A stretch of 64,000 bases of DNA from Paracoccaceae bacterium (GTDB lineage: Bacteria; Pseudomonadota; Alphaproteobacteria; Rhodobacterales; Rhodobacteraceae). Location: the NCBI GenBank assembly GCA_003605175.1, contig QWDA01000006.1, positions 62,001-126,000 on the forward strand, written 5' to 3'. Under the pieces are notes generated by a model. That model was not told the origin of the DNA. It was given only the letters and a program-made list of their open reading frames with translations, and did not search any database. Positions 1 to 64,000 of this stretch are shown one piece after another. Within the stretch, counting starts at the first letter, position 1. Each line of letters begins with the position of its first letter. Position numbers and translations under genes: made by a program.

Positions 1-585
1 GCCGACCAGCCGTTCGGGGATCACCGTCTGGTGCTCGGCCTGCCAGGTGTGCAGGTTCTTCCGGATCGTACGGGGCCAGTCGATATCGGCGAAGCGCGGG
101 CGGTGGGTGCGTTTCGATTTGTCCACCGCGCCGCGAAGCGCCTCGGCGGTGCGGCGTTCGAGCCGCTCCATCAGCTCCGCCACGACCTTGGCGATCACCG
201 CGCGGGCGGTGGCCTTGGTCTTTTCCGGCATCGCGTTCCGGAGGCTGACGAGATCGGCGACGAGGTCCACGTCTGCCTCGACCACCGCGAGGAACTCGGG
301 CTCCATAAGCATCTGCCGCAGCCCGAGCCGCTCGAAGGCATCCTTCTGGACGATCTGCACGACCGGCGCGGGGAAGAACTCGCGGATATCGCCCATCCAG
401 CGCGCGACCGAAGGTGCGGAACGGCCAAGACCGCCCCGCCGGTTCTTGCCCTTGCCGTTGCCGTCCTCCGGGCCGTCGTAGAGCGCAGAGAGCACAGCCG
501 ACAACCGTTGATCGCCAGAAGGCAGGGCCTCGTCCTCGCCACCGATGGCCAGCCGCCAGCGGCGCGCGCGTTCCTCATCCGCCAT
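1..585 (-). CDS. VWA domain-containing protein, N-terminal part (cut by window edge)
   Basis: Last visible gene of the minus-strand operon; 195 codons are present and the C-terminus lies outside the window. The start ATG overlaps the end of the DUF5682 gene by 11 bases, which supports this frame. The visible part starts MADEERARRWRLAIGG, has a Gly/Asn/Lys-rich linker, then a helical region with WMGDIREFF, FERLGLRQML and WPRTIRKNL. The MIDAS metal-binding motif of a VWA domain would lie beyond the edge and is not seen. The VWA label is inferred from family knowledge: this N-terminal type and this position beside MoxR ATPase and DUF5682 genes are usual for such proteins. Likely cytoplasmic partner of the ATPase. 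Confidence 0.7.
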   Translation of the reverse strand, partial: MADEERARRWRLAIGGEDEALPSGDQRLSAVLSALYDGPEDGNGKGKNRRGGLGRSAPSVARWMGDIREFFPAPVVQIVQKDAFERLGLRQMLMEPEFLAVVEADVDLVADLVSLRNAMPEKTKATARAVIAKVVAELMERLERRTAEALRGAVDKSKRTHRPRFADIDWPRTIRKNLHTWQAEHQTVIPERLVG

Positions 586-2845
586 GGGTCGCTCCTGTCC
601 GGAGGATCTTCGTCAGCGCCGCGAAATGCGCGGGCCAGGTGGTTTCGGCATGTTCGGCGAGCACCCGTCCGGTACCGCTTGCCTGCCGCCCGAACAGCGC
701 ATCGAGGAGGCGCTTCCTCTCGGTCCTGTCGAGCTCGGACAGGACGCGGCGGAACACCGGCAGGTATTCGGTGAAGGTCTCCGCGTCGAGCGAGACCATC
801 CAGGCATCGACGGTGCCGCGGAGCCCGGCGTCGTAAAGGAGGCGCTGGCCGGAGCCTTCGAAGAAGCCCTCGAAGAAGGCGGCGGCATCGGCGGGCGCGG
901 TGCCGGGCGAGAGCATGCGGCCGAGGAGCACCACGGCCTCTTCGGGGCCCATGGCGTCGGCTTCGTAAAGGAGCCGCGCGGCGGCCCCCATGACGAGACG
1001 CGCCGCCTGCTTGTCGTCAGCGACGCGGCGCAGCGCCGTGGTCCAGCTTTCCGAAAGCTCCTCGCCGATCTCGGCGAGGCGGATCGCGCCATCGGTGGCC
1101 TTGAGCGCGGAGGTGAAGCCGCGCGCCGCCTCGGCATCGAGTTTGCGCGCGGCATAGTGCAGCGCAAGCGCGCCCTGGGTGCCGATCCGGACGAAGAGGC
1201 CGGTGAGCTGGCCCGCATCGGTCTGGCGCGCCTTGCCGTAGCGGATCACCTCGGCAAGGCCGGGGAGCGCGCCGAGAAGCTCGAGGCAGTCGGAGGTTTC
1301 CGCCGCCCGGTCGCCGAGCCGGACGATCCCCGCCTCGGCCGCCCCGTCGAGTTGCGCGGTCATCGCGGCGAAGACGAGATCGGCGAGCTGGCCGAGGGTT
1401 TCCGCGTCGTCCATCTCCTTGGCGAGCCGGCCGGCGGCGGCGGTCTCGATGGTGGTGCCGTGAACGAGGTTCTCGACCAGCTCCACGGCGAATTCGGGCT
1501 GCCAGGCGAGGACCCAGCGCTCGCGGAAGGTGCCCCGGCTCTTGCCGGCATCGGTCAGCCGGCCCCAATGGACGCCCAGCGCCCTAAGGCGGTGGAGCAG
1601 TGTCGAGCGGAACAGGCCGCTGTCGGAACGGAGATCGAGGGCCAGCTCCCTTTCCAACGCCTCGGGCTTCAGCCGCGCCTTCTTCTGCTGGCGCTGCAGG
1701 TCTTCGAGGAGCGGCGCGGCGGGCACGGTCTCGGGGATCTCGCCCACGTCGTTGCCCAGAAGCAGCCGGTCCTCGACGATGCGCCAGAGGATCGGGTCGC
1801 CGAAACAGAGGCAGGAGACCACGGCCTCGCGCAACTCCTCGAAGCCAGGCGCGGGACGGCCCCGGACGGCGGCGAGCGCGGTGGCGAGCCGTTCAGCCTC
1901 GATCAGCGAGGCGGTGGAGACGAGCTGCCCTTCCTCGCGAAGCGCGCGGGCGATCTTCGCGACCCAGCGCGAGACCTGCTCGGCGGGAGGCGTTTCCCAG
2001 AGATGCCGGCACCAGCCCGGCGCCGCGACCCCTGCCCCGTAGCCCGAGGCGAAGGCGAGGCGCGGCGAGGTCCAGGGCGCCCATGTGGCGGTGACCTTCG
2101 CCTTGGGCGCCCCGACAAGGAGCGCGCGGTCGTCCCTGGCGGCGTGTTTGGCCCGAAGTGCGGGGACGTGCCATGCGCCGCAGACGACGGCGACGGGGCC
2201 TTCGGCGGACTTCGCGGATCTCGCAATCTCGAGCCGCATATGCGCCTCGCGCGCGGCCTCGAGGGACGGCAGGTCGGTCTCACCCTCGCGGAGCGCGGCC
2301 ATGGCGTCGGCGACGGCGGCGAAGATCGGGCCCGGATCGGGGTTTTCCTCGATCACGTCGCGCCACCAGCTCTCGCCGTCCTCGTAGCCGGCGGCCTGCG
2401 CGAGAACGCCGATCGGGTCGCGGGCGATCCTTTGGGAGAGCGAGGGCGGGGCGGGTTCGGCCTGGGCGGTCGCGTCCCCGGTTTCGGCGGAGTCCGGGTC
2501 GGTCTCCGCCTCGGCCGGCGGGGGCGGCAGGCGCCAGGCGACGGGGAGGTCGATGAAGCGGACCGGCACGCCCGCCCGGACTGCCCAGCGCACCGCCTGG
2601 TATTCGGGCGAGAACACCGCGAAGGGCCAGAAGAACGCCTGTTCGGGCATTTCCTTCGGATAGGCGAGGAGCGCCACGGGCGGCACCATTTCCTCCGCCG
2701 CAAGAAGCGGGAGCTGGTCGGAAAGGTCCGACGGCCCCTCAATCAGAAGCTCGGCCGGGCGCAGCGCCTCCAGCGCCTCGACCAGGCGCCGCGCCGAGCC
2801 CGGACCGTGATGCCGGATCCCGAAATATTCGACCGGAGCGGGCAT
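575..2845 (-). CDS. DUF5682 family protein
   Basis: A 756-residue protein of unknown biochemical role. Its start is shared in an ATGA overlap with the stop of the MoxR gene, implying translational coupling. The N-terminus carries the family's GIRHHGPGSA motif (about residues 9-18) followed by LLIEGPSDL, and a second conserved-looking stretch is VAVVCGAWHVPAL. An acidic, Pro-rich linker lies around residues 110-140. There is no signal peptide or membrane segment, so it is probably cytoplasmic. The reading frame is open further upstream, but that extension is antisense-type sequence inside the ATPase gene and is not coding. DUF5682 genes commonly travel with MoxR, VWA and SWIM genes, as here. 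The name is by recognition of motif and context; no function is assigned. Confidence 0.8.
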   Translation of the reverse strand: MPAPVEYFGIRHHGPGSARRLVEALEALRPAELLIEGPSDLSDQLPLLAAEEMVPPVALLAYPKEMPEQAFFWPFAVFSPEYQAVRWAVRAGVPVRFIDLPVAWRLPPPPAEAETDPDSAETGDATAQAEPAPPSLSQRIARDPIGVLAQAAGYEDGESWWRDVIEENPDPGPIFAAVADAMAALREGETDLPSLEAAREAHMRLEIARSAKSAEGPVAVVCGAWHVPALRAKHAARDDRALLVGAPKAKVTATWAPWTSPRLAFASGYGAGVAAPGWCRHLWETPPAEQVSRWVAKIARALREEGQLVSTASLIEAERLATALAAVRGRPAPGFEELREAVVSCLCFGDPILWRIVEDRLLLGNDVGEIPETVPAAPLLEDLQRQQKKARLKPEALERELALDLRSDSGLFRSTLLHRLRALGVHWGRLTDAGKSRGTFRERWVLAWQPEFAVELVENLVHGTTIETAAAGRLAKEMDDAETLGQLADLVFAAMTAQLDGAAEAGIVRLGDRAAETSDCLELLGALPGLAEVIRYGKARQTDAGQLTGLFVRIGTQGALALHYAARKLDAEAARGFTSALKATDGAIRLAEIGEELSESWTTALRRVADDKQAARLVMGAAARLLYEADAMGPEEAVVLLGRMLSPGTAPADAAAFFEGFFEGSGQRLLYDAGLRGTVDAWMVSLDAETFTEYLPVFRRVLSELDRTERKRLLDALFGRQASGTGRVLAEHAETTWPAHFAALTKILRTGATHGG

Positions 2846-3921
2846 CAGAGCAGGTCGGTCATCGCGCTGTAGTAGTCGGAATACTGGCGGCGGGTCTTGA
2901 GCACAGTTTCGAGATATTCCTCCAGCACCGCCTTGTCCTGCACCGGGTCCTTGACGATGGCGCCCATCACCGTGGGCGCGAGCCCGTCGGCGCAAAGCTC
3001 GCCACCGTTGAAGAAGGCGGCATGGGAGAGCCCGCCCACCATCACCGCGATGGCCTCGGCGGTGGAGAGCGTGCCCGAGGGCGATTTCAGCGTGGTCTTG
3101 CCGTCGAGCGTCTCGCCGCCGCGGAGCTCGCGGAAGATCGACAGCACGCGGGCGACCTCCACTGTGACATTCTTGGGCGCCGGAAGATCCAGCGATACGG
3201 CCATCTCGGCGACACGCTTCGAGACGATGCGGATCTCCTCGTCCATGTCGTCCGGCAGAGGCAGCACCACCACGTTGAAGCGGCGCTTGAGCGCGGCCGA
3301 GAGATCGTTCACGCCCTTGTCGCGATCGTTCGCGGTGGCGATCACGTTGAAGCCGCGGCGGGCATAGACCGCATCGTTCAGCTCCGGGATCGGCAGCATC
3401 TTTTCCGACAGGACGGTGATCAGCGTGTCCTGCACGTCGGAGCCCATGCGGGTAAGCTCCTCGAGCCGGCAGAGCTTGCCCTCCTCCATCGCGCGGAAGA
3501 GCGGCGTCGGCACCAGTGCCTCGCGCGACGGGCCCTTGGCGAGAAGCTGGGCATAGTTCCAGGAATAGCGCACCTGGTTCTCGTCGGTGCCGGCGGTGCA
3601 CTGGATCACCATGGTCGAATTGCCCGAGACGGCGGCGGCGAGATGTTCGCTGACCCAGGATTTCGCCGTGCCGGGGACCCCGAGAAGGAGGAGTGCGCGG
3701 TCGGTCGCCAGCGTCGCCACAGCGGTTTCGATGAGCCGGCGGTTGCCGACATATTTCGGCGTGATCTCGGTGCCGCCTGCTGTCCCGCCCATCAGGTAGG
3801 TGACGGCGGCCCTGGGCGACATCGCCCAGCCGGCGGGCTTGGTACCGCTGTCATTCGCGATCAGCGCGTCGAGTTCGTTGCGGTAGGTATCCTCGGCGGG
3901 AAGGCGGATTTGCGCAGTCAT
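2845..3921 (-). CDS. MoxR-type AAA+ ATPase
   Basis: 358 residues, a typical length for MoxR-family AAA+ ATPases, which act as chaperone-like remodellers with VWA-domain partners. Walker A is GVPGTAKS at residues 81-88. The Walker B region reads KLCRLEELTR (about 149-158), with Glu in place of the usual Asp-Glu pair. Sensor 1 is NVIATANDRD (192-201) and a putative arginine finger lies in LKRRF (211-215). The gene overlaps its neighbours by four bases at both ends (ATGA), so it is the centre of a coupled operon with DUF5691, DUF5682, SWIM and VWA proteins. Cytoplasmic. The ATPase assignment is firm; the cellular role is not known. Confidence 0.9.
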   Translation of the reverse strand: MTAQIRLPAEDTYRNELDALIANDSGTKPAGWAMSPRAAVTYLMGGTAGGTEITPKYVGNRRLIETAVATLATDRALLLLGVPGTAKSWVSEHLAAAVSGNSTMVIQCTAGTDENQVRYSWNYAQLLAKGPSREALVPTPLFRAMEEGKLCRLEELTRMGSDVQDTLITVLSEKMLPIPELNDAVYARRGFNVIATANDRDKGVNDLSAALKRRFNVVVLPLPDDMDEEIRIVSKRVAEMAVSLDLPAPKNVTVEVARVLSIFRELRGGETLDGKTTLKSPSGTLSTAEAIAVMVGGLSHAAFFNGGELCADGLAPTVMGAIVKDPVQDKAVLEEYLETVLKTRRQYSDYYSAMTDLL

Positions 3922-5303
3922 CTGGGGGGCTCCTTGAGGGCTGCATTGAGGCGCAGGAGGGATAGTCGGGGATCGGCGGCCATCAGGCCTTGTCCGGTGA
4001 AACGGTCGATCAGGCGGCAGGCCGCGTCGCCATCGGCGATCAGCCCGAGATTGAGGAATCCGGCCGAGACGGCGCGCGCGGCCGCGTCCTCTGCCTTGAG
4101 CACGGCGCTCTCGAAATACGCGAAAGGCGGGGCGTTGCGGATCGCGTCGAAACCGAGCGTTCCGGGCGCGGGGGCGAGTAGGTCAGCGGTGGCGGCGAAG
4201 GTGGTCGCGTCCTTCGCGATCAGGCTCGTGGCGATCGCGCCGCGGCGCGCGGGCGCGAGCCGCGCGAAGAGCGGGCGGAGGTCGCGCGCGGTGCCCAGCG
4301 CCTCGATCTGGCGGGAGAGGAAGGCCTCCACCTCGGCATCGGTGCCGGACCCGGCGAGCATCGCGCCGATCTCCTCGGTGCCATCGCCGAAATCCCAGGC
4401 CTCGACGATGCCGGTCACGGGGAGGCCGAGCCCCTCGGCCAGGGCGGCGATTGGCAGGATCTCGGCGAGCGCGGCGCGGCGGCGTCGCTGCGCGGTGTTC
4501 TTGAGCTTGCGCGCGGTGACCACAGTGCGGCGATTGATGAGGCCCGCGCGCGCAGTCTCGAAGAAGGCGGTGAGCTCGGCGCCCGCCTCGGCATCGACCC
4601 GCGCCTTGCCCAGCCGGGCGAGGAGGCTCGCGGCCAACGCCTGCACCTTGCCCGATCGGTCGCCCTCGAGACTGGCGAGAAAGCCGGCATCCGCCCCGGC
4701 GAGGCCGATGGCGAGGATCGAGACGAGGCGGTGCCGCGCCTCGGCCGCGAGCGTGGGCGCGAGCGCGGCGATCAGTTCCCGCGCCGCGGCGGGATCGGTC
4801 TCGCGCAGGCGCTCCAGCGCCGAGAGGCGGGCATGGGGCGCCCATTCGTCCCAGCTCTCGACGGTGGGGATGTCTGCCCCGGCGGCCGCGCCGGGAGTGT
4901 CGGCGAGCCAGTCCAGCCAGGGCGCGTAGACGTCCGGCAGGTCGGTCTCGCCCGGCTTCGGCATCCAGTCGGTCGGCACCGGGGCATAGCCGCGCGCAGC
5001 GGTGAGGATGACGAGCTGCACCGCCTCCACCTCCCTCGCCGCCAGGCAGCGGCGGAAAAGGGCGCGCGCCTCGGGCGGCAGGGTCGGCAGGGCGAGGCGC
5101 GGCAGGAGTGGCCGTTCGGCGAGAGGGCCGGCGGGCGCGGGCCGGGTCGCGAGACGGGTGAACTGACCGGCAACCGCGAGGAGGTCGAGATCGGGGCGGT
5201 CGCCCAGTGCAAGGCGCCAGGGTTCCGGGCAGACGGATTCGGCCGAGCCGCCGGTCATCCAGCGCGCCTTCACGTCCTCGAGCTGGGCCGGGAGATCACG
5301 CAT
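3918..5303 (-). CDS. DUF5691 family protein
   Basis: 461 residues, Ala/Leu/Arg-rich and apparently all-helical. The start MRDLPAQLEDV was chosen because it overlaps the SWIM gene's stop by eight bases; the frame stays open further upstream only as a shadow of the SWIM gene. Recognisable pieces are WMPKPGETDLPDVY near the middle of the N-terminal half and a run of HEAT-like helices such as RHRLVSILAIGL and GKVQALAASLLARLG. It has no catalytic motif I recognise and no signal peptide. Position between the SWIM protein and the MoxR ATPase, and the ATGA overlap with the ATPase, point to a structural or adaptor subunit, which is inference. Confidence 0.75.
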   Translation of the reverse strand: MRDLPAQLEDVKARWMTGGSAESVCPEPWRLALGDRPDLDLLAVAGQFTRLATRPAPAGPLAERPLLPRLALPTLPPEARALFRRCLAAREVEAVQLVILTAARGYAPVPTDWMPKPGETDLPDVYAPWLDWLADTPGAAAGADIPTVESWDEWAPHARLSALERLRETDPAAARELIAALAPTLAAEARHRLVSILAIGLAGADAGFLASLEGDRSGKVQALAASLLARLGKARVDAEAGAELTAFFETARAGLINRRTVVTARKLKNTAQRRRRAALAEILPIAALAEGLGLPVTGIVEAWDFGDGTEEIGAMLAGSGTDAEVEAFLSRQIEALGTARDLRPLFARLAPARRGAIATSLIAKDATTFAATADLLAPAPGTLGFDAIRNAPPFAYFESAVLKAEDAAARAVSAGFLNLGLIADGDAACRLIDRFTGQGLMAADPRLSLLRLNAALKEPPR

Positions 5304-6675
5304 CGGGCGCCACCCTGCCCCAGTCGGTCCGGGCGGAGAGGATCGAGAGCCGCGCACCGTCCCAGAGCGCGGCAGAGCGGTTGAGCTGCAGGCCGAGGAA
5401 CACCTCGCCCGGCGACTGGTCGAGCGGCAACGCGAGGCTGCCATCGGCGGCGCGCCACCAGGGCTTGCCAGCGCCGGACAGGGTGACGCGCCCGGCCGGC
5501 AGGAGAAGCGGCGACACGATCTCCCATGGGGCTAGGGTCTCGCGCGCGGCGATCCCGGCGAGTGGATCGGCTTCGGCCGCGGGCCAGGTGTCGTCGGCCT
5601 CGGCCGGGCTCCGCTCGACGAGCACCGCTCGAAGTGGCGCGGGGCCGGGATAAAAGACGAGCTCGGCCTCGAAGCGGTCGCCGGGCGCGAAGGCGCTCGA
5701 CCGCTTGCCGACGCTTGCGGGGAAGAAATCGAGAAGGAGCGCGAAACGCGGGCCCTCGACGCCGAGATTGAGGAGCCAGGTCGCCTGGCTGACCAGCCCG
5801 TCGCGGCGGGTCGCGATGCGTTCGCCGGCAACCTCCCAGAACCCCTTCGCCCGGAGCGCATCGGGATTGCCGAGCACGTCCTCGCGGCTTTCCGAGGTGG
5901 CGATGGCGCGGCGGATCGCGGGGGCGGCAGGGTCGGCGCGGAAGGCGCGGGCAAGGAGCACGAGCTTGCCGAGATGGGCGACCAGCGCGTCGAGCCGCTC
6001 CTCTCCGGAAAGCGCCATGAGCGCGGGCGGCAGTTCGTCGATCCGGCCGGCGAGCGCGGTTGCCTTGCCGTCCACGAGCCGCGCGGCGATGGCGCGGCAG
6101 CGCGGCGCGAGATCGGCGAGGAGCCCGGCCAGGCCGGTGCGGAGCTGGTCGTCGATCCATGTCTCGAGGTCGTCCATCGCCGCGAGGAGCGCCGCCTCGG
6201 TCTCCGCCGCGCGCTTCCCGGCGGCGGCCGCAGCGCGGGCTTCGGCCTTGGGATCCTTTGGTTTTTCCGCCTCCGGCGCAGCCGCCGCCGCGAGGCTCTT
6301 GCCGCCCGCACCCGGCGCAGACGCGATGGCGGCGCTGTTCGTCTTCTTCCGCCGCCCGAGCCAGTCGCCGACCCAGTCGGGCGTGCCGCCGGGCGCGAAT
6401 TCGGCCGGCGCGTCAGCATACATCCACATCAGCGCAAGCACGTGCTTGCAGGGGAATTTCCGCGACGGGCAAGAGCATTTGTAGCCATGGTCGCCCCGGT
6501 CGAAGACCACCCGGTAGGGATTGGCGCCCGAGCCCTGGCATTCGCCCCAGACCAGCCCGGCGCCGTCATCCAGCGCGCGGAGCGGCCACTTGCCCGGATT
6601 GAGGAGCTTGTTCGCGGCGTTGAGCGATGCCTGATCCGGCGCAATCGCCGTCACCGTCTCCAGATTGATCGTCAT
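5296..6675 (-). CDS. SWIM zinc finger family protein
   Basis: First gene of the operon, 459 residues from the chosen start MTINLETVTAI. An alternative ATG lies eight codons upstream at 6699; neither has a convincing Shine-Dalgarno sequence. The SWIM motif CxCx6CxH is complete: Cys67, Cys69, Cys76 and His78 within YKCSCPSRKFPCKHVLALMW. SWIM fingers bind zinc and mediate DNA or protein contacts. After the finger comes an Ala/Lys-rich, low-complexity linker (about residues 115-160) and then a long domain without familiar motifs. It is the promoter-proximal gene, so it could be the sensing or substrate-recognition component; that is inference. Confidence 0.85.
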   Translation of the reverse strand: MTINLETVTAIAPDQASLNAANKLLNPGKWPLRALDDGAGLVWGECQGSGANPYRVVFDRGDHGYKCSCPSRKFPCKHVLALMWMYADAPAEFAPGGTPDWVGDWLGRRKKTNSAAIASAPGAGGKSLAAAAAPEAEKPKDPKAEARAAAAAGKRAAETEAALLAAMDDLETWIDDQLRTGLAGLLADLAPRCRAIAARLVDGKATALAGRIDELPPALMALSGEERLDALVAHLGKLVLLARAFRADPAAPAIRRAIATSESREDVLGNPDALRAKGFWEVAGERIATRRDGLVSQATWLLNLGVEGPRFALLLDFFPASVGKRSSAFAPGDRFEAELVFYPGPAPLRAVLVERSPAEADDTWPAAEADPLAGIAARETLAPWEIVSPLLLPAGRVTLSGAGKPWWRAADGSLALPLDQSPGEVFLGLQLNRSAALWDGARLSILSARTDWGRVAPDA

Positions 6676-7313
6676 GCGGAAATCGTAGCCCGGGCACATT
6701 TACCACGACAAGGAGATGGAACAGAGAAGCGTGGCGATCTCTCGACAGTTTTGCGGCGTCTCTGCCATCTTTGCCCCCGACTGGGCGAGGCGCGGCTCCT
6801 GGCCGGGCTCGAGGGCACGGACCTGGACGACCACTTCGAGGCGGCGCGCGAGGACGACGCGGCGGGCGGCCTTGCTGCGGACGCCGGGGCCGAAGCCAGA
6901 CAGCAGATTGGAGGCTCTGAGAGTAGCGGGTGCCTTCACCAGACCCGAAGCGAGTCGCGTGCGCGAAAAGGATTCGGACGCGAGATTCGCCGATCTCACA
7001 GGACATCTCGCCCGCGCGACAAGCCATCACTTCAGGGCTTCGGCATCCGCAACACGCCACCAATCTACCTATGCGCTAACACAATGCCGATCCGAGCAAC
7101 CATGCCGCGCAACAGCGAGGAATCTGCTTTAATTTTATGCACAAAAAAAATCATCGCACGAAAAATTGGACCCATATCAATATCTTGACGCCACATTGAT
7201 CGAGCAAATTGCAGTTTCTGCATAGCAGCATTGCACATTGGAGCATTGTGCATGCGCAGCAAATCGATATGTTGGTTTCAACGGTGATCGGCAGCGTCGG
7301 TCACCTCCAAGTC
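6676..7313. other. Intergenic stretch between the VWA-MoxR operon and the cuckoo-type RNA
   Basis: About 640 bases with no gene I can support. The first 300 are GC-rich with several overlapping open frames on both strands but no recognisable protein. From about 7070 to 7290 base composition falls sharply, with runs such as AAAAAAAA and TTTAATTTT, unlike the surroundings. The operon promoter (leftward) and the RNA promoter (rightward) should both lie here, but no convincing -35/-10 pair could be fixed. Confidence 0.5.
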
Positions 7314-7394
7314 AGAGGGCCCCTCCTCCTCCCTGGGTCTTCTGAAATTAGCGGTGGCACCCTCCTCCTCCCTGGTGCCACCGCTTCACTTTTT
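7314..7394 (+). ncRNA. Cuckoo/CcsR-type small RNA with two anti-Shine-Dalgarno loops
   Basis: Two adjacent hairpins display the identical 12-base loop CTCCTCCTCCCT. Hairpin 1 is 7314-7343 (stem AGAGGGCCC pairing GGGTCTTCT with two G-U pairs). Hairpin 2 is 7350-7385 (perfect 12-bp stem AGCGGTGGCACC / GGTGCCACCGCT), followed by TTTTT at 7390-7394, so it doubles as an intrinsic terminator. In Rhodobacter this architecture defines the stress-induced CcsR (CCUCCUCCC-motif) RNAs, also called cuckoo RNAs. The loop is complementary to GGAGG ribosome-binding sites. The 5' end is not determined; it is probably some tens of bases upstream. A DUF1127 gene, the usual co-transcribed neighbour in Rhodobacter, is not seen here. 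Confidence 0.8.
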
Positions 7395-7437
7395 CCGCCC
7401 CCCCCCCGAGAATCCGAGCGATCGCGCACGCCAGAAT

Positions 7438-7472
7438 CAAAAGAGGCGCCGCACGAATGCGACGCCCCTTCG
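7438..7472 (-). terminator. Intrinsic terminator of the Hint-domain gene
   Basis: Read on the minus strand, AGGGGCGTCGC pairs with GCGGCGCCTCT (11 bp including G-U pairs) around the loop ATTCGT and is followed by TTTT. It lies about 20 bases past the stop codon of the Hint-domain gene. Confidence 0.75.
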
Positions 7473-7490
7473 CGAGAAACCCCATCGAGG

Positions 7491-7973
7491 TCAGGGATCG
7501 ACCCTGGCCCACATTCCTTCCATGCGGACGCAGACCGGCTCGCCGCAATGAAACAGCGTATAGGTCAGCATGTCTTCCGGCTTCCGGAGCACGCCCGGCC
7601 GGCCAAGCAGTTCCTTTGCCTTGACGAACCGGTCGCTCAACGAGCGGCCGAGACCGACCTTCTGCTCGGGCGAGACGATGACGTCGGCCTTGGGCAGACC
7701 ATTTCCCAGCGCGCCGGCGCGGATCAGGATCGCCTGCGCGTCGGGCACCTCAGCCAGAAAGGCGCCGTCGAGCCGCATGCGGTCCACCCATACGACCTGC
7801 TTGAGCGTTCCCTGCTCGGTCCGGATCTGGTCGCGCTGGCGCAGGGCCTGCGCGTGCACCTCCCCGAAAGACGTCGAGATCCGCGTCATCGGCCCGAACC
7901 CGGGAAGGTTCCAGCAGATCTCCGACTTCGCTTCCCTGCGGAAGCTCTGTTCCGCGACAGCATAACCTCTCAT
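7491..7973 (-). CDS. Short Hint (Hedgehog/intein) domain-containing protein
   Basis: 160 residues. The start MRGYAVAEQSF was chosen because TAGGA lies about eight bases upstream; a longer form from 8000 is possible. The core GFGPMTRISTSFGEV, then ALRQRDQIRTEQG, RMRLDGAF, IRAGALGNGLPKADVIVSPEQKV and a C-terminal half with LTYTLFHC match the Hint fold of self-processing proteins widespread in Rhodobacteraceae. Those usually read GFAPGTRI and VSPQHRVL; here Gln-Lys replaces the conserved His-Arg, and no C-terminal effector domain follows. The splicing residues may therefore be degraded. No signal peptide is visible. The gene sits alone in an AT-rich pocket and has its own terminator, consistent with acquisition or decay. 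Confidence 0.65.
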   Translation of the reverse strand: MRGYAVAEQSFRREAKSEICWNLPGFGPMTRISTSFGEVHAQALRQRDQIRTEQGTLKQVVWVDRMRLDGAFLAEVPDAQAILIRAGALGNGLPKADVIVSPEQKVGLGRSLSDRFVKAKELLGRPGVLRKPEDMLTYTLFHCGEPVCVRMEGMWARVDP

Positions 7974-8411
7974 CGACCCAATCCTACATACAACAAACAC
8001 TTGCTACCGAAGAGCCCAATGGCCGCAGCTGGCCAGTGCACAGCGCTCTTCATCATTACATCTCTGGTATGAAACCTGCCCGAAAAACGAAAGCCCGACA
8101 CCATACTCGAATCTCCCTTTTACAAATCCCACCCACGCCGGGATGCCACATCGAAATTCTCTGCCGCGGGATTGGACCCGCTTTGCCGCCAATCGCGGCC
8201 AGACCAAATCAATCGTTAACAGATTACCGCAAGATTAAGTCAAAATCGTGGCAGAGCCAGCGGCAATACAACCTGTGAGTGATTTTATCCCCACGCTTCA
8301 TCGCAGGGCTGCATCGCGAAACCGGTTGTTTCAGATCGCCGTGCAATCCACCCGGCGGCGAAAATGAGCCCGGTTAGACGTGAATTGTCGCCGACTCACC
8401 TTGCGCCCCGG
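7974..8411. other. AT-richer intergenic stretch before the helicase gene
   Basis: About 440 bases without a supportable gene, of lower GC than the flanks. It must hold the promoter of the leftward Hint gene and the 3' end region of the helicase transcript. I see no convincing terminator, tRNA or promoter pair in it. Confidence 0.5.
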
Positions 8412-10835
8412 TCAGAACGGCAAGTCTTCCGCCTGTTCCGCGGGAACAATGAACTTGGCCACGACTTTTTTGGTGCCGGCCTTGTCGAAATCGATCTCGA
8501 GCTTGTCGCCTTCCACCCCGGAGATCCGGCCATAGCCGAACTTCTGGTGGAACACCCGGTCACCCTCGGTGAAGGCCGAAACCGCATCGAGGTCGATCAC
8601 GCTCGTCCTGCCCTCGCGCGGCTGGCTCATGCCGTACTGGCCGGAACGTTCCTGCAGCCGGCGCCAGCCGGGCGAGTTGTAGACATCGGCGCGGCTCGCG
8701 GCCGCCTCGAGGCCGGACTTCTCCACGCGCGCCGCCTGGCCGCCATAAAGGCCGGGGGCGGTCAGGACCTCGACATGTTCCGGCGGGAGTTCGTCGACGA
8801 AACGCGACGGCAGCGCCGATTGCCACTGCCCATAGACCCGCCGGTTCGCGGCGAAGGAGATGGTACAGACCTGCTCGGCCCGCGTGATGCCCACATAGGC
8901 GAGGCGGCGCTCCTCCTCGAGCCCCTTGAGGCCGCTCTCGTCCATCGAGCGCTGCGAGGGGAACAAGCCGTCCTCCCAGCCGGGCAGGAAAACGCTCGGG
9001 AATTCCAACCCCTTGGCGGCGTGGAGCGTCATGATCGACACGCGCGATCCGCCATCGTCGGTCTCGTTGTCCATGATCAGCGCGACATGCTCGAGGAAGC
9101 CCTGCAGGTTCTCGAAGCCCTCCAGCGCCTTCACCAGTTCCTTGAGGTTCTCGAGCCGCCCGGGCGCCTCGGGCGTCTTGTCCTTCTGCCACATCTCCGT
9201 GTAGCCGGACTCCTCGAGGATCTGCTCGGCGAGCTCGATATGGCCGATTCTGGGCGCGCCGCTACGGGGAAGCGGCTGGCGCTCGTCGTCGATCAGGTCG
9301 TCATCCGAACGTGGCGCGATCCGGGGACCGGCCACGAGGTCGTGCCAGCGGGCGACCCCGTCGACCAGGCGCCGCAATTCGACCGCGCCCTTGCCGCCAA
9401 GCCCTTTTTCCGAAAGGAGAATTCGCGCCCCGTCCACCAGGCTGACGCCGTGCTTGCGGGCGGTGGTCTGGATCAGCTGCTGCGCCTTGTCGCCCAGGCC
9501 CCGCTTCGGCGTGTTGACGATCCGCTCGAAGGCGAGGTCGTCCTCGGGGCTGACCGCGACGCGGAAATAGGCCATCGCGTCGCGGATCTCCATGCGCTCG
9601 TAGAAGCGCGGGCCGCCGATCACGCGGTAGGGCAAGCCGATGGTCAGGAAGCGGTCCTCGAAGGCGCGCATCTGGTGCGAGGCACGGACGAGGATGGCGG
9701 ATTCGTGCAGGTCCATCGGGCGGAGGCCGCGGGTGCCGGACTGCATCGCCTCCAGCTCCTCGCCGATCCAGCGGGCCTCTTCCTCGCCGTCCCAATGGCC
9801 GATCAGGCGCAGTTTCTCGCCGCCCCGGGCGTCGGTCCAGAGCGTCTTGCCGAGCCGGCCCTTGTTCGCCGCGATGACGCCCGAAGCGGCGGCAAGGATG
9901 TGCTCGGTCGAGCGGTAGTTCTGCTCGAGCCGGATCACCTTGGCGCCCGGAAAATCCTTTTCGAACCGCAGGATATTGCCCACTTCCGCACCGCGCCAGC
10001 CATAGATCGACTGGTCGTCGTCACCGACGCAACAGATGTTCTTGTGCCCGCCCGCGAGGAGCCGCAGCCAGAGATACTGGGCAACGTTGGTATCCTGGTA
10101 CTCGTCGACGAGGATGTAGCGGAACCAGCGCTGGTATTGCCTGAGCACGTCCTCATGGGCCTGGAAAATGGTGACCATGTGCAAGAGCAGGTCGCCGAAA
10201 TCGACTGCGTTCAGCGCCAAGAGCCGCGCCTGGTAATTCGCGTAAAGCTCACTCCCCATGTGATTGAACTCGCTGGCCTCTGCGGCCGGAACCTTCTCGG
10301 GAGTCCAGGCCCGGTTCTTCCAGTGGTCGATCAGCCCGGCGAGCTGCCGGGCAGGCCAGCGCTTTTCGTCGACATTGGCGGCGGCAAGCTCCTGTTTCAG
10401 GAGCCGGAGCTGGTCGTCGGTGTCGAGGATGGTGAAGTTCGACTTGAGCCCGACAAGCTCGGCATGGCGGCGCAGGAGCTTGACGCAGATCGCGTGGAAG
10501 GTGCCGAGCCAAGGCATCCCCTCGATCTCCTGACCGAGCAGTTTCGCGACCCGCATCTTCATCTCGCGCGCGGCCTTGTTGGTGAAGGTTACCGCAAGGA
10601 TTTCATTGGGTTGCGCGGTGCGGCTGAAAAGGAGATGGGCGATCCGCGCGGTCAGCGCACGGGTCTTTCCGGTGCCCGCTCCGGCCAGCATCAGCACCGG
10701 GCCGTCCAGCGCCTCGACCGCCTCGCGCTGCGCCGGGTTCAGCCCGTCGAGATAGGGCGCCGCGCGCGCCGTCATGGCGCGCTGCGACAGCGGCACCGCC
10801 GCCTCGAAGGCTTCGCTTTCGTCGAAACTACTCAT
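8412..10835 (-). CDS. uvrD: UvrD/PcrA-type ATP-dependent DNA helicase (superfamily 1)
   Basis: 807 residues from the start MSSFDESEAF; an upstream ATG at 10865 is possible, and neither has a strong ribosome-binding site. Helicase motifs are in order: the Q-motif region LNPAQREAVEA, Walker A GAGTGKTRA, ILVDEYQDTN (motif II), DQSIYGWRGA (III), LEQNYRST (IV), SIMTLHAAKGLEFPSVFL (V) and ITRAEQ (VI). The C-terminal segment with DRVFHQKFGYGRI is the Tudor-like domain of UvrD/PcrA proteins. It unwinds DNA 3' to 5' in nucleotide-excision and mismatch repair and clears replication conflicts. It is transcribed divergently from pyc with a 194-base gap. Assignment to UvrD rather than PcrA is by general similarity. 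Confidence 0.92.
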   Translation of the reverse strand: MSSFDESEAFEAAVPLSQRAMTARAAPYLDGLNPAQREAVEALDGPVLMLAGAGTGKTRALTARIAHLLFSRTAQPNEILAVTFTNKAAREMKMRVAKLLGQEIEGMPWLGTFHAICVKLLRRHAELVGLKSNFTILDTDDQLRLLKQELAAANVDEKRWPARQLAGLIDHWKNRAWTPEKVPAAEASEFNHMGSELYANYQARLLALNAVDFGDLLLHMVTIFQAHEDVLRQYQRWFRYILVDEYQDTNVAQYLWLRLLAGGHKNICCVGDDDQSIYGWRGAEVGNILRFEKDFPGAKVIRLEQNYRSTEHILAAASGVIAANKGRLGKTLWTDARGGEKLRLIGHWDGEEEARWIGEELEAMQSGTRGLRPMDLHESAILVRASHQMRAFEDRFLTIGLPYRVIGGPRFYERMEIRDAMAYFRVAVSPEDDLAFERIVNTPKRGLGDKAQQLIQTTARKHGVSLVDGARILLSEKGLGGKGAVELRRLVDGVARWHDLVAGPRIAPRSDDDLIDDERQPLPRSGAPRIGHIELAEQILEESGYTEMWQKDKTPEAPGRLENLKELVKALEGFENLQGFLEHVALIMDNETDDGGSRVSIMTLHAAKGLEFPSVFLPGWEDGLFPSQRSMDESGLKGLEEERRLAYVGITRAEQVCTISFAANRRVYGQWQSALPSRFVDELPPEHVEVLTAPGLYGGQAARVEKSGLEAAASRADVYNSPGWRRLQERSGQYGMSQPREGRTSVIDLDAVSAFTEGDRVFHQKFGYGRISGVEGDKLEIDFDKAGTKKVVAKFIVPAEQAEDLPF

Positions 10836-11029
10836 CGCGCCAAAGGTAACGTGAACTCGAGACATACGAAAGAGCATGTTCGCAAATTGTTCCGCACAAT
10901 GTCGCAACCCTTCCCGATCTCGTCGTTGGCGCAGCGACCAAGCCAAAAGACCCCGTTTACCCCATCTGGGGAACGCACTAGTTTTTTTCTGCGCCTGCAA
11001 AGAAGACGCCACATACCAGGGGACGGGGA

Positions 11030-14000
11030 ATGGCCGAGTTCAAGAAGATCCTGATCGCCAACCGGGGCGAGATCGCAATCCGCGTGATGCGGGCGGCAAA
11101 CGAGCTCGGCAAGCGCACCGTCGCGGTCTATGCCGAAGAGGACAAGCTCTGCCTGCACCGGTTCAAGGCTGACGAGGCCTACAAGATCGGCGAGGGGATG
11201 GGGCCGGTGGCTGCATACCTGTCCATCGACGAGATCATCCGGGTCGCCAAGATGTCGGGCGCCGACGCGATCCATCCGGGCTACGGGCTCTTGTCGGAAA
11301 ACCCCGCCTTCGTGGATGCCTGCGCGAAGAACGGCATCACCTTCATCGGCCCGAAGGCCGAGACGATGCGGGCGCTCGGCGACAAGGCCTCGGCGCGGAA
11401 GGTGGCGATCGCGGCCGGCGTGCCGGTGATCCCGGCGACCGAGGTGCTGGGCGATGACATGGAGGCGATCGCCAAGGAGGCCGAGGAGATCGGCTATCCC
11501 TTGATGCTGAAAGCCTCCTGGGGAGGCGGCGGGCGCGGGATGCGGCCGATTCAGAAGCCCGAAGAGCTGGTCGAGAAGGTCAAGGAGGGCCGCCGCGAAG
11601 CCGAGGCCGCGTTCGGCAACGGCGAGGGCTATCTGGAAAAGATGATCCTCAAGGCCCGCCACGTTGAGGTGCAGATCCTCGGCGACAGGCAGGGCAACAT
11701 CTATCACCTCTGGGAGCGGGACTGCTCGGTCCAGCGGCGGAACCAGAAGGTGGTGGAGCGAGCCCCTGCCCCGTATCTCTCCCCGGCCCAGCGCGAGGAG
11801 ATCTGCGGCCTCGGAAAGAAGATCGCCGAGGCGGTGAACTACGAGTGCGCCGGCACCATCGAGTTCCTGATGGATATGGCCACGGGCAAGTTCTACTTCA
11901 TCGAGGTGAACCCGCGGGTGCAGGTCGAGCATACCGTCACCGAAGAGGTCACCGGCATCGACATCGTCCGCGCACAGATCCTGATCGCCGAGGGCAAGTC
12001 GCTGGTCGAAGCCACCGGGACGGCAACGCAGGACGATGTGCGGCTCACGGGCCACGCGATCCAGTGCCGGATCACCACCGAGGACCCGCAGAACAACTTC
12101 ATCCCCGATTACGGCCGGATCACCGCCTATCGCGGCGCCACCGGCATGGGCATCCGGCTCGACGGCGGCACCGCCTATTCGGGCGCGGTGATCACCCGCT
12201 ACTACGATTCGCTCCTTGAGAAGGTGACCGCCTGGGCGCCGACGCCGGAGGCCGCCATAGCGCGGATGGACCGGGCCCTGCGCGAGTTCCGGATTCGCGG
12301 CGTGTCGACGAACATCGCCTTCGTCGAGAACCTTCTGAAGCACCCGACCTTCCTCTCGAACGAATACCACACCAAGTTCATCGACCAGACGCCCGCGCTG
12401 TTCGAATTCGCGCCGCGCCGCGACCGGGCAACGAAGATCCTGACCTATATCGCCGACATCACCGTGAACGGGCATCCGGACGTGGCCGGCCGGCCGCGGC
12501 CGCCGGCGAAGCTGAAGCTGCCCGTGCCACCGAAACCGGCGGCCGATGCTCCGGCCCGCGGCACCAAGCAGATCCTCAACGAGCAGGGGCCGCAGGCGGT
12601 GGCCGACTGGATGGCCGCGCAGGACCGACTGCTGATCACCGACACGACCATGCGCGACGCGCCGCAATCGCTGCTGGCCACCCGGATGCGCTCGCTCGAC
12701 ATGATCAAGATCGCGCCGAACTACGCCCATGACCTGCCTGGGCTGTTCTCGGTCGAATGCTGGGGTGGCGCCACCTTCGACGTGGCCTACCGGTTCCTGC
12801 AGGAATGCCCCTGGCAGCGGCTGCGCGACCTGCGGGCGGCGATGCCGAACCTGATGACGCAGATGCTGCTGCGCGGCTCGAACGGGGTCGGCTACACGAA
12901 CTATCCCGACAATGTGGTGCAGGCCTTCGTGAGGCAGGCGGCCGAGACCGGGATCGACCTGTTCCGCGTCTTCGACCCCTTGAACTGGGTCGAGAACATG
13001 CGGGTCTCGATGGATGCGGTTCTGGAAAGCGGCAAGGTGCTGGAAGGCGCGATCTGCTACACCGGCGACATCCACGACCCGGACCGGGCGAAGTACGATC
13101 TGAAGTACTATGTCGCGATGGGCAAGGAGCTTAAGGCGGCCGGCACCCATATCCTCGGGTTGAAGGACATGGGCGGGCTGGTGAAGCCACGCGCGGCCAC
13201 GGCGCTGGTGAAGGCGCTGAAGGAAGAGGTCGGCCTGCCGATCCACTTCCACACCCACGACACGGCGGGGATCGCCTGCGCCTCGATCCTGGCCGCGGCC
13301 GATGCCGGTGTGGACGCGGTGGATTGCGCGATGGACGCACTCTCGGGCAACACCAGCCAGGCGACGCTGGGCACGCTGGTCGAGGCCATGAAGGGCACCG
13401 AGCGCGAGACCGGGCTCGACATGGGCGCGATCCGGCGGATCTCCAACTACTGGGAGCATGTGCGCGAGCACTACGCGGCCTTCGAGAGCGGAATGCAGTC
13501 GCCCTCTTCCGAGGTCTATCTGCACGAGATGCCGGGCGGGCAGTTCACCAATCTCAAGGCGCAGGCCCGCTCGATGGGGCTCGAGGACCGCTGGCACGAG
13601 GTGGCGAGGACCTATGCCGACGTGAACCAGCTCTTCGGCGACGTGATCAAGGTGACGCCGATCGCAAAGACCGTGGGCGACCTCGCCCTGATGCTGGTGA
13701 GCCAGGGCATGACCACCGATGACCTGATGGGCTCGAAGGCCGATTTCGCCTTCCCCGACAGCGTGATCACGCTGATGAAGGGTAATGTGGGCCAGGCCCA
13801 TGGCGGCTTCCCGCCCGCCGTGGTCAAGAAGGTGCTGAAAGGCGAGGAGCCGATCACCGTGCGCCCGGGTTCGCTTCTGGAACCCGCCGACATGGAGGCC
13901 GAGCGCAAGGCGCTGGCGGCACGTTTTGAGGAAGAGATCGATAGCGAGGACCTGAACGGCTACATGATGTATCCCAAGGTCTTCACAGACTACATGGAGC

Positions 14001-14470
14001 GCCACGCGATCTATGGGCCGGTGCGCACCCTGCCGACCCGGACCTTCTTCTACGGCATGGAGCCGGGCGAGGAGATCTCGACCGAGATCGACCCGGGCGT
14101 GACGCTGGAGATCCGGCTGCAAACCGTGGGCGAGACCCATGAGGACGGCTCGGTCCGGGTGTTCTTCGAACTGAACGGCCAGCCCCGCGTCATCCGGGTC
14201 GACAACCGCAAGATCGGCGCCGCCAAGGCCGCCCATCCCAAGGCCGAAACTGGCAACCCCAAGCATGTGGGCGCGCCGATGCCCGGCGTGGTGGCTTCCG
14301 TCGCAGTTACCGCCGGCGCCGCGGTGAAGGAGGGCGACATGCTCCTCTCGATCGAGGCGATGAAGATGGAGACCGGTCTCCATGCCGAGCGCGACGCGGT
14401 GGTGAAGGCGGTCCATGTGACGCCCGGGAGCCAGATCGACGCGAAGGACCTGCTGGTCGAATTCGAATAG
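11030..14470 (+). CDS. pyc: Pyruvate carboxylase
   Basis: 1146 residues, the full length of single-chain alpha4 pyruvate carboxylases, which make oxaloacetate from pyruvate, bicarbonate and ATP. The N-terminal biotin carboxylase begins KILIANRGEIAIRVMRA and includes HPGYGLLSENP, the ATP-grasp loop ASWGGGGRGMR and FIEVNPRVQVEHTVTE. The carboxyltransferase half starts at TDTTMRDAPQSLLATRMR, with IHFHTHDTAG as the metal-site segment. The C-terminal biotinyl domain has the biotinylation motif EAMKMETG with Lys at about residue 1112. A GGGGACGGGG stretch sits just before the ATG. It supplies anaplerotic carbon to the TCA cycle. The next gene follows within five bases, suggesting co-transcription. 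Confidence 0.98.
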   Translation: MAEFKKILIANRGEIAIRVMRAANELGKRTVAVYAEEDKLCLHRFKADEAYKIGEGMGPVAAYLSIDEIIRVAKMSGADAIHPGYGLLSENPAFVDACAKNGITFIGPKAETMRALGDKASARKVAIAAGVPVIPATEVLGDDMEAIAKEAEEIGYPLMLKASWGGGGRGMRPIQKPEELVEKVKEGRREAEAAFGNGEGYLEKMILKARHVEVQILGDRQGNIYHLWERDCSVQRRNQKVVERAPAPYLSPAQREEICGLGKKIAEAVNYECAGTIEFLMDMATGKFYFIEVNPRVQVEHTVTEEVTGIDIVRAQILIAEGKSLVEATGTATQDDVRLTGHAIQCRITTEDPQNNFIPDYGRITAYRGATGMGIRLDGGTAYSGAVITRYYDSLLEKVTAWAPTPEAAIARMDRALREFRIRGVSTNIAFVENLLKHPTFLSNEYHTKFIDQTPALFEFAPRRDRATKILTYIADITVNGHPDVAGRPRPPAKLKLPVPPKPAADAPARGTKQILNEQGPQAVADWMAAQDRLLITDTTMRDAPQSLLATRMRSLDMIKIAPNYAHDLPGLFSVECWGGATFDVAYRFLQECPWQRLRDLRAAMPNLMTQMLLRGSNGVGYTNYPDNVVQAFVRQAAETGIDLFRVFDPLNWVENMRVSMDAVLESGKVLEGAICYTGDIHDPDRAKYDLKYYVAMGKELKAAGTHILGLKDMGGLVKPRAATALVKALKEEVGLPIHFHTHDTAGIACASILAAADAGVDAVDCAMDALSGNTSQATLGTLVEAMKGTERETGLDMGAIRRISNYWEHVREHYAAFESGMQSPSSEVYLHEMPGGQFTNLKAQARSMGLEDRWHEVARTYADVNQLFGDVIKVTPIAKTVGDLALMLVSQGMTTDDLMGSKADFAFPDSVITLMKGNVGQAHGGFPPAVVKKVLKGEEPITVRPGSLLEPADMEAERKALAARFEEEIDSEDLNGYMMYPKVFTDYMERHAIYGPVRTLPTRTFFYGMEPGEEISTEIDPGVTLEIRLQTVGETHEDGSVRVFFELNGQPRVIRVDNRKIGAAKAAHPKAETGNPKHVGAPMPGVVASVAVTAGAAVKEGDMLLSIEAMKMETGLHAERDAVVKAVHVTPGSQIDAKDLLVEFE

Positions 14471-14474
14471 GCCG

Positions 14475-15287
14475 ATGCAAGCCATGGCGAAGGTGCTGGC
14501 GCTCACCGACCTGCATCTGACGGCGGACGGTGCGCGGATCATCGGGCTCGACCCATGGGACAGGTTCGAGGCGGTGCTGGTTCGGGCGCTCGCGGACCAC
14601 CCGGATGCGGATTGTCTCGTCCTGATGGGCGATCTCGCGCATCGGGGCGAAGCGGCGGTCTATCGCCGCCTCGCCGCGCGTCTTGCCAGGGTACCGATCC
14701 CGGTGATCCCGATGCTCGGCAACCACGACCGGCGCGAGGCCTTCCGCGCCAGCATCCCCGGCATGCCCCTGGCGGACGGCTTCGTCCAGACCGCCCGCGA
14801 TACCGGCCCCGCCCGGCTCCTCGCCCTCGATACGCTCGACGGCCCGCCCTATGCCGGCGCCGCCGGCCGGCTCTGCGCCACCCGCCTCGCCTGGCTCGAC
14901 CGCGAACTGGCCGGGGCCGCGGGCCGCCAGGTCGTGCTGTTCCTGCATCACCCGCCTTTCGCGGTGGGCCTCCCCGGCATGGACCGGATTGCACTCGCCG
15001 ACCCGGAGGCGCTGCTCTCGCGCCTGCGCGCCCATGGCCGGACCCATCTCGTCGCGGGCCATATCCATCGCACGATCTCGGGCAGCGCCGGTGGCGTGCC
15101 ATGGACGGTGCTGAAGAGCCCCTGCCACCAGGCGCCGCTCGACCTCGTGACGCCGGATTCGACGCTCTCGATCGACGAACCGGGCGCCTATGGGCTTCTC
15201 CTCCTGACCGCCGGCGGCATCGCCATCCACAGCGAGGACGCCACCCTGCCCCGGCCGGACAGGGGCCACGACAAAGCCTCCGCCTGA
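14475..15287 (+). CDS. Metallophosphoesterase (class III phosphodiesterase, CpdA-like)
   Basis: 270 residues; an internal ATG three codons in (14484) is an alternative start. The dinuclear-metal signature of calcineurin-like phosphoesterases is complete: DLHL at residues 12-15, LMGDLAHRG, MLGNHDRR, FLHHPPF and VAGHIHRT. These motifs and the length match the cyclic-nucleotide/glycerophosphodiester phosphodiesterase group (CpdA/GpdQ). The substrate could be cAMP or another phosphodiester and cannot be told from sequence. It starts four bases after pyc ends, so it is probably read from the pyc promoter. Cytoplasmic. Confidence 0.85.
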   Translation: MQAMAKVLALTDLHLTADGARIIGLDPWDRFEAVLVRALADHPDADCLVLMGDLAHRGEAAVYRRLAARLARVPIPVIPMLGNHDRREAFRASIPGMPLADGFVQTARDTGPARLLALDTLDGPPYAGAAGRLCATRLAWLDRELAGAAGRQVVLFLHHPPFAVGLPGMDRIALADPEALLSRLRAHGRTHLVAGHIHRTISGSAGGVPWTVLKSPCHQAPLDLVTPDSTLSIDEPGAYGLLLLTAGGIAIHSEDATLPRPDRGHDKASA

Positions 15288-15348
15288 ACGCAATTTTCCT
15301 CTTGCAGCGCCCCCCGAGAGTTTATATCTCCGCCCTCACCCAATGGAC

Positions 15349-15423
15349 GCGGGCGTAGCTCAGGGGTAGAGCATTACCTTGCCAAGGTAAGGGTCGTGAG
15401 TTCGAATCTCATCGCCCGCTCCA
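15349..15423 (+). tRNA. tRNA-Gly (anticodon GCC)
   Basis: The cloverleaf is complete: acceptor stem GCGGGCG pairs with CGCCCGC, the D-arm contains AGCTCAGGGGTAGAGC, the anticodon stem-loop is TTACCTTGCCAAGGTAA with anticodon GCC, and the T-arm is GTGAGTTCGAATCTCAT. The 3' CCA is encoded at 15421-15423. It marks the left edge of the rearranged region. Confidence 0.97.
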
Positions 15424-15599
15424 ATAAAATCAACGACTTGCGCTGTTGTTGTCTCTCGCAACATTCACCAAAACAAGGCGGTTTCACCCCTCGAAGTGTG
15501 AACGCCTGACGCCAAGGGCTTTCGGTGATTCCCGTAGGTGGGTGGCAAGGTGCTTCGGGCTAGGCCCTCGCTCCTAGCAAAGGCTTCGCCTTGCTGGAG

Positions 15600-15624
15600 T
15601 GCTCTACCCCTGAGCTATGCCCGC
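15600..15624 (-). repeat. Inverted partial copy of the tRNA-Gly 5' end
   Basis: On the minus strand, GCGGGCATAGCTCAGGGG and the following TAGAGCA match the first 25 bases of tRNA-Gly at 15349 except for one G-to-A change. The anticodon arm and 3' half are missing, so it is not a functional tRNA. It lies in inverted orientation 176 bases downstream of the intact tRNA. Such fragments are typical left-overs of element integration at tRNA genes. Confidence 0.85.
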
Positions 15625-15793
15625 GTCTGTTGAGGGGATGCCCTGCAACGTCATCCTGCGCGAGGTCGAGGGCGGCGCGGAGGTCGGCGCAATCGACCCG
15701 GTCGCCTCCATGCAGGCGATCGAGAACGCCGAGCTGCACACCGTTGCGGGCCAGGTCCGCGATCTCCTGGCGGAGGCCGTCGCGGCGGTTTGA
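15617..15793 (+). pseudogene. C-terminal remnant of a DUF302 family protein
   Basis: 58 codons, of which the last 52 read MPCNVILREVEGG, then DPVASMQAIEN and ELHTVAGQVRDLL. This matches the C-terminal half of DUF302 proteins, where a [ML]PCNVV-type motif and DP-x-A-M are conserved. The N-terminal half is absent: the frame runs upstream straight into the inverted tRNA fragment. It is therefore a truncated gene, cut at the junction between the tRNA-like sequence and older coding DNA. Confidence 0.65.
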
Positions 15794-16113
15794 GATGAGC
15801 CTGCGCGCCACCATTCTCGCGGGCCTTTCGATCCTCGGGATCGGACTCCTCGGGGTTCAGTAGGTCGCGTACCTCGGTGAACACCGTCGGCGCGACCCGT
15901 CAAACACCGAGCAGTCCCATCCCGAGGTCCGCGCTACCGGCCCTAATGGTTGTACGCGCTCGGTATACAGAGGCAGTGGGTAGGTTTGCCCCGGGGAAAC
16001 GGAAAGCGCGCCATCAGCCGATTTGTGCAACAGAATCCCAGGGAAACAGTCCGCCAGAATCTGGGCGGTCGCGGCCGGGCGTCGGGGCTTCTCCAATCGG
16101 AAAATTTGTGGTC

Positions 16114-17619
16114 GTGTCCGGCCGGGACAGGCGGAGTACACATTTGGCCCAGGGTTTCAATTCGGGTTTCCACTTCCTGACCGTGGCGAGGCGGCAGCCC
16201 TCCGGCACCGCGCTCAGCGACGAGGCGCGAGTGGTGAGTTATGCCGAGTTCGCCGATATCACGCTCCTTTCGGCGCTCCACATGGACCGGGCCGGCGTGC
16301 GCCCGGGCGATCTTGTGGGCGTCCGCACCGAGGATCCGGCGGTGCTCCTCTCGACGCTCCTCGGCTCGGCCTTTCTCGGCGCGCGCTGGGTCTCCGTGGC
16401 GCCCGGCCTTGGCGATCTACTCCGGCCGAAAGTGACGCATTTCTTCACCAGTACAGAAGACGGCCGAGAAGACTGGCGGAACGTCCACGTGGTCGATGGG
16501 CGCTGGTCGCGGCTGCCCGAGGGCACCGCCCCCGACGCGGTGGGGCGGCTGCCCGGGGCGACCGATCCCGATGCGGTCTGGATCGTATCGCCCACTTCGG
16601 GCACCACCGGCACGCCGAAGCTCGTCGGGTTGTCACACCGGGTCGTGACCCGCAGGAACGCGGCCAACGCCGCCTGGTTCGACGCGCCGGGCCGCAAGGT
16701 GGCGGGACTCTTTCCGATGGGCGCTCCGGCCGCGATTTCGCGCCATCTCGCGGCTCTGGTCCACGGCGGCGAGGTAGTGGCCGCAGTCGAGCCAGTGGCG
16801 CTGCACCGGCTGGGCGTCGATCACGTGTTCGGTTCGCCCGCGCAGGTGCAGCAGGTGTTCGGCGGCCTCGTCCTGCCTGCGAAGCTGCCGCTCATCCACC
16901 TCTTGGGCGCCACTGCGCCGGAACAACTCGTCCGGCATCTCCTGAAATCCTTCGAGCGCGTGGCGAACGGCTATGGCTCCACCGAGGCGCATAACAGCCT
17001 CTCGACGTACCGCTTCCTGAGCACAGACGGCACGCTCGGCGCCCGCACCGAGCCGCGCCCCGGCGTGGCGGTCGAGATCGTCGACGAGGCCGACCTTGTG
17101 CTGCCGAGGGGCCGCGAAGGCATCGTGCGGATCCGCAGTGACCGGCTGGCCGACGGCTATCTCGACAACCCGGCGGCCAGCGCCGCCGCGTTCCGCGAGG
17201 GCTGCTTCTATCCGGGCGATCTCGGGCTCTGGACCGAGGCGGGCGATTTCGTGGTGACCGGGCGGGTGAACGACCAGTTCAACCTCGGCGGTGTGAAGCT
17301 GAACGCGGCGCTCCTCGACTTCACGCTCCAGAACCTTCCTGGCATCGAGGACGCGGTGAGCTTCCTCCTGCCCCGGCCAGACGGCAGCCAGTCGCTCCGC
17401 GCCATGGTCCGGCTCGCCCAGGGCGTGGAAATCGACCAGGTGCTGGCCGAGGCTAGGGTCGCACTGATCCGGGTCGGCGGGCGCGACGCCGTGCCGGAGA
17501 AGTTCCTCTTCGCCGACGAAGTGCCGCGCAATGCCCATGGGAAGCCCGACCGCGCGGCCTGCATCAGCGCCGTTCTCGACGCCAAGGAGATGGGTAAGGC
17601 GGGAAATTCTCCGAAATAA
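16114..17619 (+). CDS. AMP-binding (ANL superfamily) adenylate-forming enzyme 1
   Basis: About 500 residues. There is no early ATG in the frame; GTG codons at 16108 and 16114 and TTG at 16144 are possible starts, so the 5' end is uncertain. ANL motifs are SPTSGTTGTPKLVGLSHR (phosphate loop), NGYGSTEAHN (A5), PGDLGLWTEAGDFVVTGR (A7/A8) and NAHGKPDR with the catalytic lysine near the C-terminus. It should activate a carboxylic acid with ATP and pass it to CoA or another acceptor; the substrate is unknown. The hinge reads FNLGGVK, similar to the other two ANL enzymes here. It is followed by an outer-membrane protein gene. Confidence 0.8.
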   Translation: MSGRDRRSTHLAQGFNSGFHFLTVARRQPSGTALSDEARVVSYAEFADITLLSALHMDRAGVRPGDLVGVRTEDPAVLLSTLLGSAFLGARWVSVAPGLGDLLRPKVTHFFTSTEDGREDWRNVHVVDGRWSRLPEGTAPDAVGRLPGATDPDAVWIVSPTSGTTGTPKLVGLSHRVVTRRNAANAAWFDAPGRKVAGLFPMGAPAAISRHLAALVHGGEVVAAVEPVALHRLGVDHVFGSPAQVQQVFGGLVLPAKLPLIHLLGATAPEQLVRHLLKSFERVANGYGSTEAHNSLSTYRFLSTDGTLGARTEPRPGVAVEIVDEADLVLPRGREGIVRIRSDRLADGYLDNPAASAAAFREGCFYPGDLGLWTEAGDFVVTGRVNDQFNLGGVKLNAALLDFTLQNLPGIEDAVSFLLPRPDGSQSLRAMVRLAQGVEIDQVLAEARVALIRVGGRDAVPEKFLFADEVPRNAHGKPDRAACISAVLDAKEMGKAGNSPK

Positions 17620-17738
17620 TGGGCGCTTGTCTGTGGCGTCGGGGCTACTTCGGCATAAATCGCGGGGCCGCGGCACGGAAAGGATTCCCTGACCGCCGAA
17701 AATGGGCGATGAAGAAAACGAATGAAGGAGACGACTCC

Positions 17739-18338
17739 ATGACGACGAATCGGATCTCGGACTATGCGCTGTTCGGCGGCGCGGCGCTCGCGATGGGCGC
17801 AGTCGGGGCGTCGGATGCCGGTGCGCAAGGCGTCGACGGGTTTTATGGCGGCCTGTCCCTCGGATTGGCCGATGCCGACAACTACATCGGCAACAGCAGC
17901 GAGTACAATTTCACCGGGGCGGCCGCCGGGGCCTTCGTCGGCTACAACGTGTCGCTGCAGGGTTTCGTCGTTGGCGGCGAATTGAGCTACGTCGATGAAT
18001 ACAAGGTCGATGACAACGGCGGCTCTTTCTACCTGAACATGGGGCTCGCGCATGTGACCGAGCTGCGCGGCCGGGTCGGCAAGGTGTTCGGCTCGACCTT
18101 CGCCTACGGGCTCCTAGGCTACACGAAGGCCGATGCCTATACCGAGGGCACCGAAGGGGTGAATTCCGACGCGCAGGGTCTGTCCTACGGAGTCGGCTTC
18201 GAACATCCCCTCGGGAGCAACATGTTCATCGGCGGTGAGATCGTGCGCCAGGATCTCGATGTCGATGACCATGTCTACGTGTACGACAACAGTCTGAAGA
18301 TGGACACTGCCTCGATCCGCTTCGGTCTGCGCTTCTGA
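17739..18338 (+). CDS. Outer-membrane beta-barrel protein
   Basis: 199 residues. The start ATG at 17739 is set by GAAGGAG about nine bases upstream; an in-frame ATG at 17709 lacks one. The N-terminus (NRISDYALFGGAALAMGAVGA) resembles a signal peptide ending near DAGAQG, although it lacks the usual basic pair. The mature part alternates polar and hydrophobic residues in Gly/aromatic-rich strands (GFYGGLSLGLADA, AGAFVGYNVSLQGFVVGGE, FAYGLLGYTKADAY) and ends in RFGLRF with the terminal Phe typical of barrel insertion. It belongs to the OmpA-like/porin-family small barrels. An intrinsic terminator follows. It could be the outer-membrane route for the substrate of the nearby transporter, which is inference. 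Confidence 0.8.
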   Translation: MTTNRISDYALFGGAALAMGAVGASDAGAQGVDGFYGGLSLGLADADNYIGNSSEYNFTGAAAGAFVGYNVSLQGFVVGGELSYVDEYKVDDNGGSFYLNMGLAHVTELRGRVGKVFGSTFAYGLLGYTKADAYTEGTEGVNSDAQGLSYGVGFEHPLGSNMFIGGEIVRQDLDVDDHVYVYDNSLKMDTASIRFGLRF

Positions 18339-18362
18339 CCGTCGCTGTCGCGCCGAGCAAGG

Positions 18363-18388
18363 AGGCCGGACCACGGGTCCGGCCTTTT
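18363..18388 (+). terminator. Intrinsic terminator after the barrel protein
   Basis: A perfect 10-bp stem, AGGCCGGACC and GGTCCGGCCT, closes a three-base loop ACG and is followed by TTT on the plus strand. It sits between the convergent ends of the barrel gene and ANL enzyme 2. Confidence 0.9.
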
Positions 18389-18392
18389 CGTA

Positions 18393-19817
18393 TCAGACCT
18401 TCGCGATGCGGCGGTGGAGCGCCTCGGTGTCGATCTTGCCGGTCGCCGTGACCGGAAGCGTTGCGAGGCGCTCCAGGTGGATCGCGGTGATGCCCACGAA
18501 ATCCTTTTCCAGCACCCGGCGGAGTTCGCCGCCGTCGAGCTCGGACTCGCCGGTATAGAACAGCGCGAGCCGTTCCAGCCCCTTGGCGTCTGGCACCACC
18601 AGGGGCACGAAGCGGCGGCCGGGAAATGCCGTTTCCAGCGCCGCCGAGACGGTTTCGAGCGCGTATTTGTTGCCGCCGAAATTGATGATGTTCTTGATCC
18701 GGCCAACATAGAAATAGCCCAGGTCGGAGCGGCGCAGGATGTCACCGGTCAGGATGAAATCCCGCTCCTCCTCGTCCGCAAGATAGTGCCGCTTGCGCGC
18801 CGGATCGGTGAAGCGGATGCCGAGGACGCCCTCGCTCGCCTCGTCGGGGAGGAGCGCGCCCTTTTCGTCGAAGAACCTTAGGTCGAGATCGTCGCGCAGC
18901 GGGCTGCCGACGAACCCGGCCGGCGGCGGTGCCTTCGGGTCGATCTGCGAGGTCAGGATCGGGCCAATTTCGGTCGTGCCGTAGCCGATATGAATCCGCG
19001 CCTCGCAGATTTCGGCGAATTCGCGGGTCATCTCGGGCGACATCAGAGAACCGCCGATCCGGATATCGCGCACCGAACTGAGGAACTGCCCGGCATCGGG
19101 GATCTCGAGCAGCCGGCCGATCACCGCCGGTGTCGTGGCCAGCGCGTCGACGCGGTAGAGGTCGATATAGGCCGGGAGCTTGTCGGCCTCGGCGGTGAGC
19201 GACAACACGCTGCCGCCCTGGAGGAGCGTCGCGAGATTGGTGCTGAGCGCCCAGCCGGTCCAGGGCGACAGCGTCGAGCAAAACCGGCGTCCCGCGAGCG
19301 ACACGCCGCGATAGCCAGCACCGTATTGCAATGTCCCGATCCGCTCCTCCTCGGTGCCAACCACCAGTTTCGGGCGCCCGGTGGTGCCCGAAGACTGGGT
19401 GATGAAGCGCCCGCCGCCACCCAGCCGTTCGAAATCGGGCGGCGGGTAGCTCCCCAGCGCCGAGAACCAGCCCTGCTCGATCACGATCTGCCGCTCGGGG
19501 TCCACATCGTCGCGCGGCGTGCTGGTGATCACCCGGTCGAAGGCCAGCTCCGCTTCGGTCGCCTGCTTCGCCGTGGTGAAGGCGACGGAGAGGCCGCGGA
19601 GGCTCAGGACGAGCGCCATGGCGAGGCAGAACTCGGCCCGTGCTCTGTCGAGCACCAGGGTCTGGCCCGGCCGCACGCCGCGCCCGTGAAGCTCGATGTC
19701 GAGGAGTGTCACCAGGTCGAGAAGGTCGCCATAGCTCATCTGGCTCTTCTCGGTCAGAAGCGCGATCTGCTTGGGGCGCGTCCGGGCAGTCCGGGCGAAT
19801 TCGGCGATCAGGCTCAT
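18393..19817 (-). CDS. AMP-binding (ANL superfamily) adenylate-forming enzyme 2
   Basis: 474 residues from MSLIAEFARTARTRPKQIAL. Motifs are ITQSSGTTGRPKLVVG (phosphate loop), HIGYGTTEIGPI (A5), FILTGDILRRSDLGYFYVGR (A7/A8), IINFGGNKYALETV (hinge) and VTATGKIDTEAL with the C-terminal catalytic lysine. It is divergent from ANL enzyme 3, with 104 bases between the two starts that must hold both promoters. Together with the ANL enzymes on either side it forms a three-gene set around a carboxylate transporter. Substrate and acceptor are not evident; a CoA ligase is the default expectation. Confidence 0.82.
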   Translation of the reverse strand: MSLIAEFARTARTRPKQIALLTEKSQMSYGDLLDLVTLLDIELHGRGVRPGQTLVLDRARAEFCLAMALVLSLRGLSVAFTTAKQATEAELAFDRVITSTPRDDVDPERQIVIEQGWFSALGSYPPPDFERLGGGGRFITQSSGTTGRPKLVVGTEEERIGTLQYGAGYRGVSLAGRRFCSTLSPWTGWALSTNLATLLQGGSVLSLTAEADKLPAYIDLYRVDALATTPAVIGRLLEIPDAGQFLSSVRDIRIGGSLMSPEMTREFAEICEARIHIGYGTTEIGPILTSQIDPKAPPPAGFVGSPLRDDLDLRFFDEKGALLPDEASEGVLGIRFTDPARKRHYLADEEERDFILTGDILRRSDLGYFYVGRIKNIINFGGNKYALETVSAALETAFPGRRFVPLVVPDAKGLERLALFYTGESELDGGELRRVLEKDFVGITAIHLERLATLPVTATGKIDTEALHRRIAKV

Positions 19818-19921
19818 GGCATTGCGTCCCCGCATTCGTGCTTCGGTGTCTCCCGGGCCCCGGCTGCTTGATGGCGCCGATGATCCAAGATAGCGTGCCG
19901 CGACTTCGGCGGAGCATTGCG

Positions 19922-21397
19922 GTGAATGACACACTTTCTCAGCGCATTGAAGAGAGCTGCGCCGCCTTCGCCGACCGGCCGTTCTCGGTGGACGGGGCCG
20001 GGACCGTGCTCACATTCGGCCAGCTTTTCCTGACCCTGCTCGCCTTTTCCGAACGGCTTTCGGCGCGCGGAATCGGCGAAGGGCAGCGGGTGGCGCTGGC
20101 GGTGGATGACATGGTCCTGTCCATGCTCCTCCGTCTCGCGCTGCTCCGTCTCGGGGCGACGGTGCTGCCCGGGACCCGCGCGGTTCTGTTGGCCCGGCAC
20201 GGCGTTGCGGTCGACTGGGGCCTCCGTCCGGGTACGGAAGATCTGGGGCCGGGCGAGATCGGCGTCGACGCTGCCTGGTTCGCCCCGCCGCACCGGGCGC
20301 TGCCGGTCTCGGGCAAGGGCCGCATCGTGAGGACCACCTCGGGCACGACCGGCACGCCGAAACTCCGGGTGGTGGACGAGGCAGGGCTCCTGGCCCGGGT
20401 CGAGCACGGGCTGCGGGAGCGCGGTGCGCCCGAGGGCCCGGCCTATATCGGCTATGCCGCAGGCTCGAACCCGGGCTTCAACATGTTCTGCCGGGTGCTC
20501 GTTTCAGGTCAACTCCAGCTCTACCAACAGGCCACGCCGACGCACTCGCTGGCGCAGATGGCACGGTTCGGCGCCGTAGTTGCTTACCTGCCGCCTGGTG
20601 CGTATTTCGGGCTCTGTGAAGCGCGCGAGTCCGGCGCGCCCCGGCCCGAACGCTTGGCGGCGCTCCAGGTCGGCGGCGGCGGCCTCTCTCCAGCGGTGGC
20701 TGCAAGGGGAGAGGCGTTGTTCGGCTGCCCGGTCCTGAACTCCTTCGGCTCGAACGAGACCGGCTCGCTCGCCCTGCATCGGGTCACCGACACGCAAGGG
20801 GAAACCGGCGTGGTCGGCCGGCTCTACCCGGGCTTCGCGATCCGCTTCGAGGACGATCTGGGCCGCGAGATGCCTGCAGCGGAAGGCGGGCATATCCGGA
20901 TCCGCGTGCCTGAGTCGCTCAGGGTCTGCGAGTACCCGTCGCTTGCGCCGGTCGCGGATTCCGACGGTTGGGTCTCCACGGGCGATATGGGCCGGGTCGG
21001 CGCAGACGGGCTCCTCCGGCTGACCGGCCGGCGCTCGGAGCTTCTCAATCTCGGCGGCGACAAGATCGCGCCCTCCCGTTTCGAGGCCATCGCCGAGGCG
21101 CATCCCACGGTGCGCGCTGCCGCGGCCTTTCGCGCGCCCAATCCTGACGGCGCCGACGATGTGGGCCTCGCGATCCTGCCCGGCGCCGGGTTCGACGCCG
21201 AGGACCTCGGGCGCTGGATGGCCGCGCGGGTGGCGAACCCCTACCGCTTCCACATCGCGACGCACCGCGCCCTACCGCTTACCAGCGCGGGCAAGATCGA
21301 CCGAAAGCGGCTCACCGAGGATTTCGTCGCCGCGGCCACCCAACCCGAACCACCAGCAAGCCGGGCCAACCGGCAAATCGAGGAGACAGAGAGATGA
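19922..21397 (+). CDS. AMP-binding (ANL superfamily) adenylate-forming enzyme 3
   Basis: 491 residues from a GTG start (VNDTLSQRIEESCAAFADRP) preceded by CGGAG at a suitable distance; ATGs at 19871 and 19880 would give a longer form without a clear ribosome-binding site. Motifs are RTTSGTTGTPKLRVVDEAG, NSFGSNETGSL at the A5 position, STGDMGRVGADGLLRLTGRR, LLNLGGDKIAPSRFE and LTSAGKIDRKRL with the catalytic lysine. The stop overlaps the start of the TctC gene by four bases, so the enzyme and the uptake system are co-translated. That coupling suggests it activates the imported carboxylate. Confidence 0.85.
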   Translation: MNDTLSQRIEESCAAFADRPFSVDGAGTVLTFGQLFLTLLAFSERLSARGIGEGQRVALAVDDMVLSMLLRLALLRLGATVLPGTRAVLLARHGVAVDWGLRPGTEDLGPGEIGVDAAWFAPPHRALPVSGKGRIVRTTSGTTGTPKLRVVDEAGLLARVEHGLRERGAPEGPAYIGYAAGSNPGFNMFCRVLVSGQLQLYQQATPTHSLAQMARFGAVVAYLPPGAYFGLCEARESGAPRPERLAALQVGGGGLSPAVAARGEALFGCPVLNSFGSNETGSLALHRVTDTQGETGVVGRLYPGFAIRFEDDLGREMPAAEGGHIRIRVPESLRVCEYPSLAPVADSDGWVSTGDMGRVGADGLLRLTGRRSELLNLGGDKIAPSRFEAIAEAHPTVRAAAAFRAPNPDGADDVGLAILPGAGFDAEDLGRWMAARVANPYRFHIATHRALPLTSAGKIDRKRLTEDFVAAATQPEPPASRANRQIEETER

Positions 21398-22362
21398 AAT
21401 TTCTGAAGGCGCTGACCGCCTGCGCGCTTGTGATGCCGCTTGCCACCCAAGCCGCCGAGACCGTGACCATCGAGGTGGGCTATTCGCCGGGCGGCTCCTA
21501 CGACGCCATCGCGCGGCTGGTGGCCGACCATCTGGGCGACCATCTCGACGGCCACCCGACGGTGGTGGTCGAGAATGTGCCTGGCGCGGGCAGCCTGAAG
21601 CTCGCCAAGATGGTGATTCAGGACGGAAGCGGCGCGCGGATCGCCACGGTGAGCTCGGCCTTGGCCCTGCGGCCGATCTTCGAGCCCGACGAGACCGATT
21701 TCGACCCGCGCAAGGCCCAGTATCTCGCCAGCCTCTCGAACGGCGCTTCCTATTGCGTGGCGCATCCGGATTCGGGGATCACGTCGCTCCAGGAGTTCCT
21801 CGACGATCCCGATGCCAAGGCCGGCGCTTCCGGCAAGGGCAGCACGACCTACACCTATCCGGCCGCGATCAAGGCGGCGCTGGGCGGCAAGTTCCAGGTG
21901 GTCACTGGCTTCAAGGGCGGCGCCGAGATCGGGCTCGCAATGGAGCGCGGTGAGATCCAGGTGCGCTGCGGCATCGGCCAGGCCTCGCTCCAGCCGGGTA
22001 CGCCGGGCGAGGGGTTCGTGGTAATCGCCGAGCTTTCGCCGGAGCCGCGGCACGAGTTCGAAGGCGTCGATTTTGCGCTCGACTTCGCGCCGTCCGAGAA
22101 CCGCGAGGCGCTGAAGCTGGTCTTCTCCTCGGGTGCGGTGCATCACCCTTTCCTGGTCGGCCCCGACGTACCGGCCGAGCGTGTCGAGGAGCTTCGCGCC
22201 GCCTTCACCGCCCTGGCGGAGGACCCGGCCTTCCTTGCCGACGACGAGACCCGCAGGACCTTCACCCACATCACCCCGGGGGCGGAGGTCGAGGCGCTGA
22301 TCGACGGGTTCCTCGCGGCGCCCGAGGCGGTTCAGGCCCAGGCCCGCGCCTTCGTCGAATAG
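21394..22362 (+). CDS. Tripartite tricarboxylate transporter substrate-binding protein (TctC family)
   Basis: 322 residues with an N-terminal signal peptide (MKFLKALTACALVMPLATQA, then AETV). After it comes the TctC/Bug fold start TIEVGYSPGGSYDAIARLVAD and PTVVVENVPGAGSLKLAK. Bug proteins bind carboxylates such as citrate, tricarballylate or aromatic acids in the periplasm and deliver them to TctA/TctB. It overlaps ANL enzyme 3 by four bases and precedes the membrane component by 12 bases. The actual ligand is unknown. Confidence 0.92.
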   Translation: MKFLKALTACALVMPLATQAAETVTIEVGYSPGGSYDAIARLVADHLGDHLDGHPTVVVENVPGAGSLKLAKMVIQDGSGARIATVSSALALRPIFEPDETDFDPRKAQYLASLSNGASYCVAHPDSGITSLQEFLDDPDAKAGASGKGSTTYTYPAAIKAALGGKFQVVTGFKGGAEIGLAMERGEIQVRCGIGQASLQPGTPGEGFVVIAELSPEPRHEFEGVDFALDFAPSENREALKLVFSSGAVHHPFLVGPDVPAERVEELRAAFTALAEDPAFLADDETRRTFTHITPGAEVEALIDGFLAAPEAVQAQARAFVE

Positions 22363-22374
22363 ACGGCCCGCCCC

Positions 22375-24291
22375 GTGGACATCTTCCTCGAGGCGATTCA
22401 GGCGCTGTTCGAGCCCATGCGGCTCGGGATGCTGGTCCTCGGGGTGGTCACCGGGCTGGTGATCGGTGTCATTCCGGGCATCGGCGGGGTCTTCGGGCTG
22501 ACGCTTCTCGTACCGCTCACCTACACGCTCGACCCGGTGGCGGCCTTCGCGCTGTTGCTCGGCATGTCGTCCGTCACCACCACGTCCGACACGATCCCGG
22601 CTGTGCTCCTCGGCGTGCCGGGAACCGTGGGCTCCGCCGCCACCGCGATTGACGGGCACGAACTCGCCAAGCAGGGCCAGGCCGACCGCGCCATCGGTGC
22701 CGCATATCTCGCCTCGATGATCGGCGGGCTTCTCGGTGCGCTGCTCCTCGCCCTCTCCCTGCCGGTCATCAAGCCTCTGGTCCTCCTCCTGAACTACGGC
22801 GATCTCTTCGCGATCACGCTTTTCGGCCTCACGCTGGTCTCGCTCCTTTCGGGAGGCAACCAGTTTCGCGGCCTCTTTGCGGCGCTCCTCGGCATCCTGA
22901 TCTCCTTCGTCGGGCTCGACCCCTATGAGAGCGCCGAGCGCTGGACCTTCGGCGAGATCTATCTCTGGGACGGCATCCCCACACCGGTCTTCTTCCTCGG
23001 CATCTTCGGCCTCTCGGAGCTCACCGGTCTGATCGCGCGCGGTCGGATCCAGCACAGCGCCGCAGCCCCCGCACCGGGCGGCATGCTGCGGGGTATGCGC
23101 GAGGCTCTGGCGAACTGGCCCAGCGTGTTCCGCTACAGCGCCATGGGGGCGCTTCTCGGCGCGGTACCGGGCGTCGGCGTGACGGTGATCGAATGGATCG
23201 CCTATGGCGACGCCGCGCGGCGAAAGGGTGACGGTCCGGATTTCGGGAAGGGCAATATCCGCGCGGTGATCGCGCCCGAAAGCGCCAACAACGCCAAGGA
23301 AGGCGGCGCGCTCCTGCCGACGCTCGCCTTCGGCGTACCGGGCTCGGCGACCATGGCGGTACTGCTCGGCGCGCTCGCGATCCACGGGCTTGTGCCGGGG
23401 CCCCGGATGCTCGCCGACAACGCCCCCCTCATGGTGACGATGATCCTCACCATCGCGCTCGCCAATGTGATCGGGACCGGCATCTGCCTGGGCCTCACTC
23501 CGGCGCTCGCCCGCATCGCCCAGGTGCCGGCCACCCGACTGGTGCCGCCTGCGCTCGTGTTCGTGGTGCTTGGCGCCTATCAGTCCAATCTCGACCTGCG
23601 CGACCTTCTGGCGCTCTTCGCCTTTGGCGCGCTTGGCATCCTCTTCAAACGCTTCGGCTGGTCGCGGCCCGCGCTGGCACTCGGCTTCGTGCTCGGGCCC
23701 AATCTCGAGCGGTTCTTCTTCCTATCCTACCAGATTTCCGGCTGGTCCTGGCTGGCGCAGCCTCTCGTCCTCGCCATGGCGGCGGTGATCGCGGCGACTC
23801 TTCTCCGCCAACTCGCGGGCTGGCGCCGGGGCCGCAAGGCCAGCGCGCCCGACCCCGCGCCCCGGAGCAATCTCGCGCTGGTGCTGGCACTGGTCTTCGC
23901 GGTCGCGGCGGCGCTTTTCTCGACCTTCGCCATGCCCTTCGCGACCGGCCTCTTCCCGCGCATCGCCGCCATCGCCGGCACGATCCTCGGCGCTGGCCTC
24001 CTCGGGCAGGCGTTCAGCAACCGCACTGCCGCGCCCGCACAGGGCACCCTGGCCGGGGTCCGCGGCGATTTCCGCGTGCTGGGATTGGGCATCCTTTTTT
24101 CGGTTCTCCTCCTCGCCCTCGGGCTGGTCGCCGTGCCGCTCTTCCTCATCGCCGCCGGCATTCGCTACAAGGTTCCTCTGCGGCCCAACCTCCTCGGTGC
24201 GGCTTCCGTCACGGCGGCGGCCTTCGCAGTGTTTCGCGTGCTCGCCAGCAACACCTGGCCCGAGCCCTTCTTCGCTCGCCTCCTGCCCTGA
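22375..24291 (+). CDS. Tripartite tricarboxylate transporter permease, TctA-TctB fusion
   Basis: 638 residues from a GTG start. The first 500 or so form the large TctA permease: VTGLVIGVIPGIGGVFGLTL, the conserved PES-type segment IAPESANNAKEGGALLPTLAFGVPGS, and many membrane helices. After a basic linker with GWRRGRKASAPDPAPRS, about 150 residues with four further helices (NLALVLALVFAVAAALFSTF and others) correspond in size and layout to the small TctB subunit, normally a separate protein. This explains why no tctB gene is present. It forms the inner-membrane part of the uptake system with the preceding TctC protein. Confidence 0.87.
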   Translation: MDIFLEAIQALFEPMRLGMLVLGVVTGLVIGVIPGIGGVFGLTLLVPLTYTLDPVAAFALLLGMSSVTTTSDTIPAVLLGVPGTVGSAATAIDGHELAKQGQADRAIGAAYLASMIGGLLGALLLALSLPVIKPLVLLLNYGDLFAITLFGLTLVSLLSGGNQFRGLFAALLGILISFVGLDPYESAERWTFGEIYLWDGIPTPVFFLGIFGLSELTGLIARGRIQHSAAAPAPGGMLRGMREALANWPSVFRYSAMGALLGAVPGVGVTVIEWIAYGDAARRKGDGPDFGKGNIRAVIAPESANNAKEGGALLPTLAFGVPGSATMAVLLGALAIHGLVPGPRMLADNAPLMVTMILTIALANVIGTGICLGLTPALARIAQVPATRLVPPALVFVVLGAYQSNLDLRDLLALFAFGALGILFKRFGWSRPALALGFVLGPNLERFFFLSYQISGWSWLAQPLVLAMAAVIAATLLRQLAGWRRGRKASAPDPAPRSNLALVLALVFAVAAALFSTFAMPFATGLFPRIAAIAGTILGAGLLGQAFSNRTAAPAQGTLAGVRGDFRVLGLGILFSVLLLALGLVAVPLFLIAAGIRYKVPLRPNLLGAASVTAAAFAVFRVLASNTWPEPFFARLLP

Positions 24292-24457
24292 ACCCTTGCT
24301 TTCTTGGACCCTCCGGCCTGACCCGATAGGCGAGGCCGCACGCTTCAGCACAGGACATTCGCTCAAGATCGAGGATGAACCTGGCGCGGCGTTGAGGCTC
24401 CTGAAACAAGCCCCCCCATTGCTCCAGAGACCTCTGCGTGGGGGGCGCAGTGGCCAT
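24292..24457. other. Short spacer with no gene seen
   Basis: Between the transporter and the IS66 remnant. Open frames run through, but none is recognisable. No terminator is evident after the transporter gene. Confidence 0.4.
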
Positions 24458-24578
24458 CTCAAGGCCGTAATCGAGGCGATCGGCGCCGGCCATCCCCAAA
24501 GCCAGATCGATGATCTCCTGCCGTGGAACTTCAAGCCGTCAAGCTAAACCCTGACGGTGCGCAGACGCCGCTTGCGAT
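24458..24578 (+). mobile_element. IS66-family transposase C-terminal remnant with right end
   Basis: The frame ending at 24547 reads HLKAVIEAIGAGHPQSQIDDLLPWNF and then KPSS and stop. This matches the C-terminus of IS66 transposases, where H-P-x-[ST]-x-I-D-[ED]-L-[LM]-P-W is characteristic. Just after it, GACGGTGCGCAGACGCCGCT (24554-24573) resembles the inverted end of IS66 elements, read outward. The rest of the transposase is missing, so this is a deletion scar and not an active element. Confidence 0.65.
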
Positions 24579-24720
24579 GAGCTTAGGCGCGACGGTCGAC
24601 GAGGACGGCCCAGACCGGCCTTTCGTTCGGCTCGTTGGCGCTCCGGGCAGCAGCGCCAAAGCGGTCTTTGGCAAGGCCCGGCCCAGGGAGACGGGGGCCG
24701 AGTTAGCCAGATCGCGGCGA

Positions 24721-27447
24721 TCACTCGGCTTTGACCACGCGCAACGGTCTGCTCTGCAGGACCCTGTTGCCCTGGTTCATGACGTAACGGATCTCGTAGT
24801 CGCCGGGCACATCGGGGACCGCGATCTTCGCCGGATTGCCGCGATTTGCATACACATAGCTGGTGTAGCGATCCGCGCCGACGGCCGCGATGGTGATCAG
24901 GTCGTTCTGGTATTCCGGACCGTCATGCGCCACTTCCAGCGTGGTTCCGGCCGGTGCGCTGTCCGGCGCCGCGAGGGTCACCGACAGGTCGGCGACCTCG
25001 ATAGCCGTTGTGTCGAGCACCTTTCCGTCCTGGTTCATGACATAGCGGATCTCGTAGATTCCCGGCTCCGGTGGCATCCGGAGCTTCAGGGGAGTCCCCT
25101 CGCGCGTGTAGCTGTAGTTCACGTAGCGCGAGTCGCCCGGCTCGCCGACCGCGACATAGTCGTTGCGGTAGTCCGGGCCGCTCCAGGCGACCTCGATCGT
25201 CTCGCCGACGACGGCACTTCCGGGCGCCGCGATCTCCGCCGAAACCCCGGTCACCGCAATGGCGCGCGCCGCAAGAACCGTCTTGTCCTGCGCGAGGACG
25301 TAGCGCAGTTCGTAGTCGCCCGGCTCGGTCGGCAGGGTGAGATCGAGCGGTGAGCCCTCGCGGGTATAGGTGTAGTTCACGTAGCCGTCGTCGTCCGGCG
25401 CGGCCACGGCGATATAGTCGTTCGCATAGTCCGGACCTTCCCAGGACACCTCGACCTCGCTTCCGGCGGTGGCGGTGTCGGGGGCGACCAGTGTCGCGCC
25501 CACTGCCTCGAGCACGATCTTTTGCGTCGCGATGACGGTGCGGTCCTGGGCCAGTACATAGCGCAGTTCGTATTCGCCGGTGTCGGTCGGCAATCGCAAT
25601 GCGAGCGGCGAGCCCTCGCGGGTGTAGGTATAGCCCTCGTAGCCGTCCTCGCCCGGCTTCGCGACCGCGATGTAGTCGTTCCGGTAATCCGGGCCTTCCC
25701 AAGCCACCTCCAGATCCGACCCGGCCGCGGCGGTCCCGGGCGCGACCAGACGGGCCTCGACCGGCGTCACAATGACCGGGCGCGTCGCCAGAACCTTCCG
25801 GTCCTGACTCGCCACATAGCGGATCTCGTAGTCACCCGGCTCGACAGGCATCATCAGCGCGGCAGGGGTGCCGTCGCGGGTATAGGTGTAGTTGATGCTC
25901 TGGTCTTCGTCCGGTTCGCCGACCGCGATGAAGTCGTTCTGGTAGTCGGGCCCGTCCCAGGCGACTTCGACTGTCGCGCCCGCTACTGCCGTATCCGGGG
26001 CGGCCAGCGTGGCCCCCACATCGGTCACCTCGATCGGCCGCGTCGCGAGAACGTAGCGGTCGGTCTGCATGACATAGCGTAGCTCGTAGGTGCCGGGCTC
26101 GACCGGCATGGCCAGCTTCAGCGGACTACCCTCGCGGGTCAGCGTGTGGTTGATCTGCGTCTTCGAGCCCGGTTCGGCGACCGCGATGTAATCGGGTTGG
26201 TACCCCGGACCCTCCCAGGCGATCTCGACGGTTGCGCCGGCGATGGCCGTCTCGGGCGCGTCGAGCGTCGCCTCGGCCGGCGTCACCTCTAGCACCCGCG
26301 TGGCGAGGATCTGGCTGCCCTGACCGAGAACGTAGCGCAGCTCATAGCTCCCCGGTGTCGACGGCGCGCGAAGCTTCGCCGGGTTGCCGTCGCGGACCGG
26401 CGTGTTGGTCGCGTAAGTGCCCTTGCCCGGATCGCCGGCGACGATGAAATCGTTCGAAGCCCCGGGCCCTTCCCAGGCGATCTCGACGGTCGACCCGGCC
26501 ACCGCAGTTTCCGGCGCAATCAGCGTTGCCACCGGCTGCGGTTTCTCGAAGATCAGGGAGACGACGCGCGCAGTCGCGCCGAGCACCGAGATGTTGGCGG
26601 TCACCGTCTGCTCGGCCACCGACCAGGTTCCGGTCACCTCATAGGCGCCCGCGGCGAGTTCGAGCGAGAGCGGGTTGGCGGCGGCTCCAGCCTCGAATCC
26701 CTCCGGCGCGGGTGTGATTTGCCAGAACACCGGATCGGTGATCCGCGGCCCGTTCTCGCCGATCACCGCCTCAAGGGTCATCGGCGTCAGCACGGGCTCG
26801 GGCTCGGGTTCGGGCGCGGGCTCCGGAACGGCGACGGCGACCTGAGTCAGCGCCTCGGTCAGCTCGCTCGCGTTCGAGGCCGACAGGAACACACCACCGG
26901 TCTCCTCCGCCAGGCACTGAAGCTGGCCGATCGCCTCGGCATCGCTGACATCGAAGCCGACCACATGCACGGTCAGTTCCGCCCCGGCCGCTTCGAGCGC
27001 ACGGGCGGCGGCACAGGGATCCGGCGCGCAGGTCTCGATCCCGTCCGAGACGAGCACCACCGTGGCCGGCGCGTCCAGATAGTCCAGCGCCTCGGCGGCT
27101 GCCGTGACCGCATCGGTCATCGGCGTCTTGCCGCGCGGATTGATGCCATTCACCGCGTCGATGATGGCGCCGGAGGTGCCCGCATCCGGCGCGACCACCG
27201 TTTCGATATCGGTGCAGTCGCCCTCGGTCCGGTGACCGTAGACGGTGAGCCCGAGGCCCTGATCGTCGGGAAAGTCCCGGAGGATGCCCGCCACCGCCTC
27301 GCGGGCGATGACGATCTTGTTGACGCCGTCGATCTGTCCCCACATCGAGCCGGACCCGTCGAGAACCAGGATCGTGTTCGGCCGATCTTGGGCCGCAACC
27401 GCGATAGGCAGGAAGAGGGCAGCGAACAGAACGACAAAACGGGTCAA
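24721..27447 (-). CDS. Secreted VWA-domain protein with seven tandem repeats
   Basis: 908 residues from a TTG start (LTRFVVLFAALFLPIAVAAQ, a clean signal peptide) preceded by GGGAGG at seven bases; the ATG further upstream would add 16 residues and spoil the signal. The VWA domain has an intact MIDAS: DGSGS at 30-34, GKTPMTDA, and LVSDGIETC. After a Pro/Glu linker (PEPAPEPEPEPV), about seven repeats of roughly 85 residues run to the C-terminus, each with APxTAxAGxxxEVAWxGP, NDxIAV, TREGSPLKL and YELRYV-type blocks. The repeats look like Ig-like beta domains. It is probably periplasmic or surface-exposed and metal-dependent in binding; ligand unknown. No operon partner is apparent. Confidence 0.85.
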   Translation of the reverse strand: MTRFVVLFAALFLPIAVAAQDRPNTILVLDGSGSMWGQIDGVNKIVIAREAVAGILRDFPDDQGLGLTVYGHRTEGDCTDIETVVAPDAGTSGAIIDAVNGINPRGKTPMTDAVTAAAEALDYLDAPATVVLVSDGIETCAPDPCAAARALEAAGAELTVHVVGFDVSDAEAIGQLQCLAEETGGVFLSASNASELTEALTQVAVAVPEPAPEPEPEPVLTPMTLEAVIGENGPRITDPVFWQITPAPEGFEAGAAANPLSLELAAGAYEVTGTWSVAEQTVTANISVLGATARVVSLIFEKPQPVATLIAPETAVAGSTVEIAWEGPGASNDFIVAGDPGKGTYATNTPVRDGNPAKLRAPSTPGSYELRYVLGQGSQILATRVLEVTPAEATLDAPETAIAGATVEIAWEGPGYQPDYIAVAEPGSKTQINHTLTREGSPLKLAMPVEPGTYELRYVMQTDRYVLATRPIEVTDVGATLAAPDTAVAGATVEVAWDGPDYQNDFIAVGEPDEDQSINYTYTRDGTPAALMMPVEPGDYEIRYVASQDRKVLATRPVIVTPVEARLVAPGTAAAGSDLEVAWEGPDYRNDYIAVAKPGEDGYEGYTYTREGSPLALRLPTDTGEYELRYVLAQDRTVIATQKIVLEAVGATLVAPDTATAGSEVEVSWEGPDYANDYIAVAAPDDDGYVNYTYTREGSPLDLTLPTEPGDYELRYVLAQDKTVLAARAIAVTGVSAEIAAPGSAVVGETIEVAWSGPDYRNDYVAVGEPGDSRYVNYSYTREGTPLKLRMPPEPGIYEIRYVMNQDGKVLDTTAIEVADLSVTLAAPDSAPAGTTLEVAHDGPEYQNDLITIAAVGADRYTSYVYANRGNPAKIAVPDVPGDYEIRYVMNQGNRVLQSRPLRVVKAE

Positions 27448-27817
27448 AGCAAATCCTCCCAACGATGCGGGAGATATGAACACAGGACAGCGCATTCTGA
27501 AACAGAAAGTCAGTCGCGGCCCGAACTCGTAGCCGAGCCGTTTCCGGCCCGTTTCTGCCGTTCAACGCGAGGTCCAATGCCGCGGCGCGGCTTCACCAAA
27601 CCGGCATTCAAGTGGCTTGCGGCGAAACGGGTTCGGCGAACTCACACTCAGCGGGACAAAGCTGACCCAGCGCTCGCTCATCGAATGGTTGCTTCCCGGT
27701 GGCTTGCGTGACAGCGAACTGAACCGGGCCAGCCTTAGTTGCCCTTGCTAGTGCAACCACGCAGGAATTGGCGTAGCACAACGACATTCCGGAATCTTTT
27801 TGCAGAGACAGCGCAGC
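27448..27817. other. Intergenic region with a possible operator
   Basis: 370 bases between divergent genes. It holds no recognisable gene. At 27745-27756, TTGCTAGTGCAA is an inverted repeat (TTGC-N4-GCAA), nested with a further GTTGC at 27738 and GCAAC ending at 27757. This resembles sites of small winged-helix regulators and lies 62 bases before the SDR start. Confidence 0.35.
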
Positions 27818-28591
27818 ATGGCATCAGGTCACAGAACGGCGATCGTAACGGGCGGACTGTCAGGGATGGGGCTTGCGATTGCACGCAGGCTTGCGCAGGA
27901 CGGCACGACCGTTGTGATCGGTGCGCGACGCGCAAGCGATGAAAGCCAGGTTCGCAGGATTCTTGGTGCGAATTCGGGCAAGCTTCACGCCGCAGGGTTG
28001 GACGTCCGGTCGCGCGAGAGCGTGGATGGCTTTGTCGCCGAAGTTGTAGAAACGCATGGTGGCGTCGATATCCTGATCAATGCGGCCGGTGTCTATGAAG
28101 AGGCCGCCGTGATCGATCATCCCGAACAGATCTGGGACGATCACATCGATACGAACCTGAGCGGCACATTCCGCATGATCCGGGCCGTGATGCCGCACAT
28201 GAAACGCAGGGGGTGGGGACGGATCATCAATATGGCGTCCGTCGCGGCGCATAACGGAATGGCGAACAACGCGGCCTATTGCGCCTCCAAGGCGGGGCTT
28301 CTGGGCCTGGGCCGCTGCGTGAGTCTTGAGGGTGCCGCCCATGGTGTCACCTGTGTTTCGATCAGCCCGACCTGGGTCGAGACCGAAATGCTCAGGCGCT
28401 TCATCGATGCCGACATGAAGGCGACAGGCCAGACCCTGGAGCAAGTGCGCGCCGAATATGCCAAGTCAAACCCTCAGAACCAGCTCGTTCAGCCCTCCGA
28501 AGTCGCGGAACTGGCTGCATTTCTGGCCAGCGATGCGGCCCGCGCTTTGACCATGGAAGATTTCCAGGTCAATGCCGGATCGCTTTGGTAG
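27818..28591 (+). CDS. Short-chain dehydrogenase/reductase (SDR)
   Basis: 257 residues, the classical SDR length. Cofactor site TGGLSGMG at residues 11-18 with basic residues after strand 2 (IGARRAS), which suggests NADP(H). The catalytic residues are Ser141, Tyr154 and Lys158 (NMASVAAHNG, AAYCASK), and the structural NAG element is INAAG. It is convergent with, and overlaps by 103 bases, the adenylation-reductase gene. That enzyme would release an aldehyde or alcohol, so the SDR may act on its product; this is inference from position. Base composition is slightly lower in GC than the surrounding core genes. Confidence 0.9.
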   Translation: MASGHRTAIVTGGLSGMGLAIARRLAQDGTTVVIGARRASDESQVRRILGANSGKLHAAGLDVRSRESVDGFVAEVVETHGGVDILINAAGVYEEAAVIDHPEQIWDDHIDTNLSGTFRMIRAVMPHMKRRGWGRIINMASVAAHNGMANNAAYCASKAGLLGLGRCVSLEGAAHGVTCVSISPTWVETEMLRRFIDADMKATGQTLEQVRAEYAKSNPQNQLVQPSEVAELAAFLASDAARALTMEDFQVNAGSLW

Positions 28592-31347
28592 TCGGCAGCG
28601 CGCCGCTCCAACAGCGTGTCTCCGTCGCTGATCGCCTCGAGAGGGCGGCCGGTGATCCGTTCCCATGCGGCGCGGGCGGCGGCGTTCTCGAAGGTGGAAT
28701 CGGCGCGCAGGGTGTCCGGGAAATCGGCGACGACTTTGGCGATGCCGGGGTCCAGAGTGACCTTGGACAACCACGCCGGCGTCGGCAGCGGGGCCGGCCC
28801 CGTGGGCGCGATACGCATGTCGGCCATCAGGTTGTAGATCGGGGCCTCGGGTGCGGTGATGGGGCCAAGCAGGAACGTGGCGGCAGCGGTCACGTCGGTC
28901 ATCGGAAATTCAAGCGAACACGGCATGTGACCGGCGCGCAAGGAAGCCTCGAGAATGATCTCATAGATGTCGCGCGGATTGGGGGCATCCAGATCATAGA
29001 GCGACGGCAGGCGCACGATCGCCGCGGAGACGCCTGAGGCAAGGATTTCGGTCTCCGCTGCGATCTTGGCGGCGCCGTAGCCTGTGCAGCCATCCCATTC
29101 GGTGGCCGGGGCCTCGGGCCACGGGCCGCCCCGGTCGGGAAACACCGCGCTGGATGAGGTGAAGCGAAGATCGGCCGATGCGTCGCTGCAAAATGTCAGC
29201 ACCGTTTCCAAGCCGCGGGCCGACCAATCCAGCATCTCCTCGCGCCCGATGGCGAGGTTCACCATCGCCGCGCAGTGAACGACCCGTGTGACAGACATGG
29301 CCAGCGCCGTATACGCGGTTTGCCCGAGCGCGAAGCGGGGCGCGTCCAAGGTGCCGTGGACGATGACGTAGCGGTCCGGCGCGACCCCATACGCCGTGGC
29401 TACGTCGTCCAGCCGGTCCCGGGCCCCGCGGTTCTTGTCCCTGACCAGGCAATACACGACCTGTCCGGGCGGCAGATCGCGGGCCGCCCTTGCAAGGACA
29501 TGGCCGCCGAGGAACCCCGTGGCGCCGGTCAGAAGAATGCCGGGGCGGTCGAAATCTTCGTCCGGCGGAGGCGCATCGGCCTCTTGGGTCAGAAGCTGGT
29601 CGAGCCGGTGAAGCGGCACATTCATCGCCAGATCGTAGTCGACGGGGAGGCCGTAGGCTTTCTCAAGCTCCAACATCAGGGTCACGCACATCAGGGAATC
29701 GCCACCCTGTTCGTGAAAACTCAACGCAGGGTCGATGTGCGATGCCGCGCATGACATGGCGAGGGCTGCAGCGGCAATGACAGCGTCCTCGGCATGGTCC
29801 GACCCATGGCTGCCTTCTTCGACAGACGGCAGGGCGCGCATATCTGCCTTTCCTGACACCTGATGCAGTGGAAGTGCATCCATCTGAACGAGGAAGGACG
29901 GCACGCAATAGGCCGGCAGCACGGCACGCAGATCGGCGGCGAGCGCTGCGGGTGTTCTGTTGGCGCCCGCCGCAAGCCCCCAGTTTTCCGCGTTGAGCCT
30001 TGCCTGCACCCTGTCGGCCGCGAAGTAGAAGATCAGACTTTGGCCGCGCCCCCCGACCTCTGCGATCCAGGGCACCGCGCTCGAAAAGGCCAGCCTGTCG
30101 CGCAGGGTATCCGTCAACTCCTTGGTCTGGATCGAAAAGCCGCGCAGTTTCAACATATGGGCGATGCGCCCCTCGATATGCAACGCGCCGCTGTCATCCA
30201 TCCAGGCTTGATCGCCGGTGTCGAAAAGCCGGACAGCCCGCCCATCGACATTCAGTTCGCGAAACCGCAGGCGGGTCTCCTCGGGGCGATTGACGTAACC
30301 CGGACCCAGCATCCTCGGCCCTTCGAAATACAGCCGGCCGGAGGCGCCGGCCGGGCAAGGCGCATCGTTCTCGTCCAGAACGACGGCGCGCAGATGCTTC
30401 ATCGGAACTCCGACCGACGCGGGCGCATCTCCCGCCGGCTTCGTGAGAAGCGACATGCAGATATCGTGGGTTTCGCAGATGCTGTACAGGTTCCACAGGG
30501 CGGCGGCTGGCAGTTTGGCCAGTGATGCCGTGATGAGGTCATCGCTCACCGTCTCACCGTTCAGGACGACACGGGAAAGTGGCAACGCCGCCGCTCTGTC
30601 GCCGTCCAGCGCATTGAGGAACGCGTCATAGAAGGACGGCGTGAACAGCATCTCGTCGATGTCGTTGGCGATCAGGAAGTCTGCCAGTTTTCCCGGGGCG
30701 AACAACGTGCTGGCATCGGGAAACCACAAGCTCGCCCCCTTGCGCAGCGGGCGAAACATTTCCCAGATCGCGAAGATGTAGATGCCGACGCGCATGTCGG
30801 GGCCGTAGGGCGTGAACTCGTCGCGCCAGCCATATGACAGAAAAGCCGCGTCCTGCGACACGGGAATGCATTTGGGCCGACCTGTCGTGCCGGATGTCGC
30901 CACCAGATAGATCGGATCATCCGGGGCCACGGGGGCCGCGACAAGCGGCGCGAAGGATGCGGATGCGTCATTCAGAAGGGCGTCGGCATCCACCGTCGCG
31001 CAATCGCCCGGCAACTGACCCGGCGTCGCTTCTTCACAGGTGACAATGAGACTGACCTGCAATTCGGCAACGATGTTGTGCAGCACCATTTGCGGCAAGG
31101 CTGGGTCGAGATGCACGAACGGCCGGCCATTGATCACGCAGGCCGCGGCGCATGCCGCCATTGTGATCCCCGGAGAGCCGAAAATGCCGACAGCCTGCGA
31201 GTTCTCGAGACGACCGCCCAGTTCCGCGGCGAACTGGCCGAGCCTGCCGTAGGTTATTGTGCGCTCCGGATCGGACAGGGCGGGCAAGTCCGCGAACTCC
31301 AAAATGGCGCGAACCAGCTCGCCTCCAACGGTCTCCAGTGAAGTCAT
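28489..31347 (-). CDS. Adenylation-carrier-thioester reductase protein (NRPS-like carboxylate reductase)
   Basis: 952 residues from MTSLETVGGEL, with AGAAGGGG shortly upstream. Domain 1 is an adenylation domain: LVATSGTTGRPKCIPVS (about 149-164), NLYSICETHDI at the A5 position, LFDTGDQAWMDDSG, IEGRIAHMLKLRGFSIQTKE, and Lys500 in HQVSGKADM. Domain 2 is a carrier protein with FHEQGGDSLMC, phosphopantetheine-attachment Ser551. Domain 3 is a thioester reductase: ILLTGATGFLGGHVL (604-618) and Tyr757/Lys761 in GYGAAK. The layout is that of carboxylic acid reductases and aminoadipate reductase: activate an acid, load it on the carrier, release it reductively with NAD(P)H. The C-terminal 34 codons lie antisense to the SDR gene. 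Substrate unknown. Confidence 0.88.
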   Translation of the reverse strand: MTSLETVGGELVRAILEFADLPALSDPERTITYGRLGQFAAELGGRLENSQAVGIFGSPGITMAACAAACVINGRPFVHLDPALPQMVLHNIVAELQVSLIVTCEEATPGQLPGDCATVDADALLNDASASFAPLVAAPVAPDDPIYLVATSGTTGRPKCIPVSQDAAFLSYGWRDEFTPYGPDMRVGIYIFAIWEMFRPLRKGASLWFPDASTLFAPGKLADFLIANDIDEMLFTPSFYDAFLNALDGDRAAALPLSRVVLNGETVSDDLITASLAKLPAAALWNLYSICETHDICMSLLTKPAGDAPASVGVPMKHLRAVVLDENDAPCPAGASGRLYFEGPRMLGPGYVNRPEETRLRFRELNVDGRAVRLFDTGDQAWMDDSGALHIEGRIAHMLKLRGFSIQTKELTDTLRDRLAFSSAVPWIAEVGGRGQSLIFYFAADRVQARLNAENWGLAAGANRTPAALAADLRAVLPAYCVPSFLVQMDALPLHQVSGKADMRALPSVEEGSHGSDHAEDAVIAAAALAMSCAASHIDPALSFHEQGGDSLMCVTLMLELEKAYGLPVDYDLAMNVPLHRLDQLLTQEADAPPPDEDFDRPGILLTGATGFLGGHVLARAARDLPPGQVVYCLVRDKNRGARDRLDDVATAYGVAPDRYVIVHGTLDAPRFALGQTAYTALAMSVTRVVHCAAMVNLAIGREEMLDWSARGLETVLTFCSDASADLRFTSSSAVFPDRGGPWPEAPATEWDGCTGYGAAKIAAETEILASGVSAAIVRLPSLYDLDAPNPRDIYEIILEASLRAGHMPCSLEFPMTDVTAAATFLLGPITAPEAPIYNLMADMRIAPTGPAPLPTPAWLSKVTLDPGIAKVVADFPDTLRADSTFENAAARAAWERITGRPLEAISDGDTLLERRAADYQSDPALTWKSSMVKARAASLARNAASSATSEG

Positions 31348-31653
31348 GATACCTGCCCCTTCTTCTAGCCGCGCCCATAGCATTATCGGGTCGACAAGAC
31401 AGCCTGACTCTTCCCGTCCCGACGGCGCTGTGCGTTTGGTCGCACTCCGGACCGCGGGTCATCGTCAAGACCGACAGCGCATGGCGGAACCGCCCTCCTT
31501 CAACGCCGACCTTCGCCGCGCTACTGAACTCCCGTTTGTTTGGGCTCCGAGCCGACGTGCGGCGGCGCGGCATCCCGTGAATCGCGGGGGACTCGCAGTG
31601 TCGCTTGCGCCGGAGGTTGTGAGGAAACTCGGCCCTGACCGGCCCTTGATCCG
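31348..31653. other. Intergenic spacer
   Basis: About 300 bases between the reductase start and the end of the exported-protein pair. Short open frames interrupted by stops occur on both strands; none is recognised. No repeat or RNA gene is seen. Confidence 0.4.
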
Positions 31654-33186
31654 TCATTCCCAGGGCAACGAAACTTCCGAGTATGGGACGGGTTCGTACT
31701 TGAGTGCCGACAGTCTAGTATTGGCAACCTCCGGACAGGATTGTGATCCCGTCGCCAGAATTTCGGGGCCGTGCGCAAAGGGAGGGGATGTGGGGTCGCA
31801 GAACATGGCCACCGACGGGTCGTTCCGGCAAAGCGCGTCGGCGAGACGGGCCATGCGGAGCATTGGACATTGAAGCTGTTCTTGCACGTCGATCGCTTCG
31901 GGCGCACCCTCCGCCTTCTCCGCGGCGAGGCGCGCTTCGTCGAGCCAGAAGAACGCGAAAACGATGCTGGGCAGGCTGTGCCCTGAATAGGCAATCGCGT
32001 TTTCGTGGAACAGAACGGCGTCCCGGACATCCCAAGTCTCCTTGTCGGCCGTGGCCAGCAGGCTTGCCGTTTGCCAGTAATCGGCAGTGGTACTGCCGTG
32101 GACCATGCCCGCCTCCCAGGCCCGGCGGGCAAGCGCGAGATCCTCAGGATCGCCGTCTCCGAGATACCGCTCCAGGTGCAAAGACGCTTCCAGCCATCGC
32201 AGCGACGGATCGAGCGGGTTGTCCGGGTTTCGGATCGCGATCTCTTCGAGGGCCCGGCTGAACCCTTCAGCGAGGATATCGGGCCGCTTTCCGACCCCCG
32301 CGATCCTGCGGCCGGTGTTCACGTACCAGTGCAGGTCGGCCATGGAGAGCGGTATGCGCCTGTACCACGTTTCGATTTGATCGAGGTCCCAATTGGCGGG
32401 GCCTTCCGCCCAGATCGCGCGTGTCAGACGGGCCCGGTCGAACGCCGGATCGTCGGTCTTGCGCAGCGCATCCGCGGCCCTTGCAACGAGATCGCCGCCG
32501 CCATTGTTGGGAATCGCGGCCTCGATGACACAACTATCGACATCGTAGTCGGCGGTTCTGCGCGTGTAGGTGAGACAGATGTTCAAGACATCGCCGCCGG
32601 GATTCGGCGACCACTCGAGTGCCGCCGCGATGATGATGCGGACGCTTTCGGCCTCCGGCGCGGCGGACATCAGTTCCTCGGCCACCCGTGCCAGGCGATC
32701 GCGGTTCGGCAAGACCACACGAAGCCGGAGCCAGGCATCATGGGCCGGGGCGTAGGCGCCGCCGACGGCGAGAGCGTGTTCGGCTGCCGACCGGGCCTCC
32801 CTCTTCGCGCCGTCATAGACCCCGAGGCCCGCTGGGGAGATCGGCGGATCGTATCTGGCCTCGAGACTCCCCGCGGCTTCGAGCAGCTTGATCGCGCGCC
32901 ATGCCGCGGCCGTCGCGGCATAGATCGAATCCGGGTGGCTCGCCTGCCAACGCAGGATCACGGCGCCGCGTTCCGGATGCGTCGTCTCGAAAAGGCGCGC
33001 GTTGATCTCGCGCAGTGTGGCAGCGCTGTCGCCCTCGCGCTGTCTTTCGTGCAGGGCGCGCAGTGCCTGTTCCAGCCCGTCGATGTCGCCGGCGTCAAGG
33101 AGCGCACGAACTTTCTCCACGGGATCCGCGGCGAGCGACGGCTGCGCCACAGCGAGAAAGGCCAGGGTCAGGGCGATCCGGATCAC
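31654..33186 (-). CDS. Exported DUF4034-like protein 2
   Basis: 510 residues. The start is a GTG forming a GTGA overlap with the stop of the preceding gene, giving the signal peptide VIRIALTLAFLAVAQPSLAA. The mature protein opens VEKVRALLDAGDIDGLEQAL and is helical throughout, with repeat-like units such as HALAVGGAYAPAHDAWLRLR. It resembles its upstream neighbour along the whole length (both have CPM[LF]R[MV]-[RA]L near the C-terminus and paired Cys residues in the last 60 residues). The N-terminal pattern fits DUF4034/TPR-like proteins. Periplasmic by prediction. Function unknown. Confidence 0.65.
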   Translation of the reverse strand: MIRIALTLAFLAVAQPSLAADPVEKVRALLDAGDIDGLEQALRALHERQREGDSAATLREINARLFETTHPERGAVILRWQASHPDSIYAATAAAWRAIKLLEAAGSLEARYDPPISPAGLGVYDGAKREARSAAEHALAVGGAYAPAHDAWLRLRVVLPNRDRLARVAEELMSAAPEAESVRIIIAAALEWSPNPGGDVLNICLTYTRRTADYDVDSCVIEAAIPNNGGGDLVARAADALRKTDDPAFDRARLTRAIWAEGPANWDLDQIETWYRRIPLSMADLHWYVNTGRRIAGVGKRPDILAEGFSRALEEIAIRNPDNPLDPSLRWLEASLHLERYLGDGDPEDLALARRAWEAGMVHGSTTADYWQTASLLATADKETWDVRDAVLFHENAIAYSGHSLPSIVFAFFWLDEARLAAEKAEGAPEAIDVQEQLQCPMLRMARLADALCRNDPSVAMFCDPTSPPFAHGPEILATGSQSCPEVANTRLSALKYEPVPYSEVSLPWE

Positions 33187-34730
33187 TCGTCGTCTCCGTG
33201 AAACTGTGACAGCGGAACCGGCTGAAACAGGAGGTCTTCGATCGGAGCCGTCCGCTCCCAGGCGCAGGCTTCGGTTCGGGCCATCAGGCGGCGCACCTCG
33301 CCCGACGCGCTCGATCCCCATCCGGTAGTCTTGCAGCCACCATCGCGCGGTGAAGCCGTGCAGACCGTTTCGAAGAGCCTCTGCACACGGAACATCGGAC
33401 AGAGAACGACCTCGTCCCGCAGATCGTCCGGCGTCGTGCCGGGGGGGAGGGATTCGGGCCGCGCCGCCATTTCATGCAGTTCGAAGAGGTTCACAAGATA
33501 GGCCCTGAGCGAATTGGAGTCGTAGTTGCTGTAGTAGACATTGTTGATGGCGTAGGGTCCGGTCACCGCCGGCTTCGCCCAGTTCCCGAGGTAGCCCTGA
33601 AGGCGCCCGCCTGCGGCCCACACGTCGGCATGGGTGCTCCCCCGGATGAGCATCGCTCGCCATAGCGCCCGCGCCTCCTCGGCACGATCCGGCGCGGCAC
33701 CGGGCGTGGCGTCGTCGAAGATGCCGATGAGCAGTTCTCGCAATATCCCATAGTCTTCGGGGCTGTCGATCAGCGTTTCCCGCATCGCCGCGACCAACGC
33801 CTCTTCGGCTTCAATCTGGAAGAACGGGTCCGCAAAGATCCGCGCGATCACGCGCATGTCGCTGTGGAGCCGATCGAAGGCGGCGCCAGGCTGGACCCGC
33901 TTCATGAAAAGCCGCATCGACGTTTCGGCTGCCTCCGGCCGCCCCCGCCATTCGATCCTGTAGGCATATCTGCGTGCGAAATCGAGGAAGGGCTCGTCGT
34001 GGCGGTCGAGCGCTTCAAGCGCGCGTTTGCGTGCGTCCTTGCCGAGGTCCTCGTAGAACGCCAGGTAGATCAAACAGATGTCATCGTCCAACTGGGGCAA
34101 TTGCGCTTTCGCCGTGTCGCATAGGGCGAATTGTTCCTCGATGCTTCCACCCCATCGCGGAGAGAGCGCCGTTAAACCGAGTGTTAGGGCACGCATATCC
34201 GGCGAGGCCTTCAGTGTCCGTTCGACCAGCGTCGGAACGGCAAACTGACCGCTGGAATACCTGGCCAGCACGAGCGCGAGGTCGAGTGCCGGCACGAAGT
34301 TGGGGTCGGCCGAAAGGGCGCGGTCGGCCATCTCCAGCACCTTCGCGCGCTCTTCGCGATGTGCTTCCATTGCCTCCCTGGACGTGTGGTGAACCGTAGC
34401 CTCTCCTCGGGCCAGTTGGGAAAGGCGCATGTGCGACCAACCCAGTGCCGTCGCCGCGTAGGGGGATCCGGGGAATTGCTCCAGCCACGCTTCTTCCTGC
34501 GCGAGCCGACGGCTATTTGCCGTTGCGAACAGGGTCTCGTAGAGGCCGCGCAGGTCCACGAAATCTCGGGCCTCTCGCGCGCGTTTCGTCTGCTCGTCGA
34601 GCATGGTTTCGAGCGTCGCGAAGTCGCCCGTATCGACGGCCTGGCGTGCGAGATCGACGGGCGTCTGCGCGGCGACCGGGGAGGTCGCGAGCAGGATGCT
34701 TGCCAGGAGCGATGTGATGAGCCGCTGCAC
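33183..34730 (-). CDS. Exported DUF4034-like protein 1
   Basis: 515 residues. A GTG start follows GGAGG by five bases and yields the signal peptide VQRLITSLLASILLATSPVAAQ; the frame continues upstream but with non-coding character. The mature part begins VDLARQAVDTGDFATLETML and continues as helical repeats, for example WLEQFPGSPYAATALGWSHM and ADPNFVPALDLALVLARY, as in DUF4034 proteins. Cysteines occur in VVLCPMFRVQRL and TVCTA. It is translationally coupled to its paralogue, so the two probably act together in the periplasm. No enzymatic motif seen. Confidence 0.65.
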   Translation of the reverse strand: MQRLITSLLASILLATSPVAAQTPVDLARQAVDTGDFATLETMLDEQTKRAREARDFVDLRGLYETLFATANSRRLAQEEAWLEQFPGSPYAATALGWSHMRLSQLARGEATVHHTSREAMEAHREERAKVLEMADRALSADPNFVPALDLALVLARYSSGQFAVPTLVERTLKASPDMRALTLGLTALSPRWGGSIEEQFALCDTAKAQLPQLDDDICLIYLAFYEDLGKDARKRALEALDRHDEPFLDFARRYAYRIEWRGRPEAAETSMRLFMKRVQPGAAFDRLHSDMRVIARIFADPFFQIEAEEALVAAMRETLIDSPEDYGILRELLIGIFDDATPGAAPDRAEEARALWRAMLIRGSTHADVWAAGGRLQGYLGNWAKPAVTGPYAINNVYYSNYDSNSLRAYLVNLFELHEMAARPESLPPGTTPDDLRDEVVLCPMFRVQRLFETVCTASPRDGGCKTTGWGSSASGEVRRLMARTEACAWERTAPIEDLLFQPVPLSQFHGDDE

Positions 34731-34842
34731 CAAAGCCTCCGCGAAATGAGTTCGTTGCGGTCGCGTCGTGGTAGAGACAGTGAATGTGGCGGCGATGAGG
34801 CGATGGTACGTAACAAGACAGGAACGCCCCCGAATGCCGGTC

Positions 34843-34906
34843 CTAGGCCGTGTTGGCAAAAGGGATTCACACGGGACGTCTGGTGTGATTCAAGCTGGTA
34901 TCTGCG
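34843..34906 (+). mobile_element. Left end of an IS5-type element
   Basis: TAGGCCGTGTTGGCAAAAGG (34843-34862) followed by GATTCACACG resembles the inverted end of IS5-family elements of the DUF4096 type and lies about 45 bases before the transposase fragment, the usual distance. No matching right end was found nearby, in line with a truncated element. Confidence 0.5.
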
Positions 34907-35602
34907 ATGGAGTCCAGCTTGGCACGAGACTGGATATCGGACGAGGAGTGCGCGTTCTTCGAGCGTTTCATCTTGGCCATCCGCGCCCCGAACGGGAGAA
35001 GACCCACGAACCATCGCCTTGTTCTTGACGGGATTTTCTGGATCGCCCGCACCGGAGCTCCGTGGCGCGATCTTCCCGAAGAATTCGGCAAGTGATCCTC
35101 GGTCTACCGCCAGTTCCGGCGTTGGTCACTGGCGGGCCTCTGGGAGCATATCTTGACCCAGTTGGAGGCAGAGATTGTCAAACTCGATGCCGAGATCGCC
35201 CGCCGAGCCAAGTAAAACGACGTGGCGCGCCGCCTGATGACGGTGCCGGGTATTGGCCCGCTGATCGCTGCGGCCATTGCCACCATTGCGCCGCCGCCCG
35301 AGACGTTCCGCAAGGCCCGGGATCTTGCGGCATGGCTTGGCCTCACGCCCCGCCAGCATTCGACAGGCGACAAACAGCGGCCGGGGGCCACGACGAGCGA
35401 GCGGTCGCTCAGACGTTTGCTGATCATCGGGGCCAACAGCGTGATCATCAAACGGGACGTCCATCGGTAAGCGCAACCCGGCACATGGCTGGGTGATCTG
35501 CTGTCGCGCAGGCCCGCGATGCTGGTTCGGGTTGCGCTGGCGAACAAGATGGCACTGATGGCCCGGAGCGGCGTCCACAGGTCTCCGGGCGCGGCGGCAT
35601 AA
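34907..35602 (+). pseudogene. Hybrid transposase remnant: IS5 N-terminus joined to IS110 C-terminus
   Basis: One continuous reading frame interrupted by three nonsense codons (TGA 35093, TAA 35213, TAA 35468). The first part (MESSLARDWISDEECAFFER, then VLDGIFWIARTGAPWRDLPE and, after the first stop, SSVYRQFRRWSLAGLWEHI) is the DUF4096 N-terminal domain of IS5-family transposases. From about 35160 it changes to an IS110-family C-terminus: ARRLMTVPGIGPLIAAAIA, AAWLGLTPRQHSTG, LRRLLIIGAN and GTWLGDLLSRRPAMLVRVAL. The last part also lacks a few residues compared with the family. It is dead, and records one element inserted into, or recombined with, another. Confidence 0.8.
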
Positions 35603-36347
35603 GCCGACCAGCGGTCGCGAGGACGTCGGAGCACAGGAGGGCAAGGAGCAGTTTGGCGCAATAGTCGTGAGACGGGATCGGGAGAACCAGTGTACAACAG
35701 AGTGCCGTCGAGCACGCGGCTTTGATCTGGACCCGACCTTCGAACATCATGCGGGCCCGCGGCATGACCAAGGCGGCAACAGAGGCCGGATACATGTCAG
35801 CACCCGGTGCAGCGCCAAAATCGGCTCCGAAATTACCTCTTGTGCAAGGGGCGGTGATACAGGTTGCACAAATCCCATGAAGGATTGATCTCGTGCATCC
35901 TGCGTGGCAACTGGTCCGCATGAGCAGACCGTCACCGCCGGGGGCGTGGCCTGGAACGAAACCCTGCGCGCAGCGAAACACCTTGACCGGGCGCGATGGC
36001 GACGATGGTGAGGGCCAGCCCGCCACCGGCCGAGGGCGGCCCCGTACGATATCACCGCCGAAGCCGCGTCGAGACGAAGATGCGCGGTGTGAAGCTGTCG
36101 GGCCAGCGGCACATGGCGCGGGTCCTTGACCGCCACAGGGGCTGTGGGACAAGTCTGTCCGCGGGAAGGGGGACATCGGTTATCCGCCGATTTGCGCAAC
36201 AGGGTCCCTCCCGCGGCGACCTGGCATTCTTGGTGGAGCAATGCGGCCGTCTTGCACTCAAACCTGAGACCCTGCGGAAATCAGGTCGAGAGCCGCATTC
36301 TCCGGCAGCCCGCCGAAGCGTTTCGCGATTGCACGAAAGCGCAGAGT
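35603..36347. other. Insertion-sequence debris
   Basis: No intact gene. The first part probably is the 3' flank of the IS110 remnant. Around 36130-36205 there is a segment related to the one near 15970-16036: both end in GCCGATTTGYGCAACAG and are about 70 percent alike over some 65 bases by eye, with one gap. Read on the minus strand it begins CTGTTGCGCAAATCGGC, the style of IS5/IS903-type termini. Confidence 0.5.
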
Positions 36348-36470
36348 TCAGGCGCGCAGGCGCCGGGACCTGCCAATCGTGTAGGACACCACGGTTTCCG
36401 TGCGCTCGCACCCCGAGACGATCGCAACCGTTCCACCGAGCACCAGGGCGGCCGCGCCGGCTTTCGTCAT
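36348..36470 (-). CDS. Possible very small lipoprotein
   Basis: 40 codons: MTKAGAAALVLGGTVAIVSG then a Cys, giving a lipobox-like VSGC, followed by a short polar, Arg-rich tail. The start has no clear Shine-Dalgarno sequence, and the frame is open for another 67 codons upstream. It resembles entericidin-like small lipoproteins only in size and lipobox. It could equally be a chance frame in rearranged DNA. Confidence 0.3.
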   Translation of the reverse strand: MTKAGAAALVLGGTVAIVSGCERTETVVSYTIGRSRRLRA

Positions 36471-36728
36471 GAAACGGTGGTAGTCGTCCCGATCGGCATG
36501 CTTCGCCTGTTCGGTTTCAGAGGAGACGACTCGCAGGTGGGACTTGTTGACGAGGCCACTCGTTACATTCTTGCACATTAGACGCTTTCCGATCCTTCGT
36601 TGTCCTGAGCACCGCCCATGTAACCGCGACAACCGAAGGGATGTGTAAACAAAATCAGAAAGTTGGTTCAAATCTTTGAAGCCTGGGTAACAAAGAGTGA
36701 GCGACGTATTGCCGATCGCTCCGGCTTG

Positions 36729-36743
36729 TTAACCGAATCTTAA
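36729..36743. promoter_or_regulatory. CtrA-binding box (TTAA-N7-TTAA)
   Basis: TTAACCGAATCTTAA followed by CC is an exact match to the alphaproteobacterial CtrA consensus TTAA-N7-TTAA. It lies about 200 bases before the cold shock gene, with only non-coding DNA between, so this gene is the likely target. CtrA is the cell-cycle and motility regulator of alphaproteobacteria. Confidence 0.6.
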
Positions 36744-36943
36744 CCAACCATCCGGCCGCCAGCCGGAGCGGCCGGCCACGCGGATTTCTCTTGCCTCACG
36801 GCCTCCGACCTGTCAGACCGGCGCCGCTACGTTATTCCCTACTCGACCACTGTCTCCCTCACCGGCTGTCAGTCTCTCGATTGGAGAACCGACCGGCCAG
36901 GCTGCCGCATTCCGCGGGCAGCACACGAAAAGGAGACCACGGA

Positions 36944-37150
36944 ATGGCCAACGGCACCGTGAAATGGTTCAACAGCACCAAAGGCTTCGGCTTCATCGCC
37001 CCGGATACCGGCGGCAAGGACGTGTTCGTCCACATCTCCGCCGTCGAGCGTTCGGGCCTGACCGGGCTCAAGGATGACCAGAAAGTCACCTACGATCTCG
37101 AGAAGGGCCGCGACGGCCGCGAGAGCGCGACGAATCTCGCCCTCGCCTGA
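36944..37150 (+). CDS. Cold shock protein (CspA family)
   Basis: 68 residues, a single cold shock domain. RNP1 is KGFGFIAPD and RNP2 is DVFVHISA, both nucleic-acid-binding motifs, with WFNSTKG before RNP1. AAAAGGAG precedes the ATG by about nine bases. It binds single-stranded RNA/DNA as an RNA chaperone. The leader appears long: about 200 non-coding bases separate the CtrA box from the start. A strong terminator follows at 37172, so it is monocistronic. Confidence 0.96.
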   Translation: MANGTVKWFNSTKGFGFIAPDTGGKDVFVHISAVERSGLTGLKDDQKVTYDLEKGRDGRESATNLALA

Positions 37151-37171
37151 GGACCACGAATTGACCTTTCG

Positions 37172-37201
37172 AAGGGCGCGCTCGGGCGCGCCCTTTGCGT
37201 T
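37172..37201 (+). terminator. Intrinsic terminator of the cold shock gene
   Basis: AAGGGCGCGC pairs with GCGCGCCCTT around the loop TCGG, then TGCGTTT. It lies 21 bases after the stop. Confidence 0.85.
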
Positions 37202-37340
37202 TCGGGAACGTTGCGTCACGGGGGCGCGCGGCGGCCCGGATCTCACGCCGCGTTCACGCGCGGCTGACACGGCACGAGCATGCTTCCCGCAGGTGCCCGC
37301 AGGATTTGGGCGCATGTCATTCGTTCCGCAGAGGTCCGCC

Positions 37341-37451
37341 ATGTCCTATCGCCCCGCCCCGCCGAACCCTGTCCGTGTCGTCCGGCCGGCACCGCGCCCC
37401 GGGCCGCGCCAGCCCGAAACCTGGCATTTCACCGATTTCGCGCTGATCTGA
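37341..37451 (+). CDS. Hypothetical 36-residue protein, Pro/Arg-rich
   Basis: MSYRPAPPNPVRVVRPAPRP, then GPRQPETWHFTDFALI and stop. AGAGGT lies eight bases before the ATG. It is very basic and Pro-rich with no recognisable motif. The distinct C-terminus with Trp/Phe and the ribosome-binding site make it a plausible small gene, but coding is unproven. Confidence 0.35.
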   Translation: MSYRPAPPNPVRVVRPAPRPGPRQPETWHFTDFALI

Positions 37452-37654
37452 TCGGCCCACCTTGTTGCACGACCACAACAGCCGGGCCGGCGGAAACCTT
37501 TGTTAAGCAATTTTTCGGCGATCCGTGTCACGCTACCCCCAGCGCCGGCCCTGCGACTCCCCGGGGGCAGCATGCGCGAAGAGGCACGGGCAGCAGCTCG
37601 AAGGGGGGTCGAACATCTCCGGCGCGCACACAAGGCGTCACGAGGAGAGCAGTC

Positions 37655-37771
37655 ATGTCACGCCAAGACCCGGATCCGGAACCCAGGAGAGACTGGCCGC
37701 CGGCGAACCAGGACAAACACGCGGAACCCTGGCCCGCGCCGCCCCGCCACATGGACTGGGCGAGCCTGTAA
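37655..37771 (+). CDS. Hypothetical 38-residue protein, Pro/Asp-rich
   Basis: MSRQDPDPEPRRDWPPANQD, then KHAEPWPAPPRHMDWASL and stop. A very good Shine-Dalgarno sequence (CGAGGAG) is seven bases upstream, and AT-rich sequence (TTTGTTAAGCAATTTTTC) lies some 150 bases before it, where a promoter could be. It is predicted disordered, with four Trp residues or fewer. It is a candidate small protein gene of unknown role just ahead of rsmA. Confidence 0.45.
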   Translation: MSRQDPDPEPRRDWPPANQDKHAEPWPAPPRHMDWASL

Positions 37772-37861
37772 CGCGACCGGCCCGGCCGGCTACGCCAGAG
37801 GCGGCGGCTCCGGCCCGACCAGCAATGGACAGCGCCCGCGCGATCTGCCACCACCTGTGGC

Positions 37862-38704
37862 ATGAGCGCCATCGATGATCTGCCCCCGCTGCGCGCGGTG
37901 ATCGCCACCCACGGGCTGCAGGCGAAGAAGGCGCTCGGGCAGAATTTCCTTCTCGACCTGAACCTGACCGCCAAGATCGCGCGGTCGGCGGGCGACCTCT
38001 CCGGCGCCGACGTGCTCGAGATCGGGCCCGGGCCGGGCGGGCTCACACGGGGCCTCCTCGCCGAGGGCGCGCGCCGGGTGGTCGCGGTCGAGAAGGACAC
38101 CCGTTGCCGCCCCGCGCTCGACGAGATCGCCGCCGCCTATCCCGGCCGGCTCGAGATCGTCGAGGGCGACGCGCTCCGGCTCGACCATGCCGCGCTGCTC
38201 CGCCCGCCGGTCAAGATCGTCGCCAACCTGCCCTACAATGTCGGGACCGAGCTCCTGACCCGCTGGCTCGACCCGCCCGAATGGCCGCCCTTCTGGGAGA
38301 GCCTCACGCTGATGTTCCAGCGCGAGGTGGCGGAGCGGATCGTCGCGGAACCCGGCTCGAAGGCCTACGGGCGCCTGTCGATCCTCGCCCGCTGGCGCAC
38401 CGAGCCGCGCATCGTGATGGACCTGCCGCCCCAGGCCTTCACCCCCGCCCCCAAGGTCCACTCGGCGGTGGTGCATCTGAAACGCCGCGCGGCGCCGCTC
38501 TACCCGGCCGAGCCCCGGATGCTCACCAGGGTGGTGGCGGCCGCCTTCGGACAACGGCGCAAGATGCTCCGGGCGGCGCTGAAGGGCATGGCGCCCGATA
38601 TCGAGACACGGCTCGAAGCGGCCGGCATCGCGCCGACCGCACGGGCCGAGGAAATCTCGCTGGAAAGGTTCTGCGCCCTCGCCCGGGAGCTGTCCAAGGG
38701 CTGA
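37862..38704 (+). CDS. rsmA: 16S rRNA (adenine1518/1519-N6)-dimethyltransferase
   Basis: 280 residues. It carries the RsmA/KsgA signature: [19 protein letters not shown], the SAM motif [22 protein letters not shown] (motif II), IVEGDAL, and the catalytic [14 protein letters not shown] (motif IV, NLPY). The C-terminal domain includes [15 protein letters not shown] and [12 protein letters not shown]. It dimethylates two adjacent adenosines in the 3' hairpin of 16S rRNA during 30S maturation; loss gives kasugamycin resistance. In many proteobacteria it follows pdxA; here those neighbours are absent. Confidence 0.97.
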
Positions 38705-38815
38705 ACCCGGCGCAAAAGCCTGTCGCGTGATCGTTGAAGCAGGCGACAGGCTTCAGGTTGTGGATCTCACGCATTCTCGAACCGGAAAAGCCGATCAACT
38801 TTTCCTGAAAATGCT

Positions 38816-39376
38816 CTATTCCGCGGCTTCGGCCGGGTTCGACTGGTCGCCGCCGCCGCTCGGCGCCGGGTTCTGCGCGGGCTTCGGACGCCGCTGGCGC
38901 CGCGGGCGTTCGGGCTTGCTCTCGGGCGTCTCGACCAGGCCGGAATCGCCGCGATCGTCGCCGCCCATGTCGATGACGTCATCGGAGCGCTGTTGCGCCG
39001 CCGGCTGGGCTTCCTGCCCGCCGCCCTGCGACGGCTGATCGCCGGCATTGTTGTTCTGCCCGCGATTGTCGTCGCGGTCGTTGCGCCGGGCGTCGTGCTC
39101 GCGTTCCTGCTGCTCGCGCCGCTGGTCCTGCTCGCGCTGCGCCTCGCTCAGCATCCGCGTGTAGTGCTCGGCATGCTGCTGGAAATTCTCGAACGCCACC
39201 CGGTCGTTGCCGAGCTGTGCGTCGCGGGCAAGCTGGTTGTACTTGTCGATAATCTGCTGCGGGGTGCCGCGCACCTTGCCCTCGGGCCCGGACGAGTCGA
39301 ACACCCGGTTGACGATGTTGCCGACCGAGCGGTTGCGGTTCGACTTCGACCGCGAGCGTGCCTTGGAAGATCTCAT
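38816..39376 (-). CDS. DUF4167 domain-containing protein
   Basis: 186 residues starting MRSSKARSRSKSNRNRSVGN. The folded N-terminal part, with NRVFDSSGPEGKVRGT, PQQIIDKYNQLARDAQ and AFENFQQHAEHYTRML, is the DUF4167 domain conserved in Rhizobiales and Rhodobacterales. The rest is low-complexity, rich in Gln, Arg, Asp and Asn and presumably disordered, ending PSGGGDQSNPAEAAE. The basic N-terminus suggests nucleic-acid contact, and the family is associated with RNA or ribosome-related functions only by inference. It usually neighbours prmC/prfA, as here (226 bases upstream of the prmC stop). Confidence 0.85.
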   Translation of the reverse strand: MRSSKARSRSKSNRNRSVGNIVNRVFDSSGPEGKVRGTPQQIIDKYNQLARDAQLGNDRVAFENFQQHAEHYTRMLSEAQREQDQRREQQEREHDARRNDRDDNRGQNNNAGDQPSQGGGQEAQPAAQQRSDDVIDMGGDDRGDSGLVETPESKPERPRRQRRPKPAQNPAPSGGGDQSNPAEAAE

Positions 39377-39602
39377 GCTTTGTTTAGTCCAGCCTTGCTG
39401 TAGCCCTTTGCCTGCCCCGGTAGTCTCAGTGTCGTCGCGCCATCGCGACCTCGGGGAGCGGGCAATTCTGTGGCAAACCGCGGGGGCCCGCATCGAATGG
39501 ATGCGACGGCCCTCACACAGTCCACTAACCACGTCAAAATCGCCAAGACAAGCGGTTTCTGGGGCTTATCCCCGCAATTCGCGTGCAATCCGGGCCATTT
39601 TG

Positions 39603-40457
39603 TCACGAAACGCCGGTCTGGCCGCGCCGTGCCGAGACGACCCTGTCTCTCCCGTCAAGATCGGGATGGACGGCGACGTCTTCAAGCCCCGCCGCCTTGA
39701 AAAGCTGGGCGACGGCCGGACCCTGCCGATATCCGATCTCCACGAGAAGCCGCCCGCCGGGGGTGAGATACGCAGGCGCACCGGCGGCGATGGCGCGATA
39801 TGCGGTGAGCCCGTCGGCCCCATCGGTAAGGGCCAGATGCGGGTCGTGGTCGCGGACCTCGGGCGCGAGACAATCCATCTCCTCGGCCGCGATATATGGA
39901 GGGTTGGAAACAATGAGGTCGTAGCGTCCGCCGACTCCGGCGAACCAATCGGAGGTCTCGAACGCGACACGCTGCTCCACGCCGTGCTCGCGGGCGTTCC
40001 ACCGGGCGATTTCCAGGGCGGATTCCGACAGATCCGTCGCGATGCCGATGGCCTCCCCGCGCTCGGCCAGGAGCGAGATCGCGATGCAGCCGCTTCCGGT
40101 GCCGAGGTCGAGCAGCTCGGAGAAGGGTTCGGACAGCGCCAGCTCGATCAGCGTCTCGGTTTCGGGCCTCGGGTCGAGCACCGCCTCCGAGATGTGAAAC
40201 CACCGCCCCCAGAACAGGCGGCCGCCGACGATGCGCGCGACGGGTTCCCGCGTCCAGCGCTCTTCCAGAAAACCGAGATACCGGTAGAATGCGTCATCGT
40301 CGATTTCGTCGCGAAGATGCAGGGCGAGCCTGTCGGGCGGGATCCCCAGAGCCGCGGCCATCAGGCGGCGCGCATCGCGCTCGGGCGTCTCGATCCCGAT
40401 GTTGCGGAGCGAGTCGGCTCCGAACGCCAGCTCGGTCTGTACCGTGCGCCGCGTCAC
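39603..40457 (-). CDS. prmC: Release-factor glutamine methyltransferase
   Basis: 284 residues from a GTG start that overlaps the prfA stop (GTGA). It has the N-terminal helical domain with [13 protein letters not shown] and [20 protein letters not shown], then the SAM-binding [19 protein letters not shown] and the catalytic [13 protein letters not shown] (NPPY). It methylates the Gln of the GGQ motif of RF1 and RF2, using SAM. Its substrate RF1 is encoded immediately upstream, the standard alphaproteobacterial pairing. Confidence 0.96.
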
Positions 40458-41509
40458 AGCCCGGCTTCGGCCAGCTTCTCGGCCTGTTCCGCCTCGGTCA
40501 GCGCGTCGATCACCTCGTCGAGATCGCCCTGCATCACCTCGCCCAGCTTGTAGAGCGTGAGCCCGATCCGGTGGTCGGTCATCCGCCCCTGCGGGAAATT
40601 GTAGGTGCGGATCCGCTCCGAGCGGTCCCCCGAACCGACCTGGCTCTTGCGGGTCGCGGCGCGCTCGGCATCGGCGCGGCCGCGCTCCATGTCGTAGAGC
40701 CGCGCGCGCAGCACCTGCATGGCGATGGCGCGGTTCTGGTGCTGCGACTTCTCCGAGGAGGTCACCACGATGCCGGTCGGGATATGGGTGATCCGGACCG
40801 CCGAATCGGTGGTGTTCACATGCTGTCCACCCGCCCCGCTCGCGCGCATCGTGTCGATGCGGATATCGGTGGCGGGGATGTCGATATCCACTTCCTCGGC
40901 CTCGGGCAACACCGCGACGGTGGCGGCCGAGGTATGGATCCGCCCGCCGGATTCGGTCTCGGGCACCCGCTGCACCCGGTGGACGCCGCTTTCGTACTTG
41001 AGCCGCGCGAAGACGCCCTCGCCGACGATCCGGGCAACGACTTCCTTGATGCCGCCGAGCTCGGTCTCGGCCAGTTCGATCAGCTCCAGCTTCCAGCCCT
41101 TCGCCTCGGCATGGCGCTGGTACATGCGGAGGAGATCGCCCGCGAAGAGCGCGGCCTCCTCGCCGCCGGTGCCGGGACGGATCTCGAGGATCGCCGGCCG
41201 CGCATCGGCGGCGTCCTTCGGCAGGAGCGCGAGCTTCAGCGCCTGCTCGACCTCGGGCAGGCGCGACCTGAGCCGCGGCAGCTCGTCCTCGGCCAGGGCC
41301 TTCATCTCCGGATCGCCGAGCATCGCCTCGGCCTCGTCGATCTCGGCGAGCGTGCGGCGGTACTCGCCGATCGTCGCGACCACCGGCTTCAGCTCGGAAT
41401 ATTCCCGCGCGAGCGCGGCGATTTCGCCCGGCGCCGCACCCGCGGCCATCTTCGCCTCGAGGAATTCGAAGCGCGCGGCGATCTGGTCGAGTTTCTCGAA
41501 GGGCACCAT
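40454..41509 (-). CDS. prfA: Peptide chain release factor 1
   Basis: 351 residues, starting [20 protein letters not shown]. The peptidyl-tRNA hydrolysis motif GGQ sits in [19 protein letters not shown]. The RF1 region with [20 protein letters not shown] holds the tripeptide loop, here PET, which reads UAA/UAG stop codons. [20 protein letters not shown] is the standard pre-core motif and the C-terminus has [20 protein letters not shown]. prmC follows with overlapping codons. Upstream (41510-41679) is a set of hairpins described separately. Confidence 0.98.
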
Positions 41510-41565
41510 GGCCGGTCCTGTCTCCGATCTGCCCTGGCGCGTCAAGCCGGGTGTGATCCAGCGGC

Positions 41566-41643
41566 GCGCGCCTCCGGCGCGCATTCCTTCGGTTTGCGCC
41601 GCCTCCGGCGGCGCTTGTGGCGAGGGGGCCGTTGGCCCCCTCG
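41566..41643. repeat. Cluster of three perfect three-base-loop hairpins
   Basis: Three inverted repeats in 78 bases: GCGCGCC-TCC-GGCGCGC (41566-41582), GCGCCGCC-TCC-GGCGGCGC (41596-41614) and CGAGGGGGCC-GTT-GGCCCCCTCG (41621-41643). They lie between the minus-strand DUF gene and prfA. The right flank with TTTCCACCAAGAAGAA resembles a sequence I know next to such hairpins in other Rhodobacteraceae. There is no T-tract on the minus strand, so they may attenuate or stabilise RNA and need not terminate transcription. Confidence 0.75.
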
Positions 41644-41679
41644 CGCTCCCCCAAGAGTATTTCCACCAAGAAGAATCGG

Positions 41680-42240
41680 TCAGGATCCGCAGTCGAAGAA
41701 GCGGTCCGAGGGCAGGTAGCCCGCGAGCTTTCCGGCCATCGACCATTCCCGTTCGAGCCCGGTTTCGCCGATCACCAGAACCCCGTCGCGGGGCAGAGTG
41801 CCGAGCACCCCGCCGACCCGGGCACGGATCGCGCTCCAGCCGTCGGTGAAGAGCGGTGCGGGGCCGGCGCCATCGATCGCCGCGTTCCGGGAGAGCACGG
41901 CTTCGGGATCGAGCGGCACATGGATCAGCGCGACCCGGCGGCACGCCGTCAGCGCGCCGAGCTTCTCCGCCCGCGGTTCGGGGAGCCGCGGCGCGTTCGG
42001 CCCGACACGCAGCGCGTTCGAGGAGAACAGGAAGGCCACCAGATCGCGCCCCGTGGTTGCCCGCACCCCGGCATAGGTCTTGTAGTTGAGCCCCAGCTCG
42101 CGGGCGCGCGCGACCCGGATCCGCACCACTTCGAGCGGCAGCTTCGGCAACAGGTCGGCCCGCGCCCGGCCCCAGGCATAGCGCCGCCATCCCGCGCCGG
42201 GCTCCATCGTCGGCCCGCCATTATGTCCGATCATGCTCAT
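41680..42240 (-). CDS. Conserved hypothetical protein ([10 protein letters not shown] type)
   Basis: 186 residues starting [20 protein letters not shown]. The ATG overlaps the ribE stop (ATGA), so it is coupled to riboflavin synthase. The segment [20 protein letters not shown], then [21 protein letters not shown], is a pattern I associate with an uncharacterised alphaproteobacterial family. The C-terminal half ([26 protein letters not shown]) looks like an alpha/beta fold with no catalytic motif I recognise. No membrane segment. Confidence 0.7.
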
Positions 42241-42839
42241 CCGAATTCCCGGATCCGCGCCACGTAGCGCGCCAGCGTGTCGATCTCGAGATTGACCGCG
42301 TCGCCCGCCGCAACCTCGCCCCAGGTGGTCACCTCCTTGGTATGCGGGATCAGGTTGACGCCGAAGGTCGCGCCCTCGACCTCGTTCACCGTCAGCGAGG
42401 TGCCGTTCAGCGCCACCGATCCCTTGGGCGCTACGAAACGCGCGAGCGCCTCGGGCGCCCGGAAGGTAACCCGGGTGGAACCGCCCTCGTCGCGCAGCGC
42501 CAGCACCTCGGCCACGCCGTCCACATGACCCGAGACGATATGGCCGCCCAGCTCGTCGCCCACGCGGAGCGCGCGTTCGAGGTTCAGCCGCTTGCCCGGC
42601 ACCCATCCGGCCGCGCCGATATTCGTCTTCGACAGCGTCTCGGTGGAAATATCGACGGCGAACCAGTTTTCGGGCGCGGTGCCGAGCGCGGTGACGGTGA
42701 GGCAGACCCCGTCGCAGGCAATCGAGGCGCCGATCTCGATCCCGGCGGGATCGTAGCCCGTGGCGATCTTCGCATGAAGATCGCCCTCCTGCCGGGCCTC
42801 GATCACCCGGCCAATATCGGTCACGATCCCCGTGAACAT
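42237..42839 (-). CDS. ribE: Riboflavin synthase, alpha subunit
   Basis: 200 residues, made of the two homologous lumazine-binding halves. Half 1 opens MFTGIVTDIGRVIEA and has DGVCLTVTAL and GGHIVSGHVDGV; half 2 has SVALNGTSLTVNEV and VNLIPHTKEVTTW. It dismutates two 6,7-dimethyl-8-ribityllumazine molecules to riboflavin. The downstream DUF gene overlaps its stop. No FMN riboswitch is visible in the 100 bases upstream of the start. Confidence 0.96.
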   Translation of the reverse strand: MFTGIVTDIGRVIEARQEGDLHAKIATGYDPAGIEIGASIACDGVCLTVTALGTAPENWFAVDISTETLSKTNIGAAGWVPGKRLNLERALRVGDELGGHIVSGHVDGVAEVLALRDEGGSTRVTFRAPEALARFVAPKGSVALNGTSLTVNEVEGATFGVNLIPHTKEVTTWGEVAAGDAVNLEIDTLARYVARIREFG

Positions 42840-42947
42840 CGCAACACTCCCCGAAAACCTGTCAACCTTGGGTTAGACGCGGCGGCACGCGGCTGCAAGC
42901 ATGCGTGACATCTTAAACTTTTGCGGTCAGAGTGCGCGCATAGTTGA

Positions 42948-42959
42948 TTGAGTACTCAA
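42948..42959. promoter_or_regulatory. Perfect 12-base palindrome at the kpsS start
   Basis: TTGAGTACTCAA is fully self-complementary and its last A is the A of the ATG of the next gene. It could be a repressor operator or an RNA hairpin hiding the start codon. No Shine-Dalgarno sequence lies in front of this ATG. Confidence 0.4.
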
Positions 42960-44236
42960 TGCAGACCCGTCCGCGTATCTTTCTGTTTCTCCAGGGGCCC
43001 CACGGCCCGTTCTTCTGGCAACTCGCCCGGGGGCTCAGAAGCGCCGGCACCCGCTGCTACCGGGTCGGCTTCAACCGGGGCGACCGGGCGTTCTGGCCGG
43101 AACACGAAAGCTATACCTCTTTCACCGGCCCGCTCGCGGCCTGGCCGCAGCGGATTGCCGCGCTCTACCGGAGGCTCGAAGTCACCGACATCGTGCTCTA
43201 CGGCGACACGCGGCCCATTCATGCCGACGCGATCCGCGCCGCGACGCTTGCCGGGATCACCGTGCATATCTTCGAGGAGGGCTATCTTAGGCCCTGGTGG
43301 ATCACCTACGAGCGCGGCGGATCGAACGGGCATTCGCCGGCGATGGAACTGGGGCTCGAACGGATGGTCGCCTTTCTCGACCGCCCGGCCCCCGAGCCGG
43401 TGGAGCCGCCCGGGCATTGGGGCGCGCTGCGGCGGCACATGTTCTACGGCGCGCTCTATCACGGGCTGGTCATGAGCGGGCGCAAGCGCCTCGACCCGCA
43501 TCGCGGCATCCCCGTCTCGCGCGAGTTCAGGCTGCATCTGCGTCGCCTGGCGCTCCTGCCCTTTACCGCGGCCGACCGGATCGTCACCACCGCCCGCATC
43601 CGGCGCGGCACCGCCCCGTATCACCTGGTGCTCCTGCAGCTCGACCACGACGCCAGCTTCCGCGTCCACGGCCCCTTCCGGACCACCGAGGATTTCCTCG
43701 AACACACCGTCGCCGCCTTCGCCGAAGGCGCGCCGAAACACCATGAGCTTGTGGTCAAGGCGCATCCGCTCGAGGACGGGCGCGTCCCGGTCCGCCGGCT
43801 CCTGATGCGCCAGGCCCGGGCTCACGGCGTGGCCGACCGGGTGCGCTTCCTCGGCGGCGGCAAGCTCGCGCCGCTCCTCGACCGCGCACGTTCGGTGGTG
43901 ACCGTGAACTCGACGGCGGCGCAGCAGGCGCTCCTGCGCGGCATCCCGGTCAAGGCGTTCGGCAAGGCGGTCTATTCGAAACCCGAATTCGTCTCCGACC
44001 AGCCGCTCGAGGCGTTCTTCGCCGCGCCGCGCGGCCCGGACCGGACCGCCTACCGGGTGTTCCGCCAGTTCCTCCTCGAAACCTCGCAGCTTCCAGGCAG
44101 CTTCTACGCCGCGGCCGGGCGCCGCCAGGCGCTCCGGCACCTGCCCGACATCATGCTCAGCGCCCATGACCGCTACCAGCCACGCCGCGCCGCGAGCGCG
44201 GCACAGGCGCAACATGTCGGCGCAACCCGAGGCTGA
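42959..44236 (+). CDS. kpsS: Capsular polysaccharide beta-Kdo transferase (KpsS family)
   Basis: 425 residues from MQTRPRIFLFLQGPHGPFFW; a TTG five codons upstream is an alternative. KpsS-type features are FLQGPHGPFFWQLARGLR, YRVGFNRGDRAFWP, YGDTRPIHADAIRAA, HIFEEGYLRPWWITYE and, near the C-terminus, TVNSTAAQQALLRGIPVKAFG. KpsS adds the first beta-Kdo to phosphatidylglycerol at the inner face of the cytoplasmic membrane, starting the lipid anchor of group 2 capsules. It is followed by an export lipoprotein and kpsC. No membrane segments. Confidence 0.92.
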   Translation: MQTRPRIFLFLQGPHGPFFWQLARGLRSAGTRCYRVGFNRGDRAFWPEHESYTSFTGPLAAWPQRIAALYRRLEVTDIVLYGDTRPIHADAIRAATLAGITVHIFEEGYLRPWWITYERGGSNGHSPAMELGLERMVAFLDRPAPEPVEPPGHWGALRRHMFYGALYHGLVMSGRKRLDPHRGIPVSREFRLHLRRLALLPFTAADRIVTTARIRRGTAPYHLVLLQLDHDASFRVHGPFRTTEDFLEHTVAAFAEGAPKHHELVVKAHPLEDGRVPVRRLLMRQARAHGVADRVRFLGGGKLAPLLDRARSVVTVNSTAAQQALLRGIPVKAFGKAVYSKPEFVSDQPLEAFFAAPRGPDRTAYRVFRQFLLETSQLPGSFYAAAGRRQALRHLPDIMLSAHDRYQPRRAASAAQAQHVGATRG

Positions 44237-44328
44237 CACCGCGAAACTGCTGGTCGCGGGAGCGGTCCGGCCGTTAACCTTTCACAAAAAAGAACGAGCA
44301 GGAAAAACAGGTCCAGGAGACCCGGGCA

Positions 44329-45459
44329 GTGAAATCGTTTCTGATGCGCACGGGGCGCCCCATGGGGCTTGCCCTAATTGTCAGTTTGGTCGCCGGCTGC
44401 GGATTGCCGCGCTCGGGCCCGAACAAGCATGAAATCTTCTCCGGCTCGGAGCTTCGGAACGGCAATGCGCTGGTGGTCGAAGTCGACGACCATGTGGTCG
44501 CGGCCACCCGCGAGCCCCCGTCGCACTCCTTCTCGCCCGCCTTCCTCGATGCCGGGATCGCCGGATCCGACACGATCTCGCCGGGCGACACGCTCGGCCT
44601 GTCGATCTGGGAGAACGTCGATGACGGGCTCCTGACCAGCAACGGGATGAGCGCGACCAGTCTCGAACAGGTGCAGGTCGACGGCGCGGGCTTCATCTTC
44701 GTGCCCTATGCAGGGCGCATCAAGGCTTCGGGCAATACCCCCGAGGCGATCCGCCGGATCATCACCGAAAAGCTCTCGGCCCAGACGCCCGACCCGCAGG
44801 TTCTGGTCCACCGCGTCGCCGGCGACGGCTCCACCGTCTCGCTTATCGGCGGCGTCGGCGCGCAGGGCGTCTACCCGATCGAGCGCCCGACCCGCACGCT
44901 GACCGCCATGCTGGCCCGGGCCGGCGGCGTCACCGTCGCGCCCGAGGTCGCCCAGATCACCGTGATCCGCGGCGGCCAGACCGGCACCGTCTGGCTGAAC
45001 GATCTCTACGAGGACCCGCAGCTCGACATCGCGCTCCGCCCCGGCGACCGGATCCTCGTCGAGGAGGACCCGCGCTCCTACACCGCGCTCGGCGCCACCG
45101 GCGGGCAGAGCCGCGTGCCCTTCAACACCAAGTCGATCTCGGTGATCGAGGCCGTCGCCACCGTGGGCGGCCTGAGCTCCGGCCTCGCCGACCCCACCGG
45201 CGTGTTCGTCCTGCGCAACGAGACCGAGACCCGGGCCGAAGCGGTCACCGGCCGCGATATCACCGGCGAGCAGCGCGTCGCCTACGTGATCGACCTGACC
45301 AAGCCGAACGGTATTTTCATCGCGCGCGAATTCCAGATCCGCGACGGCGACACCGTCTACGTCACCGAGGCGCCCTACTCGCAATTCGTGAAGATCCTCT
45401 CCGCGATCATCGCGCCCCTGAACTCGGCGAGCACCATCGACCAGCTCGCCAGCAACTGA
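44329..45459 (+). CDS. Polysaccharide export outer-membrane lipoprotein (Wza/KpsD family)
   Basis: 376 residues from a GTG preceded by AGGAG at about ten bases; ATG 44344 is an alternative. The N-terminus has a lipoprotein signal, GLALIVSLVAGC, so Cys is lipidated. Following it are the polysaccharide export (PES) segment ISPGDTLGLSIWEN and VQVDGAGFIFVPYAGRIKAS, and two SLBB-like modules (SLIGGVGAQGVYPIERPT and SVIEAVATVGGLSS). Such proteins form the outer-membrane channel for capsule export. It lies between kpsS and kpsC, spacing 92 and 4 bases, so a single capsule operon is likely. Confidence 0.9.
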   Translation: MKSFLMRTGRPMGLALIVSLVAGCGLPRSGPNKHEIFSGSELRNGNALVVEVDDHVVAATREPPSHSFSPAFLDAGIAGSDTISPGDTLGLSIWENVDDGLLTSNGMSATSLEQVQVDGAGFIFVPYAGRIKASGNTPEAIRRIITEKLSAQTPDPQVLVHRVAGDGSTVSLIGGVGAQGVYPIERPTRTLTAMLARAGGVTVAPEVAQITVIRGGQTGTVWLNDLYEDPQLDIALRPGDRILVEEDPRSYTALGATGGQSRVPFNTKSISVIEAVATVGGLSSGLADPTGVFVLRNETETRAEAVTGRDITGEQRVAYVIDLTKPNGIFIAREFQIRDGDTVYVTEAPYSQFVKILSAIIAPLNSASTIDQLASN

Positions 45460-45463
45460 CGCC

Positions 45464-47428
45464 GTGCAAGAGGACGCCGCCGGTGCCACCGCGCCCCGGC
45501 GGCGTCTCTATGTCTACAATGCCGGTTTCCTGACCCAGCCACGGATCCGCCGGATCCTCGCGCTCCGGGGCTGGGAGGTGCGGCTCGGCAAGCCCGGCCC
45601 CGGCGACGCGGTGGGCGTCTGGGGCCAGAGCCCCACCGCGCCCCGCGGCGAGGCGGTGGCCGGCCTCACCGGCGCCCCCGTCATCCGCGTCGAGGACGCC
45701 TTCCTGCGCTCGCTCTTTCCCGGCCGCGCAGGCGAACCGACCCTCGGCCTCCTGATCGACGAAACCGGCGTCCATTTCGACGCCGCCGCGCCCTCCGATC
45801 TCGAAACCCTGCTCGCCACCCATCCGCTCGACGACCCCGCGCTCCTCACCCGCGCCGCCGCCGTCCTCGACGCGCTCCGCCACGCGCATCTCTCGAAATT
45901 CGCCGCCACCGATCCCGCGCTGCCCCTCCCCGAACCCGGCTTCGTCCTCGTCCTCGACCAGACGCGCGGCGACGCCGCCGTGACCGCCAGCGGCAGCGAC
46001 CGCGCCGCCTTCCGGGCGATGCTGGAGGCCGCCCGCGCCGAGCATCCCGGCCGCCGGATCGTGGTCAAGACCCATCCCGAAACTGCGCATGGCCATCGCG
46101 GCGGCCATTTCGACGCCACCGACGGCGCCGAAACCCTCACCGCCCCGGTCTCGCCCTGGCGCCTCTTCGACGCCGCCCATGCCGTCTACACGCTCTCCTC
46201 CGGCGCCGGGTTCGAGGCGATCCTCGCGGGCCACCGGCCCCGGGTCTTCGGCACCCCCTTCTATGCCGGCTGGGGCCTCACCGAAGACCGCGGCGCGCCG
46301 CTCCCCCGCCGCACCCGTACCCTGACACGCGACCAACTCGCCGCCGCCGCGCTGATCCTCCATCCGGCCTGGTACGACCCGTTCCACGACCGGCTTTGCG
46401 GCATCGAGGAGGTGATCCGCACCCTCGACGCCCGGGCCCGCGCCTGGCGCGACGACCGCGCCGGCTGGCGCGCCCACGGCATGTCGCGCTGGAAGCATCC
46501 GCATCTCCGCGCCTTCTTCGGCGCCCATGGCGGTATCGCCTTCTCCGGTCCGTCCGGCCGGCGCCGCGAGATGGTCTGGGCCTCCGCCGCCCGCTCCGGC
46601 GAGACCCGCACCCGCGTCGAGGACGGCTTCCTCCGCTCCCGCGGCCTCGGCGCGAGGCTCACTCCGCCGCTCTCGCTCGTCCTCGACGACCTCGGGATCT
46701 ACTACGACCCCACCCGCGAAAGCCGCCTCGAGCGCCTGATCGCCGAAAGCCCCGCCCTGCCGCCTGCAGAAATCGAACGTGCCCGCGCCCTGATCGCCCG
46801 GATCACGGCCCTCAGCCTGTCGAAATACAACATTGGCGCCGCGCCGCCCGCCCTGCCGCCGGGCCACAGGATCCTCGTCGTCGGCCAGGTCGAGGACGAC
46901 GCCTCGATCCTGAAAGGCGCCGGGAGGATCGCCACCAACGCGGCGCTACTGGAGCGCGCGGCGCGCGACAATCCGGGTGCGGCGCTGGTCTACAAACCCC
47001 ATCCGGACGTGGAGGCCGGGCTGCGCCGGGGCGCGCTCGACCGCCTGCCCGACGGCGTGATCGCCGCCCCCGGCACCGCCGCCCCGGCGCTGATCGACGC
47101 GGTGGACGAGGTCTGGACCATGACCTCGCTGCTCGGCTTCGAGGCGCTCCTGCGCGGCAAGCCCGTCACCGTGACCGGCGCGCCCTTCTACGCCGGCTGG
47201 GGGCTGACCCGCGACCTCGGCGAGATCCCCGCCCGCCGCAGAGCCCAGCCCGCGCTCGAAGCCCTCGCCCACGCCGCACTCATTGCCTATCCGCGCTACC
47301 GCGACCCGGTGACCGGCCTCGCCTGCCCGCCCGAGATCGCGGTGGACCGTCTCGCCTCGGGCGCCACCCCGCCGCCGCGCGGCCTCCTCGCCCGGCTCCA
47401 GCCCTTCCGCCGCTGGCTCCGCCGCTAG
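45464..47428 (+). CDS. kpsC: Capsular polysaccharide Kdo transferase (KpsC family)
   Basis: 654 residues from a GTG start four bases after the export gene. It consists of two homologous glycosyltransferase modules, visible as the duplicated ends GFEAILAGHRPRVFGTPFYA and GFEALLRGKPVTVTGAPFYA, each followed by GWGL and an R-rich tail; paired motifs DAFLRS and DGFLRSRGLG, and VVKTHPE and VYKPHPD. The two-module arrangement is that of KpsC, which alternates beta-2,4 and beta-2,7 Kdo linkages to build the poly-Kdo linker on lipid. Cytoplasmic face of the membrane. The ABC exporter genes kpsM/kpsT are not in the window. Confidence 0.93.
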   Translation: MQEDAAGATAPRRRLYVYNAGFLTQPRIRRILALRGWEVRLGKPGPGDAVGVWGQSPTAPRGEAVAGLTGAPVIRVEDAFLRSLFPGRAGEPTLGLLIDETGVHFDAAAPSDLETLLATHPLDDPALLTRAAAVLDALRHAHLSKFAATDPALPLPEPGFVLVLDQTRGDAAVTASGSDRAAFRAMLEAARAEHPGRRIVVKTHPETAHGHRGGHFDATDGAETLTAPVSPWRLFDAAHAVYTLSSGAGFEAILAGHRPRVFGTPFYAGWGLTEDRGAPLPRRTRTLTRDQLAAAALILHPAWYDPFHDRLCGIEEVIRTLDARARAWRDDRAGWRAHGMSRWKHPHLRAFFGAHGGIAFSGPSGRRREMVWASAARSGETRTRVEDGFLRSRGLGARLTPPLSLVLDDLGIYYDPTRESRLERLIAESPALPPAEIERARALIARITALSLSKYNIGAAPPALPPGHRILVVGQVEDDASILKGAGRIATNAALLERAARDNPGAALVYKPHPDVEAGLRRGALDRLPDGVIAAPGTAAPALIDAVDEVWTMTSLLGFEALLRGKPVTVTGAPFYAGWGLTRDLGEIPARRRAQPALEALAHAALIAYPRYRDPVTGLACPPEIAVDRLASGATPPPRGLLARLQPFRRWLRR

Positions 47429-48201
47429 CCGCCCAGCGTCTCCAGTTGCTCCGCGTCGAGCGCCGTGCGCTCCACCATGATCGTGTGGATCGAGAACACC
47501 ACCGCATCGCTTTCCGGCAGCCGGAACAGCACCTGCCGTTCGGCGCGCAGGAACGGCAGGCCCGTGTCCTTCGCCGGCTTCGGATCCGCCTCGCGCAGCG
47601 GTGTCCAGAGCTCGGGCGCGGCGCAGAAATGCGCATTCGCCCGCCAGAGCGCCCGCCCGGGCCGCAGCGCTTCGAAAAGCCGCTCGACCCGCCGCCCCAG
47701 CCCGGCATCGTAGGCCGGCACCGGCCCGTGGACGCGCAGGAGAGGGCGGCCGATCTTCTCCGCAAGCGTCCAGCCCGCGGGAAAACACAGCACTGCCCCG
47801 GTCAGAACATGCGCGTTCGATCCGGCCGCTTTCTGCATCAGGCAGAAATCCTGTTGGAAGATGCGTCCCAGCACCGCCAGCGGCGCGCCGGCGCGCGGCA
47901 CGCGCACCCCGTCTGGCCGTGCCACCGACTCGGCCCCCACCGAGAACCCCGGCAGCCGCCGCGCCTCCTCAATCCCGACGGCCAGAAGTTCCTCCGCCGC
48001 CGGCTCCGCCTCGGGCAAACACGCCAGAACGGCCCCGGTCCGCGCCGCGATCAGCGCATCGCGCAGCGCCATCTGCCCGGCATAGGCCTCGTCGGGCGCG
48101 AAGGCCAAGGGAGGTTCCGCCGGCTGGATCCCCGGCAGTCGCCGCAAGGCCGGGTCGGCCCAGGGCGTGAAGGGCAATCGTGTCTGCAGGACAGGGCCCA
48201 T
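47425..48201 (-). CDS. Heme-dependent oxidative N-demethylase family protein (DUF3445)
   Basis: 258 residues from MGPVLQTRLPFTPWADPALR. DUF3445 hallmarks are LPFTPW near the start, LPGIQPAE, QQDFCLMQK, VLCFPAGWTLAEKIGRPLLR with HGPVPAYDAGL, and RANAHF further on. Members of this family use a heme and an unusual domain to oxidise amines. Its stop overlaps the convergent end of kpsC by four bases. The EEP-domain gene ends 11 bases before its start, so the two are probably co-transcribed. Confidence 0.85.
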   Translation of the reverse strand: MGPVLQTRLPFTPWADPALRRLPGIQPAEPPLAFAPDEAYAGQMALRDALIAARTGAVLACLPEAEPAAEELLAVGIEEARRLPGFSVGAESVARPDGVRVPRAGAPLAVLGRIFQQDFCLMQKAAGSNAHVLTGAVLCFPAGWTLAEKIGRPLLRVHGPVPAYDAGLGRRVERLFEALRPGRALWRANAHFCAAPELWTPLREADPKPAKDTGLPFLRAERQVLFRLPESDAVVFSIHTIMVERTALDAEQLETLGG

Positions 48202-48212
48202 CGCCGGCCGGC

Positions 48213-49235
48213 CTAGAGCCCCTGCGCGGCGGGCCGCGCCGCGCCCTGCGCCTGCAGCACCGGCGGTTCCCCGGAAGGCAGCGCGATCCTGGCCAGCACA
48301 CCCAGATGGTCGGAACCCAGACGCGGCCGCAGCATGGTCTGCCCCTGCCCGCCCGGCGCCAACACATGGTCGATCGAGAAGCCGCCCGGCCCCACCGGGA
48401 AGGTCACCCGCGCCGGCCCGACCGGTCCGGCCCCGGACGCGGCCCCTATCCGCCCCAGCACGTCCGACCAGCGCACCATGTTGAAATCGCCCCCCAGCAC
48501 CACCGGCGCCTCGAGCGCCGCGACCTCCGCGACGATGCCCTCGGCCTGCGCCGCCTGCCCGTGCGGCCAGGGCCATTCGAAATGGATCGCCCCCACCGTC
48601 ACCGGCCCGCCCGGCGCCTCGACCACAGCATGCGCCATGCCGTAGGTCTTCGAGCAGCCGGCGCTGCCTTCGCGGAACGGGAACCGGCTCAGCACCGCCA
48701 CATCGCCGACGCGCGGCCGGGCACGGCAGCGGATCTGCCAGGGATAGACCTCGCGGAGCGCGGCCAGGATGCGCTCGTTGTTCCGGTGCAGCTCCTCCAG
48801 GGTCACCACGTCGGGCCGGGTGCGGAGGATGTCGTCGCGGATCCGCCCGGGATCGCGCAGCGCGTAGAGCAGGTTCTTCTGATAGAGCACGAGTTCCGAC
48901 GAGCCGGGCGCGATCGCGGCCCGCTCCGGCACCCAGTGCGGGGCGAGGCTCAAAAGCCCGAGCCCCGGCGCCAGCGCCGCCAGCAGGGCGGCGCGCCCGG
49001 CACCCAGAACCGCCAGCAGGGGGGCCACGGCCAGTCCCGCCGCGACGAGGCTCACCCGCAGGACCGCGAAACTGTCGCCCGCCGGATGCACCCGCCCCAG
49101 CGCGCCCAGCGCCAGGAGCGCCGCGACCGTCAGAGCCGCCAGGCCCACGAGCCCGCGCAGGGCCCGGAGCGCCCGCCTCGGCTCACGCCCTGTCACACTC
49201 GGGTGAGCGCCGGGGTGCGCCCTTGTATCAGTCAT
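48213..49235 (-). CDS. Membrane-anchored endonuclease/exonuclease/phosphatase-domain protein
   Basis: 340 residues from MTDTRAHPGAHPSVTGREPR. Three hydrophobic segments lie in the first 110 residues (LVGLAALTVAALLALGAL, VSLVAAGLAVAPLLAVLGAG and AALLAALAPGLGLLSL). The EEP domain follows: LYQKNLLYAL, PDVVTLEEL (metal-binding Glu), VVLGGDFNMVRWSDVLG (catalytic D-x-N) and the C-terminal GSDHLGV (S-D-H). Family members cleave phosphodiester or phosphomonoester bonds. The catalytic domain should face the periplasm or the cytoplasm depending on topology, which is not determined. Substrate unknown. Confidence 0.85.
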   Translation of the reverse strand: MTDTRAHPGAHPSVTGREPRRALRALRGLVGLAALTVAALLALGALGRVHPAGDSFAVLRVSLVAAGLAVAPLLAVLGAGRAALLAALAPGLGLLSLAPHWVPERAAIAPGSSELVLYQKNLLYALRDPGRIRDDILRTRPDVVTLEELHRNNERILAALREVYPWQIRCRARPRVGDVAVLSRFPFREGSAGCSKTYGMAHAVVEAPGGPVTVGAIHFEWPWPHGQAAQAEGIVAEVAALEAPVVLGGDFNMVRWSDVLGRIGAASGAGPVGPARVTFPVGPGGFSIDHVLAPGGQGQTMLRPRLGSDHLGVLARIALPSGEPPVLQAQGAARPAAQGL

Positions 49236-49279
49236 GAACCGGAACCACTCTCTCGTTACGCCCAAAGGACGCTGCCGAG

Positions 49280-50527
49280 ATGTCCATCGAACCCGTCACC
49301 TTCAAGGGCCATTCCGGCCATGTGCTGTCCGCACGCCTCGATTTGCCCGACGGGCCGCATCTGGCCACGGCCCTCTTCGCCCATTGTTTCACCTGTTCGA
49401 AGGATATTCCGGCAGCGCGCAGGATCGCGGCCCGACTGGCCGGGATGGGAATTGCGGTCTTGAGGTTCGATTTCACGGGTCTCGGGCATTCCGGCGGCGA
49501 ATTCGGCAACACCACCTTCACCTCGAATATTGGCGATCTTTTGGCGGCGGCCGACTGGCTCGCCGGGCGCGGCATGGCGCCGGGCCTCCTGATCGGCCAT
49601 TCGCTGGGCGGCGCGGCGGTGTTGCGCGCGGCCCGAGGCATCCCGAGCGCCCGCGCCGTGGTCACCATCGGCGCACCCTTCGACCCGGCCCACGTCACAA
49701 AGAATTTCGGCGGCGCGCTCGAGGCGATCCGCGCGGGCGGCAGCGCCGATGTCATGCTCGGCGGGCGGCCGTTCCGGATCGACCGCGCCTTCGTCGAAGA
49801 TGTCGAGGCGGCGCGCCTCGGCCCCGCCATCGCAGGGCTGAAACGCGCGCTCCTGGTGCTCCACGCCCCGCGCGACGCCACCGTGGGGATCGAGAACGCC
49901 ACCGCGATCTTCACCGCCGCCAGGCATCCGAAAAGCTTCGTCACCCTCGACGGCGCCGACCACCTTGTGTCCCGCCCCGAAAACGCGGAATACGCCGCCG
50001 AGGTGATCGCCGCCTGGGCCGGCCGCTATATCGACCTCGCGCATCCCGCCCCGCCGATCGGCGCGCCCGAAGGCGTCGTGCGGGTTTCCGAAGCCGATGC
50101 CGGCGGCTTCCTCCAGGATATCGCCGCCGGACCGCATCACCACCTGCTGGCCGACGAGCCCCTGGCCTATGGCGGCACCAATCGCGGCCTCTCGCCCTAC
50201 GGCCTGCTCTCGGCGGCGCTCGGCGCCTGCACCTCGATGACGATCCGCATGTATGCCCGCCGCAAGAAATGGCCGCTCGACCATGTCCGGGTCGACGTCA
50301 CCCATGACAAGGTCCACGCCCAGGACGCCGGCACCCGCGAAGAGCAGAAGATCGACACCTTCCGCCGTGCGATCACGCTCACCGGCAGCCTCGACGCGGC
50401 CCAGCGCCTGCGCCTCCTCGAGATCGCCGACAAATGCCCGGTCCACCGCACGCTCGAGCGCACCGCGACCATCGAAACCGTGCTGGCCGAACCCGCCCGC
50501 GACCCGGCCCTGCCGGAAACCCGGTGA
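49280..50527 (+). CDS. Bifunctional alpha/beta hydrolase - OsmC family protein
   Basis: 415 residues in two domains. Residues 1-255 are an alpha/beta hydrolase with LFAHCFTCSKD, RFDFTGLGHSGG, the nucleophile elbow IGHSLGGAA and GADHLVSRP with the catalytic His. Residues about 275-405 are an OsmC/Ohr domain with PYGLLSAALGACTSMTIRMY (peroxidatic Cys) and LEIADKCPVHRTL (second Cys). OsmC proteins reduce organic hydroperoxides through the Cys pair; the hydrolase could release substrates from esters. This fusion is a known architecture in proteobacteria. Confidence 0.92.
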   Translation: MSIEPVTFKGHSGHVLSARLDLPDGPHLATALFAHCFTCSKDIPAARRIAARLAGMGIAVLRFDFTGLGHSGGEFGNTTFTSNIGDLLAAADWLAGRGMAPGLLIGHSLGGAAVLRAARGIPSARAVVTIGAPFDPAHVTKNFGGALEAIRAGGSADVMLGGRPFRIDRAFVEDVEAARLGPAIAGLKRALLVLHAPRDATVGIENATAIFTAARHPKSFVTLDGADHLVSRPENAEYAAEVIAAWAGRYIDLAHPAPPIGAPEGVVRVSEADAGGFLQDIAAGPHHHLLADEPLAYGGTNRGLSPYGLLSAALGACTSMTIRMYARRKKWPLDHVRVDVTHDKVHAQDAGTREEQKIDTFRRAITLTGSLDAAQRLRLLEIADKCPVHRTLERTATIETVLAEPARDPALPETR

Positions 50528-50602
50528 CTCTCCGCCGGGTCAGGGCCTGAGGCACGAAAGCCTTGAGGCGGCGGGGAATCGCCAGACCCGCGAAAGGGCC
50601 AT

Positions 50603-50742
50603 CTGATGAGCAACCGGCTCATCAGACGCCTCCCCGGCACATGCCGACCCCACCGAAATGCGTGCCCACCGGCACCGGGCGCCCGCAGGCCGCAAGGCCT
50701 GCCCCCTAAATGACGTGAGGCGCGTGCCGCGGCACGCGCCTC
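50603..50742. repeat. Hairpin-rich spacer between convergent genes
   Basis: Three perfect inverted repeats: TCTGATGAGC-AACCG-GCTCATCAGA (50603-50627), GCAGGCC-GCAA-GGCCTGC with a GNRA tetraloop (50685-50702) and the 26-base palindrome at 50717-50742 (arms GAGGCGCGTGCC). They lie between the hydrolase-OsmC gene and bioY. The last one probably ends transcripts from both sides; the others have no T-tract. Confidence 0.7.
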
Positions 50743-50769
50743 TCCATTTGATCAGACCCGGGTTCGGGC

Positions 50770-51369
50770 TTAGCCGCGGGCCTTGCCCACCTGCTTCCAG
50801 GCCGCCGGCAGGATCAGTGCCGCCAGCGCCAGCTTCAGCGCATCGCCGACGAGGAACGGCGTCAGGCCCCATTCGAGGATGGGCTTGTCCCAGCCATAGA
50901 GCTGGCCCAGCCACAGAAGCCCCGGTACGTAGATCAGCACGCTGCCCACGAACAACGCCCCGGCCATGCCCGGCACGCTCCGGTCCCAGCCCTTCCGCGC
51001 CGCGAAGCCCAGCGCGAGCGTCGCCAGCACATAGCCCACCAGGTAGCCGCCGGTGCCGCCCATCATATAGGCGAGGCCGTTGCTCTCGGCCGAGGAATTC
51101 GCGAACACGTCGAAGCCGAGCGCGCCCACCGCCAGATAGCCGAGCACCGTCGCCAGCCCGAGCCGCGGCCCGTAGGCGGCGCCCAGCGTCAGCACCGCGA
51201 AGGTGCCCATGGTGATCGGCACCGGCCACATCGGCACCCTGATCTTCGCGAAGATCGCCAGGAGCATGATGCCGAGCACCACCAGCGCCACCTGCTTCAT
51301 CCGCAGGCCCGCCCCTTCGGTCGGGCCCAATGCCTCTGTCAAAACCCTGTCATCGGTCGTCGCGCTCAT
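50770..51369 (-). CDS. bioY: Biotin transporter substrate-binding component
   Basis: 199 residues. The S-component BioY signature is present: KIRVPMWPVPITMGTFAVLTLGAAYGPRLG region early on, then YMMGGTGGYLVGYVLATLALGF, and six predicted membrane helices. BioY binds biotin with high affinity and imports it alone or with the ATPase module EcfA/EcfT (BioMN), whose genes are not nearby. A biotin need fits the biotin-dependent pyruvate carboxylase encoded elsewhere in the window. Start MSATTDDRVLTEALGP is followed by a short cytoplasmic tail. Confidence 0.93.
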   Translation of the reverse strand: MSATTDDRVLTEALGPTEGAGLRMKQVALVVLGIMLLAIFAKIRVPMWPVPITMGTFAVLTLGAAYGPRLGLATVLGYLAVGALGFDVFANSSAESNGLAYMMGGTGGYLVGYVLATLALGFAARKGWDRSVPGMAGALFVGSVLIYVPGLLWLGQLYGWDKPILEWGLTPFLVGDALKLALAALILPAAWKQVGKARG

Positions 51370-51439
51370 GGCCTGTTCTCCGAATAGCCCTGCATTCCTG
51401 CATTTTCTGCACCAGCAAAGACACCTGCGCAAGCGCGGA

Positions 51440-51859
51440 TCAGGCCGCGCGCCGATAGCGCGACCGAAGGCGATAGGCCTTGCGCGGGCCCGAAACCCGC
51501 CAGTCCGCGGTCCATTCCGGCCAGTCGGCGAAGCCATAGACCACGAGGTAATGATCCGGATCGCACCAATGCTCGGCCGCCGCCGCGCCCGCGAGCGAGA
51601 AGCCGTGAAACGCCCGCCCGTCCGCGAACAGCACCGCGACCCGCCCCGCCCCGTCCGGCCGCCACAGGTACCGCCGCGTCGCCGTGACCGGCCCCTGACC
51701 GTCCAGCGTCAGGGTTCCGTCCTCATCGTAGACCAGTCCGCCCTGCCCGTCCGGCGCGAACACCGCGCGCCCCTCGAACCGCCCGCCAGGCCCGCGCGCA
51801 TCCTCGATCCGGCGCGCGACCCGCCAGCTCCCCTCGAAATCGCCCAGAAGCAGTGCCAC
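51440..51859 (-). CDS. DUF6314 family protein
   Basis: 139 residues from a GTG start (VALLLGDFEGSWRVARRIED) with AAGGAG six bases upstream; the frame is open farther upstream but toward the purB promoter. Motifs are DFEGSW, GRFEGRAVF, YLWR, VLFADGRAFHGFSL and CDPDHYLVVYGFADWPEW. Together these define DUF6314, a small beta-barrel-like family in Rhodobacterales, probably lipocalin-like in fold. Function not known. It is divergent from purB. Confidence 0.8.
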   Translation of the reverse strand: MALLLGDFEGSWRVARRIEDARGPGGRFEGRAVFAPDGQGGLVYDEDGTLTLDGQGPVTATRRYLWRPDGAGRVAVLFADGRAFHGFSLAGAAAAEHWCDPDHYLVVYGFADWPEWTADWRVSGPRKAYRLRSRYRRAA

Positions 51860-51938
51860 CCCGCTCTCCTTGCCGCCCGGGAAGGCGCAGTCTATGACCC
51901 CGGCGCAGACACCCACAAGCCCCGGAGGCGCGCCGCCG

Positions 51939-53249
51939 ATGATCCCCCGCTATTCCCGCCCCGACATGGTCGCCCTCTGGTCGCCCGAGACGAAGTTCCG
52001 GATCTGGTACGAGATCGAGGCCCATGCCTGCGACGCGATGGCCGAACTGGGGGTAATCCCGAAGGCCAATGCCGAGGCGGTCTGGAAGGCGAAGGACGTG
52101 GAGTTCGACGTCGCCCGCATCGACGAGATCGAGGCGGTGACCAAGCACGACGTGATCGCCTTCCTCACCCATCTCGCCGAGATCATCGGCAATGACGAGG
52201 CCCGCTTCGTCCATCAGGGCATGACCTCGTCGGATGTGCTCGACACCTGCTTCAACATCCAGCTCACCCGCGCCGCCGACATCCTGATCGCCGATCTGGA
52301 GGGTCTGCTCGCCGCGCTCAGGCGCCGCGCCTTCGAGCACAAGGACACCGTCCGGATCGGCCGCAGCCACGGCATCCATGCCGAACCCACCACCATGGGC
52401 CTCACCTTCGCGCGCTTCTACGCCGAGATGGACCGCAACCTGCGCCGCCTCAGGACCGCCCGCGAGGAGATCGCCACCGGCGCCATCTCCGGCGCCGTCG
52501 GCACCTTCGCCAATATCGACCCGGCGGTGGAAGAGCATGTCTGCGCCAGGCTCGGCCTCACGCCCGAGCCGATCTCCACCCAGGTCATCCCGCGCGACCG
52601 CCACGCCGCCTTCTTCGCCACACTGGGCGTGATCGCGAGTTCGGTCGAGAATGTCGCCATCGAGATCCGCCACATGCAGCGCACCGAGGTCCTGGAGGCC
52701 GAGGAGTTCTTCTCCAAGGGCCAGAAAGGCTCCTCGGCGATGCCGCACAAGCGCAACCCGGTGCTGACCGAGAATCTCACCGGCCTCGCCCGCCTCGTCC
52801 GCTCCGCCGTGGTGCCCGCGCTCGAGAACGTAGCGCTCTGGCACGAGCGCGACATCTCGCATTCCTCCGTGGAACGCATGATCGGCCCCGACGCGACGAT
52901 CACCCTCGACTTCGCGCTGGCACGGCTCACCGGCGTGGTCGACAAGCTCGTCGTCTACCCGGACAACATGCTCGCCAACATGAACAAGTTCCGCGGCCTG
53001 GTGATGAGCCAGCGCGTGCTCCTCGCGCTGACCCAGGCCGGGGTCAGCCGCGAGGACGCCTACCGCCTCGTGCAGCGCAACGCGATGAAGGTCTGGGAAG
53101 CGGGCGCCGATTTCATGACCGAGCTCAAGGCCGACCCCGACGTCACCGCCGCGCTCTCGGAAGCGGAGATCGAGGAGAAATTCGACCTCGGCTACCACAC
53201 CAAGCATGTGGACACGATCTTCGCGCGGGTGTTCGGCACGGCCGGCTGA
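51939..53249 (+). CDS. purB: Adenylosuccinate lyase
   Basis: 436 residues from MIPRYSRPDMVALWSPETKF, with CGGAGG upstream; in-frame ATGs before it belong to the spacer. Signature sequences are FVHQGMTSSDVLDTC, GRSHGIHAEPTTMGLTFA and the flexible catalytic loop GSSAMPHKRNPVLTENLTG with the active-site Ser. It catalyses two steps of purine synthesis: SAICAR to AICAR and adenylosuccinate to AMP, each releasing fumarate. A monocistronic context is likely. Confidence 0.98.
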   Translation: MIPRYSRPDMVALWSPETKFRIWYEIEAHACDAMAELGVIPKANAEAVWKAKDVEFDVARIDEIEAVTKHDVIAFLTHLAEIIGNDEARFVHQGMTSSDVLDTCFNIQLTRAADILIADLEGLLAALRRRAFEHKDTVRIGRSHGIHAEPTTMGLTFARFYAEMDRNLRRLRTAREEIATGAISGAVGTFANIDPAVEEHVCARLGLTPEPISTQVIPRDRHAAFFATLGVIASSVENVAIEIRHMQRTEVLEAEEFFSKGQKGSSAMPHKRNPVLTENLTGLARLVRSAVVPALENVALWHERDISHSSVERMIGPDATITLDFALARLTGVVDKLVVYPDNMLANMNKFRGLVMSQRVLLALTQAGVSREDAYRLVQRNAMKVWEAGADFMTELKADPDVTAALSEAEIEEKFDLGYHTKHVDTIFARVFGTAG

Positions 53250-53339
53250 ACCGGTGATCTTCGCGCCGCGGAAAGGGGGTGCGGCCCGGACGGCAGGGGT
53301 GCACGCCGCCGGGCCGCTGGGGGATGGTCCGGCGAGGAA

Positions 53340-53519
53340 CTACCGGACCGGGGAATCGCTCTCGTAGATCGCCTGGATCACCAGATTGATCTCTTCGGTC
53401 ACCACGAGCCCGATCAACGCGTAAAGTCCCGCCAGCGTCATCGTGCCTGCAACGACCAATGTCTGAACCGTTCCCGGGGTGCCGACCAGCACCGCCGCCT
53501 GGGCAATATCCGTATGCAC
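53340..53519 (-). CDS. Small single-pass membrane protein (59 residues)
   Basis: GTG start (VHTDIAQAAVLVGTPGTVQT) with GGAGAG upstream. A hydrophobic helix, LVVAGTMTLAGLYALIGLVV (residues 21-40), is followed by a short acidic tail TEEINLVIQAIYESDS. No family is recognised. The coherent transmembrane pattern and ribosome-binding site support coding. A different longer frame on the same strand was judged non-coding. Confidence 0.5.
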   Translation of the reverse strand: MHTDIAQAAVLVGTPGTVQTLVVAGTMTLAGLYALIGLVVTEEINLVIQAIYESDSPVR

Positions 53520-53578
53520 TCCTGCTCTCCCGCGAATGCAATTGGTGATGCCACTAGCGAACCCGTTTACGGTTTATT

Positions 53579-53605
53579 TTGTCTTAACGTGAACACAACT
53601 ATAAC
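53579..53605 (+). promoter_or_regulatory. Possible promoter of the small secreted protein
   Basis: TTGTCT and TATAAC separated by 15 bases lie in a clearly AT-rich stretch about 85 bases before the ATG at 53689. The spacing is shorter than the ideal 17, so this is tentative. Confidence 0.35.
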
Positions 53606-53688
53606 GTGCATTTTGGCTTTTGAAACACTTATTTTGCGAAGCGCGCAAGATTTGCTACTCTGGAGCCTCATCGGGAAAGGATCCACGG

Positions 53689-53850
53689 ATGTCGAAGACT
53701 TCGATCGCCCTGATCTCGCTGATTCTGGCCGGCGCCCCGGCAATTGCCGCCGCGTCCTGCATGGGCCATGACACCGAACAGGCCATGTCCTGCGCGACGG
53801 GAACCATCTGGGACGCCGAATCGCAGCGCTGCGTGCCGACCACCGGCTGA
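53689..53850 (+). CDS. Small secreted cysteine-containing protein (53 residues)
   Basis: MSKTSIALISLILAGAPAIA is a signal peptide with cleavage after AAA; the mature part of about 30 residues (SCMGHDTEQAMSCATGTIWD, then SQRCVPTTG) has three cysteines and a Trp, in a pattern C-x10-C-x12-C. I recall closely similar proteins in many Rhodobacteraceae next to purB, often labelled adenylosuccinate lyase through name copying; it is clearly not an enzyme of that kind. The motif resembles a mini chitin-binding peritrophin fold. Periplasmic. Function unknown. Confidence 0.7.
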   Translation: MSKTSIALISLILAGAPAIAAASCMGHDTEQAMSCATGTIWDAESQRCVPTTG

Positions 53851-53898
53851 GCGCACCGCGCCGGCCCGCCCGGCAGGAACCAAACCTTAACGCTGCCC

Positions 53899-55038
53899 AT
53901 GGCAACAGGGGGCTGCTCGCCAATTGTCGCCTATGCCATGGAACCGATGATGCCCCTCCCCATGGCCGGTCTTCCCGGCCTCGATCCGCTGCCCATGGGC
54001 GGCGGTGACGGTGCGTTGTCGGACGAGCCCACTTCCATCGCGCATCTGTCGGGCATCGAAAAGGCGGCGATCCTCGTCCAGGCGCTGGCGCAGGACGGCA
54101 AGCCCTTCTCGCTCGAACATCTCCCCGACGAGGCGCAGGCCCGGCTGATCCGCGCCATCGCCAATCTGGGCGAGGTCGATCAGGGCACCATCGCCGCCGT
54201 GCGCAAGGAATTCGCCGAACGGATGAAGCGCCCGGGCCTCGGTGGCGCCGAAGGCGTCAAGAAGACGCTGGAACTCCTGGGCGATTCCGTCAGCCCCTCG
54301 GTCGCGGCCCGGCTGCGCGCGCAATCGGGCACCACCAAGCTCGTGGGCGACCCCTGGGAACGGATCGGCGAACAGGAATCGGAGGATCTCCTTCCCGCGC
54401 TCGACCGCGAAAGCGTCGAGGTCGCGGCGGTGATCCTGTCGAAGCTCAAGGTCTCGAAGGCCGCGGAACTCCTCGGGCTGATGCCCGGCGAACGCGCCCG
54501 CCGCCTGACCTACGCGATCTCGGTCACCTCGGCCGTCTCGCCCGACGCGATCCACCGGATCGGCCGGGCACTGGCCGGCATTCTCGCGATCCAGCCGGAC
54601 CGCGCCTTCGAGGAGGGGCCGGTCGAACGCGTGGGCGCGATCCTGAACTTCTCGCGCGCGGCGACCCGGAACAACGTGCTCGAGGGGCTCGACGAGACCG
54701 ACAAGGATTTCGCCGAGGAGGTCCGCAAGGCGATCTTCACCTTCGGCAACATCCCCGAACGGATCGACCCGCGCGACATTCCGAAGATCGTCCGCCAGGT
54801 CGATCAGGACGTGCTGGTCCGCGCGCTGGCCGCCGCGCTCCTGACCGACCTCAAATCCGCCGCCGAGTTCCTCCTCGGCAGCCTGTCGCAGCGGATGGCG
54901 GATTCGATCAAGGGCGAGATCGAGGATATCGGCGAGGTGAGCGAGGAGGCCGGGGAAGAGGCGATGGGCGCCGTCGTCGCCGCGATCCGCGAGCTCGAGG
55001 CCTCGGGCGAGATCTATCTCATCGCCGACGAGGGCTGA
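53899..55038 (+). CDS. fliG: FliG-like flagellar motor switch protein
   Basis: 379 residues from ATG 53899; ATG 53938 is an alternative and neither has a strong ribosome-binding site. The N-terminal segment LSGIEKAAILVQALAQDGKP, the middle region LESVEVAAVILSKLKVSKAAELLGLMPGERAR type pattern, and the C-terminal FTFGNIPERIDPRDIPKIVR, DVLVRALAAAL and SLSQRMADSIKGEIEDIG match FliG, which couples rotor to stator torque. Residue charge in the C-terminal torque helix (KGEIED, EEAGEE) is FliG-like. It sits away from any other flagellar gene. Divergence from the standard family makes a second, specialised FliG possible. Confidence 0.82.
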   Translation: MATGGCSPIVAYAMEPMMPLPMAGLPGLDPLPMGGGDGALSDEPTSIAHLSGIEKAAILVQALAQDGKPFSLEHLPDEAQARLIRAIANLGEVDQGTIAAVRKEFAERMKRPGLGGAEGVKKTLELLGDSVSPSVAARLRAQSGTTKLVGDPWERIGEQESEDLLPALDRESVEVAAVILSKLKVSKAAELLGLMPGERARRLTYAISVTSAVSPDAIHRIGRALAGILAIQPDRAFEEGPVERVGAILNFSRAATRNNVLEGLDETDKDFAEEVRKAIFTFGNIPERIDPRDIPKIVRQVDQDVLVRALAAALLTDLKSAAEFLLGSLSQRMADSIKGEIEDIGEVSEEAGEEAMGAVVAAIRELEASGEIYLIADEG

Positions 55039-55115
55039 ACCCCACGCCGCCTTGAGGTCGCCCCCCACCGCGTCTATCTCTGGCGCCACTCCGAAGCGAT
55101 CACCCCCGAGGCGCG

Positions 55116-56006
55116 ATGCAGCGACCCGAAAGCGACTGGCGCGATTTCATGCAGAACCTGGCGATCCGGGCGCTGCTCGCCCTCGCCCTGCGCCTCCCCT
55201 ACGAGCGTCGCGTGCGGCTCATGGGCTGGATCGTGTCGCGCATCGTCGCCCCCCTCGCCGGCTGGGACAGGCGGATCGCGCTCAACCTCGCCCATGTCCG
55301 CCCCGATCTCCCGCCCGGGGAGGTCCGTCGCCTGCAGCGCGCCGTTCCCGACAATGCCGGCCGCAGCCTGATCGAGATCTACTCGGCCGGCGAATTCGCC
55401 GCCCGACTCAGGGACGCGCCGCTCACCGGCCCGGGCGTCCAGCCCTTTCTCGCGGCCCGCGCCGCCGGCCGCCCTGTGATCCTCGTCACCGCGCATTTCG
55501 GCAATTACGACGCCCCCCGCGCCGCGCTCTTCGCCCAGGGCCACCCGCTCGCCGCGCTCTACCGCCCGATGCGCAACGCCAGCTTCAACGCCCATTACGT
55601 GGCCGCGATCGCGGCGATCGGCGAGCCGGTCTACCCGGCCGACCGCAAGGGCGTCCTCAGCCTCGTCCGCCACCTCGCGGGCGGCGGCATCATGGGCATT
55701 CTCGTCGATGTCCACGTGGTCCGCGGCGCGCCGCTCACCTTCTTCGGCAAGCCCGCGCCCTCCGCGCTCTCGGCCGCCGAATGGGCGCTGAAATACGACG
55801 CGCTGCTGGTCCCGATCTACGGCATCCGCCAGCCCGACGGGCTGAGCTTCCGGATCCATCTCGACCCGCCCGTCCCCGCCGCGACTCCCGAGGCGATGAC
55901 CCAGGCGCTCAACGACAGCCTCGAGGCGCAGGTCCGCGCCCATATGGAACAATGGTTCTGGATTCACCGCCGCTGGGAGAAACGCCCCCCCGCTGCGGAA
56001 GCCTAG
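55116..56006 (+). CDS. Lipid A lauroyl-type acyltransferase (LpxL/HtrB family)
   Basis: 296 residues. The acyltransferase box HFGNYD (H-x4-D) lies in VILVTAHFGNYDAPRAALFA, followed by the membrane-proximal YRPMRN and the substrate-binding GILVDVHVVRGAPLTFFGKP. It has one N-terminal hydrophobic segment (LAIRALLALALRLPY). Such enzymes transfer lauroyl or myristoyl groups to Kdo-lipid A on the inner membrane. The next gene is convergent; the stop codons overlap as CTAG. The exact acyl chain cannot be told. Confidence 0.9.
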   Translation: MQRPESDWRDFMQNLAIRALLALALRLPYERRVRLMGWIVSRIVAPLAGWDRRIALNLAHVRPDLPPGEVRRLQRAVPDNAGRSLIEIYSAGEFAARLRDAPLTGPGVQPFLAARAAGRPVILVTAHFGNYDAPRAALFAQGHPLAALYRPMRNASFNAHYVAAIAAIGEPVYPADRKGVLSLVRHLAGGGIMGILVDVHVVRGAPLTFFGKPAPSALSAAEWALKYDALLVPIYGIRQPDGLSFRIHLDPPVPAATPEAMTQALNDSLEAQVRAHMEQWFWIHRRWEKRPPAAEA

Positions 56007-56707
56007 GGCACCCGCGCCGCCGCCAGGATCGGCCCCGTGCCCGCTTCCTGGATCAGCACCGCCGCACTGCCGCCCACGGGCAGGGCATGGCGCGCCTCGA
56101 AGCGCCCGCGCCCGTCCCAGTCGCCGATCTCGACGATGCTCGAAACGATATTGCGATAGGTGATCCGCCGTCCGGCATTCTCGCCGCGCCGGATCTCGAC
56201 CGTCTCCGAGGGCCTATAGGTCACGAGGAGCACCTGGTAGCGCCCCGGCTGCGGCGCCCGCGCCTCGGCCGCCACCGAGATCGTGGGGCCGTTCCGCGCG
56301 ACCGAGACATCCACCGTCTCGGGCTCGCCATGGGCCCGCTCGATCATCTGCGCGAGCCGCATCGGCTTCGTGCCGATCACATGGTCGCGCCCGCCCACCA
56401 CCATCTGCGGCGTGTAGATCGTCCGCTCGCCGGCCGCATGCGAATAGCGCCGCTGCCGCGCGGTGAAGGCGGGAGAGGCGAAATCGTCCTTCCAGCCGAT
56501 GTAATCCCAGTAATCCACATGGAGCGCAAGCGGCAGCACGTCGCGCCGTGTCGTCAGCTCGGCCAGGATCGCGTCGGCCGGCGGGCAGGACGAGCAGCCC
56601 TGCGAGGTGAAGAGCTCGACCACCACCAGCCGCTCCGCCGCCGCGGCCGCGCCCGCCATCGCGACCAGTGCCGCCGCCAGTGCCACTTTCAGAACCCGCA
56701 TCGACAT
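56003..56707 (-). CDS. DUF1223 domain-containing secreted protein (thioredoxin-fold-like)
   Basis: 234 residues. The signal peptide MSMRVLKVALAAALVAMAGA ends near AAAAAE. The mature N-terminus reads LVVVELFTSQGCSSCPPADAIL, with a CSSC pair at the start of a thioredoxin-like fold, followed by VDYWDYIGWKDDFASP, RQRRYS and TPQMVVGG. These are standard for DUF1223. The Cys pair suggests periplasmic redox activity, unproven. The reading frame is open 51 codons further upstream but that part lies over the acnA promoter region. Confidence 0.88.
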   Translation of the reverse strand: MSMRVLKVALAAALVAMAGAAAAAERLVVVELFTSQGCSSCPPADAILAELTTRRDVLPLALHVDYWDYIGWKDDFASPAFTARQRRYSHAAGERTIYTPQMVVGGRDHVIGTKPMRLAQMIERAHGEPETVDVSVARNGPTISVAAEARAPQPGRYQVLLVTYRPSETVEIRRGENAGRRITYRNIVSSIVEIGDWDGRGRFEARHALPVGGSAAVLIQEAGTGPILAAARVP

Positions 56708-56789
56708 CCCGTCCGGTACCCCGCCCCGGCTTGGTAGCGGCTGCGCGCGATCCGCACCAATCAAGGTTTTGAGAGATTGGTTACACGGC

Positions 56790-56818
56790 TTGCGAAAAAC
56801 TGTACACCATGGTATACA
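56790..56818 (+). promoter_or_regulatory. acnA promoter overlapped by an inverted repeat operator
   Basis: TTGCGA (56790-56795), a 17-base spacer and TATACA (56813-56818) form a sigma-70-type promoter. The 18-base inverted repeat TGTACACCA/TGGTATACA (56801-56818, one mismatch between arms, centre CCATGG) covers the spacer and -10, as a repressor operator would. It lies about 80 bases before the acnA ATG. The TGGTATACA half resembles GntR-type sites; the regulator is not identified. Confidence 0.6.
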
Positions 56819-56898
56819 TTTTGCCGCACCCCCCTTGAATGTCGCCGCCGCTCGGCGCAAAGACCGGGGAGATCCAGCCCCACCAGGAGGTATGCCAG

Positions 56899-59646
<2,748 letters not shown>

Positions 59647-59669
59647 GCCCCGCCCGAAACCACCGCGCG

Positions 59670-59702
59670 CGCCCCGGCCCATCGCCGGGGCGTATTCGTT
59701 TC
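59670..59702 (+). terminator. Intrinsic terminator of acnA
   Basis: CGCCCCGGC pairs with GCCGGGGCG around the loop CCATC, followed by a T-containing tail (TATTCGTTTC). It is 24 bases past the stop. Confidence 0.75.
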
Positions 59703-60078
59703 TGGCCGGCGGATTCGCGCCGAAAAAGCCTCACTGCCGGATGCCCGTTCTCACGACGGAAACAATCAAACACGACAACCGCCGTTGTTCCTCGACGCGC
59801 TGGCAAAAACGGCAGGAACTGAGCGAAAACTCGCGCACCCTGCCGAAATGTGGCATCTTGATGGCGTAAGTGGGGGTGAAAAATGAAGTTCCGAGTTTTC
59901 GGCTGGGTCCGGTCCGTCCGGTTCAGGCCGACCGCGAGCATGCCGGTATTCGAACTGGGCGGAATGGCCGTTCTGGCCCTCGCGGGACTGGTTTAAAGAG
60001 TGGGGGTCGCGGCGATCTGCCGCCGCGATCCGGGTAACGAAAGACCTGGGGGATTGTTCCTCTGCGCCCGGCCGGGAG
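59703..60078. other. Intergenic region with one possible micro-ORF
   Basis: No recognised gene apart from the 37-codon frame listed separately. An inverted repeat TCGCGGCG/CCGCCGCGA occurs around 60008-60032, possibly ending transcripts from either side. Confidence 0.45.
59883..59996 (+). CDS. Possible 37-residue protein
   Basis: MKFRVFGWVRSVRFRPTASM, then PVFELGGMAVLALAGLV and stop. GGGGGTG stands about five bases before the ATG. The protein is basic at the N-terminus and hydrophobic at the C-terminus, like small membrane-associated peptides. No homologue is recognised, so coding is uncertain. Confidence 0.4.
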   Translation: MKFRVFGWVRSVRFRPTASMPVFELGGMAVLALAGLV

Positions 60079-60615
60079 CTATTCGGCTCCGTCAATGGCC
60101 GGGCGCAATCGCTTCTCGAGCATGACATCGACCGCCGGGCCGATCAGCCGATAGACGATCTTGCCTTCCGAATCGACAACGAAGGTCTCTGGCGGCGCCG
60201 TCACGCCCCACTCGATGCCGAGCCGGCCCTTTTCGTCGACGACCAGCCCCGAAAACGGGTTCCCGAGTTCGTCCAGAAACGCCTGCGCCCGCTCCGGTCG
60301 GTCCTTGTAGACCACGCCGTAGATCGGGATTCCCTCGGCCGCCAGCGCCTCCAGTTCGGGGTGCTCCTGCCGGCACGGCGGACACCAGCTCGCCCAGAAG
60401 TTCACCAGCTTCACGCCGGGCTGCCGCAGGACAGATGCATCGAAGCCCGGCTGCCCCCGCATCGGCGCCGCGCCTTCGAGCGACGGCGCAGGACGCCCGA
60501 TGAAGACCGAGGGCAGCGCATCGGGATCGTCGCGCATCATCCCGGCGAGGAACAGCCCCGCGATCGCCGCGAAGATGACGGGCGGCGCCAGCATCAGAGG
60601 TGAGATCCTAGCCAT
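60079..60615 (-). CDS. ccmG: Cytochrome c maturation thiol:disulfide interchange protein (CcmG/DsbE)
   Basis: 178 residues from MARISPLMLAPP; a start nine bases upstream is possible. A single N-terminal membrane anchor (MLAPPVIFAAIAGLFLAGMM) is followed by the periplasmic thioredoxin domain with the active site NFWASWCPPCRQEHPEL (WCPPC) and the cis-proline region GVTAPPETFVVD. CcmG keeps apocytochrome c cysteines reduced for heme attachment. It is the last gene of the ccm operon and overlaps ccmD. Confidence 0.95.
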   Translation of the reverse strand: MARISPLMLAPPVIFAAIAGLFLAGMMRDDPDALPSVFIGRPAPSLEGAAPMRGQPGFDASVLRQPGVKLVNFWASWCPPCRQEHPELEALAAEGIPIYGVVYKDRPERAQAFLDELGNPFSGLVVDEKGRLGIEWGVTAPPETFVVDSEGKIVYRLIGPAVDVMLEKRLRPAIDGAE

Positions 60616-60760
60616 CGCTGACACGCGCCTCCGCCGCCTCGAGCGCCCGCCTGACCCGCCGCGCCCGCACCACGCTCACGAGGATCAGCGCCGCGATCAG
60701 CCCGAGCCCCACCGCATAGGAGCCGAGCACCGCGCCTGCGTATTTGCCAAGTTCCGGCAT
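60608..60760 (-). CDS. ccmD: Heme exporter protein CcmD
   Basis: 50 residues, MPELGKYAGAVLGSYAVGLG, followed by LIAALILVSVVRARRVRRAL. One transmembrane helix and a positively charged cytoplasmic tail are the only features of this small subunit, which holds holo-CcmE to CcmABC. Start and stop overlap ccmC (ATGA) and ccmG. Confidence 0.92.
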   Translation of the reverse strand: MPELGKYAGAVLGSYAVGLGLIAALILVSVVRARRVRRALEAAEARVSDG

Positions 60761-61488
60761 CACGCCATACGCTCCCGCGCTTCCAGCGCCTGCAACCGCC
60801 GGGCGCGGATCTCGGTCCGGGTCCGGTAGAGCACCAGCGCGACGAACAGCAGCACGAAGCCGGCGATGGAGACGACGAGCGGCAGCCAGAAAACGTCCGA
60901 GACGTTCTCCTCGGCATCCATCGACAGGGACGCCCCCTGATGCAGCCCCTGATTCCAGAACAGGAGCGCATAGCGCGAGATCACCGCGAACACCGAACCC
61001 ACGAGGCACAGCACCGAGGTGAGGTCGGCCGCGCTGTCCGGGTCCTCGATCGCGGCCCAGAGCGCCTGGTAGCCGAGATAGAACAGGAACAGCACCAGGA
61101 ATGCGGTCAGCCGCGGATCCCATTCCCACCACGAGCCCCACATCGGCTGGCCCCAGAGCGCGCCGGTCGCCAGCGCGATCATTGTGAAGGTCATCCCTAC
61201 GGGCGCCGCCGCCTTGGCGGCCAGGGCCGAGACATGGTGCCGCCGGACCAGCCAGATCAGCGAGGCCACCAGCATCATCGCCCAGGCATTGATCGCCATC
61301 ATCGCCGCGGGCACGTGCAGATAGATGATCTTCACCGTGGAGCCCTGCCGGAAATCGTCGGGCGTGAAGAAAAAGCCCCAGACCAGCCCCGCCGCCAGGC
61401 AGAGCCCCGCCAGAATGGAAACGACCGGCACCAGGGGCGCCGTCGTGGCCATGAACTTGCGCGGGTTGGCATATTCCCAGAGCGACAT
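60760..61488 (-). CDS. ccmC: Heme exporter protein CcmC
   Basis: 242 residues with six membrane helices. The tryptophan-rich heme-handling motif is intact as QPMWGSWWEWDPRLT, with conserved periplasmic His residues in IIYLHVPAAMMA and ISRYALLFWNQGLHQGAS. CcmC binds heme and passes it to CcmE. It starts 45 bases after ccmB and overlaps ccmD. Confidence 0.97.
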   Translation of the reverse strand: MSLWEYANPRKFMATTAPLVPVVSILAGLCLAAGLVWGFFFTPDDFRQGSTVKIIYLHVPAAMMAINAWAMMLVASLIWLVRRHHVSALAAKAAAPVGMTFTMIALATGALWGQPMWGSWWEWDPRLTAFLVLFLFYLGYQALWAAIEDPDSAADLTSVLCLVGSVFAVISRYALLFWNQGLHQGASLSMDAEENVSDVFWLPLVVSIAGFVLLFVALVLYRTRTEIRARRLQALEARERMA

Positions 61489-61532
61489 GCAGGCTATGTA
61501 TTACGCAGCCCCGACCGCCACAAGCGCGGGGC

Positions 61533-62189
61533 CTAGCGCAGATTGACGCGCAGCGCGGCGGCGGCGGCGAAGGGCAGGAGCGCCACCGCGAAAAGGCTGA
61601 TCGCGGCGAGGAGCGCGAGCGGCGTGCTGGCGGCGATCCCCTCGGCGCCGCGCCGCGTGGCCTCGGCCCCGAAGATCAGCGTCGGCATGTAGAGCGGCAG
61701 GACGAGGAGCGACAGGAGCAGCCCGCCCCGCTTCAGCCCCACCGTCAGGGCCGCCCCGAAGGCGCCGATCACCGACAGGGCCGGCGTCCCCAGCGCGAGG
61801 CCGAGGGTGAGCCAGAGATAGGCCCCCGGTGCGAGGTTGAGGAGCAGGCCGAAGCCGGGCGCCGCCAGCGTCAGCGGCAGCCCCGTCGTCAGCCAATGCG
61901 CCAGCGCCTTCACCGCCACGACCCCCTCGAGCGGGATCGGCGCGGTGGCGAGAAGGTCGAGCGAGCCGTCCTCGCGGTCGAGCGCGAAGATCCGGTCGAG
62001 CGACAGAAGGCAGGCCAAGAGCGCGCCCAGCCAGAGGATCCCCGGCGCGATCCGCGACAGCAGCGCGGTGTCCGGGCCGACGCCGAAGGGCACCAGGGTC
62101 ACCACGATCAGGAAGAAGGCCAGCGCCAGGCCAAAGCCCCCGCCCGCCCGGATCGCGAGCTTCAGATCGCGGAGGAGGAGCGCGTTCAC
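61533..62189 (-). CDS. ccmB: Heme exporter protein CcmB
   Basis: 218 residues with six membrane helices; recognisable pieces are [52 protein letters not shown] and [14 protein letters not shown]. It is the permease subunit partnering the CcmA ATPase; together they recycle the CcmC-CcmE-heme complex. It overlaps ccmA by four bases. Confidence 0.97.
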
Positions 62190-62812
62190 TCGACCGCCTC
62201 GTCGAAACCGCTGCGCTCGGCACCGGCGGCGGGCCGCGCCCGGAACGGCATCAGGTCGAGCGTCTCGGCCTCGGGCAGGCCCAGGTCGATATGGGTCGCC
62301 AGAACCGCGATCCCGCCCTCGGCCAGATGCGCGCGCACCGTCCGGGCGAACAGCGCCACCGCCGTCGCGTCCAGCGACACCGTGGGCTCGTCGAGAATCC
62401 AGATCGGCCGCCCGGTGACCAGAAGCCGCGCCAGCCCCAGCCGCCGCTTCTGCCCGGCCGACAGGTTCTGCGCCATCCGCCCCGCCAGCTCGGTCAGTTC
62501 GAACGCCTCTAGCGCTGTCGCCATCGACCGCCGGCCATGGAGCGCCGCCCAGAAGGCCAGGTTCTCCGCCACGGTCAGCGTCGGCTTCAGCCCGTCGGCA
62601 TGGGCCGCATAGGCCATGCTCTCGGGCGCGACCGCGATCTCGCCCGCCACCGGCGGCTGCAAGCCCGCAAGCGTCCTGAGAAGCGTCGTCTTGCCCGACC
62701 CGTTCGGCCCCCGCAGCACCAGCGCCTGCCCCGGCGCGAGCGCGAAGCTCACCCCTTCGAGCAGGATCGCGCCGCCACGGGCGCAGGCCAGTCCGGAGAC
62801 CTTCAGTTCCAT
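62186..62812 (-). CDS. ccmA: Heme exporter ATP-binding protein CcmA
   Basis: 208 residues from [20 protein letters not shown]; the frame continues upstream but the start after the coding-like gap is preferred on length. ABC ATPase motifs are [12 protein letters not shown] (Walker A), [16 protein letters not shown] (signature), [11 protein letters not shown] (Walker B) and LATHIDLGL (switch His). It powers release of holo-CcmE during c-type cytochrome biogenesis and is the first gene of the ccm operon. Confidence 0.96.
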
Positions 62813-62899
62813 GAAACCCGGCTTAGGCGAAACCCCGCCGGGATGCGACATCATTCGGCGGATGCGCCCCGGCCCCGCCACGCGCGCCGGGGCCCGGTC

Positions 62900-64000
62900 T
62901 CAGACCGCCTTCTTCAGCGCCTCGACCAGATCGGTCTTTTCCCAGGAAAAGCCGCCATCGTTCTCTGGCGCCCGGCCGAAATGGCCATAGGCCGCGGTCC
63001 GCGCATAGATCGGCCGGTTGAGCTGCAGATGCTCGCGGATGCCGCGCGGCGAAAGATCCATCACCCTCGGGATCGCCGCCTCGATCGCCGCCTCGTCCAC
63101 CGTGCCGGTGCCGTGCAGGTCGGCATAGATCGATAGGGGCTTCGCCACGCCGATCGCGTAGGAGACCTGCAGGGTGCAGCGCTTGGCCAGCCCCGCTGCG
63201 ACCACGTTCTTCGCGAGGTACCGCGCCGCATAGGCCGCCGAGCGGTCCACCTTGGTCGGGTCCTTGCCCGAGAACGCCCCGCCCCCGTGCGGCGCCGCGC
63301 CGCCATAGGTGTCGACGATGATCTTGCGGCCCGTGAGCCCCGCATCGCCATCCGGCCCGCCGATCACGAAGGTGCCGGTCGGGTTGACCCACCACTCGGT
63401 CTTGTCGGTGAACCATTCGTTCGGCACCACCTCTCGGATATAGGGCTCCACGATGGCGCGGATGTCGTCGGAGGTCTGGTCCTCGCTCGCATGCTGCGTG
63501 GAGAGCACGATCGAGGTCACCTCGACCGGCAGCCCGTCCTCGTAGCGTAGCGAAAGCTGCGACTTGGCGTCGGGGCGCAGCGTCGGCTCGGCGCCGGATT
63601 TCCGCGCCTCCGCCAGCCGCTTCAGGATCTTGTGGGCATAATCGATCGGCGCCGGCATCAGGTCGGGCGTCTCGTCGACCGCATAGCCGAACATGATCCC
63701 CTGGTCGCCCGCGCCGTCCTTGTCGACGCCCTGGGCGATATGCGCCGATTGCTCGTGCAGGAAGTTCAGGACATGGCAGGTGTTCCAGTGGAACTTGTCC
63801 TGCTCGTAGCCGATATCCTTGATGCAGTCCCGGGCGATCTCGCCGATCCGGCCCATGAAATGCTTGAGACGGTCGGTGTCGGAAAGGCCGACCTCGCCGC
63901 CGACAACCACCATGCCCGAGGTTGCGAAGGTCTCGCAGGCGACGCGGGCATTTGCCTCCTCGGTCAGGAAGGCGTCGAGCACCGCATCGGAAATCCGGTC
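62900..64000 (-). CDS. metK: S-adenosylmethionine synthetase (5' end outside window)
   Basis: 367 codons are present; the N-terminal residues (about 20) lie beyond the window edge. The visible start continues [20 protein letters not shown]. Signatures are [20 protein letters not shown] (ATP/Mg2+ site), [41 protein letters not shown] (P-loop-like) and [11 protein letters not shown]. It makes SAM from methionine and ATP. A GC-rich inverted repeat in the gap before ccmA (about 62866-62890) may end its transcript. Any SAM riboswitch upstream would lie outside this window. Confidence 0.97.

Follow-up and report, generated by a model that had tools for sequence, protein, structure and literature searches.

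The best solved relatives of two enzymes of the locus described here are EntE, DhbE and salicylate-AMP ligase, with which they have an N-x-G-G-x-K hinge in common. Enzymes of the ANL superfamily make an acyl-adenylate and then transfer its acyl portion to an acceptor such as a thiol, and cytosolic acid-activating enzymes are not normally linked to a surface barrel. The alk operon of Pseudomonas putida GPo1 does combine a small barrel of the eight-strand type (AlkL) with an acyl-activating enzyme (AlkK), which provides a precedent for an uptake operon that encodes such a barrel next to an acyl-CoA synthetase (PMC5376172). Tripartite tricarboxylate transporter (TTT) systems carry substrates, mostly carboxylates, into the cell (PMC5812351), and in TphC/TpiBA, the terephthalate system, as with Bug27, a TctC-type protein with a PGGxxD loop is encoded together with a TctA-type subunit (PMC5812351, PMC8556258).

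The locus from Paracoccaceae bacterium reported here departs from each of these. In contrast to TphC/TpiBA and Bug27, its TctA and TctB are fused, a rare arrangement (PMC5812351), its TctC is a marginal member of the family, and the transporter operon is headed by an ANL enzyme from a separate clade. Unlike the alk operon, it has three ANL enzymes and a TTT importer but no alkane oxidation genes, and its barrel is OmpA-like (PF13505), not OmpW-like. A preliminary description of this DNA, made from the sequence alone, knew of no system with this composition, and the literature on TTT genes clustered with acyl-CoA or AMP-dependent synthetases, subscription papers aside, yielded no match either.

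A rare cassette of six genes

The window (the whole stretch of 64,000 nucleotides that was analysed) carries six intact genes at 16144-24291, encoding three ANL enzymes, an OmpA-type barrel, TctC and a fused TctAB (Table 1). Gene starts were chosen by ribosome-binding site and by alignment with orthologs; that of the barrel gene is preceded by AAGGAG. Between the convergent barrel and ANL2 genes a 55-nt stretch folds at -27.5 kcal/mol and probably forms a terminator, which is absent from the output of a simple terminator scan. The divergent region between ANL2 and ANL3 measures 104 bp here and about 100-150 bp in orthologous loci. As noted in the preliminary description, ANL3 and tctC overlap by four bases (ATGA); in other genomes they are separated by about 14-25 bases. 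Thus the ANL3-tctC operon is conserved (the two genes are co-directional in all cassette loci and lie no more than about 25 bases apart), whereas the overlap itself is not.

Table 1. Features of the cassette and its edges, with positions in the window. Pfam curated cut-offs are 29.9 bits for AMP-binding, 28.7 for OMP_b-brl, 27 for TctC and 28.9 for TctA.
Feature	Position	Strand	Evidence and remarks
tRNA-Gly (GCC), left edge of region absent from congener	15349-15423	+	ARAGORN
Inverted partial copy of tRNA-Gly 5' end	15600-15632	-	33-nt inverted repeat, 91% complementary to 15341-15373
ANL1, adenylate-forming enzyme	16144-17619	+	TTG start (GTG at 16114 a weaker alternative); AMP-binding 110.7 bits
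Small outer-membrane beta-barrel protein with signal peptide	17739-18338	+	OMP_b-brl 45.2 bits; alternative start 17709
Probable terminator (hairpin and T-run) between convergent barrel and ANL2 genes	18360-18388	+	RNA fold
ANL2, adenylate-forming enzyme, divergent from ANL3	18393-19817	-	AMP-binding 92.9 bits
Divergent promoter region common to ANL2 and the ANL3-tctC-tctAB operon	19818-19921	.	104 bp
ANL3, adenylate-forming enzyme	19922-21397	+	GTG start (ATG at 19871 possible); AMP-binding 91.8 bits
TctC-type periplasmic solute-binding protein	21394-22362	+	TctC 28.2 bits; Bug27-like
TctAB, fused TctA and TctB membrane subunits of a TTT	22375-24291	+	TctA 386 bits
IS66-type transposase C-terminus relic, just past cassette	24458-24526	+	DDE_Tnp_IS66_C, E 5.5e-5, below curated cut-off

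The order ANL1, barrel, ANL2 (reversed), ANL3, TctC, TctAB is identical, orientation included, in five genomes of different genera (G000, G016, G202, G366 and G325), and a sixth, G197, has the same block interrupted by an insertion that separates ANL2 from the barrel gene. Among the 395 genomes of the family that were sampled for co-occurrence, TctC and ANL3 orthologs are found in exactly the same six and in no others, and both sets are sharply delimited: orthologs of TctC match at 2.6e-162 at most and the next protein at 7.5e-93, while for ANL3 the values are 4.5e-224 and 4.3e-71. Outside the window's own genome, orthologs of ANL1 (35-48% identical, motifs intact), ANL3 (36-43%) and TctC (49-57%) each occur in five genomes, and those of ANL2 (38-51%) in six. 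One genome, G012, has ANL2 and the barrel gene but neither ANL3 nor TctC. The six genes are thus a genuine, rare cassette, and the neighbourhood, which the preliminary description allowed might be conserved nowhere, is conserved across genera.

The cassette is probably mobile. No flanking gene is common to different cassette loci among the six genomes, and in the window similarity to the congener G140 stops at 15447, just beyond the tRNA-Gly gene; the next 19.6 kb of G140 hold nothing that matches the window, and G140 carries no cassette gene at this tRNA. Searches of plasmids with ANL1 and ANL2 gave no matches, and a scan of genome contigs gave only distant relatives, in Pimelobacter and Nocardia. 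No degradative enzyme accompanies the cassette in the conserved unit, and the earlier remark that no dehydrogenase is near holds for the cassette itself. It does not hold for the surroundings, where positions 28489-31383 encode a fourth adenylating protein, which also has carrier and thioester-reductase domains. This reductase is missing from other loci and belongs to a different ANL group, and was rejected as part of the cassette.

A branch of ANL enzymes beside an outer-membrane barrel

All three ANL enzymes keep the phosphate loop and the C-terminal catalytic lysine, as the preliminary description stated, and these, together with the A5 Glu and the A7 Asp, are intact in 19/19 orthologs of ANL1, ANL2 and ANL3. 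The N-x-G-G-x-K hinge, there called unusual, is real but is also present in E. coli EntE (INRGGEK) and salicylate-AMP ligase (INRGGDK). Among 30 background ANL enzymes 4 have it, and among the 11 other ANL enzymes of this genome none does. Nor did the idea of recent local duplication survive, since pairwise identity is only about 25-27% and the stems in the tree are long. Judged from their sequences, ANL1, ANL2 and ANL3 are old paralogs.

In the tree, which took in none of the weaker class-wide matches from outside the family, a single branch (UFBoot 100, SH-aLRT 98) divides ANL1-3, together with their tandem and paired relatives, from 23 other ANL enzymes; these comprise EntE, EntF-A, FadD and CaiC as well as others from this genome. 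They do not, therefore, belong to distant, separately characterised groups. Outside the family, a class-wide search with a profile of ANL1 and the tandem enzymes gave matches that were all much weaker, the best at 2.5e-65. The clade is a previously unnoticed branch whose genes always lie beside one for a small outer-membrane barrel.

The nearest solved relatives are EntE-type aryl-AMP ligases for ANL2 and salicylate-AMP ligase for ANL3. Membership among the EntE-type ligases was nevertheless rejected: against TIGR02275 (EntE/DhbE) ANL2 and ANL3 reach 65.0 and 71.9 bits, far under the cut-off of 723.55, EntE lies outside the clade, and there is no conserved Asn at the position corresponding to 235 of PheA, which is the amino-acid-binding Asp of that enzyme and an Asn in aryl-acid AMP ligases. 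The residue there is Gly in the window's ANL2 and Pro in its ANL1; the window's ANL3 has Asn, but in a poorly aligned loop, and its orthologs have Ser, Gly, Thr or Ala. In amino-acid-activating domains an Asp binds the amino group of the substrate. This Asp (235) is absent from ANL1, ANL2 and ANL3, and Pfam finds no PP-binding carrier domain in any of them, so they do not qualify as NRPS amino-acid adenylation domains.

Tandem-ANL loci in the same bacterial family (this genome's C30 and L001, and also L033-L036) encode the sister group of ANL1 and have a related barrel gene adjoining. They differ in their rows of two to four ANL genes, in the lack of a TTT and in other tailoring genes, namely those for a sulfotransferase, an NAD-dependent epimerase-type protein, a 4-hydroxybenzoate-hydroxylase-like flavoprotein and an FMO. 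Among their full-length ANL enzymes, 15/16 lack the C-terminal catalytic lysine. A weak match of the epimerase-type protein of one tandem locus to AvaA7 (30.9 bits, cut-off 400; PMC10777205) is the only hint of possible diazotase-like chemistry.

The barrel protein matches OMP_b-brl (PF13505) over positions 2-175, its profile aligns with the entire E. coli OmpA barrel, which is its best solved relative, and all copies end in Phe; it is of the OmpA eight-strand type. Pfam gave no OmpW match, and only OmpA was retrieved among solved structures; the OmpW/AlkL type of hydrophobic-uptake barrel was accordingly rejected. Single-sequence structure predictions of the barrel (pLDDT 31) and ANL3 (pLDDT 37) were discarded. 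A barrel gene is present in 15/15 loci found to encode this ANL clade, in several arrangements, and the more distant ANL3 relatives directly adjoin one. The transporter accompanies the clade in only one arrangement, 9 of the 15 loci have no TTT genes, and a close TTT relative (TctAB 56% identical) adjoins neither barrel nor ANL genes. Thus the barrel tracks the enzymes, not the importer.

Uptake, activation or envelope chemistry

Signatures of a TTT are present in both TctA and TctC. TctA covers residues 17-434 of TctAB, with GVVTGLVIGVIPGIG in TM1 and a shorter GALLGAVPGVG in TM7, corresponding to the glycine-rich PGxG signatures of TctA (PMC5812351). About 140 mostly hydrophobic residues follow in all full-length orthologs (636-654 aa), every one of them fused; this extension has no Pfam match to TctB. 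TctC scores only marginally against its family but retains the PGGxxD loop, here YSPGGSYD, with the conserved GGxxD of the TTT solute-binding protein motif [PFxAGGxxD] (PMC8556258).

At this point the leading explanation, which I hold tentatively, is that the genes form a compact cassette, spread horizontally, for the uptake and activation of one carboxylic acid or a few. TctC would catch a carboxylate in the periplasm and TctAB would bring it in by secondary transport. ANL3, from the same operon, would then use ATP to form the acyl-adenylate of the imported acid and hand the acyl group on; the simplest acceptor would be CoA. ANL1 and ANL2, from their own promoters, may each activate another acid, which would either belong to the same class of substrates or derive from the first, and the barrel, functionally tied to the ANL enzymes, may help the acid or product cross the outer membrane. 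The conserved six-gene order, the strict co-occurrence of ANL3 and TctC, the intact adenylation motifs, the preserved substrate-binding loop of TctC and the lack of an amino-group-binding Asp in ANL1-3 all argue for this explanation. The marginal family match of TctC argues against it, as do three ligases, which exceed the needs of importing and priming one acid. Furthermore, the conserved unit has no catabolic enzyme to act after the ligases, and therefore any acyl-CoA must enter host metabolism. The preliminary description had proposed uptake through a dedicated barrel and transporter; the transporter half of this agrees with TTT systems being importers, but the barrel follows the ANL genes even without a transporter and is not OmpW/AlkL-like, and a transport role for it is therefore doubtful.

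The same linkage lends some plausibility, though less than I give to uptake and activation, to a biosynthetic or envelope-conjugation module, in which the ANL enzymes would activate acids and link them to an amine, a hydroxyl group, a carrier or an acceptor in the envelope, the barrel would receive, display or export the product, and the TTT would only supply a precursor in the six-gene version. The barrel's constancy in loci with and without TTT genes, the tailoring-like genes of the tandem loci, the closeness of the ANL2 and ANL3 profiles to the free-standing enzymes that adenylate aryl acids in siderophore pathways, and a cassette free of degradative enzymes are consistent with this. However, the tailoring genes are part of the tandem arrangement, not the six-gene one; the six genes have no conserved partner coding for a carrier protein, a condensation enzyme, a methyltransferase or a glycosyltransferase; and the most conserved membrane component is an import-type transporter. 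A bolder form, which I consider unlikely, is that clade and barrel constitute an unrecognised two-part envelope system, the cytosolic ANL enzymes priming an acid and the dedicated barrel receiving, displaying or moving the product. The TTT would then have been added in the six-gene version, and the lysine-less tandem paralogs would use ready-made adenylates or another reaction.

It is also unlikely that ANL1-barrel-ANL2 and an ANL3-tctC-tctAB acid-uptake operon are two independent units sharing a hot spot. The gene content of G012, the insertion in G197, and a layout that places ANL1 and the barrel on a separate transcript from ANL3 and the transporter point that way, but all six genes stand together in the same order in six unrelated flanking contexts, and ANL3 falls within the barrel-linked clade, its more distant relatives directly adjoining a barrel gene. 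Mere chance proximity of ordinary acyl-CoA ligases and a TTT transporter is very improbable: both kinds of gene are common in such bacteria (this genome has 20 AMP-binding matches), but chance would have to account for an order kept in six genera with unshared flanks, for the same 6/395 genomes and for the separate, well-supported clade.

A curious neighbourhood thus becomes a testable unit, a rare cassette with strictly co-inherited members, and a branch of ANL enzymes is defined by linkage to an outer-membrane protein, a linkage that offers a handle for locating more members of the clade. Once its substrate is identified, the cassette would reveal either a new route of carboxylic-acid uptake in these bacteria or new envelope chemistry.

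Organization and distribution of the cassette

The window spans bases 62001-126000 of contig 32 in a genome of 4.09 Mb, and its cassette consists of six intact genes (see table). With gene starts refined from ribosome-binding sites and ortholog alignment, ANL3, tctC and tctAB form a single run, joined by a 4-base overlap and then a 12-base gap. ANL2 diverges from ANL3 across about 104 bp and converges, with a strong hairpin between them, on the barrel gene, which is co-directional with ANL1. The preliminary description of three adenylating enzymes around a TctC/TctAB transporter and an outer-membrane barrel stands. Two further proteins are tabulated, of which the carboxylate reductase-like one lies outside the conserved cassette.

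Searches of the window's own family, probably Rhodobacteraceae and sampled mostly at one genome per genus, recovered the cassette gene set in other genomes. By BLAST of the window proteins against the loci, order and orientation are identical in G016 (L007), G202 (L029), G366 (L030) and G325 (L031); G197 (L032) has all the cassette genes, but an insertion separates ANL2 from the barrel. Orthologs of ANL3 (36-43% identity) and TctC (49-57%) occur in exactly the six cassette genomes of 395, with a large score gap to all other matches. ANL1 orthologs are 35-48% identical and those of ANL2 38-51%, including one in G012, where ANL2 adjoins a barrel without ANL3 or TctC. Among 385 genomes sampled from the class, I was unable to find ANL2 at E 1e-50 outside the window's genome. 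The cassette loci share no flanking gene, so the conserved unit is the six genes. The neighbourhood, which might have been conserved nowhere, is thus present in six genomes, in one of them interrupted.

Similarity to the one congener compared (G140) stops immediately 3' of tRNA-Gly, and the congener's next 19.6 kb has no match to the window. Some 230 bp beyond the intact tRNA gene, an inverted partial copy of it borders the region absent from the congener. A weak IS66 relic lies 3' of the cassette, and in G197 a tRNA-Cys lies about 0.5 kb ahead of ANL1. It is likely that the cassette inserts beside tRNA genes and spreads horizontally.

Features of the window and of compared loci (window positions unless a locus is named)
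Feature	Position	Strand	Remarks
Six-gene cassette	16144-24291		ANL1 (+), small outer-membrane barrel (+), ANL2 (-), ANL3 (+), TctC (+), fused TctAB (+)
Hairpin	about 18360-18388		between barrel gene and ANL2
End of similarity to congener	15447
Inverted partial tRNA-Gly copy	15600-15632
Stretch with inverted partial tRNA-Gly copy	15423-15660
VWA-domain protein	24721-27495	-	924 residues; at least 6 internal repeats of 258 bp (86 residues)
Adenylation, carrier and thioester-reductase domains in a single protein	28489-31383	-	resembles a carboxylate reductase or a single-module NRPS
Tandem ANL genes	L001:8210-12577		contig 30, window's genome
Additional ANL copy	L001 (8207)		looks degenerate
Accessory genes of tandem-ANL loci	L033:3-4904, L036:5316-16765, L034:1542-3472, L001:13419-14138		varying combinations of Sulfotransfer_4, epimerase-type (one copy weakly similar to diazo-reductase AvaA7), 4-hydroxybenzoate-3-monooxygenase-like protein and FMO
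Barrel, ANL, barrel, ANL	L113:6152-10188		direct succession; apparently duplicated pair
TTT genes without ANL genes	L116:5413-9769		closest such relative; TctC 37%, TctAB 56% identical

Ancestry of the three ANL enzymes

All three enzymes keep the adenylation residues and lack the amino-acid-binding Asp. With a separate profile per ortholog group, the nearest solved structures are NRPS adenylation domains and feruloyl-CoA synthetase for ANL1, EntE-type ligases for ANL2, and salicylate-AMP ligase and oxalyl-CoA synthetase for ANL3. In a first tree, ANL1-3 and the tandem ANL genes of the same bacterial family fall on one side of a branch (SH-aLRT 98.9, 41 others); a second, with the barrel-paired ANL3-like genes added, recovers that branch (UFBoot 100 / SH-aLRT 98, 23 others, mixture model), although the outgroup sample is modest and long-branch attraction possible. 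The three are thus related, as proposed, rather than members of distant ANL groups. Each forms a separate group, well supported and on a long stem, and pairwise identity is about 25-27%; judged from sequence, they are old paralogs, and the suggested local duplication does not hold. Nor is their hinge unusual.

L001 and L033-L036 each carry between two and four ANL genes in tandem, and these are sister to ANL1. Their products keep the phosphate loop and other motifs, but the C-terminal catalytic lysine has been lost from 15 of the 16 full-length enzymes, where Arg, Thr, Gly, Val, Ile or Asn takes its place.

Barrel, importer and possible function

The barrel is a short OMP_b-brl protein whose family profile aligns over the entire OmpA transmembrane domain; eight strands are therefore expected. 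A profile of the barrel, run over 15 ANL-clade loci picked by ANL rather than barrel similarity, detected a barrel gene near the ANL genes in every one: six cassettes, one ANL2-barrel pair, five tandem-ANL loci and three loci (L113, L114, L115) where a more distant ANL3-like gene lies directly 3' of a barrel gene. The twelve best barrel matches in 17 genomes (E 3e-41 or better) are exactly those adjoining cassette or tandem-locus ANL genes, and no searched genome without the ANL clade has a match of that strength. The barrels of L113-L115 do not outscore unlinked OMP_b-brl proteins; their link to ANL genes is therefore one of adjacency only. Among ANL-clade loci, TTT genes occur only in the six-gene arrangement. 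In G079, a close TTT relative adjoins a mandelate-racemase-type enzyme with neither ANL nor barrel beside it. The ANL enzymes are likelier partners for the barrel than the importer is.

At L116, a mandelate-racemase/muconate-lactonizing-type enzyme precedes the TTT genes, a possible hint of hydroxy-acid substrates.

The best-supported reading is that the TTT importer would bring in a carboxylate, which ANL3 would then activate, because TTT systems are secondary importers that depend on a solute-binding protein and mostly carry carboxylates (PMC5812351), because TctC has retained PGGxxD, the binding loop for the proximal carboxylate (PMC8556258), and because ANL3 belongs to the same gene run as the importer in six of six genomes. 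ANL1 and ANL2, paralogs on separate transcripts, would act on substrates that I can only infer. A precedent is AlkL/AlkK, where a barrel and an acyl-CoA synthetase share a single uptake operon (PMC5376172), although the cassette barrel, unlike AlkL, is not OmpW-like. The sulfotransferase, epimerase-type protein, hydroxybenzoate-hydroxylase-like protein and FMO of the tandem-ANL loci suggest, as an alternative to import and activation, a biosynthetic or envelope role. As the preliminary description anticipated, the literature searched holds no system of this composition: the cassette is a new and conserved grouping of protein families that are themselves known.
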